From positions 1 through 35,991 of the IMG/VR virus record IMGVR_UViG_3300048583_000345: 35,991 nt of DNA. One strand, given 5' to 3'. Below the pieces are notes generated by a model, which saw nothing but the letters and a program-made list of their open reading frames with translations, made no database searches and had not been told where the DNA came from. The position numbers were made by a program, and so were the translations under genes. This document shows, one piece after another, positions 1 through 35,991 of this stretch; the first letter of the stretch is position 1; each line of letters opens with the position of its first letter. Origin of the DNA: a virus.

Positions 1-790
1 TGTGCTCGTACACAGCAAGACTTCCCCAAAGATAAAAGTTGCGTGAGGCATCTGTTCCAAAGGTAACAACCTGGTTAAGTCTAAAGAACATTGCTTGCGC
101 TCCACCTTGCTCAAATGCTTGAGATGTAAAAGCACCTAACGAATCAACCTCAAAAGAAAGCGTTGTATCTGTTGTAGCGTTTGTTCCAGTATTTCCTTGT
201 GCAACAATAACCGTTTGTCTTATGGTTTTACTGGCTTCTGTAAGTTCAGTGTCCAACGCAGGAATTGTGGCAGTAGCACTTCCTGGCTTTGTTGTTCCTA
301 AAGCACCTACTGGAGCATTTAACGGAATACGAACCGTTTTTACATGCGTTGCGCTTGTATCATCGTAATCATACGTAATAGTGAGTCTTCCGGATATATT
401 TATTGCTCCAAGCGGAGTAGCCGTACTCATATCATAAAGAAACCTGCCATCACATGTCATTGAAGAACCCGACCAGTTTGTATTAAAGTACGAAGCAAAA
501 TCACCTGCATGAGAAAGAATAAAGTTTTCTCCAGACAGCGTTATAGTATTGACATTGTTTACAGCAGAGTATCCTGCTGCTCCAAGTTGTACAGAAACTT
601 GCCTTCTTGTACAGGTTCCTGTCAGTGTAGTGTTCGCATCAGCAAATACAACATGAAATTCAACCATACGAAAAACCTTACTGGACTCAGGAAGGTATAA
701 CGTAATTTGGGTGAAGTTTGTATTAGTTACGTCTGCCGCAGTTGTAAGATGCGGAAACCAAAATTCTACTGTTTTCTGTCTTGTTGCCAT
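1..790 (-). CDS. Virion-type protein of unknown function (3' end outside window)
   Basis: The frame is open from an ATG at 790 to the left edge, giving at least 263 codons with no stop, so the C-terminus is missing. The protein begins MATRQKTVEFWFPHL and is rich in Thr, Ser, Asn, Val and alternating hydrophobic residues. This is the composition of a beta-rich virion protein, with no membrane segment or enzyme motif visible. It lies 4 nt downstream of the fibre-like gene ending at 795 and is probably co-transcribed with it. Position at the end of the neck/fibre module suggests a structural role such as a fibre, decoration or baseplate-associated protein. I do not recognise the family. That it is a gene is secure; the role is inferred from context. 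Confidence 0.75.
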   Translation of the reverse strand, partial: MATRQKTVEFWFPHLTTAADVTNTNFTQITLYLPESSKVFRMVEFHVVFADANTTLTGTCTRRQVSVQLGAAGYSAVNNVNTITLSGENFILSHAGDFASYFNTNWSGSSMTCDGRFLYDMSTATPLGAINISGRLTITYDYDDTSATHVKTVRIPLNAPVGALGTTKPGSATATIPALDTELTEASKTIRQTVIVAQGNTGTNATTDTTLSFEVDSLGAFTSQAFEQGGAQAMFFRLNQVVTFGTDASRNFYLWGSLAVYEH

Positions 791-794
791 AATA

Positions 795-1139
795 TTAATT
801 TGTATCTACCCATAAATCTCCAATTGATGGACTAACAGGCTCTGTTGTACCAACTGTTAAATTTGATATTCCCCATCCTCGGACACTTCCTGATACATAA
901 GAAGCAGTAGCAGCATAAGAAGCACTTACACTTGAACCCCCCGGGGCCCAGGATGCAGATAATGCATACGAAGAGGATGTAGAGTTATTAGAATATGAAG
1001 ATGAGTTGGCATTATTTGCATAAGATGCCGTTCCACTTAAGGAAGCAGTTATATTATTCGCTACTATGTAATGGGTTACAGTTAGGGAGTTCAGACTACC
1101 GTCTGATCCAGAAGTTAGGACTTTTTTCCAGTTTGGCAT
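795..1139 (-). CDS. Small fibre-like virion protein with S-x-S-Y-A repeats
   Basis: This 114-residue protein starts MPNWKKVLTSGS, nearly the same N-terminus as the 390-residue fibre-like protein encoded at 1695-2867 (MANWKKVVVSGS). Its middle (about residues 30-85) is built from short Ser/Ala/Tyr/Asn repeats such as GTASYANNA, SSSYS and SASYAATASYV. Such repeats are frequent in fibre-like proteins of large environmental phages. The C-terminus (SIGDLWVDTN) resembles the end-caps of small fibre proteins. The shared N-terminus probably attaches both proteins to the same virion site (inference). A GC-rich hairpin and a TATAAATAT element lie in its 90-nt upstream gap. Confidence 0.7.
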   Translation of the reverse strand: MPNWKKVLTSGSDGSLNSLTVTHYIVANNITASLSGTASYANNANSSSYSNNSTSSSYALSASWAPGGSSVSASYAATASYVSGSVRGWGISNLTVGTTEPVSPSIGDLWVDTN

Positions 1140-1163
1140 TTTATTACATTTTGTGGTTAGATA

Positions 1164-1180
1164 CCGGGCACCATACCCGG
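1164..1180 (-). promoter_or_regulatory. GC-rich hairpin in the leader of the 114-residue fibre-like gene
   Basis: A perfect 5-bp inverted repeat (CCGGG at 1164-1168, CCCGG at 1176-1180) encloses a 7-nt loop. It stands out against the AT-rich surroundings. In the direction of transcription it lies about 24 nt before the ATG at 1139 and is not followed by a T-run, so it is not a canonical intrinsic terminator. It may be a structured 5' leader or an RNA-processing site. Confidence 0.4.
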
Positions 1181-1218
1181 CCTACTTCCCTTTATCAGGG
1201 CCAACAAACTTTACAATA

Positions 1219-1227
1219 TATAAATAT
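1219..1227 (-). promoter_or_regulatory. TATAAATAT-type intergenic element
   Basis: Exact copy of the recurring 9-mer (ATATTTATA on the coding strand). It lies 79 nt before the start at 1139, the longest spacing of the set, with the GC-rich hairpin between. It is a candidate late-promoter-like element. Confidence 0.5.
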
Positions 1228-1229
1228 GA

Positions 1230-1466
1230 TTATTTCTTTGCCGAAGAGGTCTTTTTTTCCTCCTGGTGAATAATTTCTTTTAATTGAACTGTTTTCTCTA
1301 TCTCTGCTTGGGCTTTCATTTGAATTATTTGCTCTATTTCCCCCTCTATCTTTACTTGGAGATTAGCTAAAAACTTAGCATCTTTTCCGGATACTGAAAC
1401 TACATCTAATGCTTGTCTAATAAATGAAAGTTCATTCGGTGTAAAATCCACTGAGAATAAATCCAT
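1230..1466 (-). CDS. Small helical protein of unknown function
   Basis: This 78-residue protein is predicted to be largely alpha-helical from its sequence. It has hydrophobic heptad-like spacing over residues 8-65 and a Lys/Glu-rich tail ending KKTSSAKK. Its core (ELSFIRQALDVVSVSG, then F-x-N-L-x-V-K-I) aligns with the core of the adjacent upstream gene at 1469-1675 (ELEFLLSVLKNVDIKG, then Y-N-L-A-V-K-L). The two therefore look like a tandem duplication. It starts 2 nt after the neighbour's stop, which suggests translational coupling. It may be an assembly chaperone or small virion component, but nothing in the sequence proves this. Confidence 0.7.
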   Translation of the reverse strand: MDLFSVDFTPNELSFIRQALDVVSVSGKDAKFLANLQVKIEGEIEQIIQMKAQAEIEKTVQLKEIIHQEEKKTSSAKK

Positions 1467-1468
1467 AA

Positions 1469-1675
1469 CTATTTATTTTGGTTTTTTAAATACTGAGATT
1501 GTAGCTTAACTGCCAGGTTATAAAACATCTCAACCTGGTATCCTTTGATATCCACATTTTTGAGTACAGAAAGTAAAAATTCTAACTCTGAGATATCCAA
1601 CTCATTACTTTGGGGAATAGCTCTACTATCCACCTTCTGATTTACTATAACTAATTCTTTGGTTGTAAAGGCCAT
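1469..1675 (-). CDS. Small helical protein, paralogue of its downstream neighbour
   Basis: This 68-residue protein begins MAFTTKELVIVNQK. Residues 28-63 form a probable helical hairpin that matches the core of the 1230-1466 protein (E-L-x-F, then V-x-I-x-G, then N-L-x-V-K). It sits 19 nt after the 390-residue fibre-like gene. No enzyme motif, signal peptide or membrane segment is visible. Two short paralogues beside a fibre-like gene could be assembly factors or subunits of one complex; this is inference. Confidence 0.65.
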   Translation of the reverse strand: MAFTTKELVIVNQKVDSRAIPQSNELDISELEFLLSVLKNVDIKGYQVEMFYNLAVKLQSQYLKNQNK

Positions 1676-1694
1676 AACAAAACATTATTAAGGT

Positions 1695-2867
1695 TTACGC
1701 ATATATGAAAATGTCTCCTGCATTTGTTATCCACAGATTACCAGTACCTGTAGAGGCTCCTCCCCATACAGGAGCAGCTGACGGATCAGATGCCTGGTTT
1801 ACTTTAGCACTTACTAAGTACTCATCTGCTACAATAGAAGTATTAGCTCCTACTATATCAAAAGCCAGGGCCCACCTACCATAAGTACTTGTACCTGTAG
1901 ACTCTAAATAGAAAGCAGATCCAGAACCTGCAGCATTATACTGTGCTATAATACCAGCCTCTGTAAGTGCCGTAGAACCACTTGCTAACATTACAAATTG
2001 ATCTTTAATTTGCAGGTTAGTAGTGTTTATGAAAGTAGTAGTACCATTTACTGCTAAATCTCCAGTAACTGTGAGATTATTGTTGAATATGGAGTTTCCA
2101 GTAACATTCACACCTCCAGCAGCTACTGATAATCCTGCAGTAGCTCCAGCACCTATCTGTACCTGGGTTCCGGTATCTGATATATTGGACCCTGATAAAA
2201 ATCCATTACCATATTTTACTATTTGATGAAGAGCTATAGATTCAGTAGCTACGTTAGTGACATCAGCTCCTACAGAAATAAGGGTACCAGCTCCTACAGC
2301 AGCAGTTATAGCTCCAGAACCATCATAAGCATTTCCAGAAAGACCGTTACCTAAAGTTAAAGAATTTGGAACTCTTCCAGCAATAGAGGAAGACAAGGCG
2401 TAGCTAGCAGAAGTCGCATTATTGGAATACGATGCTGAAGTTGCTGAAAATGCATAGGATGAGCTGGCTGATAAAGTATTAGTAGTTGCGTTATAAGTCA
2501 TTCCTGTGCTATCTACTAAAGCAGATTGGGCACCAGATGTACCTGCTACAAAGACCATGTAATAAGGGCCTACTCCTGTAGTGTTGTCAGTAGTTATAAA
2601 AGTGCTAGAAGTGGTGGAGGTACTTACAGATCCGCTAATTACTCCTACAAAATCCCCTTTAAAAGATCCGCTAAAGGAACCTGAATGGGACAACAATGTG
2701 GCTGCAGAAGTAGCAACTATATTTCCAGTACCATTTATAGCCTGACCAGTAACGTTTCCAGCAGATCCACCACCTATAAGAACTTGTCCAGAACTTACAC
2801 CGTCTACTTGAATATTACTGAATTGTGGGGCACTCCCAGAAACTACGACCTTCTTCCAATTTGCCAT
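1695..2867 (-). CDS. Fibre-like structural protein
   Basis: This 390-residue protein starts MANWKKVVVSGSAPQFSNIQVDG, an N-terminal module shared with the 114-residue protein downstream. Gly/Ser/Thr/Ala-rich repeats follow, including SGSFSGSF near residues 62-70 and SATSASYSNNATSASYALS near residues 140-158. After these come beta-rich blocks with phage-fibre phrases such as NNLTVTGDLAVNGTTTF, typical of trimeric beta-helical fibres and head-decoration fibres. The C-terminal part (LWITNAGDIFIYA) looks like a small closing domain. Location after the neck genes supports a virion fibre. Receptor-binding function is possible but not demonstrable here. Confidence 0.75.
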   Translation of the reverse strand: MANWKKVVVSGSAPQFSNIQVDGVSSGQVLIGGGSAGNVTGQAINGTGNIVATSAATLLSHSGSFSGSFKGDFVGVISGSVSTSTTSSTFITTDNTTGVGPYYMVFVAGTSGAQSALVDSTGMTYNATTNTLSASSSYAFSATSASYSNNATSASYALSSSIAGRVPNSLTLGNGLSGNAYDGSGAITAAVGAGTLISVGADVTNVATESIALHQIVKYGNGFLSGSNISDTGTQVQIGAGATAGLSVAAGGVNVTGNSIFNNNLTVTGDLAVNGTTTFINTTNLQIKDQFVMLASGSTALTEAGIIAQYNAAGSGSAFYLESTGTSTYGRWALAFDIVGANTSIVADEYLVSAKVNQASDPSAAPVWGGASTGTGNLWITNAGDIFIYA

Positions 2868-2888
2868 TTTATTACTATTTTAGCTACC

Positions 2889-2897
2889 TATAAATAT
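2889..2897 (-). promoter_or_regulatory. TATAAATAT-type intergenic element
   Basis: Exact 9-mer in the 43-nt gap before the fibre-like gene; 21 nt separate it from the ATG at 2867. Confidence 0.55.
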
Positions 2898-2910
2898 ACA
2901 GAAATACCAT

Positions 2911-3345
2911 CTAGCCCTCTAATCCGACATACAAAGATGAGGAAGTGAACCATATAGTACCAGATTCTGTCTGCCCTGTAGGGTCTACTGATTGAGTAGC
3001 AAACTTTACTATACTTTGACTTACGCTAAAAACTGGTGTTTGAGTTGATGCGTTTTGAATTATAAATAAATTACTATATATAGTGGTGCTTCCACTACCT
3101 GATATATTAAAGTATATCTCATTACCTGATTTAACTAAGAATAGACTCTCTAAGGAAGTGCCTACACTTGCAGAAACACTTCCACTGGCTATCTGAAATG
3201 CAAGTATATTTCCCTGGTTCAAGACATAGGAAGCAGTAGTAGCATAAGAAGCTGATTCTGCCCAGCTTGCTGTGCCATGAAATGATCCGGAAAAAGATCC
3301 CGACATTCCAACTACCTCTATCTGTTTACCTTTTATCAGTGCCAT
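2911..3345 (-). CDS. Short fibre-like virion protein
   Basis: This 144-residue protein starts MALIKGKQIEVVGMSGSFSG. Residues 14-43 are low-complexity repeats (SGSFHGTASW, SASYATTASYV). The rest is beta-rich and contains FLVKSGNEIYFNISGSGS and FSVSQSIVKFATQS. Its C-terminus (GTIWFTSSSLYVGLEG) is a plausible cap. It lies 3 nt after the gp15-like gene, so it is in the same operon as the neck and tail-completion proteins. A role as a small fibre or appendage subunit is inferred from composition and context. Confidence 0.7.
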   Translation of the reverse strand: MALIKGKQIEVVGMSGSFSGSFHGTASWAESASYATTASYVLNQGNILAFQIASGSVSASVGTSLESLFLVKSGNEIYFNISGSGSTTIYSNLFIIQNASTQTPVFSVSQSIVKFATQSVDPTGQTESGTIWFTSSSLYVGLEG

Positions 3346-3348
3346 AAT

Positions 3349-4608
3349 TTACGCAAATTTCCCTACTGCTACTACTTCATCAGATGTTCCAAAACTGTAT
3401 CCTAATGTGGCAGGATTAACCGTAAGTACCATAGCACTACCAGAACTAGAGAAAGACACTATATGACTTTCCTGTATGAACACTCCATTAATGAAAAATT
3501 TAAAGTCATTTTCAGAAGTGGCTGATAATCCAGATCCAGTAGGTGCCGACAACATAGATGAGTTATAGAAAGCAGCTATGGAGTCATCTTTGTAATCAGC
3601 TGTTCTGGTTACATTGGCATTCAAATATGAAACTACATCAGAATTCAATACGCTGGTTGGGTATAAATTAGTTGTATTATACACGTTAACTCCTTCTGGT
3701 ATAAATGAGGTAGCTGCAGAGGCAACATTCTTTTTAGTTGTCACCTGGAAGTCTTCTAGTAATCCTCCGGAAGATTCCATGGTAAATATTATATGGGTCT
3801 TGGACCTGGACTTTAAAGAATTACTAGAAAGCTGCTTATCTATGTTACTAGGAGTTAAGTATCCATTTAAAGTTATGGTAAAGGTGCTTATTATTCTCCT
3901 ATCTTCTCCATCAGTAAACTGATTTGTTACAGGAAAACTGTCTATGGATGCTTTAAATAGAAATTTATTAGGCTCTCCCCAATAAGAATCTGATCTATAT
4001 CCTATAGATTCCATAAGTTTATTCATATCCTCCAGGAAAGAGACATATATGGCACATGAATACGTTATAGTGTAATAATCTGGTACTACTATATTATAAT
4101 ATTCTTTAACCGGGGCCCTGTTTGTTAGGACAGAGAAGTTATCATACTGGTTTTTTCTAGAGTATTTCTTCTCATACACTTGGTATATGTTAGACCTATT
4201 TCCATCTAGTTTGTTTGTAATATTCCTAACCTTCTCCATGCTCTCCCTCTTCACTGTTATAACAGGGAATAATACTTTACCTTCCTTATCCCTGAAATAC
4301 CCGTCTTTCTGGGCTGATTTCCATCTTTCAGGGTCAGCATACATTACAGGTACGCTATAAGTTGTTCCTTCATTTATAACGTATGGCTTAATAACTTCTT
4401 TAAAGTAATAAAGAACAGCTTGATCAATGTCCTCCAGCCCAACGGAGATACTCTTTATCTCTTCTCCTTCGACACTTGTATCATTTCCTCTCTTGTATTC
4501 GTGAATAGGAGGTTTAGCAGCTCCTTCTGTAAACACAGGAACCGCTTCATCTAATTTTTGAGCTTCGTTTTTTGGTTTGTTCTTTATAGTTCTCCTACTA
4601 CCTGCCAA
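3349..4608 (-). CDS. gp15: Tail sheath stabilizer/completion protein, gp15-like, with extra C-terminal domain
   Basis: T4 gp15 caps the tail and stabilises the contracted-sheath end before the head is joined. Residues 60-255 follow the gp15 pattern: a VPVMYADPERWKS segment (86-98), LFPVITVKR (113-121), a YYTITYSCAIYVSFLEDMNKL-type stretch, and a late TFTITLNGYL segment like T4's final beta-strand. T4 gp15 is 272 residues; this protein has 419. The extra C-terminal part carries Ser/Asn-rich and beta-rich sequence (FFINGVFIQESHIV) and may be an added surface domain. The start is TTG at 4608. No in-frame ATG exists between the upstream stop at 4621-4623 and a Met near residue 89, and the TTG sits 1 nt after the stop of the gp14-like gene. 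The gp15 assignment was made from memory of the family and is fairly confident. Confidence 0.7.
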   Translation of the reverse strand: MAGSRRTIKNKPKNEAQKLDEAVPVFTEGAAKPPIHEYKRGNDTSVEGEEIKSISVGLEDIDQAVLYYFKEVIKPYVINEGTTYSVPVMYADPERWKSAQKDGYFRDKEGKVLFPVITVKRESMEKVRNITNKLDGNRSNIYQVYEKKYSRKNQYDNFSVLTNRAPVKEYYNIVVPDYYTITYSCAIYVSFLEDMNKLMESIGYRSDSYWGEPNKFLFKASIDSFPVTNQFTDGEDRRIISTFTITLNGYLTPSNIDKQLSSNSLKSRSKTHIIFTMESSGGLLEDFQVTTKKNVASAATSFIPEGVNVYNTTNLYPTSVLNSDVVSYLNANVTRTADYKDDSIAAFYNSSMLSAPTGSGLSATSENDFKFFINGVFIQESHIVSFSSSGSAMVLTVNPATLGYSFGTSDEVVAVGKFA

Positions 4609-4609
4609 T

Positions 4610-5098
4610 TTAAGTTGATTTTATTATATTTATTTTATTCACTGCTGTCAAATGAGACATACAGATCATAGACCAGGACTCTCCATATTTCTGTAAATCT
4701 GATTGTAGGGAGTATTCTGGATTTTTTCCCATTACTCTTTGATTTTCTGTTACCAGGTCCACTTCGTAATAAGATTCTTGCCACATTATTATGTCTCCTG
4801 CCTCCGGAACCAAATTAAGATCTATTAAGTCATCTCTTAAAAATCTAAATTCCACTTGTTGAGTCCTGCTTTTTCCATATTCAGCATCATCGGATGTTTG
4901 GTCTTGAACTGAGTATAAGCAGGTCAATAAAATAGGTTGATGGTACATTTTACTCTTAGATTCACCATAAATGTTTGTCTTTGTTTCACTCAATGACAAT
5001 TTGTAGTACATTACTTCTTCAGCTATTATCCTATTCATTAGCTGTCGGTTGTGATGCCTAAAAAAAGCTCTAGCTCTTGGACCTCCGTACAAACTCAT
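4610..5098 (-). CDS. gp14: Neck/head-completion protein, gp14-like
   Basis: This 162-residue protein begins MSLYGGPRARAFFRHHNRQL. Residues 84-121 contain FLRDDLIDLNLVPEAGDIIM followed by W-x-x-x-Y-Y-E-V and V-x-E-N-Q. This closely recalls the conserved part of T4-type gp14 neck proteins, in which a 'P-x-x-G-D-x-I-x-x...E-I' strand pair is diagnostic. T4 gp14 is longer (256 residues). Its start codon overlaps the upstream stop by 4 nt (ATGA), indicating translational coupling. It is flanked by gp13-like and gp15-like genes, matching the 13-14-15 order of T4. It should sit at the portal vertex and help join head and tail. Confidence 0.65.
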   Translation of the reverse strand: MSLYGGPRARAFFRHHNRQLMNRIIAEEVMYYKLSLSETKTNIYGESKSKMYHQPILLTCLYSVQDQTSDDAEYGKSRTQQVEFRFLRDDLIDLNLVPEAGDIIMWQESYYEVDLVTENQRVMGKNPEYSLQSDLQKYGESWSMICMSHLTAVNKINIIKST

Positions 5099-5490
5099 TT
5101 TTCCATTTTTACAAGTGTATCTAACTTAGCTTTTGCAGCAACTATCCCTATTATATTATCTATCCCTGATTTTCTATCAGACTTTACCATGGCCTTCCTT
5201 ATATACTCTGCTTGCAACTTAGGATTCTTATTAGTTACAAATTTCACCTCAACAGAACTATATTCGTAGTCAGTAAGACCTCTATTTATTTTATCCAGTT
5301 TTTCATCTCCTCTAAGATCAACTATAGTAACACTCTTTATGCCTCTTATTCTCTCCACCATCTGAGTCCTATTCACTTTTTTTAAAAACTTAACTATATA
5401 GTAGCAAGAATAGGTATGGTAAGTCTTTTTTATAGACTCCTTGGAATCTTCTGTTACCTTATCAGCAATTATATCTATAAATTTTATCAT
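5095..5490 (-). CDS. Conserved small protein in the neck operon, function unknown
   Basis: This 131-residue basic protein (MIKFIDIIADKV...) has alternating hydrophobic strands and a central VERIRGIKSVTIVDLR stretch, then SSVEVKFVTN. This pattern fits a small alpha/beta (ferredoxin-like) fold. The last third is helical and Lys-rich. It is inserted between the gp13-like gene (2-nt gap) and the gp14-like gene (4-nt overlap), so it is translated with neck proteins and probably takes part in head-tail joining. No enzyme motif is visible and no T4 counterpart is recognised. Confidence 0.65.
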   Translation of the reverse strand: MIKFIDIIADKVTEDSKESIKKTYHTYSCYYIVKFLKKVNRTQMVERIRGIKSVTIVDLRGDEKLDKINRGLTDYEYSSVEVKFVTNKNPKLQAEYIRKAMVKSDRKSGIDNIIGIVAAKAKLDTLVKMEK

Positions 5491-5492
5491 TC

Positions 5493-6659
5493 CTACAGTA
5501 TATAAATTGGCATTGGGAAGTTAACAAGAGTTTCTCTTAGCATTGTAGCTTCATTAGCCTTTTTCTCCAGCTGTTTTTGCCTGGATGTATCATCCAGCGT
5601 ACCTCTTAATTGCTCTATTAATGAGGTTTTTTCTGCAGTAGCCTGGTCTATTAACATCTGACCATTTAAAGTTGTCTCAGCACCTGGCACTGGTATAGTT
5701 TGGTAAGTGCCCCTAATATTACCTAGTGTTTCTTTTACTAAAGCCAGGGCATAATCAAAAATCCATTTCTTAAATACTGAATTTATCTGACTATACACAG
5801 GTATATTGTAAGGAACATTGCTGGTATTTGTTATTAAGTTACTCCTCGTATCCCTAACAGCTGAATTTCTTTCTGAATTCTTTATATAGGTAAAGAATAA
5901 AGTTTTATCAAAGCTAGGAATTGGGAATATTCTTAGGACGTTGTTTACTAATTCAAAAGAGAATCCAGATTTTCTTATCTGATCATTAAATTCTATGGCT
6001 TGAATTTTAAGTACGTCAAAGTATATTGGCATCAACATAAAATTTATGCCTGGAGAATACTGTCCAAATCCAAAAGCATCCATCAAGGACTGTAGACCTG
6101 TACCAGTACCAGCATAAGGATCAAAATATCTTATAATGGCTGGAGGAGCTTCGTAAAAAATCCTTTTTACTTCTATGCTATCACCCGGGTCCAAATTAAG
6201 AGATTGACTTGCCCAAATATTCAGATCGTAAGACTGCCTATTAGCAGTTAAATCTATGGAACCTGAGTAATACGGTACACTTCCTCCGCTACCTACCTCA
6301 GATCCATAATCTTTAGCAAGTCTTATTATGCTTCCAAAATTAGGCTGTATTAGAGAAGTATTTAAACTACTACCAGTTGAACTCCCTTCCAGATTTAAGT
6401 AATTCTCCCGTATTTTATACTCATATAGCTCCTTACCATACACAGTTACGGCATCTTCCAGTGCTGCATAGAAGTTAATATCCTGAAGTTCTATCTCCAT
6501 AATAGGATATCCTAACCTTCTTGCGGCATACTTGACAAACCTTGGAGCATCGCTAACAAATGCAGCGTCAGCATCATAGTATCCAAATGGAGTACTTCCT
6601 GATACAGACACTAATGCTACAGATTCATCGTAATATCTAATTTCTACTTGTCCTGCCAT
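5493..6659 (-). CDS. gp13: Neck protein, gp13-like
   Basis: T4 gp13 binds the portal after DNA packaging and forms the neck with gp14. Residues 39-85 read FVKYAARRLGYPIMEIEL followed by a helix. This matches the gp13-type signature of a 'Y-x-x-R-x-L-G-x-P-x-x-E-I' strand preceding an acidic amphipathic helix. Later segments (SYDLN, then LDPGDSIEVKRIFYE) recall the beta-core of the same family. It has 388 residues against 309 in T4. It is the first gene of a tight 13-x-14-15 operon and has a TATAAATAT element 17 nt upstream. The assignment combines motif resemblance with position. Confidence 0.6.
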   Translation of the reverse strand: MAGQVEIRYYDESVALVSVSGSTPFGYYDADAAFVSDAPRFVKYAARRLGYPIMEIELQDINFYAALEDAVTVYGKELYEYKIRENYLNLEGSSTGSSLNTSLIQPNFGSIIRLAKDYGSEVGSGGSVPYYSGSIDLTANRQSYDLNIWASQSLNLDPGDSIEVKRIFYEAPPAIIRYFDPYAGTGTGLQSLMDAFGFGQYSPGINFMLMPIYFDVLKIQAIEFNDQIRKSGFSFELVNNVLRIFPIPSFDKTLFFTYIKNSERNSAVRDTRSNLITNTSNVPYNIPVYSQINSVFKKWIFDYALALVKETLGNIRGTYQTIPVPGAETTLNGQMLIDQATAEKTSLIEQLRGTLDDTSRQKQLEKKANEATMLRETLVNFPMPIYIL

Positions 6660-6676
6660 GTTACTATTTTACTAAA

Positions 6677-6685
6677 TATAAATAT
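6677..6685 (-). promoter_or_regulatory. TATAAATAT-type intergenic element
   Basis: Exact 9-mer in the 28-nt gap between the PhoH-like gene and the gp13-like gene; 17 nt separate it from the ATG at 6659. Confidence 0.55.
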
Positions 6686-6687
6686 CA

Positions 6688-7377
6688 TTAACTACGGTAA
6701 TCAGTGAATACCTGCAGCACTTGCTCCACTATCGGGTGTCTATGGTTTTTTTGGAGAGTTATGACTGAGAATCCCGGGATCCCCTTCATATGTTTACAAA
6801 TGAACTCATACCCTGATTCTTTTTTATTTTTTAAGTCTATCTGTGCGGAGTCTCCACATATAATTAGCTTGGACCCAAGGCATATTCTACCCAGTATAAG
6901 CTCTAATTGAGTTTCTGTGCAGTTCTGGGCCTCATCAACCACTACTACGCAGTTTGTAAAGTTGAATCCCCTTAGAAATCCTACTGGTATTATCTCTATT
7001 TTCCCCTCTGCTACTAGAGATCCTATCTTTTCTTTCGAATATAGCCTGTGCATATTATCAAATACGGGGGCTGTGAAAGGGGCCATCTTCTCATCCTTAG
7101 TACCTGGTAGATATCCTATCTCCTCCCCGGCAGTTACAGCTGGTCTGGCTATTATAATCTTCTCAATTTCTTTTTTGAAAAGCATATCTAAGGCAACTTG
7201 AGCAGCCAATAAAGACTTTCCACTACCTGCCTTACCTCTCAAAACTGATATAACACTTTTTAAAATAACATCCTTTGCTTCTTTCTGTTCTTCGTTTAAC
7301 TGTACATTAAATTTAATTGGGGTCTTAGGAACTCTCTTCTTTGTAAAAACTGGATCTTCGTGGTGATTAGATGACAT
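6688..7377 (-). CDS. phoH: PhoH-like P-loop ATPase
   Basis: A 229-residue PhoH-family ATPase (the ATPase half of SF1-helicase-like proteins). Walker A is GKAGSGKS at 48-55, followed by the PhoH motif IIIARPAVTAGEEIGYLPG. Walker B is VVVVDEAQ at 144-151 and a sensor-like GDSAQ lies at 175-179. The C-terminal NHRHPIVEQVLQVF is also typical. It is close to full length for phage PhoH proteins and has no fused nuclease or KH domain. It stands alone between the terminator that closes the capsid operon and the neck operon, with its own TATAAATAT element. PhoH genes are widespread in marine and freshwater phages, where the biological role is unsettled; RNA or phosphate metabolism has been proposed. 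Confidence 0.9.
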   Translation of the reverse strand: MSSNHHEDPVFTKKRVPKTPIKFNVQLNEEQKEAKDVILKSVISVLRGKAGSGKSLLAAQVALDMLFKKEIEKIIIARPAVTAGEEIGYLPGTKDEKMAPFTAPVFDNMHRLYSKEKIGSLVAEGKIEIIPVGFLRGFNFTNCVVVVDEAQNCTETQLELILGRICLGSKLIICGDSAQIDLKNKKESGYEFICKHMKGIPGFSVITLQKNHRHPIVEQVLQVFTDYRS

Positions 7378-7391
7378 ATGAACAGGTTTGA

Positions 7392-7400
7392 TATAAATAT
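7392..7400 (-). promoter_or_regulatory. TATAAATAT-type intergenic element
   Basis: Exact 9-mer 14 nt before the PhoH ATG at 7377 and just after the capsid-gene terminator. A new transcription start is expected at this point, which makes this the best-placed copy for a promoter role. Confidence 0.6.
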
Positions 7401-7418
7401 CAATATAACTTGGAGTAA

Positions 7419-7445
7419 TTAAAAAAGCCGGGATTTCTCCCGGCT
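7419..7445 (-). terminator. Intrinsic terminator after the major capsid gene
   Basis: A perfect 8-bp stem (AGCCGGGA at 7426-7433 pairing with TCCCGGCT at 7438-7445) has a 4-nt loop. On the coding strand it is followed by a run of six T. It begins 28 nt past the capsid stop codon and ends the head operon. It is the only strong rho-independent terminator I see in the window. Confidence 0.9.
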
Positions 7446-7472
7446 ATTTAGTTATTATCACTGTCGATTAGC

Positions 7473-9116
7473 TTACACTGAGTCGATATCGGCAACAAGT
7501 ACCTTACCGAAGAATTCAGCTCTCAACATCTTCTTCGCATACCTAGTCATAAGACCTTTCCTTGGGGTGAAAGTCTCAGGATCGTACAGAAGAGGAGTCA
7601 TGATCAAAGGAATGTAGGGACAGAAGGCAGCGCCAGTCTCAAGGAATTGGCTACCTTTGTATGCCATCAGGATAGTGTTCTCGTTCATGTATGGGTTAAC
7701 ATACACTTTGTAACGACTATTCAATTGACCTGCTTTATGAGAACCCATTGCGAACTCTTCTTTACTACCGTCTGTATCAGCAGCATATCCAGGGATAGAC
7801 TCGATGATAGTAGCGATAGAAGGAGAAGTCATCAGCACGTTAGCTTGACCACGCATTGTCTTTTTGTGGATGGTACGAGCTACACTTTGAATCTTAGTTC
7901 CAAGAGTTGCGAACCATTGACCCTGGGTGTTGTAGTATCCACCTGCACCAGCAGCGTTAGTACTAAAGGCACCTGTATCTTTGTTATAGAATACGTTGGA
8001 ACGAGCAGACCATACTTCAGTAGTATTGGCATTCGCAATCAACATATCTATAATTTCCAGATCTATCTCCAAAGAGATATATTCGGATAAAGTTGAAGTC
8101 AGTTCGGCTTCAGCATCCATTGACTGGTATGCATTCAAATCCTGGCTGAATTCCGGAGTCCATTTAGCTTTAAGCTTTTTGGTCTTAGCAACAACGGCCT
8201 CAGAACGAAGTTCCACGTTAATCTCTGGGATACTTGCAGAACCTGTCAAAGGACGGGTAGAAAGATCTTCGAAATCACCACGGCTGTTATCAGCTGGCTG
8301 TTTGTGGTAGTACACAGTACCAGCTATGCTAGCACTAGTTGCAAATCCACCAGAACCGCTAACAACGAAAGTCAGAATGTCTGTAGCAGCGTTGTAAGTA
8401 GTAAATTCTGCGAATACGTTAGATTCGTTAAATCCGCTACCTGTCAGCAAGAATGCACGAACACCATTAGCATCCATACCAGACAGCACTATTGATGCTG
8501 TAGGCATACTGATCTTACGCATTCTGTCTGCACCAACAGATCCACTGTAAATACTGTTAAAGTTAACATCCGCAAAAGATGCAGTTGTTACGAGAGTCAA
8601 ACCAGTACCGCTATACTCGTTAGTAGAGTATCCAAAACGACCTGATCCGTAAAGACCGCCCGTAGGATCTACATTCTTTGTATTGGTAGTACCATACATG
8701 CTTTGTCCAGAAGTGAACCTAGCACCGCCAGCCATACCCTCAGGTTGGTTGTTGCCGTACTTAAATTCCAGGAAAAACACGAGACCTGCAGGGAGAGTCA
8801 TCGGTTGTACGCTAACAAACTCCTTAGAGGAGATTTCTGCGAAAATTTTACGAACCAAGGGAAGCGCAACGCCAGCCCACTGTTCGCCTGATCCGGCAGT
8901 AAATGTACCGCCTGTACCTGTTTGAGAAGCCTCAATAACGAGTTGCCTAGCTTGGCTTTCCAGGATGATAGCCATCCTCTCTTTACCATATGCTTGCTTC
9001 TCCAGGTCTTTACCTTCGAGTAAACCAGTCTCATCCCACTTAGTAACCAATCTCTTGGCTTCACTCATGACGGATTTAAAAGGATTAGACGATTCTAATA
9101 GAGATTGAATATCCAT
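7473..9116 (-). CDS. gp23: Major capsid protein (gp23-type)
   Basis: This 547-residue protein builds the head shell. Similarity to T4 gp23 is clear in VSVQPMTLPAGLVFFL (about 101-116). It is strongest across 291-350, where KLKAKWTPEFSQDLNAYQSM and DAEAEL precede a long helix, matching T4's LKAAYSIELAQDL...MDADAEL. The C-terminal GQLNSRYKVYVNPY, MAYKG and PYIPLIMTPL segments also match. gp21 normally removes an N-terminal propeptide. Candidate sites here are E53|S54 (I-L-E) and E62|A63 (V-I-E), the latter close to T4's E65|A66. A Gly/Ser/Thr-rich insertion lies roughly at 125-290. The leader is A-rich, without a Shine-Dalgarno. It follows the scaffold gene and ends at a strong terminator. Confidence 0.95.
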   Translation of the reverse strand: MDIQSLLESSNPFKSVMSEAKRLVTKWDETGLLEGKDLEKQAYGKERMAIILESQARQLVIEASQTGTGGTFTAGSGEQWAGVALPLVRKIFAEISSKEFVSVQPMTLPAGLVFFLEFKYGNNQPEGMAGGARFTSGQSMYGTTNTKNVDPTGGLYGSGRFGYSTNEYSGTGLTLVTTASFADVNFNSIYSGSVGADRMRKISMPTASIVLSGMDANGVRAFLLTGSGFNESNVFAEFTTYNAATDILTFVVSGSGGFATSASIAGTVYYHKQPADNSRGDFEDLSTRPLTGSASIPEINVELRSEAVVAKTKKLKAKWTPEFSQDLNAYQSMDAEAELTSTLSEYISLEIDLEIIDMLIANANTTEVWSARSNVFYNKDTGAFSTNAAGAGGYYNTQGQWFATLGTKIQSVARTIHKKTMRGQANVLMTSPSIATIIESIPGYAADTDGSKEEFAMGSHKAGQLNSRYKVYVNPYMNENTILMAYKGSQFLETGAAFCPYIPLIMTPLLYDPETFTPRKGLMTRYAKKMLRAEFFGKVLVADIDSV

Positions 9117-9147
9117 TTTTTTTTGTTTTTTGTGTTTAATTACTTAA

Positions 9148-10242
9148 TTACTTTATAATACCAGCTAACTTCTGCCACCTAGCTTTTTGGCTATCTGTAT
9201 CAGCTTCTGAGATTATTTCACGCTTGGTTGATACTCCGGTAGCTTTCGATGCGAATCCGAAAGATTCTTTCAAATTCGTTTTCGTTTTGTCTGTGCGCAA
9301 GTTGAGTGCTTCATTTAAAGATTCGAATACGATCTTAGCTTCTTTTACAGAAGAGGCTTTGTCAAAAGCAGATACAACTTTTACTTTTTGTTGCTCAGAC
9401 AGATTGTGATTTCTTAATACTTTGTTCAGATACAATAGCTTGGCATTTATCAAGTTGGTTTCATTTACTTTCTTAGCCAGGACTTTAGCTTGGCGTTTGA
9501 TTTCTTGAAGTTCTTGAGCATCTGATTCACCTACATTCTTAGATTTATCAATAGATCCTCTTAAACCTTTACCGACTTCTTTTACTGCATCAGCAAATGA
9601 TAAGCCTTTTGATTTCATGATACTAACTACATCTTTTGCTACGGTACCAGCAACTCCAAGAGCTGCTAATGCTGCAGGTATCCAGGCATAATCCATCATT
9701 TCTTCGTCAACTTTCTCATCTTCTGCGCCTTCTTCATCTTCTTTAGGCTCATCATCTTTGTCTTCGTCATCTGATTCACCGATCATCTCGGCAAGCAGTG
9801 CATCAACATCGATTGTTTCATCCACCTCTTCTTCTTCCTTAGGTTCAGAATCTTCTTCATCTTCTTCCTTAGGTTCTTCGTCTTCTACTTTCTTACCTTT
9901 TGCTTCGTCTGTAGAAAATTCATCTTCTTCATCGTCAGCATCCATCTCAGCTAAAATAGCATCAATGTCAAATGACTCATCAGAATCTTCTTTTTCTTTA
10001 TCTTCCTGATCTTCATCTTCTTCAGATCCGAATTCAGGTGCTTTTTTTGCTTCGTCAGCTTCGAAGTTTTCTAAATTTTCAAGATCATCATCACCAGCTT
10101 CTTCTTGAAGTTTAGCAGCAACGATAGATTTTACTTTAGAATCAAAAGTTTCATTTAGAGACGCTCTGGCGGTTTCTATAGCCAAGTTTTTGATGGTTTC
10201 CGCATCAGCGATTGCATCCTTCAACAGGTTGTTGTGTTTCAT
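9148..10242 (-). CDS. gp22: Prohead core scaffold protein (gp22-type)
   Basis: This 364-residue protein should form the internal core on which the prohead shell assembles and then be digested by gp21. Residues 47-182 are extremely Asp/Glu-rich. They contain a duplicated motif, I-D-x-D-A-x-L-A-E-M, ending at residues 100 and 153. Residues 185-207 (YAWIPAALAALGVAGTVAKD) are hydrophobic and followed by Lys-rich helices. The C-terminal part (about 259-312) has ETNLINAKLLYLNKVL and then LSEQQKVKVVSAFDKA, which is the conserved core of T4-family gp22. T4 gp22 is 269 residues, so the acidic region is expanded. The start is supported by AAGGA 4 nt before the ATG, one of few Shine-Dalgarno-like sites here. 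Confidence 0.85.
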   Translation of the reverse strand: MKHNNLLKDAIADAETIKNLAIETARASLNETFDSKVKSIVAAKLQEEAGDDDLENLENFEADEAKKAPEFGSEEDEDQEDKEKEDSDESFDIDAILAEMDADDEEDEFSTDEAKGKKVEDEEPKEEDEEDSEPKEEEEVDETIDVDALLAEMIGESDDEDKDDEPKEDEEGAEDEKVDEEMMDYAWIPAALAALGVAGTVAKDVVSIMKSKGLSFADAVKEVGKGLRGSIDKSKNVGESDAQELQEIKRQAKVLAKKVNETNLINAKLLYLNKVLRNHNLSEQQKVKVVSAFDKASSVKEAKIVFESLNEALNLRTDKTKTNLKESFGFASKATGVSTKREIISEADTDSQKARWQKLAGIIK

Positions 10243-10354
10243 TTCTTCCTTAAATTTGTTTTTGGAAATTTACTCCTATTAAAAAGGGGTAATAGTGGTT
10301 TAATTATGCGACTCTTTATGGGGAATAAAAGAGTATTATGTGCAGTAATTCTAC

Positions 10355-10363
10355 AATAAATAT
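10355..10363 (-). promoter_or_regulatory. Variant TATAAATAT-type element upstream of the scaffold gene
   Basis: AATAAATAT, one mismatch to the recurring 9-mer, lies in the 173-nt gap between gp21 and gp22 and 112 nt before the scaffold ATG. This is the longest intergenic gap in the window and no small gene is visible in it. Confidence 0.35.
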
Positions 10364-10372
10364 ATAATATTT

Positions 10373-10413
10373 AGATAAAAACCAAATATTATCAACTATT
10401 TTTCAAAATATTT
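10373..10413 (-). terminator. Possible weak terminator after the prohead protease gene
   Basis: A 7-bp all-A/T inverted repeat (AAATATT at 10384-10390, AATATTT at 10407-10413) starts 2 nt after the gp21 stop. On the coding strand it is followed by GGTTTTT. The stem is weak and the loop long, so it may only attenuate transcription before the scaffold and capsid genes. Confidence 0.3.
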
Positions 10414-10415
10414 TT

Positions 10416-11033
10416 TTAACAAGGACAATATCCGGCATTATTACAAATCAATTCTAATAATGTTTCATCTATTTTGGAGTATATAGATTGCTCTTTTGTC
10501 TCTGCTCCTTCATTCAAATACAGATTTGCACCCTGAGTACTTTCAAAGGATACCAAATCAAAAGTCAGTAAATTAAAATCATCATTAACAGTTACGCTTC
10601 CATCTCCTGATTCATTTACACTGCCCATGCCTCTTGAACTTATTCCTATGGGGATGTTTCTTCTAAGAAGTCCACCAGCTATTCTTCCTGCAGGGAACTC
10701 TGGAGAATCCAGTATCTCTATATCTCCTTTTACATCATCCCCTTCCCAGTATAATTTTTTTATATTGTGAGAAACATTCTTAAGATTTACTACATTGTCC
10801 TGGCTGTGATCTAATTCCCCCAGGGCCCTATTCTGATTAACAAATGTATCAGTATACTTTGTTATCTCACGTAATAAAACTTCTTTAGGATACACCCTAC
10901 CATTCCTATTTTTAGCATTAGCTCTCTGAATAACTACTCCAGTTATTATCATAGGCTTACCCGGCTCTGAATTCAAGGCCTCGTTTATCTGCTGCTTACT
11001 TAGGGTTATAGGATAGTATTCTACTAATTTCAT
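10416..11033 (-). CDS. gp21: Prohead core protease (gp21-type)
   Basis: This serine protease of the T4 gp21 / herpesvirus-assemblin-like group matures the prohead by cutting scaffold and capsid propeptides. It is 205 residues long (T4: 212). Diagnostic segments are VVIQRANAKNRNGRVYPKEV (33-52), LGELDH with the probable catalytic His76, and GISSRGMGS with the probable catalytic Ser132 or Ser133, equivalent to T4 LGELNH and VSSRGLGS. The C-terminal tail is acidic and ends in an unusual NNAGYCPC. Its start overlaps the preceding stop by 1 nt, so it is coupled to the 789-residue protein. It should sit inside the prohead core. Confidence 0.9.
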   Translation of the reverse strand: MKLVEYYPITLSKQQINEALNSEPGKPMIITGVVIQRANAKNRNGRVYPKEVLLREITKYTDTFVNQNRALGELDHSQDNVVNLKNVSHNIKKLYWEGDDVKGDIEILDSPEFPAGRIAGGLLRRNIPIGISSRGMGSVNESGDGSVTVNDDFNLLTFDLVSFESTQGANLYLNEGAETKEQSIYSKIDETLLELICNNAGYCPC

Positions 11034-13402
11034 TACTGTTTATTTAGATCGCTCATATGCTTTACTGCATCTGTTACTTCTTTCGGAAGGGATTTTCCTT
11101 CTTTACCATATTTGTCAACAAGTTCCTGAAGATCTGATAAAGCCAACTTAAACTCAGATGACCTGGGGTTGTTATACTTTTTTGCATTCATGACAACAGA
11201 TTTTTCCCAGTCAGATAAAACTACAGGTGATTCTTTTTTAGAATCATCCTTCTTCATTCCAAAGAAAGACTTAGTAAAATCCTGTAAATCACCTTGCTCC
11301 ATTACCACAGCTTTTAAAACAGCTTCATTAATCCTTTTACGGATATATGCCTCAAGAGTGCTTTCTTGAGGTTCGTATATCTTATCAACTATCTTAGTAA
11401 GAGGATCTTTCATATCCGAGACCTTGTAGTTAATTCCTTTTTTATCGAAATAAACTCCAACAGGGGTTCCACTTGCATCTGGGGTGAACACTAATTTAGC
11501 CCCATCGGTCATGTCCAGTTTCAACTCTTTTTTCTTCTTGTCAAAATTTGCTGAACGTATAGAGTTTGTTATTTGCTCTTGTTGATCTGCATCACCGCCA
11601 CCTGGAATACTAAAAGTCACTGTCTTACTAAGTAAGGTTTTCTCTGCTTCTTTGCCCGGGGCCTCTTCTTTTATAAATCCTTTTGCTTTAGCGCCTAAAT
11701 ATGGCATGGCTTCATACCCTGAATTTTTAGAAGCATGGTCTTTAGCATCCTTATAGCTGTCGAATCCTTTTATATGCCCTGTTCCTTTATTAGCAGAGTA
11801 ATACAGTTTCTTAGGATCGTTTACAGGAACATCAGGTTTAGATGATGACCCACTCGCCCCTCCTTGAGAACTATAGTGTGATTTAGCATCATTAGGCCTC
11901 ACTCCAGGAGCGAAGGTTGTAAATGCTTTTGTCTTGTCTTTTCCGGAAATGTCGGTTGACTTTACTTCTACTCCTTTATCCTTAAGTTTCTGTACATCAT
12001 CATCTGTCAACTTAACTGTGTCCCACTTTAAACTATTTGGGTACTTTATATCATAGTTTTTTAATTCCCCTTTAGGAATATTTGGCTTAGATGGAGGAGT
12101 CTTTTTTTCTGCTCCTACAGCTGGTTTAGCTGCAACTGCAGGTTTATCACCAGGCTCGGGTTTGACGTATTTTTTCTTGGAATCTTCAAACTCTTGCTTA
12201 GTTAATATAACTTCCTTTGGGTGATCTGCCTTAAATTTTTCAAGCTCTTCCTTAGATAAATCCCCTGAATTCCACTTAGCCCCATCTTCTTTTTTCCAAT
12301 AATATTTCTCTCTGGTGGTTTTTTCATGAGCTATGTCTTTCTCTAAAGTAACAGATATTACTTGACTGTTTTTTCTCAAATCTGACACTTGGGCCGGAGT
12401 AAGCAATGTCTTTTTCTCATTTACCCCATCAGCATACTTCATCCTTACTATATAAGTTTCAGCCCGGTTGCTGAACCTGGGAGCTTCTTCTTTAACTCCT
12501 TCATTCGGGTGTACTCCAGTGTACAGATCTGCTTTTGCTTGAGAATTCTCCTTATCAACTAATTTCTCAAAATAAGATTGCCCCCTTAATTTTTTAACTG
12601 CTTTTTTAATAGACTCAGCATCTAATTCACTTTGTTTTAAAGCGTCTTGTAGATCTTTTTTATCCTTTATTGTCTTTTTTATAATAGCATCTCTTATGAG
12701 TATATACAGTCCTCCAACAGACCCTACTGCCCCTATAGCTGCTATTAGTTCAGGAGTTAATCCTTCTCTTAGACTTTTCATCTCACCAGATCCACCCTTC
12801 ATTTTCTTCATTCCAGCAGTCTTACTCCTGGCTTTTTCCTTATTTCCCTGGTTATCCGAGACATTTGTTTTCTCTTTCTTTTTCTCAACGGGAACCATCT
12901 GGTTAGCTTCATCTTTTTTAGGAGCGTTCTTCTTACTAATATCTATGGGCAGGTCCGTTCTTGCTTTTTTCTTAGCTTGAAACTCCATTATATCCAGACG
13001 AGTGTAGTAATTAGGATCCTCTGCCAGATGGTCTAAGGCTATTTCTTTAGCCTTATCTATATCATCTGTATGCTCCAACTCTATTTTCCAACCTTTTCTA
13101 AATTCGAAATAATTCACTTGATCAGCAGTAAGCTTATCACCTTTCCCACCTTTTAACTTTTGTTTTTTAGAAGCCTCATTAAGACTTTTAAAAGTTCCAA
13201 GGAAATCTACAGATTTGATAGATGTTTCATCAGCTTTTTCCCATATATGTCCACGGGCTTTTAAAGCACTTACTGTGTCTTCAAAAGACATAGTATTGGT
13301 TAATACAGAGCTATATTGGGGGTCCCTTCTAACAGTCCAAAGAAAATCATTCTTGGTTAACTGTTCATTTATAGTCTTTTGGTATAATTGCTGAGTTGTC
13401 AT
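11033..13402 (-). CDS. Large Lys-rich prohead-module protein with DUF5661-like segment
   Basis: This is a 789-residue, Lys/Glu-rich, largely low-complexity protein with no T4 counterpart I recognise. Residues 90-138 (LTADQVNYFEFRKGWKIELE, HTDDIDKAKEIALDHLAEDP, then N-Y-Y-T-R-L) match the small domain I know as DUF5661 by its E-L-E-H-T and A-x-D-H-L-x-E-x-P-x-Y-Y signature. Residues 218-240 (LIAAIGAVGSVGGLYILIRD) form a hydrophobic helix, recalling the hydrophobic stretch in the adjacent scaffold. The remainder has Lys/Asp/Pro-rich linkers (KPAVAAKPAVGAEKK) and a C-terminal helical part. It is translationally coupled to gp21 and two genes from gp22, so it is probably an internal head or core protein; this is inference. 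Confidence 0.75.
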   Translation of the reverse strand: MTTQQLYQKTINEQLTKNDFLWTVRRDPQYSSVLTNTMSFEDTVSALKARGHIWEKADETSIKSVDFLGTFKSLNEASKKQKLKGGKGDKLTADQVNYFEFRKGWKIELEHTDDIDKAKEIALDHLAEDPNYYTRLDIMEFQAKKKARTDLPIDISKKNAPKKDEANQMVPVEKKKEKTNVSDNQGNKEKARSKTAGMKKMKGGSGEMKSLREGLTPELIAAIGAVGSVGGLYILIRDAIIKKTIKDKKDLQDALKQSELDAESIKKAVKKLRGQSYFEKLVDKENSQAKADLYTGVHPNEGVKEEAPRFSNRAETYIVRMKYADGVNEKKTLLTPAQVSDLRKNSQVISVTLEKDIAHEKTTREKYYWKKEDGAKWNSGDLSKEELEKFKADHPKEVILTKQEFEDSKKKYVKPEPGDKPAVAAKPAVGAEKKTPPSKPNIPKGELKNYDIKYPNSLKWDTVKLTDDDVQKLKDKGVEVKSTDISGKDKTKAFTTFAPGVRPNDAKSHYSSQGGASGSSSKPDVPVNDPKKLYYSANKGTGHIKGFDSYKDAKDHASKNSGYEAMPYLGAKAKGFIKEEAPGKEAEKTLLSKTVTFSIPGGGDADQQEQITNSIRSANFDKKKKELKLDMTDGAKLVFTPDASGTPVGVYFDKKGINYKVSDMKDPLTKIVDKIYEPQESTLEAYIRKRINEAVLKAVVMEQGDLQDFTKSFFGMKKDDSKKESPVVLSDWEKSVVMNAKKYNNPRSSEFKLALSDLQELVDKYGKEGKSLPKEVTDAVKHMSDLNKQ

Positions 13403-13405
13403 GTC

Positions 13406-13414
13406 TATAAATAT
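13406..13414 (-). promoter_or_regulatory. TATAAATAT-type element 3 nt from a start codon
   Basis: Exact 9-mer filling most of the 16-nt gap. Coding-strand order is ATATTTATA, GAC, ATG (13402). With only 3 nt of spacing, a promoter reading would force a leaderless transcript. Confidence 0.5.
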
Positions 13415-13418
13415 TGCT

Positions 13419-14498
13419 TTATTTCAAATCCGTTTTAAATAGTCTTTTGTAAGCCTCTATAAAAGAGTTTTCATTAATGTAGATTTCCTTTTCTCTTCTC
13501 TTCTTAGCCTCCCTATTACCACTAAATCCGTATTTAGTAGCAACTCCTTCTCCACTTCCAGGAGATACAGCGGCACCTGTCCCTGTAGCGGATAATTCTT
13601 TTAGTGGGTTGGCAGTAGCTACTTTTCCTGAATATGAATTTTTTATGAAAGTGAGCAAAGAGGCATAATTTTTTGGAATTTTATTGGCTAGGAAGTAGTC
13701 AATTATGGTAGTGTGTACTTTTACACTAGGAGAGTATGCTTTTATAGCATCTACAAGTTCTTTGACTTTTGAATTTCTCTCCTCTCTTGCTTTTGCTACT
13801 TCCTCTTTGGAGTTTGATAAAGTTTGAGCTTTTGAATGTCTATCCATTATAACGGATATAAGCTTACCTATGCCATCTGTAAAAAACCCTACGGCTTTAG
13901 CCCGGTCTTCCTTACTGAATTCAGAGGCTATTTCAGGTTCTTTCTCATCGGATCTTTTATACTGATCTTGCTTACCGGATCTTGAATCTTTAGTTTTCTC
14001 TATGGTTTTTTTATTCTCTAGCTTATCTATAGCATCAGATAGTTCAGACCTGGAAATTAATCTAATATTTGACATCCCATCTATAGGTTTTTTTTCAAGT
14101 ATATTAGTTAAATCCTGAACTGTTGTTTTTCTAATACTAAACTCTTTATCCTCTATTTTAGAATTTTTTACTTTTTTTTCTAGTTCATCTATTTTAGAAT
14201 CCTTTACTAAAGACAGTCTCACTATCTTTTGATAAGTTGTATTTTTAAGCCCTAGATAATTTACTGTATATAGGTCATCGTCTACATCAGAAGGTTTTTC
14301 TTTAGCTGTAATGTAAAATTCCCTACCGTTAAACTTACTTAGATTTTTAGCCTCTTCATCCGACAAATTCCGGTAAATTGTAATTCCAGGAGCTGCATCA
14401 TGCCCTAAAGATTTTTTAAAAAATATCTTATAACTGGCGGTCTGTTCCAGTAAAATGGATTCCTTTAGAATATCTATGAATTTGAAGAATTTCCCCAT
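13419..14498 (-). CDS. Head-module protein of unknown function
   Basis: This 359-residue basic protein begins MGKFFKFIDILKESILLEQT. The N-terminal 120 residues alternate strands and helices. Residues about 110-190 are Lys/Asp/Glu-rich and probably disordered. Residues 190-300 are helical (EDRAKAVGFFTDGIGKLISV). The tail has GTGAAVSPGSGEG followed by YGFSGNREAKKRREKEIYIN. It lies 2 nt after the gene at 14501-15352 and shares the operon of portal, protease and scaffold. I do not recognise the family. Core or internal head protein is the likeliest role given the location and the charged composition. Confidence 0.65.
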   Translation of the reverse strand: MGKFFKFIDILKESILLEQTASYKIFFKKSLGHDAAPGITIYRNLSDEEAKNLSKFNGREFYITAKEKPSDVDDDLYTVNYLGLKNTTYQKIVRLSLVKDSKIDELEKKVKNSKIEDKEFSIRKTTVQDLTNILEKKPIDGMSNIRLISRSELSDAIDKLENKKTIEKTKDSRSGKQDQYKRSDEKEPEIASEFSKEDRAKAVGFFTDGIGKLISVIMDRHSKAQTLSNSKEEVAKAREERNSKVKELVDAIKAYSPSVKVHTTIIDYFLANKIPKNYASLLTFIKNSYSGKVATANPLKELSATGTGAAVSPGSGEGVATKYGFSGNREAKKRREKEIYINENSFIEAYKRLFKTDLK

Positions 14499-14500
14499 TA

Positions 14501-15352
14501 TTACATGCTTTTAAGCTGTTTAAGTCCATTTAACAGCTCGTAATAACATAACAGGTTATGAATATCTTTTTCGCAAACTTGCTTATTCTCCGGAACTTCC
14601 TCTATAAATTTAAGGACCTCATCTATTTTCACCTTCCTTACCGGGTCTTTAAGATTTTTAGATTCTTTTTTTAAGTCGTTCTGTATTTTTGTGTACTCAA
14701 AATTAACGTACTCTCTCAAATTGTTGGAAGTGGATACATTGCTTATATACTCTTTCAACAGGAGTTTCTGGTCATCATTTAAATTGGAGTATTTGTCATT
14801 AAATTTCTGGATAAGTATCTTATACACCAGAGCTTTGGTCCCTTTATCAAAGGAGTTATACTCTTCCAGAAGAGTATCTTTTTCCTCTTTTTTAGGAACC
14901 TGGCAAATACTTTCCATAATAGTAAACCTATACTTAGTCTCATTTTGAGGATCAGATACGTCTGCCGAATGCATCTCAAAAAGCATATATATAGAAGCCA
15001 GGGTCTTGTACTCTACTACTTTTGTTTTGCAGAATTCCTCTATATCGTAAGTTTCCTTTATTGCTGATACCAGGTCATACTTTTGCTTTTTTAAAAGAGA
15101 CCTATTTAGTTTTTTATGGGCCTCCAAGGCAACATTTATTAGTACATTTGCTTTTGCCTCTGTCAAGTTTTTAGACTCAGACAGCATCTTATATAACTTA
15201 AACTCCTTAGATATCTGAGTGTTGTTATAGTACTTCTGCAGTATATCCACAGCTTTAGACTCCCTATTATGGAAGGTATCCGTGGTAATTTGTCTCACAA
15301 GCAATTCAAATAGAATTGATGGGTTCCTCAGCTTATTATGTTTTAGCTTCAT
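14501..15352 (-). CDS. Conserved protein next to the portal gene, function unknown
   Basis: This is a 284-residue, helical, Lys/Glu/Leu-rich protein beginning MKLKHNKLRNPSILFELLVR. The opening (K-L-R-N-x-x-x-L-F-E-L-L-x-R-Q-[IV]-T) is one I associate with a conserved hypothetical protein beside the portal gene in many T4-like phages. I chose ATG at 15352. The frame opens at TTG 15367 (M-I-Y-I-T before the Met), but the ATG gives the family-like N-terminus and leaves the TATAAATAT element 16 nt upstream. It is likely a head-assembly factor; the evidence is position and conservation only. Confidence 0.7.
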   Translation of the reverse strand: MKLKHNKLRNPSILFELLVRQITTDTFHNRESKAVDILQKYYNNTQISKEFKLYKMLSESKNLTEAKANVLINVALEAHKKLNRSLLKKQKYDLVSAIKETYDIEEFCKTKVVEYKTLASIYMLFEMHSADVSDPQNETKYRFTIMESICQVPKKEEKDTLLEEYNSFDKGTKALVYKILIQKFNDKYSNLNDDQKLLLKEYISNVSTSNNLREYVNFEYTKIQNDLKKESKNLKDPVRKVKIDEVLKFIEEVPENKQVCEKDIHNLLCYYELLNGLKQLKSM

Positions 15353-15368
15353 TGTTATATAGATCAAT

Positions 15369-15377
15369 TATAAATAT
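15369..15377 (-). promoter_or_regulatory. TATAAATAT-type intergenic element
   Basis: Exact 9-mer in the 27-nt gap after the portal gene, 16 nt before the preferred ATG at 15352. Confidence 0.5.
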
Positions 15378-15379
15378 TA

Positions 15380-18300
15380 CTAAATATCCTCAGTAATAAT
15401 GTTTTTCTCATCTAACAGGTCAGATTCTTCCTTTTTTTGCTCAAATATCAGAAGTTTCTTTTTTTTATTCTCAGAATAGCTTCTCTGTACCTCTAATGCG
15501 AAAGGTTTTGGCTTGTTTTTATAGGTCAAAGAATTATCAGATTTTAAATCCTTCATTCCCTTTGAACCTAGCGGATCTCTACCAAAGGCCGAGTCATCTG
15601 TTTTAAATATGGATGCTTTTTCTTTGGGCCTTCCTATTACTGCAGGATCATTTTCATCATACCCGTCAGGTACATCTAACTTTTCATTCCCTTTTGCATT
15701 AGCATTGTATATATTAGCCAGGTCGTGAGGAGTACCGTATGACTCTCCAGAAATAGCAGGATCATTTCCTTCGTTTTCTATTTGGTTATATTGGAAAGTT
15801 CTCTTCACATCCTCTATTATCAAGTCTCTTTCAGTGTTAAGCTGATCCTCACTCATCTGGAATATCTTATCAGCTATCCAATCACTTGACATTAATTTCT
15901 TGTCGAGAATATTTGATGCCAGGTCTACCTTTTCTTTTAAAAGAGCTATCTTTTCCTGCTCATATATTATAGATGGGTTGTTTAAACCTAGTTTGAAGTT
16001 TACTAAATCCGCATCCTCATACCCTTGAACGTACAGGTGAATTAAGGCTATCTTCTCTAACTCGCTAAGAACTATCCTCTGTATTCGTTCTATAGTTCTA
16101 CTGAATCTAACGTCCAGAGCGGATATTGTCGAGTTCTTTATAATAATCCCAGACTCCGTTAAAAAGTTATGGTTTTCATTCTTGTCCCAAACTTCCATAT
16201 TGTAGGTGTCTGAGGTGTAATCTAGGAACTCTACGCTAACAACTTTATGGTTGTAGGTTTTTCCTACATAGTTGGATATATCTTCTCCAGCTATTTCTGT
16301 AAATAGTTTATAGGCTTTTCTTCCTACTTTATATTTTGTTTTAAATTCCTTCACTGACTCACACCCTGACATAAGTTGAAGTAAATATTCTTTTCTGACA
16401 TATTTGTGTCTGCCTTTTGTAAATCCTGTGTATTCATTGAAAAACTCTTCAATGTCCCAACCAGAGCTATTTAAAGCATCTTCTAACACATGAATAGAAT
16501 ATCCCATGGCCTTAGCTAAAGTCCTAGGTTTATTTATTTCTGATATACTTCCCTTATACCCTTTAATAAAATCTATTATAGAATCTACGCTAGGTCTTTC
16601 TACCCACACAATACTTTTTTCTCTATGAAGATCTAATCTAACCCCGTTAAATTTATCTTTATAAGCTTGCTTTAATGCCTCTCCGTACTTTTTATAAGTA
16701 GATTTTCCTATATTTCTAAGCTTTTCTCTAGTTTCTTCTGTTACTCGATTCTTCATAAAAGAAGAAATTTCTTCAAAAGATTTAGATTGCCAGTAATTTT
16801 TTAATCTATTTTTAGCTTCTGGATCTTTTTCCACTTGCCTTTCCATATTAAGCTTACCTATCTTAGAAGCTTTGGTTTTATATTCTGCAGTATTTTTTGT
16901 ATTCTTAGCTTTTTCTTTAGCTTCTTTTGACCATATACCGTTGTTTGCATTTTTCACATGAATGTCAGAATGCTCTCTATATGTACATCTTTGCAAGTTT
17001 TCTGGATGGTTATTATTCCTATTAAAATCTTTATGATGTACAACAATCATAGAATCTCTTTTGAATTTTCCATTTTCATCAAATCCATTCTTTTCTATAG
17101 TGCCATTTATCCACTCATCTATCATTTTATGAGTAGGTTGCCAAATCCCTGTATTTGGTTGGTAAACATGTTCATATGGATTTTGTTGGTTTCTTATTTT
17201 CCTGTGCTCCCTGTAGACAGCTTGCAATGAATCCCCATTCTTTAATTCTTGAGCCTCCACTTTTTCTCCTCCGGTTCTAACAAATCCATGATCTGGGGTG
17301 GTTATTAAACTTTCTCCATTATCCAAAGTAACTTTTACTAATTTAGCATCCAGTCTTGTTTTTTTAGCCAATATTACTTTTCCTGGAATTATTTTGTTAG
17401 ACTTTGCATCATAAGAATATACCCATAAATTAGGATCTTCTTCAGATTCAAATAAATCAGAAATTTCTTTTATAGTCTTTACTTCTCCACTAAGCATAGG
17501 TATTTTAGTATCCGGATGAATACATTTTCCGTTTAGCTCATCTGAGTAGTTTAGGAAAGACTTTGGAACCTTTAATGAACCTAGTAAAAGATCTCTTAAG
17601 AACTCAACGTCCTCTATACCTGCATATTCTAGACCTTTAGCAGTATCTATTTTTGTGGTGTTATCCCCAGGCCTTATAGGAATATAGAAATCCTCAAGCA
17701 TGTTTTGAACATTAAACTTAAGGTTATAGTCTCCAGTATCTTGATCCATATACGGAGTCTTTTTCATGGTAGTCACCGTCTTCTGAATAAAGGCATCTAC
17801 TTCATTTGATGGGATGTTTCCTACGTTTATGTAGAAAATTCTCTTTTCCGGGGCCCTCATAATCCTGTGAAGGAGCATGGCATCCAGCATCAGTGTGTAC
17901 TGTTTAAAGTACTTTCTACCTGGCTCAATGTAACTTCTTCCGAATGGTAGATAGTTAGTATCTGTCAGCAATCTAAAGTGGGCTATCTCATAATTTTCAA
18001 AATACTCTTTAGATTTAGATGACATGGTACCGCCACCTATAGCTACTGGATCGTGAACAAACCTTATATATGATGGGTTATTTATGTCCTGGCCTTCCTC
18101 CCGTATCATATCATACACCGATAGAGGCCTTACCATGTATACTCCGAACTTCTCAGCAATGTCCATCTTTAGAAAAAAATCACCATATTTACACATCGAT
18201 CTTATCCACATGGGAAGATTGAATTCTATGTTCAAAACATCGTAGAACAGGTTATACAGGATTCTTTGTATATTTTCATTAGTACTTCTAATGGTTAGGA

Positions 18301-18625
18301 CTTCTCCGGTATCTCCCTTTAAAGTAGCCTCTTCACAAACTATATCTAAAACAGATGCTATTATACCGTCAGTATCCATGGCCTCATAATCTGCATAAAG
18401 CTGCAGTCTTAGAGTCTGGTAATTCATTGTTGGGTTAAACTGCATTCTCTGCCCTGCTTTATGTAGCCGGGTGAATCTGTCTACTAGGGAAGAGGTCTGA
18501 AGTTGGCCAAAACTCTGGATTCTCTCTACATCCATCACCCTCAATTGTTTTCCACCCACATTCCTAACTACAACGTCAGTAGAGAATAATCTTTTAAGCC
18601 TTGGAAAAAGTGAACGATCTAACAT
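15380..18625 (-). CDS. gp20: Portal vertex protein (gp20-type) precursor containing an intein
   Basis: The portal dodecamer nucleates head assembly and is the DNA-packaging channel. The 1081-residue precursor splits into an N-extein (1-367), an intein (368-831) and a C-extein (832-1081). The spliced product would be 617 residues (T4 gp20: 524). Portal signatures include YADYEAMDTDGIIASVLDIV near 77-96, LPFGRSYIEPGRKYFKQY, HRIMRAPEKRIFYINVGNIP and LGSLKVPKSFLNY. After the junction come STISALDVRFSRTIERIQR, matching T4's L-x-x-E-D-I-R-F-S-R-x-I-x-R-x-Q. The intein splits the conserved 'L-N-G-K|S-T-I-S' loop just before this motif. The C-terminal 100 residues are charged and probably disordered. 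It follows gp17 and a free-standing homing endonuclease gene. The ATG at 18625 has an A/T-rich leader with no Shine-Dalgarno. Confidence 0.93.
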   Translation of the reverse strand: MLDRSLFPRLKRLFSTDVVVRNVGGKQLRVMDVERIQSFGQLQTSSLVDRFTRLHKAGQRMQFNPTMNYQTLRLQLYADYEAMDTDGIIASVLDIVCEEATLKGDTGEVLTIRSTNENIQRILYNLFYDVLNIEFNLPMWIRSMCKYGDFFLKMDIAEKFGVYMVRPLSVYDMIREEGQDINNPSYIRFVHDPVAIGGGTMSSKSKEYFENYEIAHFRLLTDTNYLPFGRSYIEPGRKYFKQYTLMLDAMLLHRIMRAPEKRIFYINVGNIPSNEVDAFIQKTVTTMKKTPYMDQDTGDYNLKFNVQNMLEDFYIPIRPGDNTTKIDTAKGLEYAGIEDVEFLRDLLLGSLKVPKSFLNYSDELNGKCIHPDTKIPMLSGEVKTIKEISDLFESEEDPNLWVYSYDAKSNKIIPGKVILAKKTRLDAKLVKVTLDNGESLITTPDHGFVRTGGEKVEAQELKNGDSLQAVYREHRKIRNQQNPYEHVYQPNTGIWQPTHKMIDEWINGTIEKNGFDENGKFKRDSMIVVHHKDFNRNNNHPENLQRCTYREHSDIHVKNANNGIWSKEAKEKAKNTKNTAEYKTKASKIGKLNMERQVEKDPEAKNRLKNYWQSKSFEEISSFMKNRVTEETREKLRNIGKSTYKKYGEALKQAYKDKFNGVRLDLHREKSIVWVERPSVDSIIDFIKGYKGSISEINKPRTLAKAMGYSIHVLEDALNSSGWDIEEFFNEYTGFTKGRHKYVRKEYLLQLMSGCESVKEFKTKYKVGRKAYKLFTEIAGEDISNYVGKTYNHKVVSVEFLDYTSDTYNMEVWDKNENHNFLTESGIIIKNSTISALDVRFSRTIERIQRIVLSELEKIALIHLYVQGYEDADLVNFKLGLNNPSIIYEQEKIALLKEKVDLASNILDKKLMSSDWIADKIFQMSEDQLNTERDLIIEDVKRTFQYNQIENEGNDPAISGESYGTPHDLANIYNANAKGNEKLDVPDGYDENDPAVIGRPKEKASIFKTDDSAFGRDPLGSKGMKDLKSDNSLTYKNKPKPFALEVQRSYSENKKKKLLIFEQKKEESDLLDEKNIITEDI
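16133..17524 (-). mobile_element. HNH-endonuclease intein within the portal protein (464 residues)
   Basis: It begins at Cys368 of the precursor (CIHPDTKIPMLSG, block A) and ends ENHNFLTESGIIIKN before Ser832 (blocks F and G). Block B is GESLITTPDHGFV with the T-x-x-H motif. The terminal Asn and the +1 Ser are present, but the usual penultimate His is Lys. An HNH homing endonuclease occupies the middle, with VVHHKDFNRNNNHPENL at intein residues 161-177. A Lys-rich region follows that probably contacts DNA. The block set looks intact, so splicing and mobility are plausible. Insertion at the most conserved portal loop is typical of intein site choice. Confidence 0.9.
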
Positions 18626-18652
18626 ATTGATTATTAATTAATTGTGTATTAT

Positions 18653-19390
18653 TTATTTTATATATTCCCATTTAAATCCAACTGCTGTTAGATTATATCT
18701 TATACTTCTGTATATATTTTCACTAGTTACATTATAGAATTTAGCAGCATCCGTAGGAGATGCCCATTCTTTTATAAAATCTCCACTTAAGGATAGTTGT
18801 GTAACTGGTTTCTTTTTTCTTTCTCTTTGAAGCTTGTTTAATTCAGATATGCCAGTATAGCAAGAATATCCTGGATTAAACCACTTAGAACTATCTTTAT
18901 ACCTCCAAACAAATCCTCCAACAGCTTTCCTATTTTTAATCCCTTTACAACATTTGGTCACAGCTGAGGTGTCTATATTAAGAATTTTGCTAGCTTCAGA
19001 TATAGATTTCCACTCTTTTACAAAAATTCCTTTCATATCATACTGCATTATAGGTATAGATATTTTATCCGCCATTGACTTCTTTGCCTCATCTGTCATT
19101 TTGGAACCTAGTACACCTTCCCCACCATCAGTCATGTTAACTAAAGTACCCTCTTTTAAATCTTGTCTGCCATATATCTTTATAAACTCTATTTCTTTTT
19201 CACAAGCCTCTTCCCAAGTTAAATTGCTGAGTATTATATCAACTTTATATGCCGTCTTATTAACGACAAATCTCCAATGTCTATTTCTTGATTTTTTATC
19301 GTATGCCCTCTTGTAAAAATCGTCAGATCCTATCCCAACATAGAATGGCTCATTCTTGTCAAGTCTAATATGTCTGTACAAATAAGCCAT
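18653..19390 (-). CDS. Free-standing GIY-YIG homing endonuclease with two NUMOD1-type repeats
   Basis: This 245-residue protein has a GIY-YIG domain in residues 1-95: YLYRHI at 3-8 in place of GIY, YVGIG at 17-21, then an Arg (28) and a Glu-rich helix around 61-69. Two tandem DNA-binding modules of NUMOD1 type follow, at about 114-164 (Q-Y-D-M-K-G-I-F-V-K-E-W, ending FVWRY) and 196-243 (Q-L-S-L-S-G-D-F-I-K-E-W, ending FKWEY). It is not inside an intron: the terminase and portal genes on either side are each complete. It probably cuts an uninvaded terminase-portal junction in related phages and copies itself there (inference from family behaviour). Confidence 0.85.
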   Translation of the reverse strand: MAYLYRHIRLDKNEPFYVGIGSDDFYKRAYDKKSRNRHWRFVVNKTAYKVDIILSNLTWEEACEKEIEFIKIYGRQDLKEGTLVNMTDGGEGVLGSKMTDEAKKSMADKISIPIMQYDMKGIFVKEWKSISEASKILNIDTSAVTKCCKGIKNRKAVGGFVWRYKDSSKWFNPGYSCYTGISELNKLQRERKKKPVTQLSLSGDFIKEWASPTDAAKFYNVTSENIYRSIRYNLTAVGFKWEYIK

Positions 19391-19408
19391 TTAATATGTT
19401 TTTATGTA

Positions 19409-19417
19409 TATAAATAT
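19409..19417 (-). promoter_or_regulatory. TATAAATAT-type intergenic element
   Basis: Exact 9-mer in the 32-nt gap between terminase and the homing endonuclease gene, 18 nt before the ATG at 19390. It may also serve the downstream portal gene, which lacks its own copy. Confidence 0.5.
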
Positions 19418-19422
19418 ATATT

Positions 19423-21003
19423 TTACCTTACTAACCAACTTATATCCTCCATTTGTCCATTTATATTTAATTTGTATGGATTATTTACAGGGGCTGTATT
19501 CTGACTAGGAGCTAAATAAGATGTTTGTTTTCCCATACTGCCAAGAACAGCTCTTTGTAAGTCCACGCCTTTATCTTTATATTGAATTGCACTATCCCTA
19601 AGATACATCCCTATAGCATAAGGAAGGACCAAGTCATCATTATACCCAGTTTGAGCCTGTGCTTTACCATTTTTCCAAACAAATACCTTCATTTCATTTA
19701 TGGTCCGGATAGATCTTATTTTTATGAGTTTTTCCCTCACGTAATTCCTAAATGCTAGTAATACTTCCGGTCTAGTCTTTGTAGAAGTGGTAAAACCTGG
19801 AGTCATTTTAGACATATCGTACTCATAAAATTGAGTCATGTACTGGGTAACATTTAAGGTATCTCCTTTAGGGGAATAGTATATGTTATGGTACCCTATC
19901 TCTAAAACATCGCTCATAGTAGCATGCCCCATTCCTGTGTTTTCCACTATTAAAAGAGCATTATTATACTCTAAAGCGACTCCTACAGCAAACTTAGATA
20001 AATCTTTAGTTTCCATGTCTCCTTTGTACTCAGCTACTTGATCACCTGTAAGTAAATCTATCACTTGCACAGAAGATTTATCAGACCCATCCCCTCTAGA
20101 AGTATCTACGATTACCTCATAACTCCTACCAGCAATAGGATACTCCCATATCCAGTAATCTTTTTGGAATCCCCTCATTTCGAAAGGATCTTCCACATTT
20201 GCAGCATAGTGCTCTAAATCCTCTCCATCGAAATAAGTGTCTCCGGAAGATAGAAAGTCGCAATCACACTCCTGAGAGGCCATTCTTTTACCTAGTTCCT
20301 TATCTTGGTCATCCCTCCATTTTTGATCCCTATTTGGGTGAACATTCCACTTAAGTTTTATAGGGACAAAATTATTGTCTCCCATCTCAGCATCTGTCAT
20401 TATCTGGTGGAATAGACCACCTATTCCGTTAGGAGTAGATAGGATGATAGCCTTTCCTCCTGTTGCCAGTGTTTGCTGTGCAGCACCCCACAATTCTTCT
20501 GCATTTTCTATAAACGCAGCCTCATCTAGTATAAGTACATTAGCAGTATAGCCCCTGGCGCTAGAGGAAGCTCCAGAAGCTGCTTTAATCTTAGATCCAT
20601 TAGATAGTAACAGACTTAGCTTACTATGCTCTATTGAAGCTACTTTTAGCCAAGAGGGCAGTTCATCATAAGCGAATCTTACCTTATCTACAATATTTCT
20701 TGCTTTTTCCTGAGTAGGTGCAAGTGCTAATATGGATTGATCTTTATGAAAAATCATTAACCATAAAGCATATGCAGCGCATAAAGTTGTTATACCCAGC
20801 TGCCTGGACTTTAATATAGCAGTTCTATCATGTTTATTAATAAGGAAAAGGAGTTTTTCCTGGAAAAGGTATGGATTAAAAAGCATCCTGCCGTCAGAAG
20901 TCTGTATGAAGACGTACTTTTTTAAAAAATATATAGGGTCTTGAGCACATTTTACGTACTCCTCCCTCATTATATCTTTTATGGATTTTTGGGCCTCTGA
21001 CAT
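19423..21003 (-). CDS. gp17: Terminase large subunit (gp17-type)
   Basis: This 526-residue DNA-packaging motor protein docks on the portal and combines an ATPase with a headful nuclease. The ATPase has a Walker A variant SRQLGITT (66-73), Walker B VLILDEAAF (156-164) and the coupling motif STPNG (189-193). The RNase H-like nuclease has VIVDTSRGDGSD with Asp300, LIVENTGMG with Glu354, and YNDDLVLPYAIG with Asp466 and Asp467. These are the three acidic clusters expected. Length is close to other T4-like terminases (T4: 610). In T4 the sheath and tube genes 18 and 19 lie between 17 and 20; here only an endonuclease gene does. No small terminase (gp16) gene is recognisable upstream. Confidence 0.95.
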   Translation of the reverse strand: MSEAQKSIKDIMREEYVKCAQDPIYFLKKYVFIQTSDGRMLFNPYLFQEKLLFLINKHDRTAILKSRQLGITTLCAAYALWLMIFHKDQSILALAPTQEKARNIVDKVRFAYDELPSWLKVASIEHSKLSLLLSNGSKIKAASGASSSARGYTANVLILDEAAFIENAEELWGAAQQTLATGGKAIILSTPNGIGGLFHQIMTDAEMGDNNFVPIKLKWNVHPNRDQKWRDDQDKELGKRMASQECDCDFLSSGDTYFDGEDLEHYAANVEDPFEMRGFQKDYWIWEYPIAGRSYEVIVDTSRGDGSDKSSVQVIDLLTGDQVAEYKGDMETKDLSKFAVGVALEYNNALLIVENTGMGHATMSDVLEIGYHNIYYSPKGDTLNVTQYMTQFYEYDMSKMTPGFTTSTKTRPEVLLAFRNYVREKLIKIRSIRTINEMKVFVWKNGKAQAQTGYNDDLVLPYAIGMYLRDSAIQYKDKGVDLQRAVLGSMGKQTSYLAPSQNTAPVNNPYKLNINGQMEDISWLVR

Positions 21004-21009
21004 ATGCCT

Positions 21010-21447
21010 CTATTTATACTGATCCTCCCAGGCTCTAAACGACATATTCCCCCTGCTGTAGGCATCTTCCTCCAGGGACTTTAATTTATCGTTTTCCTGC
21101 GCATACCTGGGGTTCTCTAACTCTTGCATATTTAGATCATCGAATTTTCCGGATATGTTCTGATTGTGGTGAATAAATTCATGCGCACAACTCCGTAAAA
21201 CATCCTTTACATGCCTACCCTTAGTGTATAAAACTACTTTTTGCTCATCTGGGCTATAATAAGCAGTCTTTCCAAATGGGTTATTTTTGTGAGAAGAGTC
21301 GGAGGATAGGACCACTTTAGGGAATGGCTTTAATTTAACCCCAGACTTGTCCATGTACTCTGCCAAATCTAGGATATATGGCACAATATTGACTTCTGAT
21401 ACGATAAATTGCTGCTTTTTGCCGCTACTCTTCTTAGGTTTTATCAT
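21010..21447 (-). CDS. HExxH metallopeptidase-like protein
   Basis: This 145-residue protein has an AHEFIHHNQN motif: His89, Glu90 and His93 form a zincin HExxH site, with an extra His94. Downstream LEEDAYSRGNMSFRAWED (125-142) supplies Glu126/127, a candidate third zinc ligand of the gluzincin type. The N-terminal part is beta-rich (KVVLYTKG). It lacks a signal peptide, so it acts in the cytoplasm or inside the capsid. Its ATG overlaps the preceding stop by 4 nt and it ends 6 nt before terminase. This suggests a conserved role in head assembly or late infection, but substrate and activity are unknown. Confidence 0.7.
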   Translation of the reverse strand: MIKPKKSSGKKQQFIVSEVNIVPYILDLAEYMDKSGVKLKPFPKVVLSSDSSHKNNPFGKTAYYSPDEQKVVLYTKGRHVKDVLRSCAHEFIHHNQNISGKFDDLNMQELENPRYAQENDKLKSLEEDAYSRGNMSFRAWEDQYK

Positions 21448-21989
21448 TTTTTAGGTTCTTTATCATCTCCAGTATCTTCTGTTGAATCAGGTTCTCCAGG
21501 TGTTTCGTCTTCTGGAGGAGCTTCATCTGTGGGCTCCTCTATAGGTTCTGATTCTTTAGCTAATGGGCTGGTTTTTAATAAATTATTTATGTAATCTAAA
21601 GCTTGCTCTAGTTCCGATTTGTTTGTAAGGCTGTATTTTTTCCCACTGACCAACACTACAAAAGCATCTTTGGGTTTAAAATCTTCCGGGTAATCAAGTT
21701 CTAAAGGAGTTGGGTCGTACTTAAGCTCAAAGAAATTTCCATTTTTTATAACTATCCTAAAAGTGGTAGGCTTAAAAGATACAACTCTTATATCTGAGAC
21801 TATTTCACGTATCTCATCCTTAGCTTTATCATTGTAAGTAGGCTGAGATGTCAAAAGTTCCGTTAAAACACTAGTTAATTTCTTTGACTTTCTTAGAATT
21901 TTCTCCATAGTAGACTCATTCTCTACTGAAGCCCTCATTTCTTCCTCAAAAAGGCGTTCTCTAAATAGTTGATAGTAGTTGAGTTTCAT
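21444..21989 (-). CDS. Conserved phage protein of unknown function
   Basis: This 181-residue protein begins MKLNYYQLFRERLFEEEM. Residues 20-70 are helical and 70-125 are mixed alpha/beta (FRIVIKNGNFFELKYDPTPL, then FVVLVSGKKYSLTN). After a short helix, the last 35 residues form an acidic Pro/Glu/Asp/Thr-rich tail ending DTGDDKEPKK. It overlaps the metallopeptidase gene by 4 nt. No catalytic motif is visible. The acidic tail suggests a protein-binding role; a small-terminase or packaging accessory function cannot be excluded from position alone. Confidence 0.6.
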   Translation of the reverse strand: MKLNYYQLFRERLFEEEMRASVENESTMEKILRKSKKLTSVLTELLTSQPTYNDKAKDEIREIVSDIRVVSFKPTTFRIVIKNGNFFELKYDPTPLELDYPEDFKPKDAFVVLVSGKKYSLTNKSELEQALDYINNLLKTSPLAKESEPIEEPTDEAPPEDETPGEPDSTEDTGDDKEPKK

Positions 21990-21992
21990 GTA

Positions 21993-22001
21993 TATAAATA
22001 T
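21993..22001 (-). promoter_or_regulatory. TATAAATAT-type element 3 nt from a start codon
   Basis: Exact 9-mer in a 16-nt gap. Coding-strand order is ATATTTATA, TAC, ATG (21989), the same 3-nt spacing as at 13406 and 28014. Confidence 0.5.
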
Positions 22002-22005
22002 AAGA

Positions 22006-22623
22006 TTACTGCTTCAAGTAGTTATTAAGTACTCCACCTATGGTTGAAACCTCTAATTCCAGTAAATTTATATCATGATCATCTAGTCCTTTAGAAGTGC
22101 CAACATAATCTACTCCAACAATTCCAACAAAGTCTCCTTTTATGTTAGATATCGGGAATATATATGAACTTTTTACCCCGGCCCCAACTATTACAGTTGT
22201 GAAACCTGCCATTACAACTTCTTCTGAGTCAATGTCTCTTATTACTATATTCTTATCCTCAGACAGATCATTAATACTTTTGCTAAATAAACTTACTGGT
22301 ATGTTTTGAAATTGGTGCTGACAGGGAACAACTGATGAGTCCAATATTTCGTATACCATACTGAATTTTTGTATCGATTTTCCAGTAGGGTAAAAGTTGC
22401 CTCCATTATGAAATTGAATTAACCAAACCCTGGCAGCTTCATAATCTTCCTTTATGCACTCCAATTTCTCCGTTATCATTTGATTTATTCTCAATGATTC
22501 GAATATAGGATTTTTATCTCTTTTTTGTTTTTCTGCCCATTCTTTTATCCAGTGAATAGCTATAGGTCCTATTACTGATGACAACAAAGCCGTTATTAAA
22601 GCGACTATCATTTCTGTGCTCAT
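22006..22623 (-). CDS. Membrane-anchored GAF-like protein
   Basis: This 205-residue protein has an N-terminal membrane helix at 5-25 (MIVALITALLSSVIGPIAIH), followed by a short charged linker and helix. A domain resembling GAF sensors occupies 45-200: ARVWLIQFHNGGNFYPTG, a helix, then FPISNIKGDFVGIVGVDYVG and a final long helix. The V-W-x-x-x-F-H-N-G-G signature recurs in phage and bacterial proteins of this type. GAF domains bind small ligands or dimerise. No output domain is attached, so it may sense or scavenge a ligand at the host inner membrane, or be an effector (inference). It is the only clear membrane protein in the replication/packaging part of the window. Confidence 0.6.
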   Translation of the reverse strand: MSTEMIVALITALLSSVIGPIAIHWIKEWAEKQKRDKNPIFESLRINQMITEKLECIKEDYEAARVWLIQFHNGGNFYPTGKSIQKFSMVYEILDSSVVPCQHQFQNIPVSLFSKSINDLSEDKNIVIRDIDSEEVVMAGFTTVIVGAGVKSSYIFPISNIKGDFVGIVGVDYVGTSKGLDDHDINLLELEVSTIGGVLNNYLKQ

Positions 22624-22714
22624 ACTTTAAATTTAATCTATTTACTTTTATATAGCCTTTCTACGGATATAGCCGCTTTCCAAATCTGTACGTATTCTAA
22701 CATATCTTATAGTA

Positions 22715-22723
22715 TATAAATAG
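22715..22723 (-). promoter_or_regulatory. Variant TATAAATAT-type element
   Basis: TATAAATAG, one mismatch, touches the stop of the Zn-ribbon gene and lies 91 nt before the GAF-like gene. The 100-nt gap holds no small gene; it has a near-palindromic CGG-N6-CCG around 22663 of uncertain meaning. Confidence 0.35.
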
Positions 22724-23302
22724 CTAAGATTTTAGACTATTCTTCATTTCTTCCAATTCTTCTTTCCATTTCTTTGTCATAGAGTCCTTATTAACCCCTC
22801 CATCCCACTCTTCAATGTCCCCTTGTTCGGTAACATAGGTATCTTTATTGAAGTCTGCAAATTCTTCTATGAACTGTTCCGCTTCTTCTATATGAGTGAG
22901 TATGTTATTGGTGACAATATTCCTGGCATACTCTTCATACTTCCCTTCATGTTTTAACCTTGTCTCCATAACTACCACGCAATCAAAGCACTTATTATGT
23001 AGAGGATACATTTTCTTGTCTAAACTGCTCTTCATAGGCTTTGAACATTCTGGGCATAAAAAAGGAGTTCTAGCTGCTTTTTTTATAACATCTAACTTGG
23101 TTATAGTTTGTTTCAAACCATCTTTAATAGTCCACATTTTTGAATTTTCTTCCCAAACATCGCCTTCCTTATGATCCTCCATTTTTTTCTCATATCCTAC
23201 CTGGGCTCCGGTAGAATTACCGTATTTCTTAGTTATTATATTCCTAAGACGGTTAACATCCCTATCCCTAAACTCTCTTTTTAATAATGTTTCTTTACTC
23301 AT
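22724..23302 (-). CDS. Zn-ribbon-containing conserved phage protein
   Basis: This 192-residue protein has four Cys in two pairs, PFLCPECSKPM (Cys83 and Cys86) and HNKCFDC (Cys105 and Cys108), with 18 residues between the inner Cys. This is a typical Zn-ribbon. Before it lies a basic helical region (FRDRDVNRLRNIITKKYGNS). After it come helices rich in acidic residues and Trp. Similar proteins occur near replication and packaging genes in T4-like phages, without known function. DNA or protein binding is plausible. It starts 14 nt after the nucleotidyltransferase-like gene. Confidence 0.65.
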   Translation of the reverse strand: MSKETLLKREFRDRDVNRLRNIITKKYGNSTGAQVGYEKKMEDHKEGDVWEENSKMWTIKDGLKQTITKLDVIKKAARTPFLCPECSKPMKSSLDKKMYPLHNKCFDCVVVMETRLKHEGKYEEYARNIVTNNILTHIEEAEQFIEEFADFNKDTYVTEQGDIEEWDGGVNKDSMTKKWKEELEEMKNSLKS

Positions 23303-23316
23303 ATACGTAACTTTTT

Positions 23317-24870
23317 TTAAGCTGCTTTTGGTTTACTTTTCAATTTAGGATTTGTACTCTTTTTAAATCCAACCATAGGAATTTTTCTAGTTATCTTTAT
23401 TATACCCTCTTCTGAGTCTATATGATACTTGCTTTTAGGGATATTAGCATCTAAAAATTTAGACACTAATCTGTGTCTCTTTGTATCTAGCGGACTTATC
23501 ATTAATGTATGCCAGTCATTATTTTTTTCCATAAAATCTAAAGTCACCTCTGCTACTGTAGCATTAACTTTTAAAGCTTTTCCTTCTCCGGTCATAGCAA
23601 AATTTTGATGTCTTCCCTCTGTTTTATAAACTCTTTCATAAACACCAGTGTCATGGAATATAAAAGATACTATATACTTTCTATCTTCAGAACTAAAATG
23701 ATAGCTATTGTCTTTACCTCCGGAATACTTCCAATCGTATGTAGCACCAGGAGATTTTACATTAAAATTCAGTTCTTGCAAATATGCCTCATCAATGCTT
23801 ATATACTCAATTCCTTTTTTTAACATCTCCCCCCTATTTCTCAGGTATTCGCCACCGTAACCTTTACTATCTTCCACATAGGTCTTTATATCTTCCGGAG
23901 GAATTCCTGAAATAACTCCAAAAACTATATCATGCTTTGGGAAGAAAACAGGCCTGTACCCGGGAACCTCTGTAGCTATCTTAGATATTTCTGGATTGTT
24001 CTGAGTAATATAGGCGTATATTTTATCTATGTCTTTTTTATATTCTGTACTATTACGATCATCATCCTCACGAAGCATTTTTCCTATTACCCTGGCAATA
24101 CCTTTTAATTTTTTTGGATCTGATTGTACTCCTTTGTACTTATGAGGGCCCACCTGTTTATCGGGGATGTACCCTAACTTAGTATCAATCTCTTCTCCAT
24201 CTGCATTCACTTCACCTCCCCAACTATCTGGCTCTTCTATAGTCTCTATCATGGGTTGGAAAACACTCTTCCAAAAACCATCATTAAACATCTCTGAGAA
24301 TTGAGACATATACCCTAAATTAGGAGATTTTTCTTCAGGCTCTTCAGTACTATCTGGTTTAGCTCTTATAATTGACATATAAGCCTCTACCATGTCATCT
24401 GTGAAGTCTTGAGGAAGCTCACTTCTTACAGCTTCCACATCATTATTTTGTATTGCGGTCATAATCCTTCTGGAGGACTTGCTAAACTGGGAAGGAACTA
24501 TCTGGATACCATAGTGGGGGAAATCGTCAAACTTCTTTTGGAAGTTTTTATCTCTACTTGCCTTTTCATCCAGAGCAATGAAAGCTGGCATATTCCTATT
24601 CTTTATAAATAGGGAGTATATTTCGCTTATGGGGCCATTTTCCTTAGATTTTACCACTCCTGCCTGGGGGGAAAAACTAGATTTTAGAAGGATATCCCAT
24701 AACTTATCTTTTTGATCCTGAGTTATTTGTCCAGGTTGGTCTTTCCCTAAAACAATATTAACACGGTGAACCTCAGGCTTAGATAAAAGCCAGTGGACCG
24801 TGTTAAGATGTAGTTTCGTAGGGGGCGAAAACTCTCCAGGATAAAAACAGGGGTATGATTGATCTGACAT
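23317..24870 (-). CDS. Nucleotidyltransferase-like (HxGH superfamily) multidomain protein
   Basis: Residues 1-165 of 517 look like a cytidylyltransferase or NMN-adenylyltransferase fold. PGEFSPPTKLHLNTVHWLL (11-29) is the G-x-F-x-P-x-T-x-x-H motif (His21 in place of the second His of HxGH), followed by VNIVLGKDQPG. A distal KSSRRIM resembles the S-S-T-x-I-R motif. The middle (165-330) is charged and includes KRLxx-like helices and FPKHDIVFGVISGIP. The C-terminal 150 residues form a beta-rich unknown domain (SFIFHDTGVYERVY). Phage HxGH proteins can act in NAD+ metabolism, but substrate and activity cannot be read here. The large uncharacterised C-terminal half is unusual. Confidence 0.65.
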   Translation of the reverse strand: MSDQSYPCFYPGEFSPPTKLHLNTVHWLLSKPEVHRVNIVLGKDQPGQITQDQKDKLWDILLKSSFSPQAGVVKSKENGPISEIYSLFIKNRNMPAFIALDEKASRDKNFQKKFDDFPHYGIQIVPSQFSKSSRRIMTAIQNNDVEAVRSELPQDFTDDMVEAYMSIIRAKPDSTEEPEEKSPNLGYMSQFSEMFNDGFWKSVFQPMIETIEEPDSWGGEVNADGEEIDTKLGYIPDKQVGPHKYKGVQSDPKKLKGIARVIGKMLREDDDRNSTEYKKDIDKIYAYITQNNPEISKIATEVPGYRPVFFPKHDIVFGVISGIPPEDIKTYVEDSKGYGGEYLRNRGEMLKKGIEYISIDEAYLQELNFNVKSPGATYDWKYSGGKDNSYHFSSEDRKYIVSFIFHDTGVYERVYKTEGRHQNFAMTGEGKALKVNATVAEVTLDFMEKNNDWHTLMISPLDTKRHRLVSKFLDANIPKSKYHIDSEEGIIKITRKIPMVGFKKSTNPKLKSKPKAA

Positions 24871-24886
24871 ATAGGTTAAATTCCTA

Positions 24887-24895
24887 TATAAATAT
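24887..24895 (-). promoter_or_regulatory. TATAAATAT-type intergenic element
   Basis: Exact 9-mer, 16 nt before the ATG at 24870. An AGGA lies 10 nt before the same ATG. Confidence 0.5.
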
Positions 24896-24899
24896 CAAA

Positions 24900-25451
24900 T
24901 TACCCGGTGATCAATGTTTGTTTATAGGATGGAGTTGAGTTTTTTATAGGAGGGTACAATTTAACGTCTTCAAAAAGCTCAGAAGTTTCAGGATCTATAA
25001 CATTTCCCATAACAGTCTCTCCTTTAAGGCCTTTCAAAAAAGACTCTCTATCTTTCATTTTCACTTTAAGGGTTTCCATCTGTCCGTTTAGCCTATTCCA
25101 AATAGGATCTCCACAAGCTGAATAATCATATTTTGTCCCGGCTTCAAAAAATTCAAATTTTGTACCGTTTTTAGTCGTGGCAGACTTGCCATTATCTGAA
25201 TTTGTTTTTATCTCCTCTCTAACAAGATCGACAAATTTGTTTTTTCCCTTGGCATCTGTCATTTCTTTTAATTGCTCAAGTGTCTCATCCACGTATTTAA
25301 ACATTTCTGCAACCTTGAGAGCGGATACTCCAGAATCCATTATGGAAGAGTATATTTTAGTAGCAGCACTTACTGCAGATTTCTTAGAAATCTCAACACT
25401 TTTGTCTGATTTCTCATCAATTTTGATTATAAATTCCTGTGAATTACTCAT
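24900..25451 (-). CDS. Conserved phage protein of unknown function
   Basis: This 183-residue protein has an N-terminal acidic/Lys region, a helical segment (about 20-75), and then FEFFEAGTKYDYSACGDPIW followed by N-R-L-N-x-Q-M. It ends with a helix and an E-T-x-E-L...Y-P-P-x-K-x-S-T-P-S-Y-K tail. The 'G-T-K-Y-D-[YF]-S-x-C-x-D-P-x-W-N-R-L' pattern is one I have met in Bacteroidota phages and prophages, always without function. Its start overlaps the primase stop by 1 nt, so it is translationally coupled to primase. A DNA-replication or recombination accessory role is a guess. Confidence 0.6.
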   Translation of the reverse strand: MSNSQEFIIKIDEKSDKSVEISKKSAVSAATKIYSSIMDSGVSALKVAEMFKYVDETLEQLKEMTDAKGKNKFVDLVREEIKTNSDNGKSATTKNGTKFEFFEAGTKYDYSACGDPIWNRLNGQMETLKVKMKDRESFLKGLKGETVMGNVIDPETSELFEDVKLYPPIKNSTPSYKQTLITG

Positions 25452-26392
25452 TATAACGACATTTTAAGTTTTAATAATTTATCCGGAGTTAGTTCCGGAG
25501 TGCTTTGTATATTGTTTAAAAAGGACTTAAACCCCATTTCTGAAGCATCTTTTTCTTCTGTGCTAACTAAATATACCCTCTTTCCCATAGCCATAAGCGT
25601 AGAACAGTGCTTTAGAGCCATTTTTAAAGCATCATTGTCCAGGGCGATGTATATTTTTCTTATCTTAGACTCTATAAGTTTTTTCATCAATCTTGGAGTT
25701 ATTGATTTTCCAAGTAAAGGTACTACATTTCTCTTTATAGCAAACATGTCAAACACCCCTTCACATAGGACTATGGGCACCTCCCAATTAACATACATTT
25801 CAAAAGGTATTATATCTCTAGATATCTCTGGGAATTTATACTTTAACTTAGTTTCCGGGTCAAATGATCTACCTACAAAAAAATTTATATTTCCTGTAGT
25901 GTCATAGGATGGTACTATAATCCTTTCAGCATACCTACCCTCTTCACAAAAACCTATCTGGTACTTAATAATGTCCTCCCTATTAACTCTTCTTTTTTTC
26001 AAGTATAAGAGAGCGTGTTTTGCCATTATATCAGTAGGCTTTACATCTAGCAAAAACTTATATTCATTAGGTAAATCTCCTTCAAAAGAGGTGTTGTCAG
26101 GAGTATCATAATCTCCTTTTACAATTATACTTCCTAGACTTTGGAATGCATGCTTGGGAGCATCAATTTTTCTAAAAAGACTTCTTATTGTCAGACCTCT
26201 CTCGGAGCACACCCAACAGGCCCATTTATTATGGCCCTCACTATCAGTGACTACGTCTACCTCAAGTTTTTTCTTATTTTTATTTAGGGATGGACACCCT
26301 GGAAATGGGCAAAAATACTTCCTATTCGTCTTTGTAGCTTTTTCTCCCTTACCTAAGACTTGGTCAAGCAGTCCCGATAGAATGTTCTCCAT
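25451..26392 (-). CDS. gp61: DNA primase (gp61-like, Zn-finger plus Toprim)
   Basis: This 313-residue primase makes RNA primers for lagging-strand synthesis with a replicative helicase. A zinc-binding domain at 24-66 has Cys28, Cys33, Cys59 and Cys62 (FCPFPGC, then WACWVCSERG). The Toprim domain has PIVLCEGVFD (Glu211) and YIALDNDAL (Asp252, Asp254). A preceding helix carries YLKKRRVNREDIIKYQIGF and RIIVPSYD, typical of DnaG/gp61 proteins. T4 gp61 is 342 residues. Its first 29 nt overlap the upstream SegE-like gene. No helicase gene is in the window. Confidence 0.9.
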   Translation of the reverse strand: MENILSGLLDQVLGKGEKATKTNRKYFCPFPGCPSLNKNKKKLEVDVVTDSEGHNKWACWVCSERGLTIRSLFRKIDAPKHAFQSLGSIIVKGDYDTPDNTSFEGDLPNEYKFLLDVKPTDIMAKHALLYLKKRRVNREDIIKYQIGFCEEGRYAERIIVPSYDTTGNINFFVGRSFDPETKLKYKFPEISRDIIPFEMYVNWEVPIVLCEGVFDMFAIKRNVVPLLGKSITPRLMKKLIESKIRKIYIALDNDALKMALKHCSTLMAMGKRVYLVSTEEKDASEMGFKSFLNNIQSTPELTPDKLLKLKMSL

Positions 26393-26846
26393 CCTCCAAA
26401 GGTATGAAGCATGTATCTTTTTTCCAAAATTTACCGGAAATATTTTTATTGTAGCAATTATCTGATTCTAAACAACCCTCTAATATTTGATGTCTTATTT
26501 CCTGGTAAGTTACTTCCTTTTTATGCCCACATATGTAGAGTATCTCTCGTACAAATGAATCTTCGCCTAGCTCTTTCACATCAGCTTTTAAAGTAGGTTC
26601 GGAACCATAATATGTCTTCCAATCACTTTCTGCCACTACCTTTTTCTTCTTAGATTTTCTCTTATCTGTCTGTACTAGAAGTTCCTTTTTTGTAAGAGGT
26701 TTGGTCCTTTCTGAGTATAGGTTTTTACGACCCACATAAAACTTCTTATCTGATTTCCTGGTGATTTTATATATGAATCCTATGGCCCATGAAGGGAACA
26801 TTTCAACAGTATCCATAACCAATCCTTGATATATCCAATTAGACAT
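26364..26846 (-). CDS. SegE-like GIY-YIG-related protein
   Basis: This 160-residue protein starts MSNWIYQGLVMDTVEMFPSW. GFIYKITRKSDKKFYVGRKN is a GIY-YIG strand pair (G-F-I-Y and Y-V-G-R). It is followed by a Lys-rich loop, S-D-W-K-T-Y-Y-G-S, the helix DVKELGEDSFVREILYIC, and the ending TYQEIRHQILEGCLESDNCY then N-K-N-I. This is the organisation of the SegE-type GIY-YIG domain common in T4-like phages. It lacks an obvious DNA-binding extension. It overlaps the primase gene by 29 nt and the next upstream gene by 8 nt. That is unusual for a mobile gene and suggests it has been domesticated or stably fixed. Confidence 0.75.
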   Translation of the reverse strand: MSNWIYQGLVMDTVEMFPSWAIGFIYKITRKSDKKFYVGRKNLYSERTKPLTKKELLVQTDKRKSKKKKVVAESDWKTYYGSEPTLKADVKELGEDSFVREILYICGHKKEVTYQEIRHQILEGCLESDNCYNKNISGKFWKKDTCFIPLEDGEHSIGTA

Positions 26847-27138
26847 CTAATCTTATTAAAATGTTTGTATCTGTATCAGGGGATATCGGTAGCGGTTCTG
26901 AGAATTTACCGATTCCTAATAATTCGTTAGCATCATTATATAATCCTACCATTGTAGAATATGGAGTGAAATTTGATCCGGATGCAAATGACAGCATTTT
27001 ATCCTCGCTTCCGGAAGCATAGATAGACGGATTATAGGTATAATTCATCTCATAATCTTTCACTCTGCACTTGATATTCATTTCCATTATCAAGTGTTCG
27101 TTTTTAAAAGATATATTGAAGTTTTCGTATGTTGGCAT
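26839..27138 (-). CDS. Conserved small virion-type protein
   Basis: This 99-residue beta-rich protein begins MPTYENFNISFKNEHLIMEM and ends VGLYNDANELLGIGKFSEPL, then P-I-S-x-D-T-D-T-N-I-L-I-R. The 'V-G-L-Y-N-D-x-N-E-L-L-x-[VI]-G-K' phrase is a conserved feature of small phage proteins that I have seen near structural genes. It is 12 nt after the Pro/Thr-stalk gene and overlaps the SegE-like gene by 8 nt. No catalytic residues stand out. A structural or assembly role is the likeliest. Confidence 0.6.
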   Translation of the reverse strand: MPTYENFNISFKNEHLIMEMNIKCRVKDYEMNYTYNPSIYASGSEDKMLSFASGSNFTPYSTMVGLYNDANELLGIGKFSEPLPISPDTDTNILIRLDV

Positions 27139-27149
27139 TCTTAATTATT

Positions 27150-28010
27150 TTAGCATGCTCCCACATTGGTACAAGAATAAGTAGCTGTTATTGTATCTCC
27201 TGAAACTATGTTACCATTTACTTTTGTAATCTGCAATGTTCCACTTCCAGCTGAAAAATTACTTCCTAAATTCTGAGTTCTGTATAACACAAGTAAATCT
27301 ACATACCCAATAGCAGGGATAGTTAGGCTAGCACTAGATGCTGCAGTCATTGTTATCGGTGCCGTAGCTGTTACTGCACTGGCGCTTATTAGAGCTATTG
27401 AAGCTGATGGATTACTGGATGGTAAGGATGTGCTATAAACCTCTCCTGAAATACATGCAGATGCCTGTCCTATAACTATAGAAGTAATATAGTGGCTTAA
27501 TCTAAGAGTGTACTCTATCACTGATCCTGAAGGACCTGTTAATCTTGAGTATGCTACTCCAGACCCATCATTACAAGTTGAATCACTTCCTCCATAAGCA
27601 GAGTCAAAGTAGATTACAACAGGTGGAGTAGTGCCTGTAGGAGTATTGGTATTAGTTGGAGTAGGTGTAGGCATTAAAGTTCCTGTCGCAGTTACTGTAG
27701 GAGTAGTTGTGGCAGTATATGTGTATGTGGGTGTGGCAGTATTTGTCGGTGTTGGTGTATTTGTAGGCGTTACTGTAGCTGTAGGTGTAGGGCCCGGGAT
27801 GACATAGGACCCTGTATTTGCACAATCTGGATCAGTGTTTACCAATAAAATAGAAACAGCTCCATCAGAAACCCCTAATAGGTCGTACCCGTTGAGCAAT
27901 TCATCCCTTGTTACACCCGAAGCAAGCAGATTTGCCACATCTACTACGTCATAGTACAAGTTAAAAGGCCCTTCGGCAAGTCCTGAGGTTAATCTGATAG
28001 TATAATTCAC
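27150..28010 (-). CDS. Pro/Thr-stalk surface-type protein
   Basis: This 286-residue protein starts with GTG at 28010, since no nearby in-frame ATG exists. Residues 1-73 form a beta-rich domain (MNYTIRLTSGLAEGPFNLYY) ending with Cys63. Residues 74-130 are a Pro/Thr tract, for example PTPTATVTPTNTPTPTNTAT, resembling a mucin-like stalk. Residues 131-286 form a Ser/Thr/Ile-rich beta domain with Cys near the start (DSTCNDGSG), middle and end (SCTNVGAC). No signal peptide or membrane helix is visible, so it is more likely a virion appendage than a secreted protein. It follows the glycosyltransferase cassette directly, which makes it a candidate acceptor (inference). Confidence 0.75.
   Translation of the reverse strand: MNYTIRLTSGLAEGPFNLYYDVVDVANLLASGVTRDELLNGYDLLGVSDGAVSILLVNTDPDCANTGSYVIPGPTPTATVTPTNTPTPTNTATPTYTYTATTTPTVTATGTLMPTPTPTNTNTPTGTTPPVVIYFDSAYGGSDSTCNDGSGVAYSRLTGPSGSVIEYTLRLSHYITSIVIGQASACISGEVYSTSLPSSNPSASIALISASAVTATAPITMTAASSASLTIPAIGYVDLLVLYRTQNLGSNFSAGSGTLQITKVNGNIVSGDTITATYSCTNVGAC
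27621..27791 (-). repeat. Pro/Thr-coding low-complexity tract
   Basis: Fifty-seven codons of Pro/Thr/Ala/Asn repeats in the 286-residue protein. The tract has the same style as the larger tract at 35439-35990, but with more Pro and less strict alternation. Confidence 0.85.
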
Positions 28011-28013
28011 ATC

Positions 28014-28022
28014 TATAAATAT
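28014..28022 (-). promoter_or_regulatory. TATAAATAT-type element 3 nt from a GTG start
   Basis: Exact 9-mer filling the gap after the 766-residue gene and touching its stop codon. Coding-strand order is ATATTTATA, GAT, GTG (28010). The same 3-nt spacing at two other genes supports the GTG as the real start. Confidence 0.5.
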
Positions 28023-30322
28023 TAACTTTCCACCCTTTCTTCCGGTTTATAGTAGTGGTTTCTAGTATGATTTATGGGTGAAGCAAGCAAAACTGCTGCT
28101 TTTATCTCCCCTTTTTTCTGTTTTTGGAACACATAACTCATCCAAGTCTGTTCATAAGGCCTACTCCAGGTGGTTTCCAGGAAAACTTTCTTATTCCCTT
28201 CCTTGCTAAACCATAGGGGCCAGTTACAATAATGAATATCCCCTGTTAAAAACCTACAATCCTCATGCTTACCCATATGCTCAAATTCTGTTTTCGGGGC
28301 ATTTGGATCTAATCCATGAACCGGGAGCGCTGTTTTATCAGGAAAATACTGCTCTCTCACAGATTGAGGAACATTATACCAGGCCCACTGTTCTGTACTA
28401 TCTCCATATATTTCAGAGAAACTAAGCTTAAGATAATCTAGATCATTCTTGTACATTATCCTCAAAGTCTTATCATACAGATTATGGATATAATTAGTGA
28501 ACCCATTCTTACAAACTGTCTTTACTTCTTCAGAATAGAGAAACATATCATCCTCAAAAAATATGTAATAATCATTGTCTGACTTATCAAAATGTTCAGC
28601 ACATAACTGCCTCCCTCCACATATTCCTATATTATCTTGGTGTATTTCTTCAAACCCATACTCCTTGCATAACTCATCATATTCCTCATCTGTTGTCCTA
28701 TCAGTAGAATTGTTGATAAGTATCTTCGAAGGTTTGAGTAAAAAGTTAGGATCTGCTTTTTTAAAAGATTCACACAAATCCCGAAACTGTGATGGGTAAT
28801 TAAAAGTTAAAACATACACAGAGGTCTTTATGTCATTGTAAGATTTCTTGCCATTTAATAAAGCAGCTGGCTTTTCTTTGTACTCTTTTAACTCTTCAAA
28901 AAAGGGCCATACAAGACCATTACCTTCTATATTGAACTTATACGTCAATTCAGGATACAAATGTGATAGTATAGTAAATAAACACTCATCAGCACCCATA
29001 TACCCTTCTGCTAAAGTAGAATTCATTATAGAATAATATAGATTATTCAAGTCATGAATTACTGCCTTTGGGCCTCCAAAAAATCCCCCTCTGCAGACAT
29101 ATTTTACATAATCTGTATTACAGTACCTTGCCAGGGCCTCTCTTTCAAATCCATGTATTTCAGTAGACCCTTCATACGGGTAAGCTAATTGTATAAACTT
29201 ATCCCCTATTTGAGAAACATAGTTTTCAAGATTATCAAAAACTAAATCATGTTGGAAATATCCCTTATGTACAGTGCTAGTAATCCCCCCATCTATCCAG
29301 AAAAAATATTCTGAATTAAATGGATTAAGTATTGCGGAATCATTTACCATGAACATTTTAGTAAACATCATAGGGTTGTAGTACTTCAACCTAGCTTGTG
29401 GGGATTCCTTTAGCCACCCAACTTGATCAGCCCATCCCGGCTTATTTCTAATCTCCTGTATTTTATCAAAGAATGGATTCCATGTTTCGAACTCCTTAAG
29501 CTCTTTGTAGTATATTTTAGTAGGCCTGTCACCTCTTATCTTTAATACCTCTTCTTCCAGGTCTTTAGGTATCCATACACACATCTGACAATCGCTGTCA
29601 ATTAGTTCAAAAAACCTGTCCTTATATTGCTGAAAATCTCTCTTAAAAGAATCATCTAAATCACCCCTCCCAAGATCCCACAATCCTGTAACTATTGTGA
29701 CATTTTTATTCATACTTATTTCGTCTTTTACTTTTATTGATTCAACTTCCACTGGTTTCTTTACAGCCAGATACCATCCTAGTCTTTCATAAATACACTC
29801 TACTTGAAAACCAACCTCTTCTAATAATTTTATAGATGCTGCAGTAAGTGCATCCCATTCAGAATTCATCCAATTATGAAAGCTAACTGCTATTTGATCT
29901 ATCTTATCAAAATCACCTTTATCCAGGCTATTTAGTAAAGGGTATTCCGACCCTTCTATATTTAACTTCAACACGGAGACTTTGTCAATGTGGTACCAGT
30001 TACAGAAAGTCTTCCAGTTAAGCATGGTAAAAGTTTTAGAACTTTCCCAGGAGTTTTCCTGAAATACAGATGATCCTAGATTTTGAAACTCCAAGGCTGT
30101 TTCTCCATTCATAGGTCCTAAAACTCCTTGAAATAATTCAGTACCCGGAGGTGAGTCTTCCTCAAAAGGATCTATACCTATAACTCTTTTTTTGCCTATA
30201 AAAATTCCGGACCAATCCCACCCAAGACATCCAACATCCACAACACACCCATCATGGTCATAGACTCTGCTGTGTACTGAAGAATAATCTTCTCCTTCTA
30301 TTGTCCTTATTAAATTATCCAT
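28022..30322 (-). CDS. Three-domain sugar-modifying enzyme: FkbM-like methyltransferase plus two glycosyltransferases
   Basis: This 766-residue protein appears to fuse three enzymes. Residues 1-190 resemble an FkbM methyltransferase: CVVDVGCLGWDWS (26-38) as SAM motif I, RVIGIDPFEED (46-56) and SVLKLNIEGSEYPLL (116-130). Residues 208-490 resemble the HtrL/YibB (WlaTC) glycosyltransferase family, beginning VTIVTGLWDLGRG and containing EYFFWIDGGI. Residues 500-766 resemble a GT-A glycosyltransferase, with ILINNSTD, NIGICGGRQL and YYIFFEDDMF (586-595), where the acidic EDD would bind metal-nucleotide sugar. No signal peptide is present. It is the last enzyme of the cassette and lies directly before a Pro/Thr-stalk gene. 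O-methylated sugar addition is inferred; domain calls are from motif resemblance. Confidence 0.75.
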   Translation of the reverse strand: MDNLIRTIEGEDYSSVHSRVYDHDGCVVDVGCLGWDWSGIFIGKKRVIGIDPFEEDSPPGTELFQGVLGPMNGETALEFQNLGSSVFQENSWESSKTFTMLNWKTFCNWYHIDKVSVLKLNIEGSEYPLLNSLDKGDFDKIDQIAVSFHNWMNSEWDALTAASIKLLEEVGFQVECIYERLGWYLAVKKPVEVESIKVKDEISMNKNVTIVTGLWDLGRGDLDDSFKRDFQQYKDRFFELIDSDCQMCVWIPKDLEEEVLKIRGDRPTKIYYKELKEFETWNPFFDKIQEIRNKPGWADQVGWLKESPQARLKYYNPMMFTKMFMVNDSAILNPFNSEYFFWIDGGITSTVHKGYFQHDLVFDNLENYVSQIGDKFIQLAYPYEGSTEIHGFEREALARYCNTDYVKYVCRGGFFGGPKAVIHDLNNLYYSIMNSTLAEGYMGADECLFTILSHLYPELTYKFNIEGNGLVWPFFEELKEYKEKPAALLNGKKSYNDIKTSVYVLTFNYPSQFRDLCESFKKADPNFLLKPSKILINNSTDRTTDEEYDELCKEYGFEEIHQDNIGICGGRQLCAEHFDKSDNDYYIFFEDDMFLYSEEVKTVCKNGFTNYIHNLYDKTLRIMYKNDLDYLKLSFSEIYGDSTEQWAWYNVPQSVREQYFPDKTALPVHGLDPNAPKTEFEHMGKHEDCRFLTGDIHYCNWPLWFSKEGNKKVFLETTWSRPYEQTWMSYVFQKQKKGEIKAAVLLASPINHTRNHYYKPEERVES

Positions 30323-30333
30323 ATAAGTAAATC

Positions 30334-31128
30334 CTATTCGTAATATTTTATGACTTCCGCTAATAGTGCCATATTTTTTTTAGTATCATGGAGCAGTCTA
30401 GGACCAACTATGTTAGGGTAGTATGATTCCGAATTTATGAAGTCGCTCAGAAAACAGTCCTCATTTGAAGGTTGCATTGGATCAAATTTTACACTTAACT
30501 TCTTGTAGTTTATTGGCTCTTCATATGCATACTTTCCTATAAACATCTCCTCGGCATACTTGCAGTAATACTGATATTCCGGCATTATGTCTTTTTGAAA
30601 ATGATTATCGTGTACCACTTTTGATTTATTAAAAAAATCAATCATTATATCACCTTTACCGCCAAAAAAATTACCCATAGTCCAAGTATTCTCATGCATA
30701 TTGAAATCACATGAGATAAATTTAGTCATCTCAGCCAATGTATTAAAGTAAGATGGTTTAAAAAAGTGCTCCAAAAATATGAAATCAGCATCTAAAACAT
30801 CGTCCCTACTCACTGTATTTACAAAAATACTATCTGCATCTACAATAAAAATGTAATCATACTCTTTTTCCAGGTACTCTATACACAAAACTTTCATTGT
30901 AAGAGCATGATAAATATTATGAATTGCCGCATCTTTTCTTATAACATTGACAAAATCTAATCCTATTGGATGATCTACATTGGTTATTGCTATTAAATCC
31001 ACATCTTCGGTAGGAAGAAAGTGTTTCTTAGCACTTCTAAACATTATATTAGCAGTTTCATAGTAGTTGCCTATGAAAAAATTATTAGGATTATCGAAGA
31101 AAAGGGAACAAATTAAAGCTACTTTCAT
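30334..31128 (-). CDS. Glycosyltransferase (GT6/GT8-like)
   Basis: This 264-residue protein has a GT-A fold pattern: MKVALICSLFFDN at the N-terminus and DYIFIVDADSIFV (91-103) with the D-x-D metal-binding motif. MGNFFGGKGDIMIDF follows, then a helix and a C-terminal acceptor-site region (LSVKFDPMQPSNEDCF, then LLHDTKK). The arrangement recalls the ABO-type family GT6, with GT8 as an alternative. It has no signal or membrane segment, so it acts in the cytoplasm. The gene sits between the three-domain enzyme (11-nt gap) and another transferase (0-nt gap). Donor sugar and acceptor cannot be told. Confidence 0.75.
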   Translation of the reverse strand: MKVALICSLFFDNPNNFFIGNYYETANIMFRSAKKHFLPTEDVDLIAITNVDHPIGLDFVNVIRKDAAIHNIYHALTMKVLCIEYLEKEYDYIFIVDADSIFVNTVSRDDVLDADFIFLEHFFKPSYFNTLAEMTKFISCDFNMHENTWTMGNFFGGKGDIMIDFFNKSKVVHDNHFQKDIMPEYQYYCKYAEEMFIGKYAYEEPINYKKLSVKFDPMQPSNEDCFLSDFINSESYYPNIVGPRLLHDTKKNMALLAEVIKYYE

Positions 31129-32094
31129 TTAATTAAAATTTAAATCGGCTGCTCTATATTCACTAAAAGCAACCTTATATGTTTTATCTGGAGCTGTATC
31201 TAGAAAGAATTCGAGGAATAAAAATTTCTTTTCTCCAAATATTGGATCAGCCCCTAGAAATTCATTTGTAACAGGGAAATGCATTTTTTCGTTGTTTTCT
31301 TTTTCCAGCTCTCTTTGTACTACGTCAGTAACATCCGTCAATATATCAAAATTAGAGGATGAGTATCCTTCATCAATTTGAAAAGGAGGAGTACCATACA
31401 TAGCTTTTTTCAAGTATATTTTAGACCCTTTAAATTTATCTTGCTCTTTATACCACTCAGGATACACTTCGCTCAGGTATGGGTTAAAAGAGAAATTATA
31501 CCATTGAAAATTTTTAGGGCCCTCTACATAGCTGTTCAACCAGGCCTCATAATCCCACCTACCCCAGATATCCACTTCTCTACATTTTCTCAAATGCTCA
31601 GATTTGGCCCACCAAAAATTTCCCCAGTACCACCCGGATACGCAAGAGGCACCAGCTGTGTCATACTCATCTAACTTCTCTACAGTTTCTCTCCATTTGT
31701 CAATAACGTAGTACTCTAAAAATTCTTTCCAAGCTTGTATGTTATGAATCTTTAAAGTGCTTATTTCTTTAGACACTGAATCGGAGTATTGATTGCTAAC
31801 TCCCTTTGTATGTAAGTATAATATCCTAGCATTGTCAAAAGAATCAGCAGCTTCCTTTACTTTTTTTATACCCAAGTATTCTGCAGTATTTTGTTCAGTA
31901 TACTCTATAGTAGATACACGGTAGTCTTTCATAAAAGATTCAAAGTTCTCCCTTGACTCCTCAGCTAAATTAACTGTTACGTATATCTTATCTGCAGCTT
32001 CATATAACCCTGATTTTATCATTCTTTCCATCTGCCCAGTAATGACTTGTCTCCAGTTATTTACTAGATAACAATGGTAAACTACTATAATCAT
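31129..32094 (-). CDS. Putative glycosyltransferase
   Basis: This 321-residue protein has MIIVVYHCYLVNNWRQVITG at the start and ARILYLHTKGVS at 89-100. An 'L-Y-x-H-T-K-G' motif of this kind is seen in glycosyltransferases encoded near surface-polysaccharide loci. Later come GWYWGNFWWAKSEHLRK (154-170) and RWDYEAWL. It lacks a clear D-x-D. The stop is directly followed by the GT6-like start, so both are co-translated. The call depends on the motif pattern and on its neighbours, which are unmistakable transferases. Confidence 0.6.
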   Translation of the reverse strand: MIIVVYHCYLVNNWRQVITGQMERMIKSGLYEAADKIYVTVNLAEESRENFESFMKDYRVSTIEYTEQNTAEYLGIKKVKEAADSFDNARILYLHTKGVSNQYSDSVSKEISTLKIHNIQAWKEFLEYYVIDKWRETVEKLDEYDTAGASCVSGWYWGNFWWAKSEHLRKCREVDIWGRWDYEAWLNSYVEGPKNFQWYNFSFNPYLSEVYPEWYKEQDKFKGSKIYLKKAMYGTPPFQIDEGYSSSNFDILTDVTDVVQRELEKENNEKMHFPVTNEFLGADPIFGEKKFLFLEFFLDTAPDKTYKVAFSEYRAADLNFN

Positions 32095-32095
32095 T

Positions 32096-33424
32096 TTATG
32101 CTTTTTTTCTTATTACGCTAGTAATGCTCCAATCAGGCCTTGATCTGTAAATTTCAACAGATTCTATATTATTTTCCAGATACTCCATCTCTTCTCCTGT
32201 CATATAAAAAGATGACATTTTTCCAGTAGATTTAAACTCCTCCAGCATATTCATAGTTATGGTTTTAGTAGGATCTCCCCAACCAAATACTGCTTTTTCT
32301 GGATTAACTACCTCTAGACTGGTGTGCAAATCTTCAAGTACATAAATACCTCCTGGGCGTAAAGTTTTAAACAACTTTGCAAAAGTTATTTGCTGATCCC
32401 TCATCCTATGAGACCCATCATCCATAACCACATCTATGTCTGATAAAGTAGAAACTAGGGTATCTAACTGATTTTCATCAGACTGGTCTAAATATTCTAT
32501 TTTTACTCTGGTCAGATCTTTTCCCTCCAACTTATTCATACAGTAATCTGTAGCTATGTCGTACCCTGTTACTTCTGCACTTTTAAAATAATCTCTCCAG
32601 AGAAGAATAGAATCCCCATTATTTACTCCGACCTCAATAAATTTCTTTACTTCTTTGCATAAAGGCTTGAAAAGATCACTATAAACCAAATCAAAATAAT
32701 GATGCTCATAATGTTTATCTGTAGCATAGTAAGGAGCTATATCCAGTAGTTCCAATCCTTCCGGTTTTGGTATATTGAGCATATCGTAGTATGCTAAATC
32801 AAGTGTTCTGTTCTTTACGTTTCCATAAGAAAATGCATGGAATATAAAGTTTTTATGGTGGCTACTTCTATATTCTCTACCATTCAATACTTCTGGTGAT
32901 ATTATTTTAATAAGATCTTCTGCCCTGGGAGTGGACTCCATAAGGACACCAAAACAAGTCTGATCATGCCAAAGCGCTTGAGCGTAATAGCCTTTTATAT
33001 TATCTGGGCCTCCTTCTAACTCATCACATATATCCCACCAGTTCTTAAGATACTCTTTAGTCCATAAAGAGTTCTTCATTAGAAAGACACCTGCATTTAA
33101 CTTACTAGGACCATAATCTTCAGTACAGACAATCTCTCTATAAGGGATTATAAAAGACTCTATATCGTAGCTGAAGTCACAAACCATAGCATCTGCATCC
33201 AGGAACAATACATAATCAGGATTTTCCTTCTCCATGACTTCCAGGATGAACTTTGGTTTGTACCAAGTAGGCGCTCTTCCTTCTATAGCATCGTATATTT
33301 TTTTGGTGTCTGTCTCAAGGTAATAAGTATATCCTTTATCCTCGCAGTATTTCCTATTAACTGCTTCTACATATTTTCCATATCCGACATTCTCTGTCCA
33401 GTATTGTGCTAGTACAATCTTCAT
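32096..33424 (-). CDS. Glycosyltransferase-methyltransferase fusion
   Basis: This 442-residue protein has two domains. Residues 1-220 resemble GT34-type (galactosyl GMA12/MNN10) transferases: TWYKPKFILEVM, DYVLFLDADAMV (70-81) with D-x-D, and LNAGVFLMKNSLW (109-121). Residues 245-440 form a class I SAM-dependent methyltransferase with FIEVGVNNGDSILLW (262-276), VVMDDGSHRMRDQQI (332-346) and LRPGGIYVLEDLH. This resembles the methyltransferases that modify sugars in antibiotic and polysaccharide pathways. One polypeptide would transfer a sugar and methylate a sugar. It is separated by 1 nt from the next gene in the cassette. Confidence 0.75.
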   Translation of the reverse strand: MKIVLAQYWTENVGYGKYVEAVNRKYCEDKGYTYYLETDTKKIYDAIEGRAPTWYKPKFILEVMEKENPDYVLFLDADAMVCDFSYDIESFIIPYREIVCTEDYGPSKLNAGVFLMKNSLWTKEYLKNWWDICDELEGGPDNIKGYYAQALWHDQTCFGVLMESTPRAEDLIKIISPEVLNGREYRSSHHKNFIFHAFSYGNVKNRTLDLAYYDMLNIPKPEGLELLDIAPYYATDKHYEHHYFDLVYSDLFKPLCKEVKKFIEVGVNNGDSILLWRDYFKSAEVTGYDIATDYCMNKLEGKDLTRVKIEYLDQSDENQLDTLVSTLSDIDVVMDDGSHRMRDQQITFAKLFKTLRPGGIYVLEDLHTSLEVVNPEKAVFGWGDPTKTITMNMLEEFKSTGKMSSFYMTGEEMEYLENNIESVEIYRSRPDWSITSVIRKKA

Positions 33425-33435
33425 TATTTTATTTT

Positions 33436-34689
33436 TTAAGGTAGATAACTTTCTATTTTATCGCACCATCCTTTAGAAGTCGAGTAGGGCCATACTACCC
33501 ATTTAGTTGGTTTGGTCTCAGTATGGAAGGATCTCCACACTTTTATATAACCATCCGGATCATTGTACTTAGAATTTATCTCATTAGGATCAGCATCCTG
33601 TCTGAATATGGTCTCACCTTCTGCATTCTCAAACGCTACACACCAAAACTCATAATCCTTTTCAGGCACCTGGTCATACTGAAGATCTATACAATGTTTA
33701 AATATCTTTAAAAAAGATGCCTCGTACTCATCTCTATTCTCTATAACTGGGTTAGGGGCAAAATTGTTATCTATTGTGTACTGCTGTATTCCCCTAGTTC
33801 TAAACTGCAGCCCTGAATACGCCTCATACTCCGATAAAGTCCTCTCCTTACCAAACCCATAAGGGCCAAAATCTATGCTACATGGACATTCTCCATCCAT
33901 TCCAAACAGGATTCTATTTCTCCTATGGCATTCATTATTTTTTTGTACCCATTCTGGATCATCATCCCATTGCTTTTTCCTACCTCTCCTAGTGTACTCA
34001 TGCCACATAACAACTCTGTGTGGATGAAATAGATCATACCCCCAAGTATATGCCCTGGCGGCTATTGATATCTCCTCTCCATGAAAGTAGTAATTCGGAT
34101 CGTGAGGAACTTCTGTACAAAATTCCCCTAAAGTAAAGCAAAAATGAGCAGAATAGAACCTAGCAGGTATTGGTTCTTTTAAACTTTCCCAATTATGTAT
34201 AGTCGTTGGTAGAAAAAATACAGCTCCCTCTGGGATAAACCTATCAAATATCATCCACCATGGCTCTTGTACCCTCTCTGCAGGATCATTTTGTGGGTTA
34301 TAACTAGGAATATATCCGGTAAGAAGAGGCTTCTTATGACCCTTTTTTTGTAACTGTTTTATCATTTTTATCAAAATAGAGTCCCAGTCTTGTACAAACC
34401 TATGATGGGAATCCATTTGAAGAGTATATTTCTCTCCACCGTATTGCTGCTGAACTGAGTTCCTGGCCCAACATACCCCTTTACTATCTAAGTAGTTTAC
34501 ATCCACTATACGAAACCTATCATCACCCTTAAACTCCTCTAAAGTGTCCCAATCATCTTCAGGGGCATGCTGCCAGCATATCCCAAATCTTAGATTTTCA
34601 GGGTACTTTGCTTTATCTATACAATCTTTTAAGGTGGGAAGAAGCTCTGGATCTCTGTAACTAGCTATTTGTAAAAAAATAGTATTCAT
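33436..34689 (-). CDS. GlcNAc-transferase-like enzyme (GT60-type)
   Basis: This 417-residue protein follows the pattern of the 'Glycosyltransferase (GlcNAc)' family. FLQIASYRDPELLPTLKDCI lies at 5-24, DSKGVCWARNSVQQQYGGEK at 68-87, and YTLQMDSHHRFVQDWD at 88-103 (D-S-H acidic/His motif). YYFHGEEISIAARAYTWGYD at 200-219 is followed by F-H-P...V-x-W-H-E-Y. Known GT60 enzymes in eukaryotes attach GlcNAc to hydroxyproline or to Thr in mucin-like proteins. A phage member next to genes encoding Thr/Pro-rich stalks is therefore suggestive. It is the first gene of the cassette, after a 53-nt gap that holds a weak A/T hairpin. Confidence 0.8.
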   Translation of the reverse strand: MNTIFLQIASYRDPELLPTLKDCIDKAKYPENLRFGICWQHAPEDDWDTLEEFKGDDRFRIVDVNYLDSKGVCWARNSVQQQYGGEKYTLQMDSHHRFVQDWDSILIKMIKQLQKKGHKKPLLTGYIPSYNPQNDPAERVQEPWWMIFDRFIPEGAVFFLPTTIHNWESLKEPIPARFYSAHFCFTLGEFCTEVPHDPNYYFHGEEISIAARAYTWGYDLFHPHRVVMWHEYTRRGRKKQWDDDPEWVQKNNECHRRNRILFGMDGECPCSIDFGPYGFGKERTLSEYEAYSGLQFRTRGIQQYTIDNNFAPNPVIENRDEYEASFLKIFKHCIDLQYDQVPEKDYEFWCVAFENAEGETIFRQDADPNEINSKYNDPDGYIKVWRSFHTETKPTKWVVWPYSTSKGWCDKIESYLP

Positions 34690-34742
34690 TTATAAAACAT
34701 TTATTGCAAAACTAATAATTAAAACAATATCTTCAAAATATT

Positions 34743-35150
34743 TTAAGCGTCATTATCGCAATCTGATGGACATCCATCTCCCCATGCTTGACTGTAGGTT
34801 CCGTCCAAAGAATCGCATGCTACAGAGTTTAAAACTGCACATACATATCTTTTATCCCCTAAGGCATCTTCAGGGAATATTGTAGTTACTCTTAATCCAC
34901 CATCACATCCAGAGTAAGAAAATACCGCAGGTCCAGGCCCTACAAACGCCAATACATAACATACACACTCATTTATCTGATTAGGTGAGGGTGTAGGGGT
35001 GGGATAAATAGGTGTAGCACTGGTTTTTGGTGTAATTGATGGGAAAGGTTTAGGGTTTTCACTTTCTAATTTAAGCCTTTTCTTGTACATTATTATTGAT
35101 ATAGTTGCTATAGCAACTAAGCTAATGAATATAATGGTTCCGGTTTCCAT
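34743..35150 (-). CDS. Membrane-anchored Pro/Thr-linker protein with Cys-rich domain
   Basis: This 135-residue protein has an uncleaved-looking membrane helix at 5-21 (TIIFISLVAIATISIIM) followed by YKKRLK. This order would place the N-terminus outside by the positive-inside rule, so topology is ambiguous. Residues 33-57 form a Pro/Ser/Thr linker (TPIYPTPTPSPNQ). Residues 60-135 form a Cys-rich domain with eight Cys, beginning ECVCYVLAFVG and ending GCPSDCDNDA. Its C-x-C-Y start and spaced Cys resemble the terminal domain of the long stalk protein just upstream. A host-envelope-displayed or virion-membrane-interacting role is inferred. It precedes the glycosyltransferase cassette. Confidence 0.65.
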   Translation of the reverse strand: METGTIIFISLVAIATISIIMYKKRLKLESENPKPFPSITPKTSATPIYPTPTPSPNQINECVCYVLAFVGPGPAVFSYSGCDGGLRVTTIFPEDALGDKRYVCAVLNSVACDSLDGTYSQAWGDGCPSDCDNDA

Positions 35151-35163
35151 AAATTTTATTTTA

Positions 35164-35172
35164 TATAAATAT
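35164..35172 (-). promoter_or_regulatory. TATAAATAT-type intergenic element
   Basis: Exact 9-mer in the 27-nt gap after the stalk gene, 13 nt before the ATG at 35150. Confidence 0.5.
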
Positions 35173-35177
35173 GAGCG

Positions 35178-35991
35178 TTATGTATTTGAGTTACATGTTA
35201 TTAAGTCATTTTCTTGAGAACTTCCTCCCATTGGCGCTACTCTATCACCCAGGACTAATGCATACGGGCCCTCTACTGTGTTGTTGCACATACACTCTGT
35301 CCTTGCTCCAGCAGTGGCATATCCCATTACCAAATTTTCCCCAGTATTACAATTTTTGTAATCGTAATATATCGTTCCATAAGTGTCTATATCTGCTTGG
35401 GTTACTGTCAATGTGTACCGATAACAATCACAAATATATGTAGCAGTTGGTGTCAGAGTTTTAGTAGGTGTGGGTGTCAAAGTTTTAGTTGGTGTAGAAG
35501 TATATGTCTTAGTAGGTGTGGGTGTTAAAGTTTTAGTTGGTGTAAACGTCTTAGTAGGTGTTGGCGTTAAAGTTTTAGTAGCAGTGAATGTTTGAGTGGG
35601 TGTAAACGTCTTAGTAGGTGTAGGAGTTAAAGTTTTAGTTGCAGTAAATGTTTGTGTAGGTGTAGGAGTTAAAGTTTTAGTAGATGTTTGAGTTTTAGTA
35701 TTAGTAGGAGTTAAAGTTTTAGTAGCAGTGAATGTTTGAGTATTAGTAGGAGTTAGAGTTTTAGTTGCAGTAAATGTTTGTGTAGGTGTAGGAGTTAAAG
35801 TTTTAGTAGCAGTGAATGTTTGAGTAGGTGTTTGAGTTTGAGTAGATGTTTGAGTTTTAGTATTAGTAGGTGTTAGAGTTTTAGTTGCAGTGAATGTCTG
35901 AGTAGATGTTTGAGTTTTAGTATTAGTAGGTGTTAGAGTTTTAGTGGCAGTGAATGTCTGAGTAGGTGTAGGTGTTAGAGTTTTAGTTGCA
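35178..35991 (-). CDS. Thr-alternating stalk protein with C-terminal Cys domain (5' end outside window)
   Basis: The reading frame runs from the right edge to a stop at 35178 with 270 residues visible; its start lies beyond 35991. The TTG at 35480 is only an internal Leu codon. The visible N-terminal 184 residues are a repeat in which Thr occupies every second position, built on units like [14 protein letters not shown] and [11 protein letters not shown]. Then follows [20 protein letters not shown] and a compact C-terminal domain of about 80 residues with Cys in C-D-C, YKNC, ECMC and ITC contexts. The architecture is a long extended stalk with a small knob. A virion fibre or mucin-like glycoprotein is the best guess (inference). 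Confidence 0.8.
35439..35990 (-). repeat. Thr-x repeat array in the stalk gene
   Basis: 184 codons, half of them Thr (ACT or ACA), in units of 14 to 20 codons. The tract includes an almost exact 60-bp tandem duplication (35841-35900 versus 35901-35960). The array continues past the right edge. Such arrays expand and contract by recombination, so its length probably differs between related phages. Confidence 0.9.

Follow-up and report, generated by a model that had tools for sequence, protein, structure and literature searches.

The portal gene of a virus recorded in IMG/VR (IMGVR_UViG_3300048583_000345) is very probably interrupted by a mobile intein of class 1 that carries an HNH homing endonuclease. 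The portal protein is gp20-like, and the insertion separates Gly-Lys from Ser within its tunnel loop. The window, meaning the whole stretch of DNA analysed, comprises 35,991 nucleotides. As an element it belongs with the ordinary class 1 inteins of phages; its set of helper residues is fixed and uncommon. Mycobacteriophages had already supplied examples of portal inteins and of a penultimate Lys (Kelley et al., 2016; PMC5050341).

The portal gene and its insert

The minus-strand open reading frame at 15380-18625 encodes 1081 amino acids. Its extein sequence matches Pfam Portal_T4 (1.5e-56) and, among PHROGs, phrog_213. Both the sequence match to gp20 and the place of the gene between those for the terminase and the prohead protease/major capsid protein identify a T4-type portal. 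The order in the window is terminase, free-standing endonuclease, portal, protease, and major capsid protein; Flavobacterium phage immuto has its terminase, portal, and protease genes in the same order, but without the endonuclease. The features are as follows.

19423-21003: terminase
17525-18625, minus strand: N-extein, portal residues 1-367 (Portal_T4 1.5e-56; PDB gp20 2e-20)
16133-17524, minus strand: intein, portal residues 368-831, 464 aa (Intein_splicing 3.6e-16; TIGR01445 6.6e-11; computed coordinates)
17216-17524, minus strand: splicing domain, N-terminal half (homologue alignment)
17522-17524, minus strand: Cys1 (homologue alignment)
17288-17302, minus strand: block B, T-T-P-D-H (homologue alignment)
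16256-17215, minus strand: endonuclease region, boundaries approximate (HNH_3 9.8e-5, below the Pfam cut-off; phrog_7545 8e-6)
16958-17044, minus strand: HNH motif, V-V-H-H-K-D-F...N-H-P-E-N-L...H-S-D-I-H (kept in HNH-bearing relatives)
16133-16255, minus strand: splicing domain, C-terminal half (alignment, coordinates)
16199-16201, minus strand: Asn F:4 (alignment)
16169-16171, minus strand: His F:13 (alignment)
16136-16138, minus strand: Lys G:6 (alignment)
16133-16135, minus strand: Asn G:7, terminal (alignment)
16130-16132, minus strand: Ser+1, C-extein nucleophile (alignment, coordinates)
15383-16132, minus strand: C-extein, portal residues 832-1081 (sequence, computed coordinates, gp20 alignment)
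15380-15382, minus strand: stop codon of the portal reading frame
10416-11033: prohead protease
7473-9116: Gp23, the major capsid protein

The insert matches the Pfam family Intein_splicing (3.6e-16) and TIGR01445 intein_Nterm (6.6e-11); TIGR01443 intein_Cterm and HNH_3 also match, both under their curated cut-offs. The C-terminal junction reads G-I-I-I-K(830)-N(831)|S(832)-T-I-S, with the codons AAG AAC TCG across K-N|S. The HNH stretch reads in full V-V-H-H-K-D-F-N-R-N-N-N-H-P-E-N-L...H-S-D-I-H, with the His and Asn residues of the motif present, and the helical segments that follow it presumably bind DNA. AlphaFold2 models were built for the window intein (mean pLDDT 80) and for its mini-intein relative L097 (87.6), and in a fold search each of them matched intein/Hint structures. 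For L097 the Z-scores were 21.4 with NrdJ-1, 20.6 with Ssp DnaB, and 19.8 with Npu DnaE. NrdJ-1 (PDB 8ubs) and Npu DnaE (4kl5) are the best structural matches and have the Hint fold in common with the portal intein, although they are split inteins from other genes and share less than 30% identity with it. The full window-intein model returned intein/Hint matches and nothing further on the HNH part. Judged from these predicted structures, the identification as an intein is far beyond chance. The initial annotation had described a portal intein whose penultimate residue is Lys rather than His. The family matches, the I-I-I-K-N|S end, and the Hint-fold models bear this out; the annotated coordinates and the 617-residue length of the portal after excision agree exactly with those we computed.

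The Hint fold, Cys1, the block B Thr and His, the C-terminal Asn, and Ser+1 place the insert in class 1. By sequence, all class 1 splicing residues are present except that Lys replaces His at G:6 and Asn replaces Asp at F:4. The penultimate His was treated as non-defining because splicing inteins that lack it have been published; the first and last intein residues are the only omnipresent ones (PMC7664689). Class 3 inteins lack a nucleophile at position 1 and carry the triplet Trp B:12, Cys F:4, and Thr G:5 (PMC5222942). We rejected this class for the window intein, which has Cys1, Asn F:4, and Ile G:5.

The insertion site aligns to approximately residue 393/394 of T4 gp20, with an uncertainty of a few residues, and so aligned falls in the tunnel loop (374-398), which projects into the channel. 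In T4, partial deletion of this loop upsets the dodecamer number and the completion of packaging (PMC4493910). By analogy, an insert of 464 residues at this position should prevent the unspliced precursor from forming a working portal, and splicing is therefore probably needed. From its sequence, the insert almost certainly splices itself out.

Two genomic features of the window lie outside the portal gene. The free-standing homing endonuclease between terminase and portal (18653-19390, minus strand) is GIY-YIG-like, carries NUMOD1, and is missing from the terminase-portal interval in L001, L005-L007, and L009. Clustered on the minus strand at 28022-34689 are genes resembling those for glycosyltransferases and methyltransferases (HtrL_YibB with FkbM, Glyco_transf_34, and GlcNAc transferase).

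Two intein lineages at one insertion site

Searching IMG/VR with a single protein as query gave three relatives, and a profile gave 20 loci. The identical G-K|S site is occupied by inteins in diverse IMG/VR contigs and in the huge phage LR756508.1. A scan of genome contigs for Lys-lineage inteins found none, and the lineage was therefore seen in viral records only. Cys1, the block B Thr and His, Asn F:4, His F:13, Lys G:6, and the terminal Asn are present in all 15 distinct members, as is Ser+1. Members range from 464 aa with HNH down to 143 aa without it, the whole endonuclease region being absent from the mini-inteins in the homologue alignment. The penultimate position, where class 1 inteins have His, is thus Lys in 15 of 15, and it is unchanged among members that have diverged to 37-40% identity, including the mini-inteins without an endonuclease. 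Our first search patterns (DTYN[MI]EV and W..TH.M) include the Asn at F:4 and not the Lys, so Asn F:4 is partly search-selected and Lys is not. A second scan, of the splice junction, accepted any penultimate residue but demanded the terminal Asn, Ser+1, and the portal motif. Its yield consisted of Lys members, four contigs with a sister intein, and two chance matches. In L088 and L092, which belong to the same intein lineage, TGA is apparently read as Trp, since in-frame TGA codons stand at conserved Trp positions of both portal and intein.

The sister intein (L113, L114, L116, and L117) occupies the same G-K|S insertion point, has a related splicing domain, and occurs in HNH or mini form. It ends V-I-I-H-N|S and combines Asp F:4 with His G:6, whereas the window lineage combines Asn F:4 with Lys G:6; one extein position thus holds both lineages. 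Across 38 inteins compared (36 from portals), Asp at F:4 was accompanied by His at G:6 in 16/16 and non-Asp by non-His in 22/22, with none mixed. Repeated covariation of Asp and His was rejected as an explanation: the tree accounts for the pattern by a single change, and the pairing is therefore one ancestral event. DnaE inteins pair Asp F:4 with Ser or Ala at the penultimate position (Ser in Npu DnaE), so the Asp/His pairing is not universal. Cousins within the non-His clade have Ser, Leu, or Thr at G:6 besides Lys. Set beside its sister at the same site, the Lys family allows a natural comparison that is unusually clean; with Asp/His and Asn/Lys lineages in one extein context, it amounts to a natural experiment on the role of the penultimate His. 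Mini-inteins of 143-149 residues occur in both lineages and are easy to express.

The empty site was found in relatives, where the initial annotation had proposed to look for it: 72 portals have it, and the closest portal relatives (L004-L007 and L009) are empty there. The description of a highly conserved loop split by the intein held in part. Seven flanking residues (G366, K367, T369, D374, R376, F377, and R379) are invariant in the 72, whereas the stretch directly upstream of the site is variable and the +1 residue is Ala in 64/72 and Ser in 8/72. Ser+1 occurs in 15/15 Lys-lineage occupied sites versus those 8/72 empty ones (Fisher 1.9e-11, ignoring relatedness), a contrast from which the four His-lineage loci were excluded because Ser belonged to their search pattern. 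Over G-Y-E-K-D-L-T-G-K-[S/A]-T-L-A-A-E-D-I-R-F-A-R, occupied L086 and empty L027 differ solely in Ser versus Ala, and the isolates immuto and Mel-JY01 likewise have G-K-A-T at an empty site. Since splicing requires a +1 nucleophile, Ser probably comes in or is retained with the intein.

Between the window and L089/L094, the splicing halves share 82-90% identity, whereas most extein stretches share 50-64%; the extein near the C-terminal end reaches 69-70%. The window also takes different positions in the intein and extein trees. Given these identities and the discordant trees, horizontal transfer of the intein is the simplest reading of the sequences. The dN/dS ratio is approximately 0.1 both for the L096/L097 mini-inteins and for L089/L094, a rough value with synonymous sites near saturation, and the splicing halves are under stronger constraint than the endonuclease.

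Possible role of the penultimate lysine

In the mechanism that we propose, Cys1 would form the thioester with the aid of the block B Thr and His, Ser+1 would accept the N-extein, and the terminal Asn would cyclise with assistance from the block F His, the 617-residue portal being joined before the dodecamer forms. Lys G:6 and Asn F:4 would represent a re-tuned helper set that the lineage inherited from one ancestor, and the HNH domain would spread the intein among portal genes, carrying the Ser+1 codon along. The penultimate His is known to aid Asn cyclisation, and mycobacteriophage inteins have Lys, Gly, or Ser in its place (Kelley et al., 2016; PMC5050341); an exceptional status of the Lys is therefore unsupported. 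The earlier proposal was that cyclisation must proceed without the usual His. A histidine is not necessarily missing from this step, since the block F His, which can take over, is retained. The mycobacteriophage set resembles the window intein in also being phage class 1, with the penultimate His replaced (by Lys among others) and a portal among its hosts. The window intein is set apart by description only, namely by its T4 gp20-type portal, HNH domain, Ser+1, and lineage-fixed Lys with Asn F:4.

What the Lys does can be read in two ways. It might be non-catalytic, the His having been lost once in an ancestor that already relied on the block F His; G:6 would then be free to drift, and Lys would have been fixed in this lineage through descent or packing. 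We give this reading an even chance. The Ser, Leu, and Thr of the cousins favour it, as do the published inteins that splice without the penultimate His and the capacity of the block F His to substitute (PMC5050341), whereas the invariance of Lys in 15 members down to 37-40% identity speaks against it. It is possible, although we hold this only tentatively, that Asn F:4 and Lys G:6 together make up a selected active site of class 1 in its own right, with Lys acting directly in Asn cyclisation, and that this site is sister to the Asp/His arrangement found at the same portal position in other phages.

The suggestion that regulated splicing gates portal assembly is unsupported. Slow or conditional splicing that times assembly would suit an insert in the tunnel loop, given the effects of deleting that loop in T4 (PMC4493910), and a change of the penultimate residue altered the splicing rate of a mycobacteriophage intein (PMC5050341). 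We nevertheless regard it as very unlikely: no condition-sensing feature was seen in the insert, sporadic occupancy and empty sites in near relatives fit a dispensable mobile element, and the published RDF intein splices completely with its native non-His residue and is slowed by His. A further alternative is a decayed intein that has lost splicing or is limited to cleavage, the working portal coming from another gene. It would account for the atypical residues at F:4 and G:6, and a second portal could lie beyond the window, since this virus record of 36 kb is possibly a fragment. This alternative is highly improbable, as the frame is open throughout, the catalytic residues are conserved, dN/dS is low, mini-inteins have been retained after loss of the endonuclease, and no second portal gene was found among the window proteins scanned.

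Other inteins of these portals

The initial annotation considered a portal to be a less usual intein host, a view that finds no support in this group. At least seven intein sites occur in the portal gene (near extein residues 89, 105, 144, 231, 244, 317, and 367), with up to three inteins at once in one portal (L002, L084, L090, and L096), and portal inteins of mycobacteriophages (PORT, cluster C1) were described in 2016 (Kelley et al., 2016; PMC5050341). In these phages the T4-like portal gene is an intein hot spot, and its annotation can be broken by inteins. None of the three inteins in the gp20-like portal at L099 1-3538 has a penultimate His; they end F-N|S, K-N|S, and T-N|S. At L084 1114-2895 (LR756508.1), a LAGLIDADG intein lies in a small gene beside the huge-phage portal with three inteins.

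Two of these sites, those near extein residues 231 and 367 (L002, L093, and L094), are G-K|S, as at P-loop intein sites, where insertion is likewise directly after G-K and before Ser/Thr. Unlike those, the portal insertion site is not in a P-loop. The G-K|S portal sites may have originated when a P-loop intein was transferred ectopically. The inteins near residue 317 (L095, L096, and L088) combine Pro at position 1 with Cys F:4, lack the class 3 Trp B:12 and Thr G:5, and terminate in K-N|S or L-N|S; judging from their sequences, a class 3-like mechanism may have arisen a second time here. Their sister at another portal site (L090 and L009) has both Cys1 and Cys F:4.

Follow-up and report, generated by a model that had tools for sequence, protein, structure and literature searches.

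The window, i.e., the whole stretch of 35,991 nucleotides that was analyzed, is a T4-like phage fragment of an uncultured virus of bacteria and represents the entire IMG/VR record IMGVR_UViG_3300048583_000345. It contains a gene block for which phage-encoded mucin-type O-glycosylation of stalk proteins of the tail fiber locus is the best explanation, and this explanation is regarded as rather likely. Mucin-type O-glycosylation is usually regarded as eukaryotic. The virus probably builds its own mucin-like, sugar-coated fibers, because stalk genes and enzymes related to mucin initiators lie together at a tail fiber site.

Gene Content of the Module

The ORF coordinates of the initial annotation were confirmed for the region 26839-35991, and all of its genes are encoded on the minus strand. 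From upstream to downstream, the module and its flank are composed as follows:

35178..35990, minus strand: Pro/Thr stalk protein, N-terminus cut by the contig end; proposed glycan acceptor
34743..35150, minus strand: short protein with a hydrophobic N-terminal stretch (by eye) and a short Pro/Thr segment, from the translation
33436..34689, minus strand: GT60 glycosyltransferase (PF11397, phrog_24687); proposed initiating polypeptide GlcNAc-type transferase
32096..33424, minus strand: GT34-like glycosyltransferase fused to a methyltransferase; proposed extension/methyl cap
31129..32094, minus strand: cassette protein with a homologue fused to a GT34 domain in contig L031
30334..31128, minus strand: cassette protein, weakly GT-like (phrog_3317 glycosyltransferase, E=0.02 only)
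28022..30322, minus strand: FkbM-like, HtrL_YibB and GT-like C-terminal domains
27150..28010, minus strand: second, smaller Pro/Thr stalk protein at the module end
26839..27138, minus strand: flank marker, small protein resembling C-terminal parts of other tail-locus proteins
26364..26846, minus strand: flank marker, SegE-type GIY-YIG protein (PF19835, 3e-27; phrog_447)

The five co-directional genes at 28022-34689 are separated by 0-11 bp, and the gaps to the two upstream genes are 53 and 27 bp. A stalk was defined as at least 10 T and at least 5 P within 30 residues. Three Pro/Thr stalk genes had been proposed, and this holds for 35178-35990 and 27150-28010, while 34743-35150 is weakly Pro/Thr-rich and stays below this density. 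The latter had also been described as a membrane-anchored Pro/Thr protein; it has the hydrophobic N-terminal stretch, but the Pro/Thr segment is short, and no family was matched in profile searches of Pfam and PHROGs. The gene 26839-27138, included in the range of the proposed system, is not a stalk gene.

In the repeat of the large stalk, 92 of 95 alternate positions are Thr, which was reached by none of 20,000 shuffles of the repeat. The protein also has a small Cys-containing C-terminal domain, and its gene matched phrog_15511 (E=1e-12). A dense Pro/Thr acceptor candidate encoded together with the initiator, a feature of mucin-type systems, is thus present and adjacent to the GT60 gene. The model of the N-terminal part of the stalk had a pLDDT of 39 and was set aside. 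The mean chance of Thr at position i+2 after Thr was 0.78 for 27 stalks of GT60-positive loci versus 0.50 for 22 stalks of GT60-negative loci. Because the two sets are not independent of each other and show overlap, stalk composition was rejected as a discriminator for GT60.

The GT60 Enzyme

The proposal that the first enzyme is GT60-like was clearly borne out. The protein encoded at 33436-34689 matched PF11397 with E=3e-74 and 250.9 bits (curated cut-off 21) and phrog_24687 with E=1e-179. GT60 enzymes are characterized by a GT-A-type fold and a conserved acidic/His motif. The AlphaFold model (pLDDT 92.8) matched GT-A enzymes, and in the VIA-align ranking positions 1-29 were all polypeptide GalNAc-transferases (Z 19.4-22.7), while the next family followed at rank 30 with 16.7. 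In the model, the fold is thus nearest to that of mucin-initiating enzymes, although the identity to these top 29 rows was 11-14%. The residues D93-S94-H95 were invariant across 41 sequences; a D-S-H triplet is known for its role in polypeptide GalNAc-transferases. A profile search of PDB chains revealed no solved polypeptide GalNAc-transferase (GT27) at E up to 10, and PDB searches with the single sequence and with the profile revealed nothing relevant.

Characterized GT60 enzymes add GlcNAc as the first sugar; the T. cruzi enzyme acts on Thr of mucin-like proteins (PMC9472816), and that of the Skp1 pathway on a hydroxyproline of Skp1 (PMC6939170). Searches of the open-access literature revealed no paper dealing with phage GT60 enzymes or with glycosylation of phage Pro/Thr stalks, and reports on phage virion glycosylation concerned other systems.

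The Other Enzymes of the Cassette

The five genes had been described as transferase/methyltransferase genes. This applies to three of them by profile, because 30334-31128 and 31129-32094 lack a significant family match (none below E=0.01 in Pfam and PHROGs, and no NCBIfam match even at a limit of E=0.1). Nevertheless, the 36% match of 31129-32094 to the GT34 fusion of L031 suggests that it is a cassette enzyme.

By profile, the proposed extension enzymes include members of the GT34 and HtrL_YibB families. The protein encoded at 32096-33424 matched GT34 (PF05637, 3e-12), the methyltransferase family phrog_21658 (3e-23) and Methyltransf_24 (PF13578, 1e-5), the last one just 0.1 bit above the cut-off. 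The protein encoded at 28022-30322 matched HtrL_YibB (PF09612, 6e-16; TIGR02192, 6.8e-18, under its curated cut-off) and, below threshold, FkbM (PF05050, 20.9 versus 22.7 bits). The two predicted fusions of transferases with methyltransferases were therefore recovered, the second one with an FkbM match slightly below the Pfam cut-off. Both HtrL_YibB and FkbM are families with links to polysaccharide settings in bacteria.

Synteny and the Tail Fiber Locus

All seven mapped GT60 carriers of the lineage had the same order, i.e., tail-locus genes, stalk, GT60, variable enzymes, HtrL (the counterpart of 28022-30322 as final enzyme gene), small stalk in the position of 27150..28010, a 99 aa protein and SegE; L008 had one additional ORF ahead of SegE. 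A gene of the GT25 "LPS biosynthesis" family is present in the cassette of L006.

The stalk N-terminus matched with 33-46% a stalk-free protein of 216 aa in L082, a relative lacking GT60. Judged from this match, the stalk of the window's lineage extends a protein whose L082 counterpart has no Pro/Thr tail. In the Flavobacterium phage immuto, a homologue of the stalk N-terminus is followed by tail fiber/tail spike genes and a homologue of SegE (43%; labeled NAD synthetase in PHROGs and in immuto), and no stalk was found at that site. By gene order, the module is placed at a site where a relative has tail fibers.

Adjacency of Stalk and GT60 Genes across Phages

In 33 of 83 GT60 clusters, the first GT60 gene had a Pro/Thr stalk ORF upstream that ended at a distance of at most 600 bp, compared with 30 of 872 control ORFs. 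Only 3.35 clusters were expected, and none of 200,000 simulations reached 33. Loci with less than 700 bp upstream of GT60 were left out, and two of the 83 clusters had mixed labels and were scored as stalk-positive. The controls were ORFs of at least 150 aa on both strands, spurious ones included; in an earlier count they had been same-strand ORFs only. The three locus searches, including that of bacterial genomes, covered the best 80 loci each. Adjacency was seen in 12/14, 15/23 and 6/11 clusters of three GT60 clades, which were delimited after the stalk labels had been seen, and in 0/35 of the remaining clusters.

Adjacency of stalk and GT60 was thus far above the control in several phage groups, but a phylogeny-controlled test of co-occurrence was not significant (four independent pairs; mean 1.6 same, 1.0 opposite, 1.4 no difference). 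For this test the duplicate contigs L112 and L091 were removed, and loci with less than 8 kb downstream of the anchor were kept only if their contig was known to carry GT60. Stalks were also present in 7 of 31 GT60-negative lineage clusters. In L097, L102 and L105 the stalk, SegE and primase genes are all within view, and no GT60 was found in the stretch covered. Some relatives thus have stalks and lack the cassette in that stretch, an observation that had been named as speaking against the proposal, although these contigs are incomplete. One of the family searches behind this count gave no match in any contig, while the same family was matched in sibling contigs. The view that stalk and cassette always occur together was dropped in light of the stalk-bearing relatives without GT60 and the phylogeny-controlled test.

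GT60 relatives are also present in bacterial genomes, where a same-strand stalk ORF was located directly upstream in 6 of the best 80 loci. A possible bacterial counterpart, in Jiulongibacter, has a similar set of parts. In L062 and L121, GT60 lies beside glycine-rich or other fiber-like genes without a stalk; the latter is a GT60 carrier of the lineage that has no stalk under the definition used.

Proposed Mechanism and Alternative Explanations

We infer that the stalk proteins, in which every second residue is Thr, would be made next to GT60, which would put the first sugar, possibly GlcNAc, on stalk Thr. The GT34-methyltransferase, the HtrL_YibB/FkbM protein and the two family-less proteins may lengthen the chain and cap it with methyl groups. 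The decorated stalks would be shown on the adsorption apparatus of the virion, and the benefit could be stiff, protease-resistant, receptor-binding or shielding fibers. That the phage makes its own glycosylated stalks, as the initial annotation had proposed, is in line with the identity and fold of GT60, the stalk adjacency, the tail fiber locus and the glycoproteins of the isolated phage XacN1 (see below), whereas stalks without cassette, cassettes without adjacent stalks and two of five enzymes without family speak against it. More tentatively, it is possible that in large aquatic phages GT60 starts on every second stalk Thr, that swappable extension, methyl and carbamoyl genes vary the glycan between phages, and that mucin-like adsorption fibers evolve fast.

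The cassette might instead glycosylate mainly other virion proteins (capsid, tail tube, fiber tips), with the stalks being flexible linkers that share the locus. Stalks without a cassette in view, GT60 beside stalk-less fiber-like genes and the glycosylated capsid and tail tube reported for mycobacteriophages would fit this explanation. It is nevertheless unlikely, since stalk adjacency was far above the control and recurred in three GT60 clades, and the Thr density of the stalks is extreme.

It is quite unlikely that the enzymes alter the host surface polysaccharide, e.g., for superinfection exclusion, and that the variable tail locus is incidental. The polysaccharide links of HtrL_YibB and FkbM, the GT25 gene of L006 and the bacterial GT60 relatives agree with such a role. 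On the other hand, characterized GT60 enzymes act on polypeptides, the fold is closest to polypeptide transferases, and in an incidental reading of the gene listings of lineage carriers and of the second genomic context no flippase or polymerase was noticed.

A further alternative is that the enzymes hypermodify phage DNA. In the second context, the core cassette has no stalks next to it; its neighbors are genes of the preQ0 type (radical SAM, GTP cyclohydrolase I, QueC, 6-pyruvoyl-tetrahydropterin synthase) and a DNA polymerase B gene, and QueC was present in 8 of 13 GT60 contigs without an adjacent stalk. In addition, the C-terminal domain of 28022-30322 weakly matched phrog_842, the PHROG of T-even DNA glucosyltransferase (E=0.002). 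In contrast, among the 12 large stalk-context contigs, which are incomplete (ten with a stalk at most 600 bp upstream of GT60; L056 and L068 at most 2 kb), QueC was found in none and the thymidylate synthase/hydroxymethylase family in one. QueC and the latter family do not track GT60, because both were present in 4 of 6 GT60-less relatives, and the TGT/DpdA family was found in 0 of 31 contigs (stalk-context 0/12). The second context leaves this alternative some support, but there is little in stalk-type contigs, and it is very unlikely for the module.

Lastly, chance co-location of two features common in large aquatic phages within a variable region is highly improbable, as the abundance of stalk motifs in these genomes (11 of 12 contigs) and the non-significant phylogeny-controlled test are outweighed by the 33/83 versus 30/872 from the same loci and the fixed order in the mapped carriers.

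Comparison with Known Systems

If phage-encoded O-glycosylation of the stalks is true, it would be a phage version of the mucin type in which a single module encodes both acceptor and enzymes, and it would account for the abundant Pro/Thr stalk proteins of these phages. Host recognition or shielding would gain a further layer encoded by the virus, and compact enzymes would become available with which dense glycans can be built on Thr.

Among isolated phages, Xanthomonas phage XacN1 shares a GT60 gene (ORF334) and many Pro/Thr stalk ORFs with the window. TPTPT-coding matches numbered 85 in XacN1 versus 4 in the reversed control and 36 versus 3 in RAS14; both immuto and Mel-JY01, in which GT60 was searched and not found, had 0. 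Of 17 XacN1 ORFs examined, which were chosen around TPTPT matches, 13 were stalks. The authors reported at least two glycoproteins and suggested phage enzymes; in the accessible part of their text these glycoproteins are not tied to the stalk ORFs. Unlike in the window, GT60 lies beside a carbamoyltransferase gene, about 6 kb from the DNA polymerase, and the stalk genes are scattered.

Mucin O-glycosylation by T. cruzi TcOGNT1 likewise uses a GT60 initiator and Thr-bearing mucin-like acceptors (PMC9472816). The phage differs in that the proposed acceptor and the enzyme are encoded in the same operon-like block, together with variable genes for putative extension and methyl/carbamoyl steps.

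In the Skp1 pathway, the GT60 enzyme Gnt1 is followed by further transferases (PMC6939170). The relative L121 has a Skp1-like trait, i.e., a 2OG-Fe(II) oxygenase paired with GT60 and O-FucT. Such an oxygenase (PF13640) was present in 2 of 28 GT60 contigs and absent from the window's cassette, contigs and window being fragments; the hydroxyproline route is therefore considered the less likely one for the window, and Thr the likelier acceptor.

Polypeptide GalNAc-transferases have the closest solved fold and share the D-S-H triplet with the phage set, but differ by their low identity and by the missing profile match to a solved enzyme. Mycobacteriophage virions, lastly, resemble the proposal in carrying glycans on virion proteins, but there the capsid and tail tube subunits carry them at their C-termini (according to work cited in PMC12619734), while the window's phage would carry them along Thr-rich stalks.

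The Cassette Genes and Their Surroundings

The window spans all 35,991 bases of one IMG/VR virus record and is T4-like, with genes for a major capsid protein (7473-9116), a portal protein with an intein (15380-18625) and a terminase (19423-21003). In the phage collection, its capsid protein was nearest to those of Flavobacterium phage immuto (54%) and Microcystis phage Mel-JY01 (51%), and a Bacteroidota host is plausible. The portal intein bears an HNH motif. The genes of the block are all on the minus strand, with gaps of 0-11 bp within the five-gene cassette (28022-34689) and of 53 and 27 bp for the two genes upstream of it:

35178-35990, minus strand, large stalk, cut by the contig end
34743-35150, minus strand, weakly Pro/Thr-rich
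33436-34689, minus strand, GT60 (PF11397, E=3e-74, profile search)
32096-33424, minus strand, GT34-like transferase fused to a methyltransferase (profile search)
31129-32094 and 30334-31128, minus strand, no significant family match in profile searches
28022-30322, minus strand, HtrL_YibB protein that also has an FkbM domain below threshold and another domain with weak GT similarity (profile search)
27150-28010, minus strand, second stalk, clear by the stalk criterion

The initial annotation had described five transferase or methyltransferase genes flanked by three Pro/Thr-stalk genes. Three of the five enzymes were recovered by profile, and the other two lack a significant family; two of the flanking genes are clear stalks, with Thr at 92 of the 95 alternate repeat positions of the large one, and 34743-35150 is the weak case. 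The SegE-type GIY-YIG protein at 26364-26846 has the phrog_447 label NAD synthetase, and its immuto homologue (43%) is annotated likewise; this label is probably wrong.

The Window Enzyme Has a Predicted Fold Close to Mucin Initiators

Characterised GT60 enzymes put GlcNAc on Thr of mucin-like proteins in Trypanosoma cruzi (PMC9472816) or on Skp1 hydroxyproline (PMC6939170). The window GT60 was 64-75% identical to 36 of 40 aligned sequences, a set picked for similarity. Comparison of the GT60 sequence with solved structures gave no relevant match. With an AlphaFold model built from 41 phage sequences (pLDDT 92.8), Foldseek matches 1-18 were all polypeptide GalNAc-transferases (best E 6e-10), and these also held VIA-align ranks 1-29 (Z 19.4-22.7, 261-287 residues; rank 30, Z 16.7). 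The triplet D93-S94-H95 is invariant in the GT60 alignment; in polypeptide GalNAc-transferases, a triplet of this kind binds the metal. On the basis of profile match, fold ranking and the lack of a relevant sequence match to a solved structure, the enzyme is a GT60 by sequence with a modelled fold closest to mucin initiators; GalNAc-transferase identity is not claimed.

Stalk Genes Often Directly Precede GT60

A stalk was defined as an ORF with at least 10 Thr and at least 5 Pro in 30 residues. GT60 loci stemmed from the best 80 of 239 relatives (first scan), 43 loci of a second scan and loci fetched otherwise. The 124 GT60 genes that come first in their cassette and have 700 bp or more of upstream sequence formed 83 clusters at 95% identity. 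A stalk ORF ended at most 600 bp upstream in 33 of these clusters versus 3.35 expected; none of 200,000 simulations reached 33, and 30 of 872 control ORFs (at least 150 aa, same loci) had an upstream stalk. An earlier count with fewer loci, 85% clusters and same-strand controls only gave 14/40 versus 16/333. All stalk-adjacent GT60s fell into three clades (12/14, 15/23 and 6/11; elsewhere 0/35), drawn post hoc with the labels known, and 11 changes in adjacency are required on the GT60 tree, of which at least 8 fall on branches with good support. Among GT60 loci of bacterial genomes, just 6 of 80 had a same-strand stalk ORF directly upstream. Very long stalk ORFs were seen in L040 (1618 aa, 1157 criterion positions) and L162 (2095 aa or more, truncated where the locus ends), and at L062:7293-9931 the GT60 cassette directly follows three glycine-rich proteins that by eye are fibre-tip-like, where other loci have Pro/Thr stalks.

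The Module Lies at the Tail-Fibre Locus

All seven mapped lineage carriers (L004, L006, L008, L009, L010, L012, L031) share one order, which runs from tail-locus genes through a stalk, GT60, variable enzymes, the HtrL gene, a small stalk and a 99-aa gene to SegE, with one additional ORF ahead of SegE in L008. A 216-aa protein without Pro/Thr tail matches the stalk N-terminus at 33-46% identity in L082, a 187-kb contig in which no GT60 was found and whose corresponding interval has a gene matching tail-protein PHROGs. Immuto has a homologue of the N-terminus (30% over 147 residues), located between a baseplate wedge gene and the annotated tail fibre and tail spike, which are followed by the SegE homologue; this stretch contains no stalk ORF. 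The tail-fibre site suggests a place for the stalk proteins in the virion.

With a conserved 215-aa tail-locus protein as independent anchor, the best 80 lineage loci were collected without GT60 selection. They were combined with the earlier loci and clustered, and those with 8 kb or more of downstream sequence were counted. At the contig level, 6 had both GT60 and stalk, 1 GT60 only, 7 a stalk only and 24 neither (Fisher P=0.0035). Controlling for phylogeny left 4 independent pairs, which averaged 1.6 same, 1.0 opposite and 1.4 without difference, and the co-occurrence was then not significant. Relatives with stalks and no cassette, which the initial annotation had held to speak against its reading, do occur: L097, L102 and L105 have stalk, SegE and primase in view, no recognisable enzyme gene between, and no GT60 elsewhere on their contigs, although these (33-72 kb) are all incomplete. 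Thus, stalks do not need an adjacent cassette. In L162 and L135, a GT60 turned up at greater distance on the contig. GT60 without stalk is rarer in this lineage (1 of 12 GT60-positive loci).

Among 50,697 phage records, tblastn detected GT60 in three, XacN1 (ORF334), CM1 and RAS14. The TPTPT-coding pattern matched 85 times in Xanthomonas phage XacN1 (reversed control 4), 36 times in RAS14 (control 3) and never in immuto and Mel-JY01, both outside the tblastn GT60 matches. In XacN1, 13 of 17 ORFs read, chosen around TPTPT matches, contain an in-frame stalk by the criterion, among them ORF350 and, next to tail sheath genes, ORFs 369, 370 and 372. The XacN1 authors report at least two glycoproteins and already proposed that these are phage-made; the passages on them give no protein names, and none of six names searched for, of stalk ORFs or their neighbours, is in the main text.

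DNA Modification as an Alternative

The enzymes could instead hypermodify phage DNA, as a second cassette context may indicate, in which one or two GT60s, variable enzymes and HtrL lie beside preQ0-type genes. Its verified neighbours include, in L190, radical SAM, GTP cyclohydrolase I and DNA polymerase B, in L187 QueC, and in L200 6-pyruvoyl-tetrahydropterin synthase; the five contigs (with L197 and L202) have no stalks. However, QueC was present in 0/12 GT60 contigs with an upstream stalk, 8/13 other GT60 contigs and 4/6 GT60-less relatives, the thymidylate synthase/hydroxymethylase family in 1/12, 5/13 and 4/6, and TGT in none of the 31. Neither QueC nor thymidylate synthase tracks GT60 as such, and the second context has both more often. 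This distribution makes DNA modification less probable for loci of the window type, and it may still apply in the second context; overall, we consider it quite improbable.

Proposed Mechanism and Comparison with Known Systems

Mucin-type O-glycosylation of the tail-fibre-locus stalks by phage enzymes is the reading that we regard as rather probable. In the host cytoplasm, GT60 would place the initial sugar on stalk Thr, either on nascent stalks or after their assembly; the GT34-methyltransferase and the HtrL/FkbM protein would then extend and cap the glycan, and the tail-fibre apparatus would display the stalks. The observed basis is gene identities, predicted fold, order, adjacency and site. 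GT60 is well conserved in the aligned set, and the genes between it and HtrL vary from one phage to another (among them GT34, GT25 and carbamoyltransferase families and unassigned proteins); such variation would make the glycan differ among phages.

The tail-fibre locus of one relative (L121:4266-10676) holds a 2OG-Fe(II) oxygenase (PF13640), followed by a 1206-aa GT60 + O-FucT protein, and a carbamoyltransferase; judged by its genes, it may be a hydroxyproline/O-fucose variant. In a 1.3-Mb contig of the bacterium Jiulongibacter sediminis (L226:5951-13148), a Pro/Thr protein is divergent from GT60, alongside an HtrL-type gene and one that by eye is carbamoyltransferase-like, which suggests a cellular counterpart or source. 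No account of a GT60/stalk module in phages was found in the open-access literature; phage virion glycosylation as such is already known.
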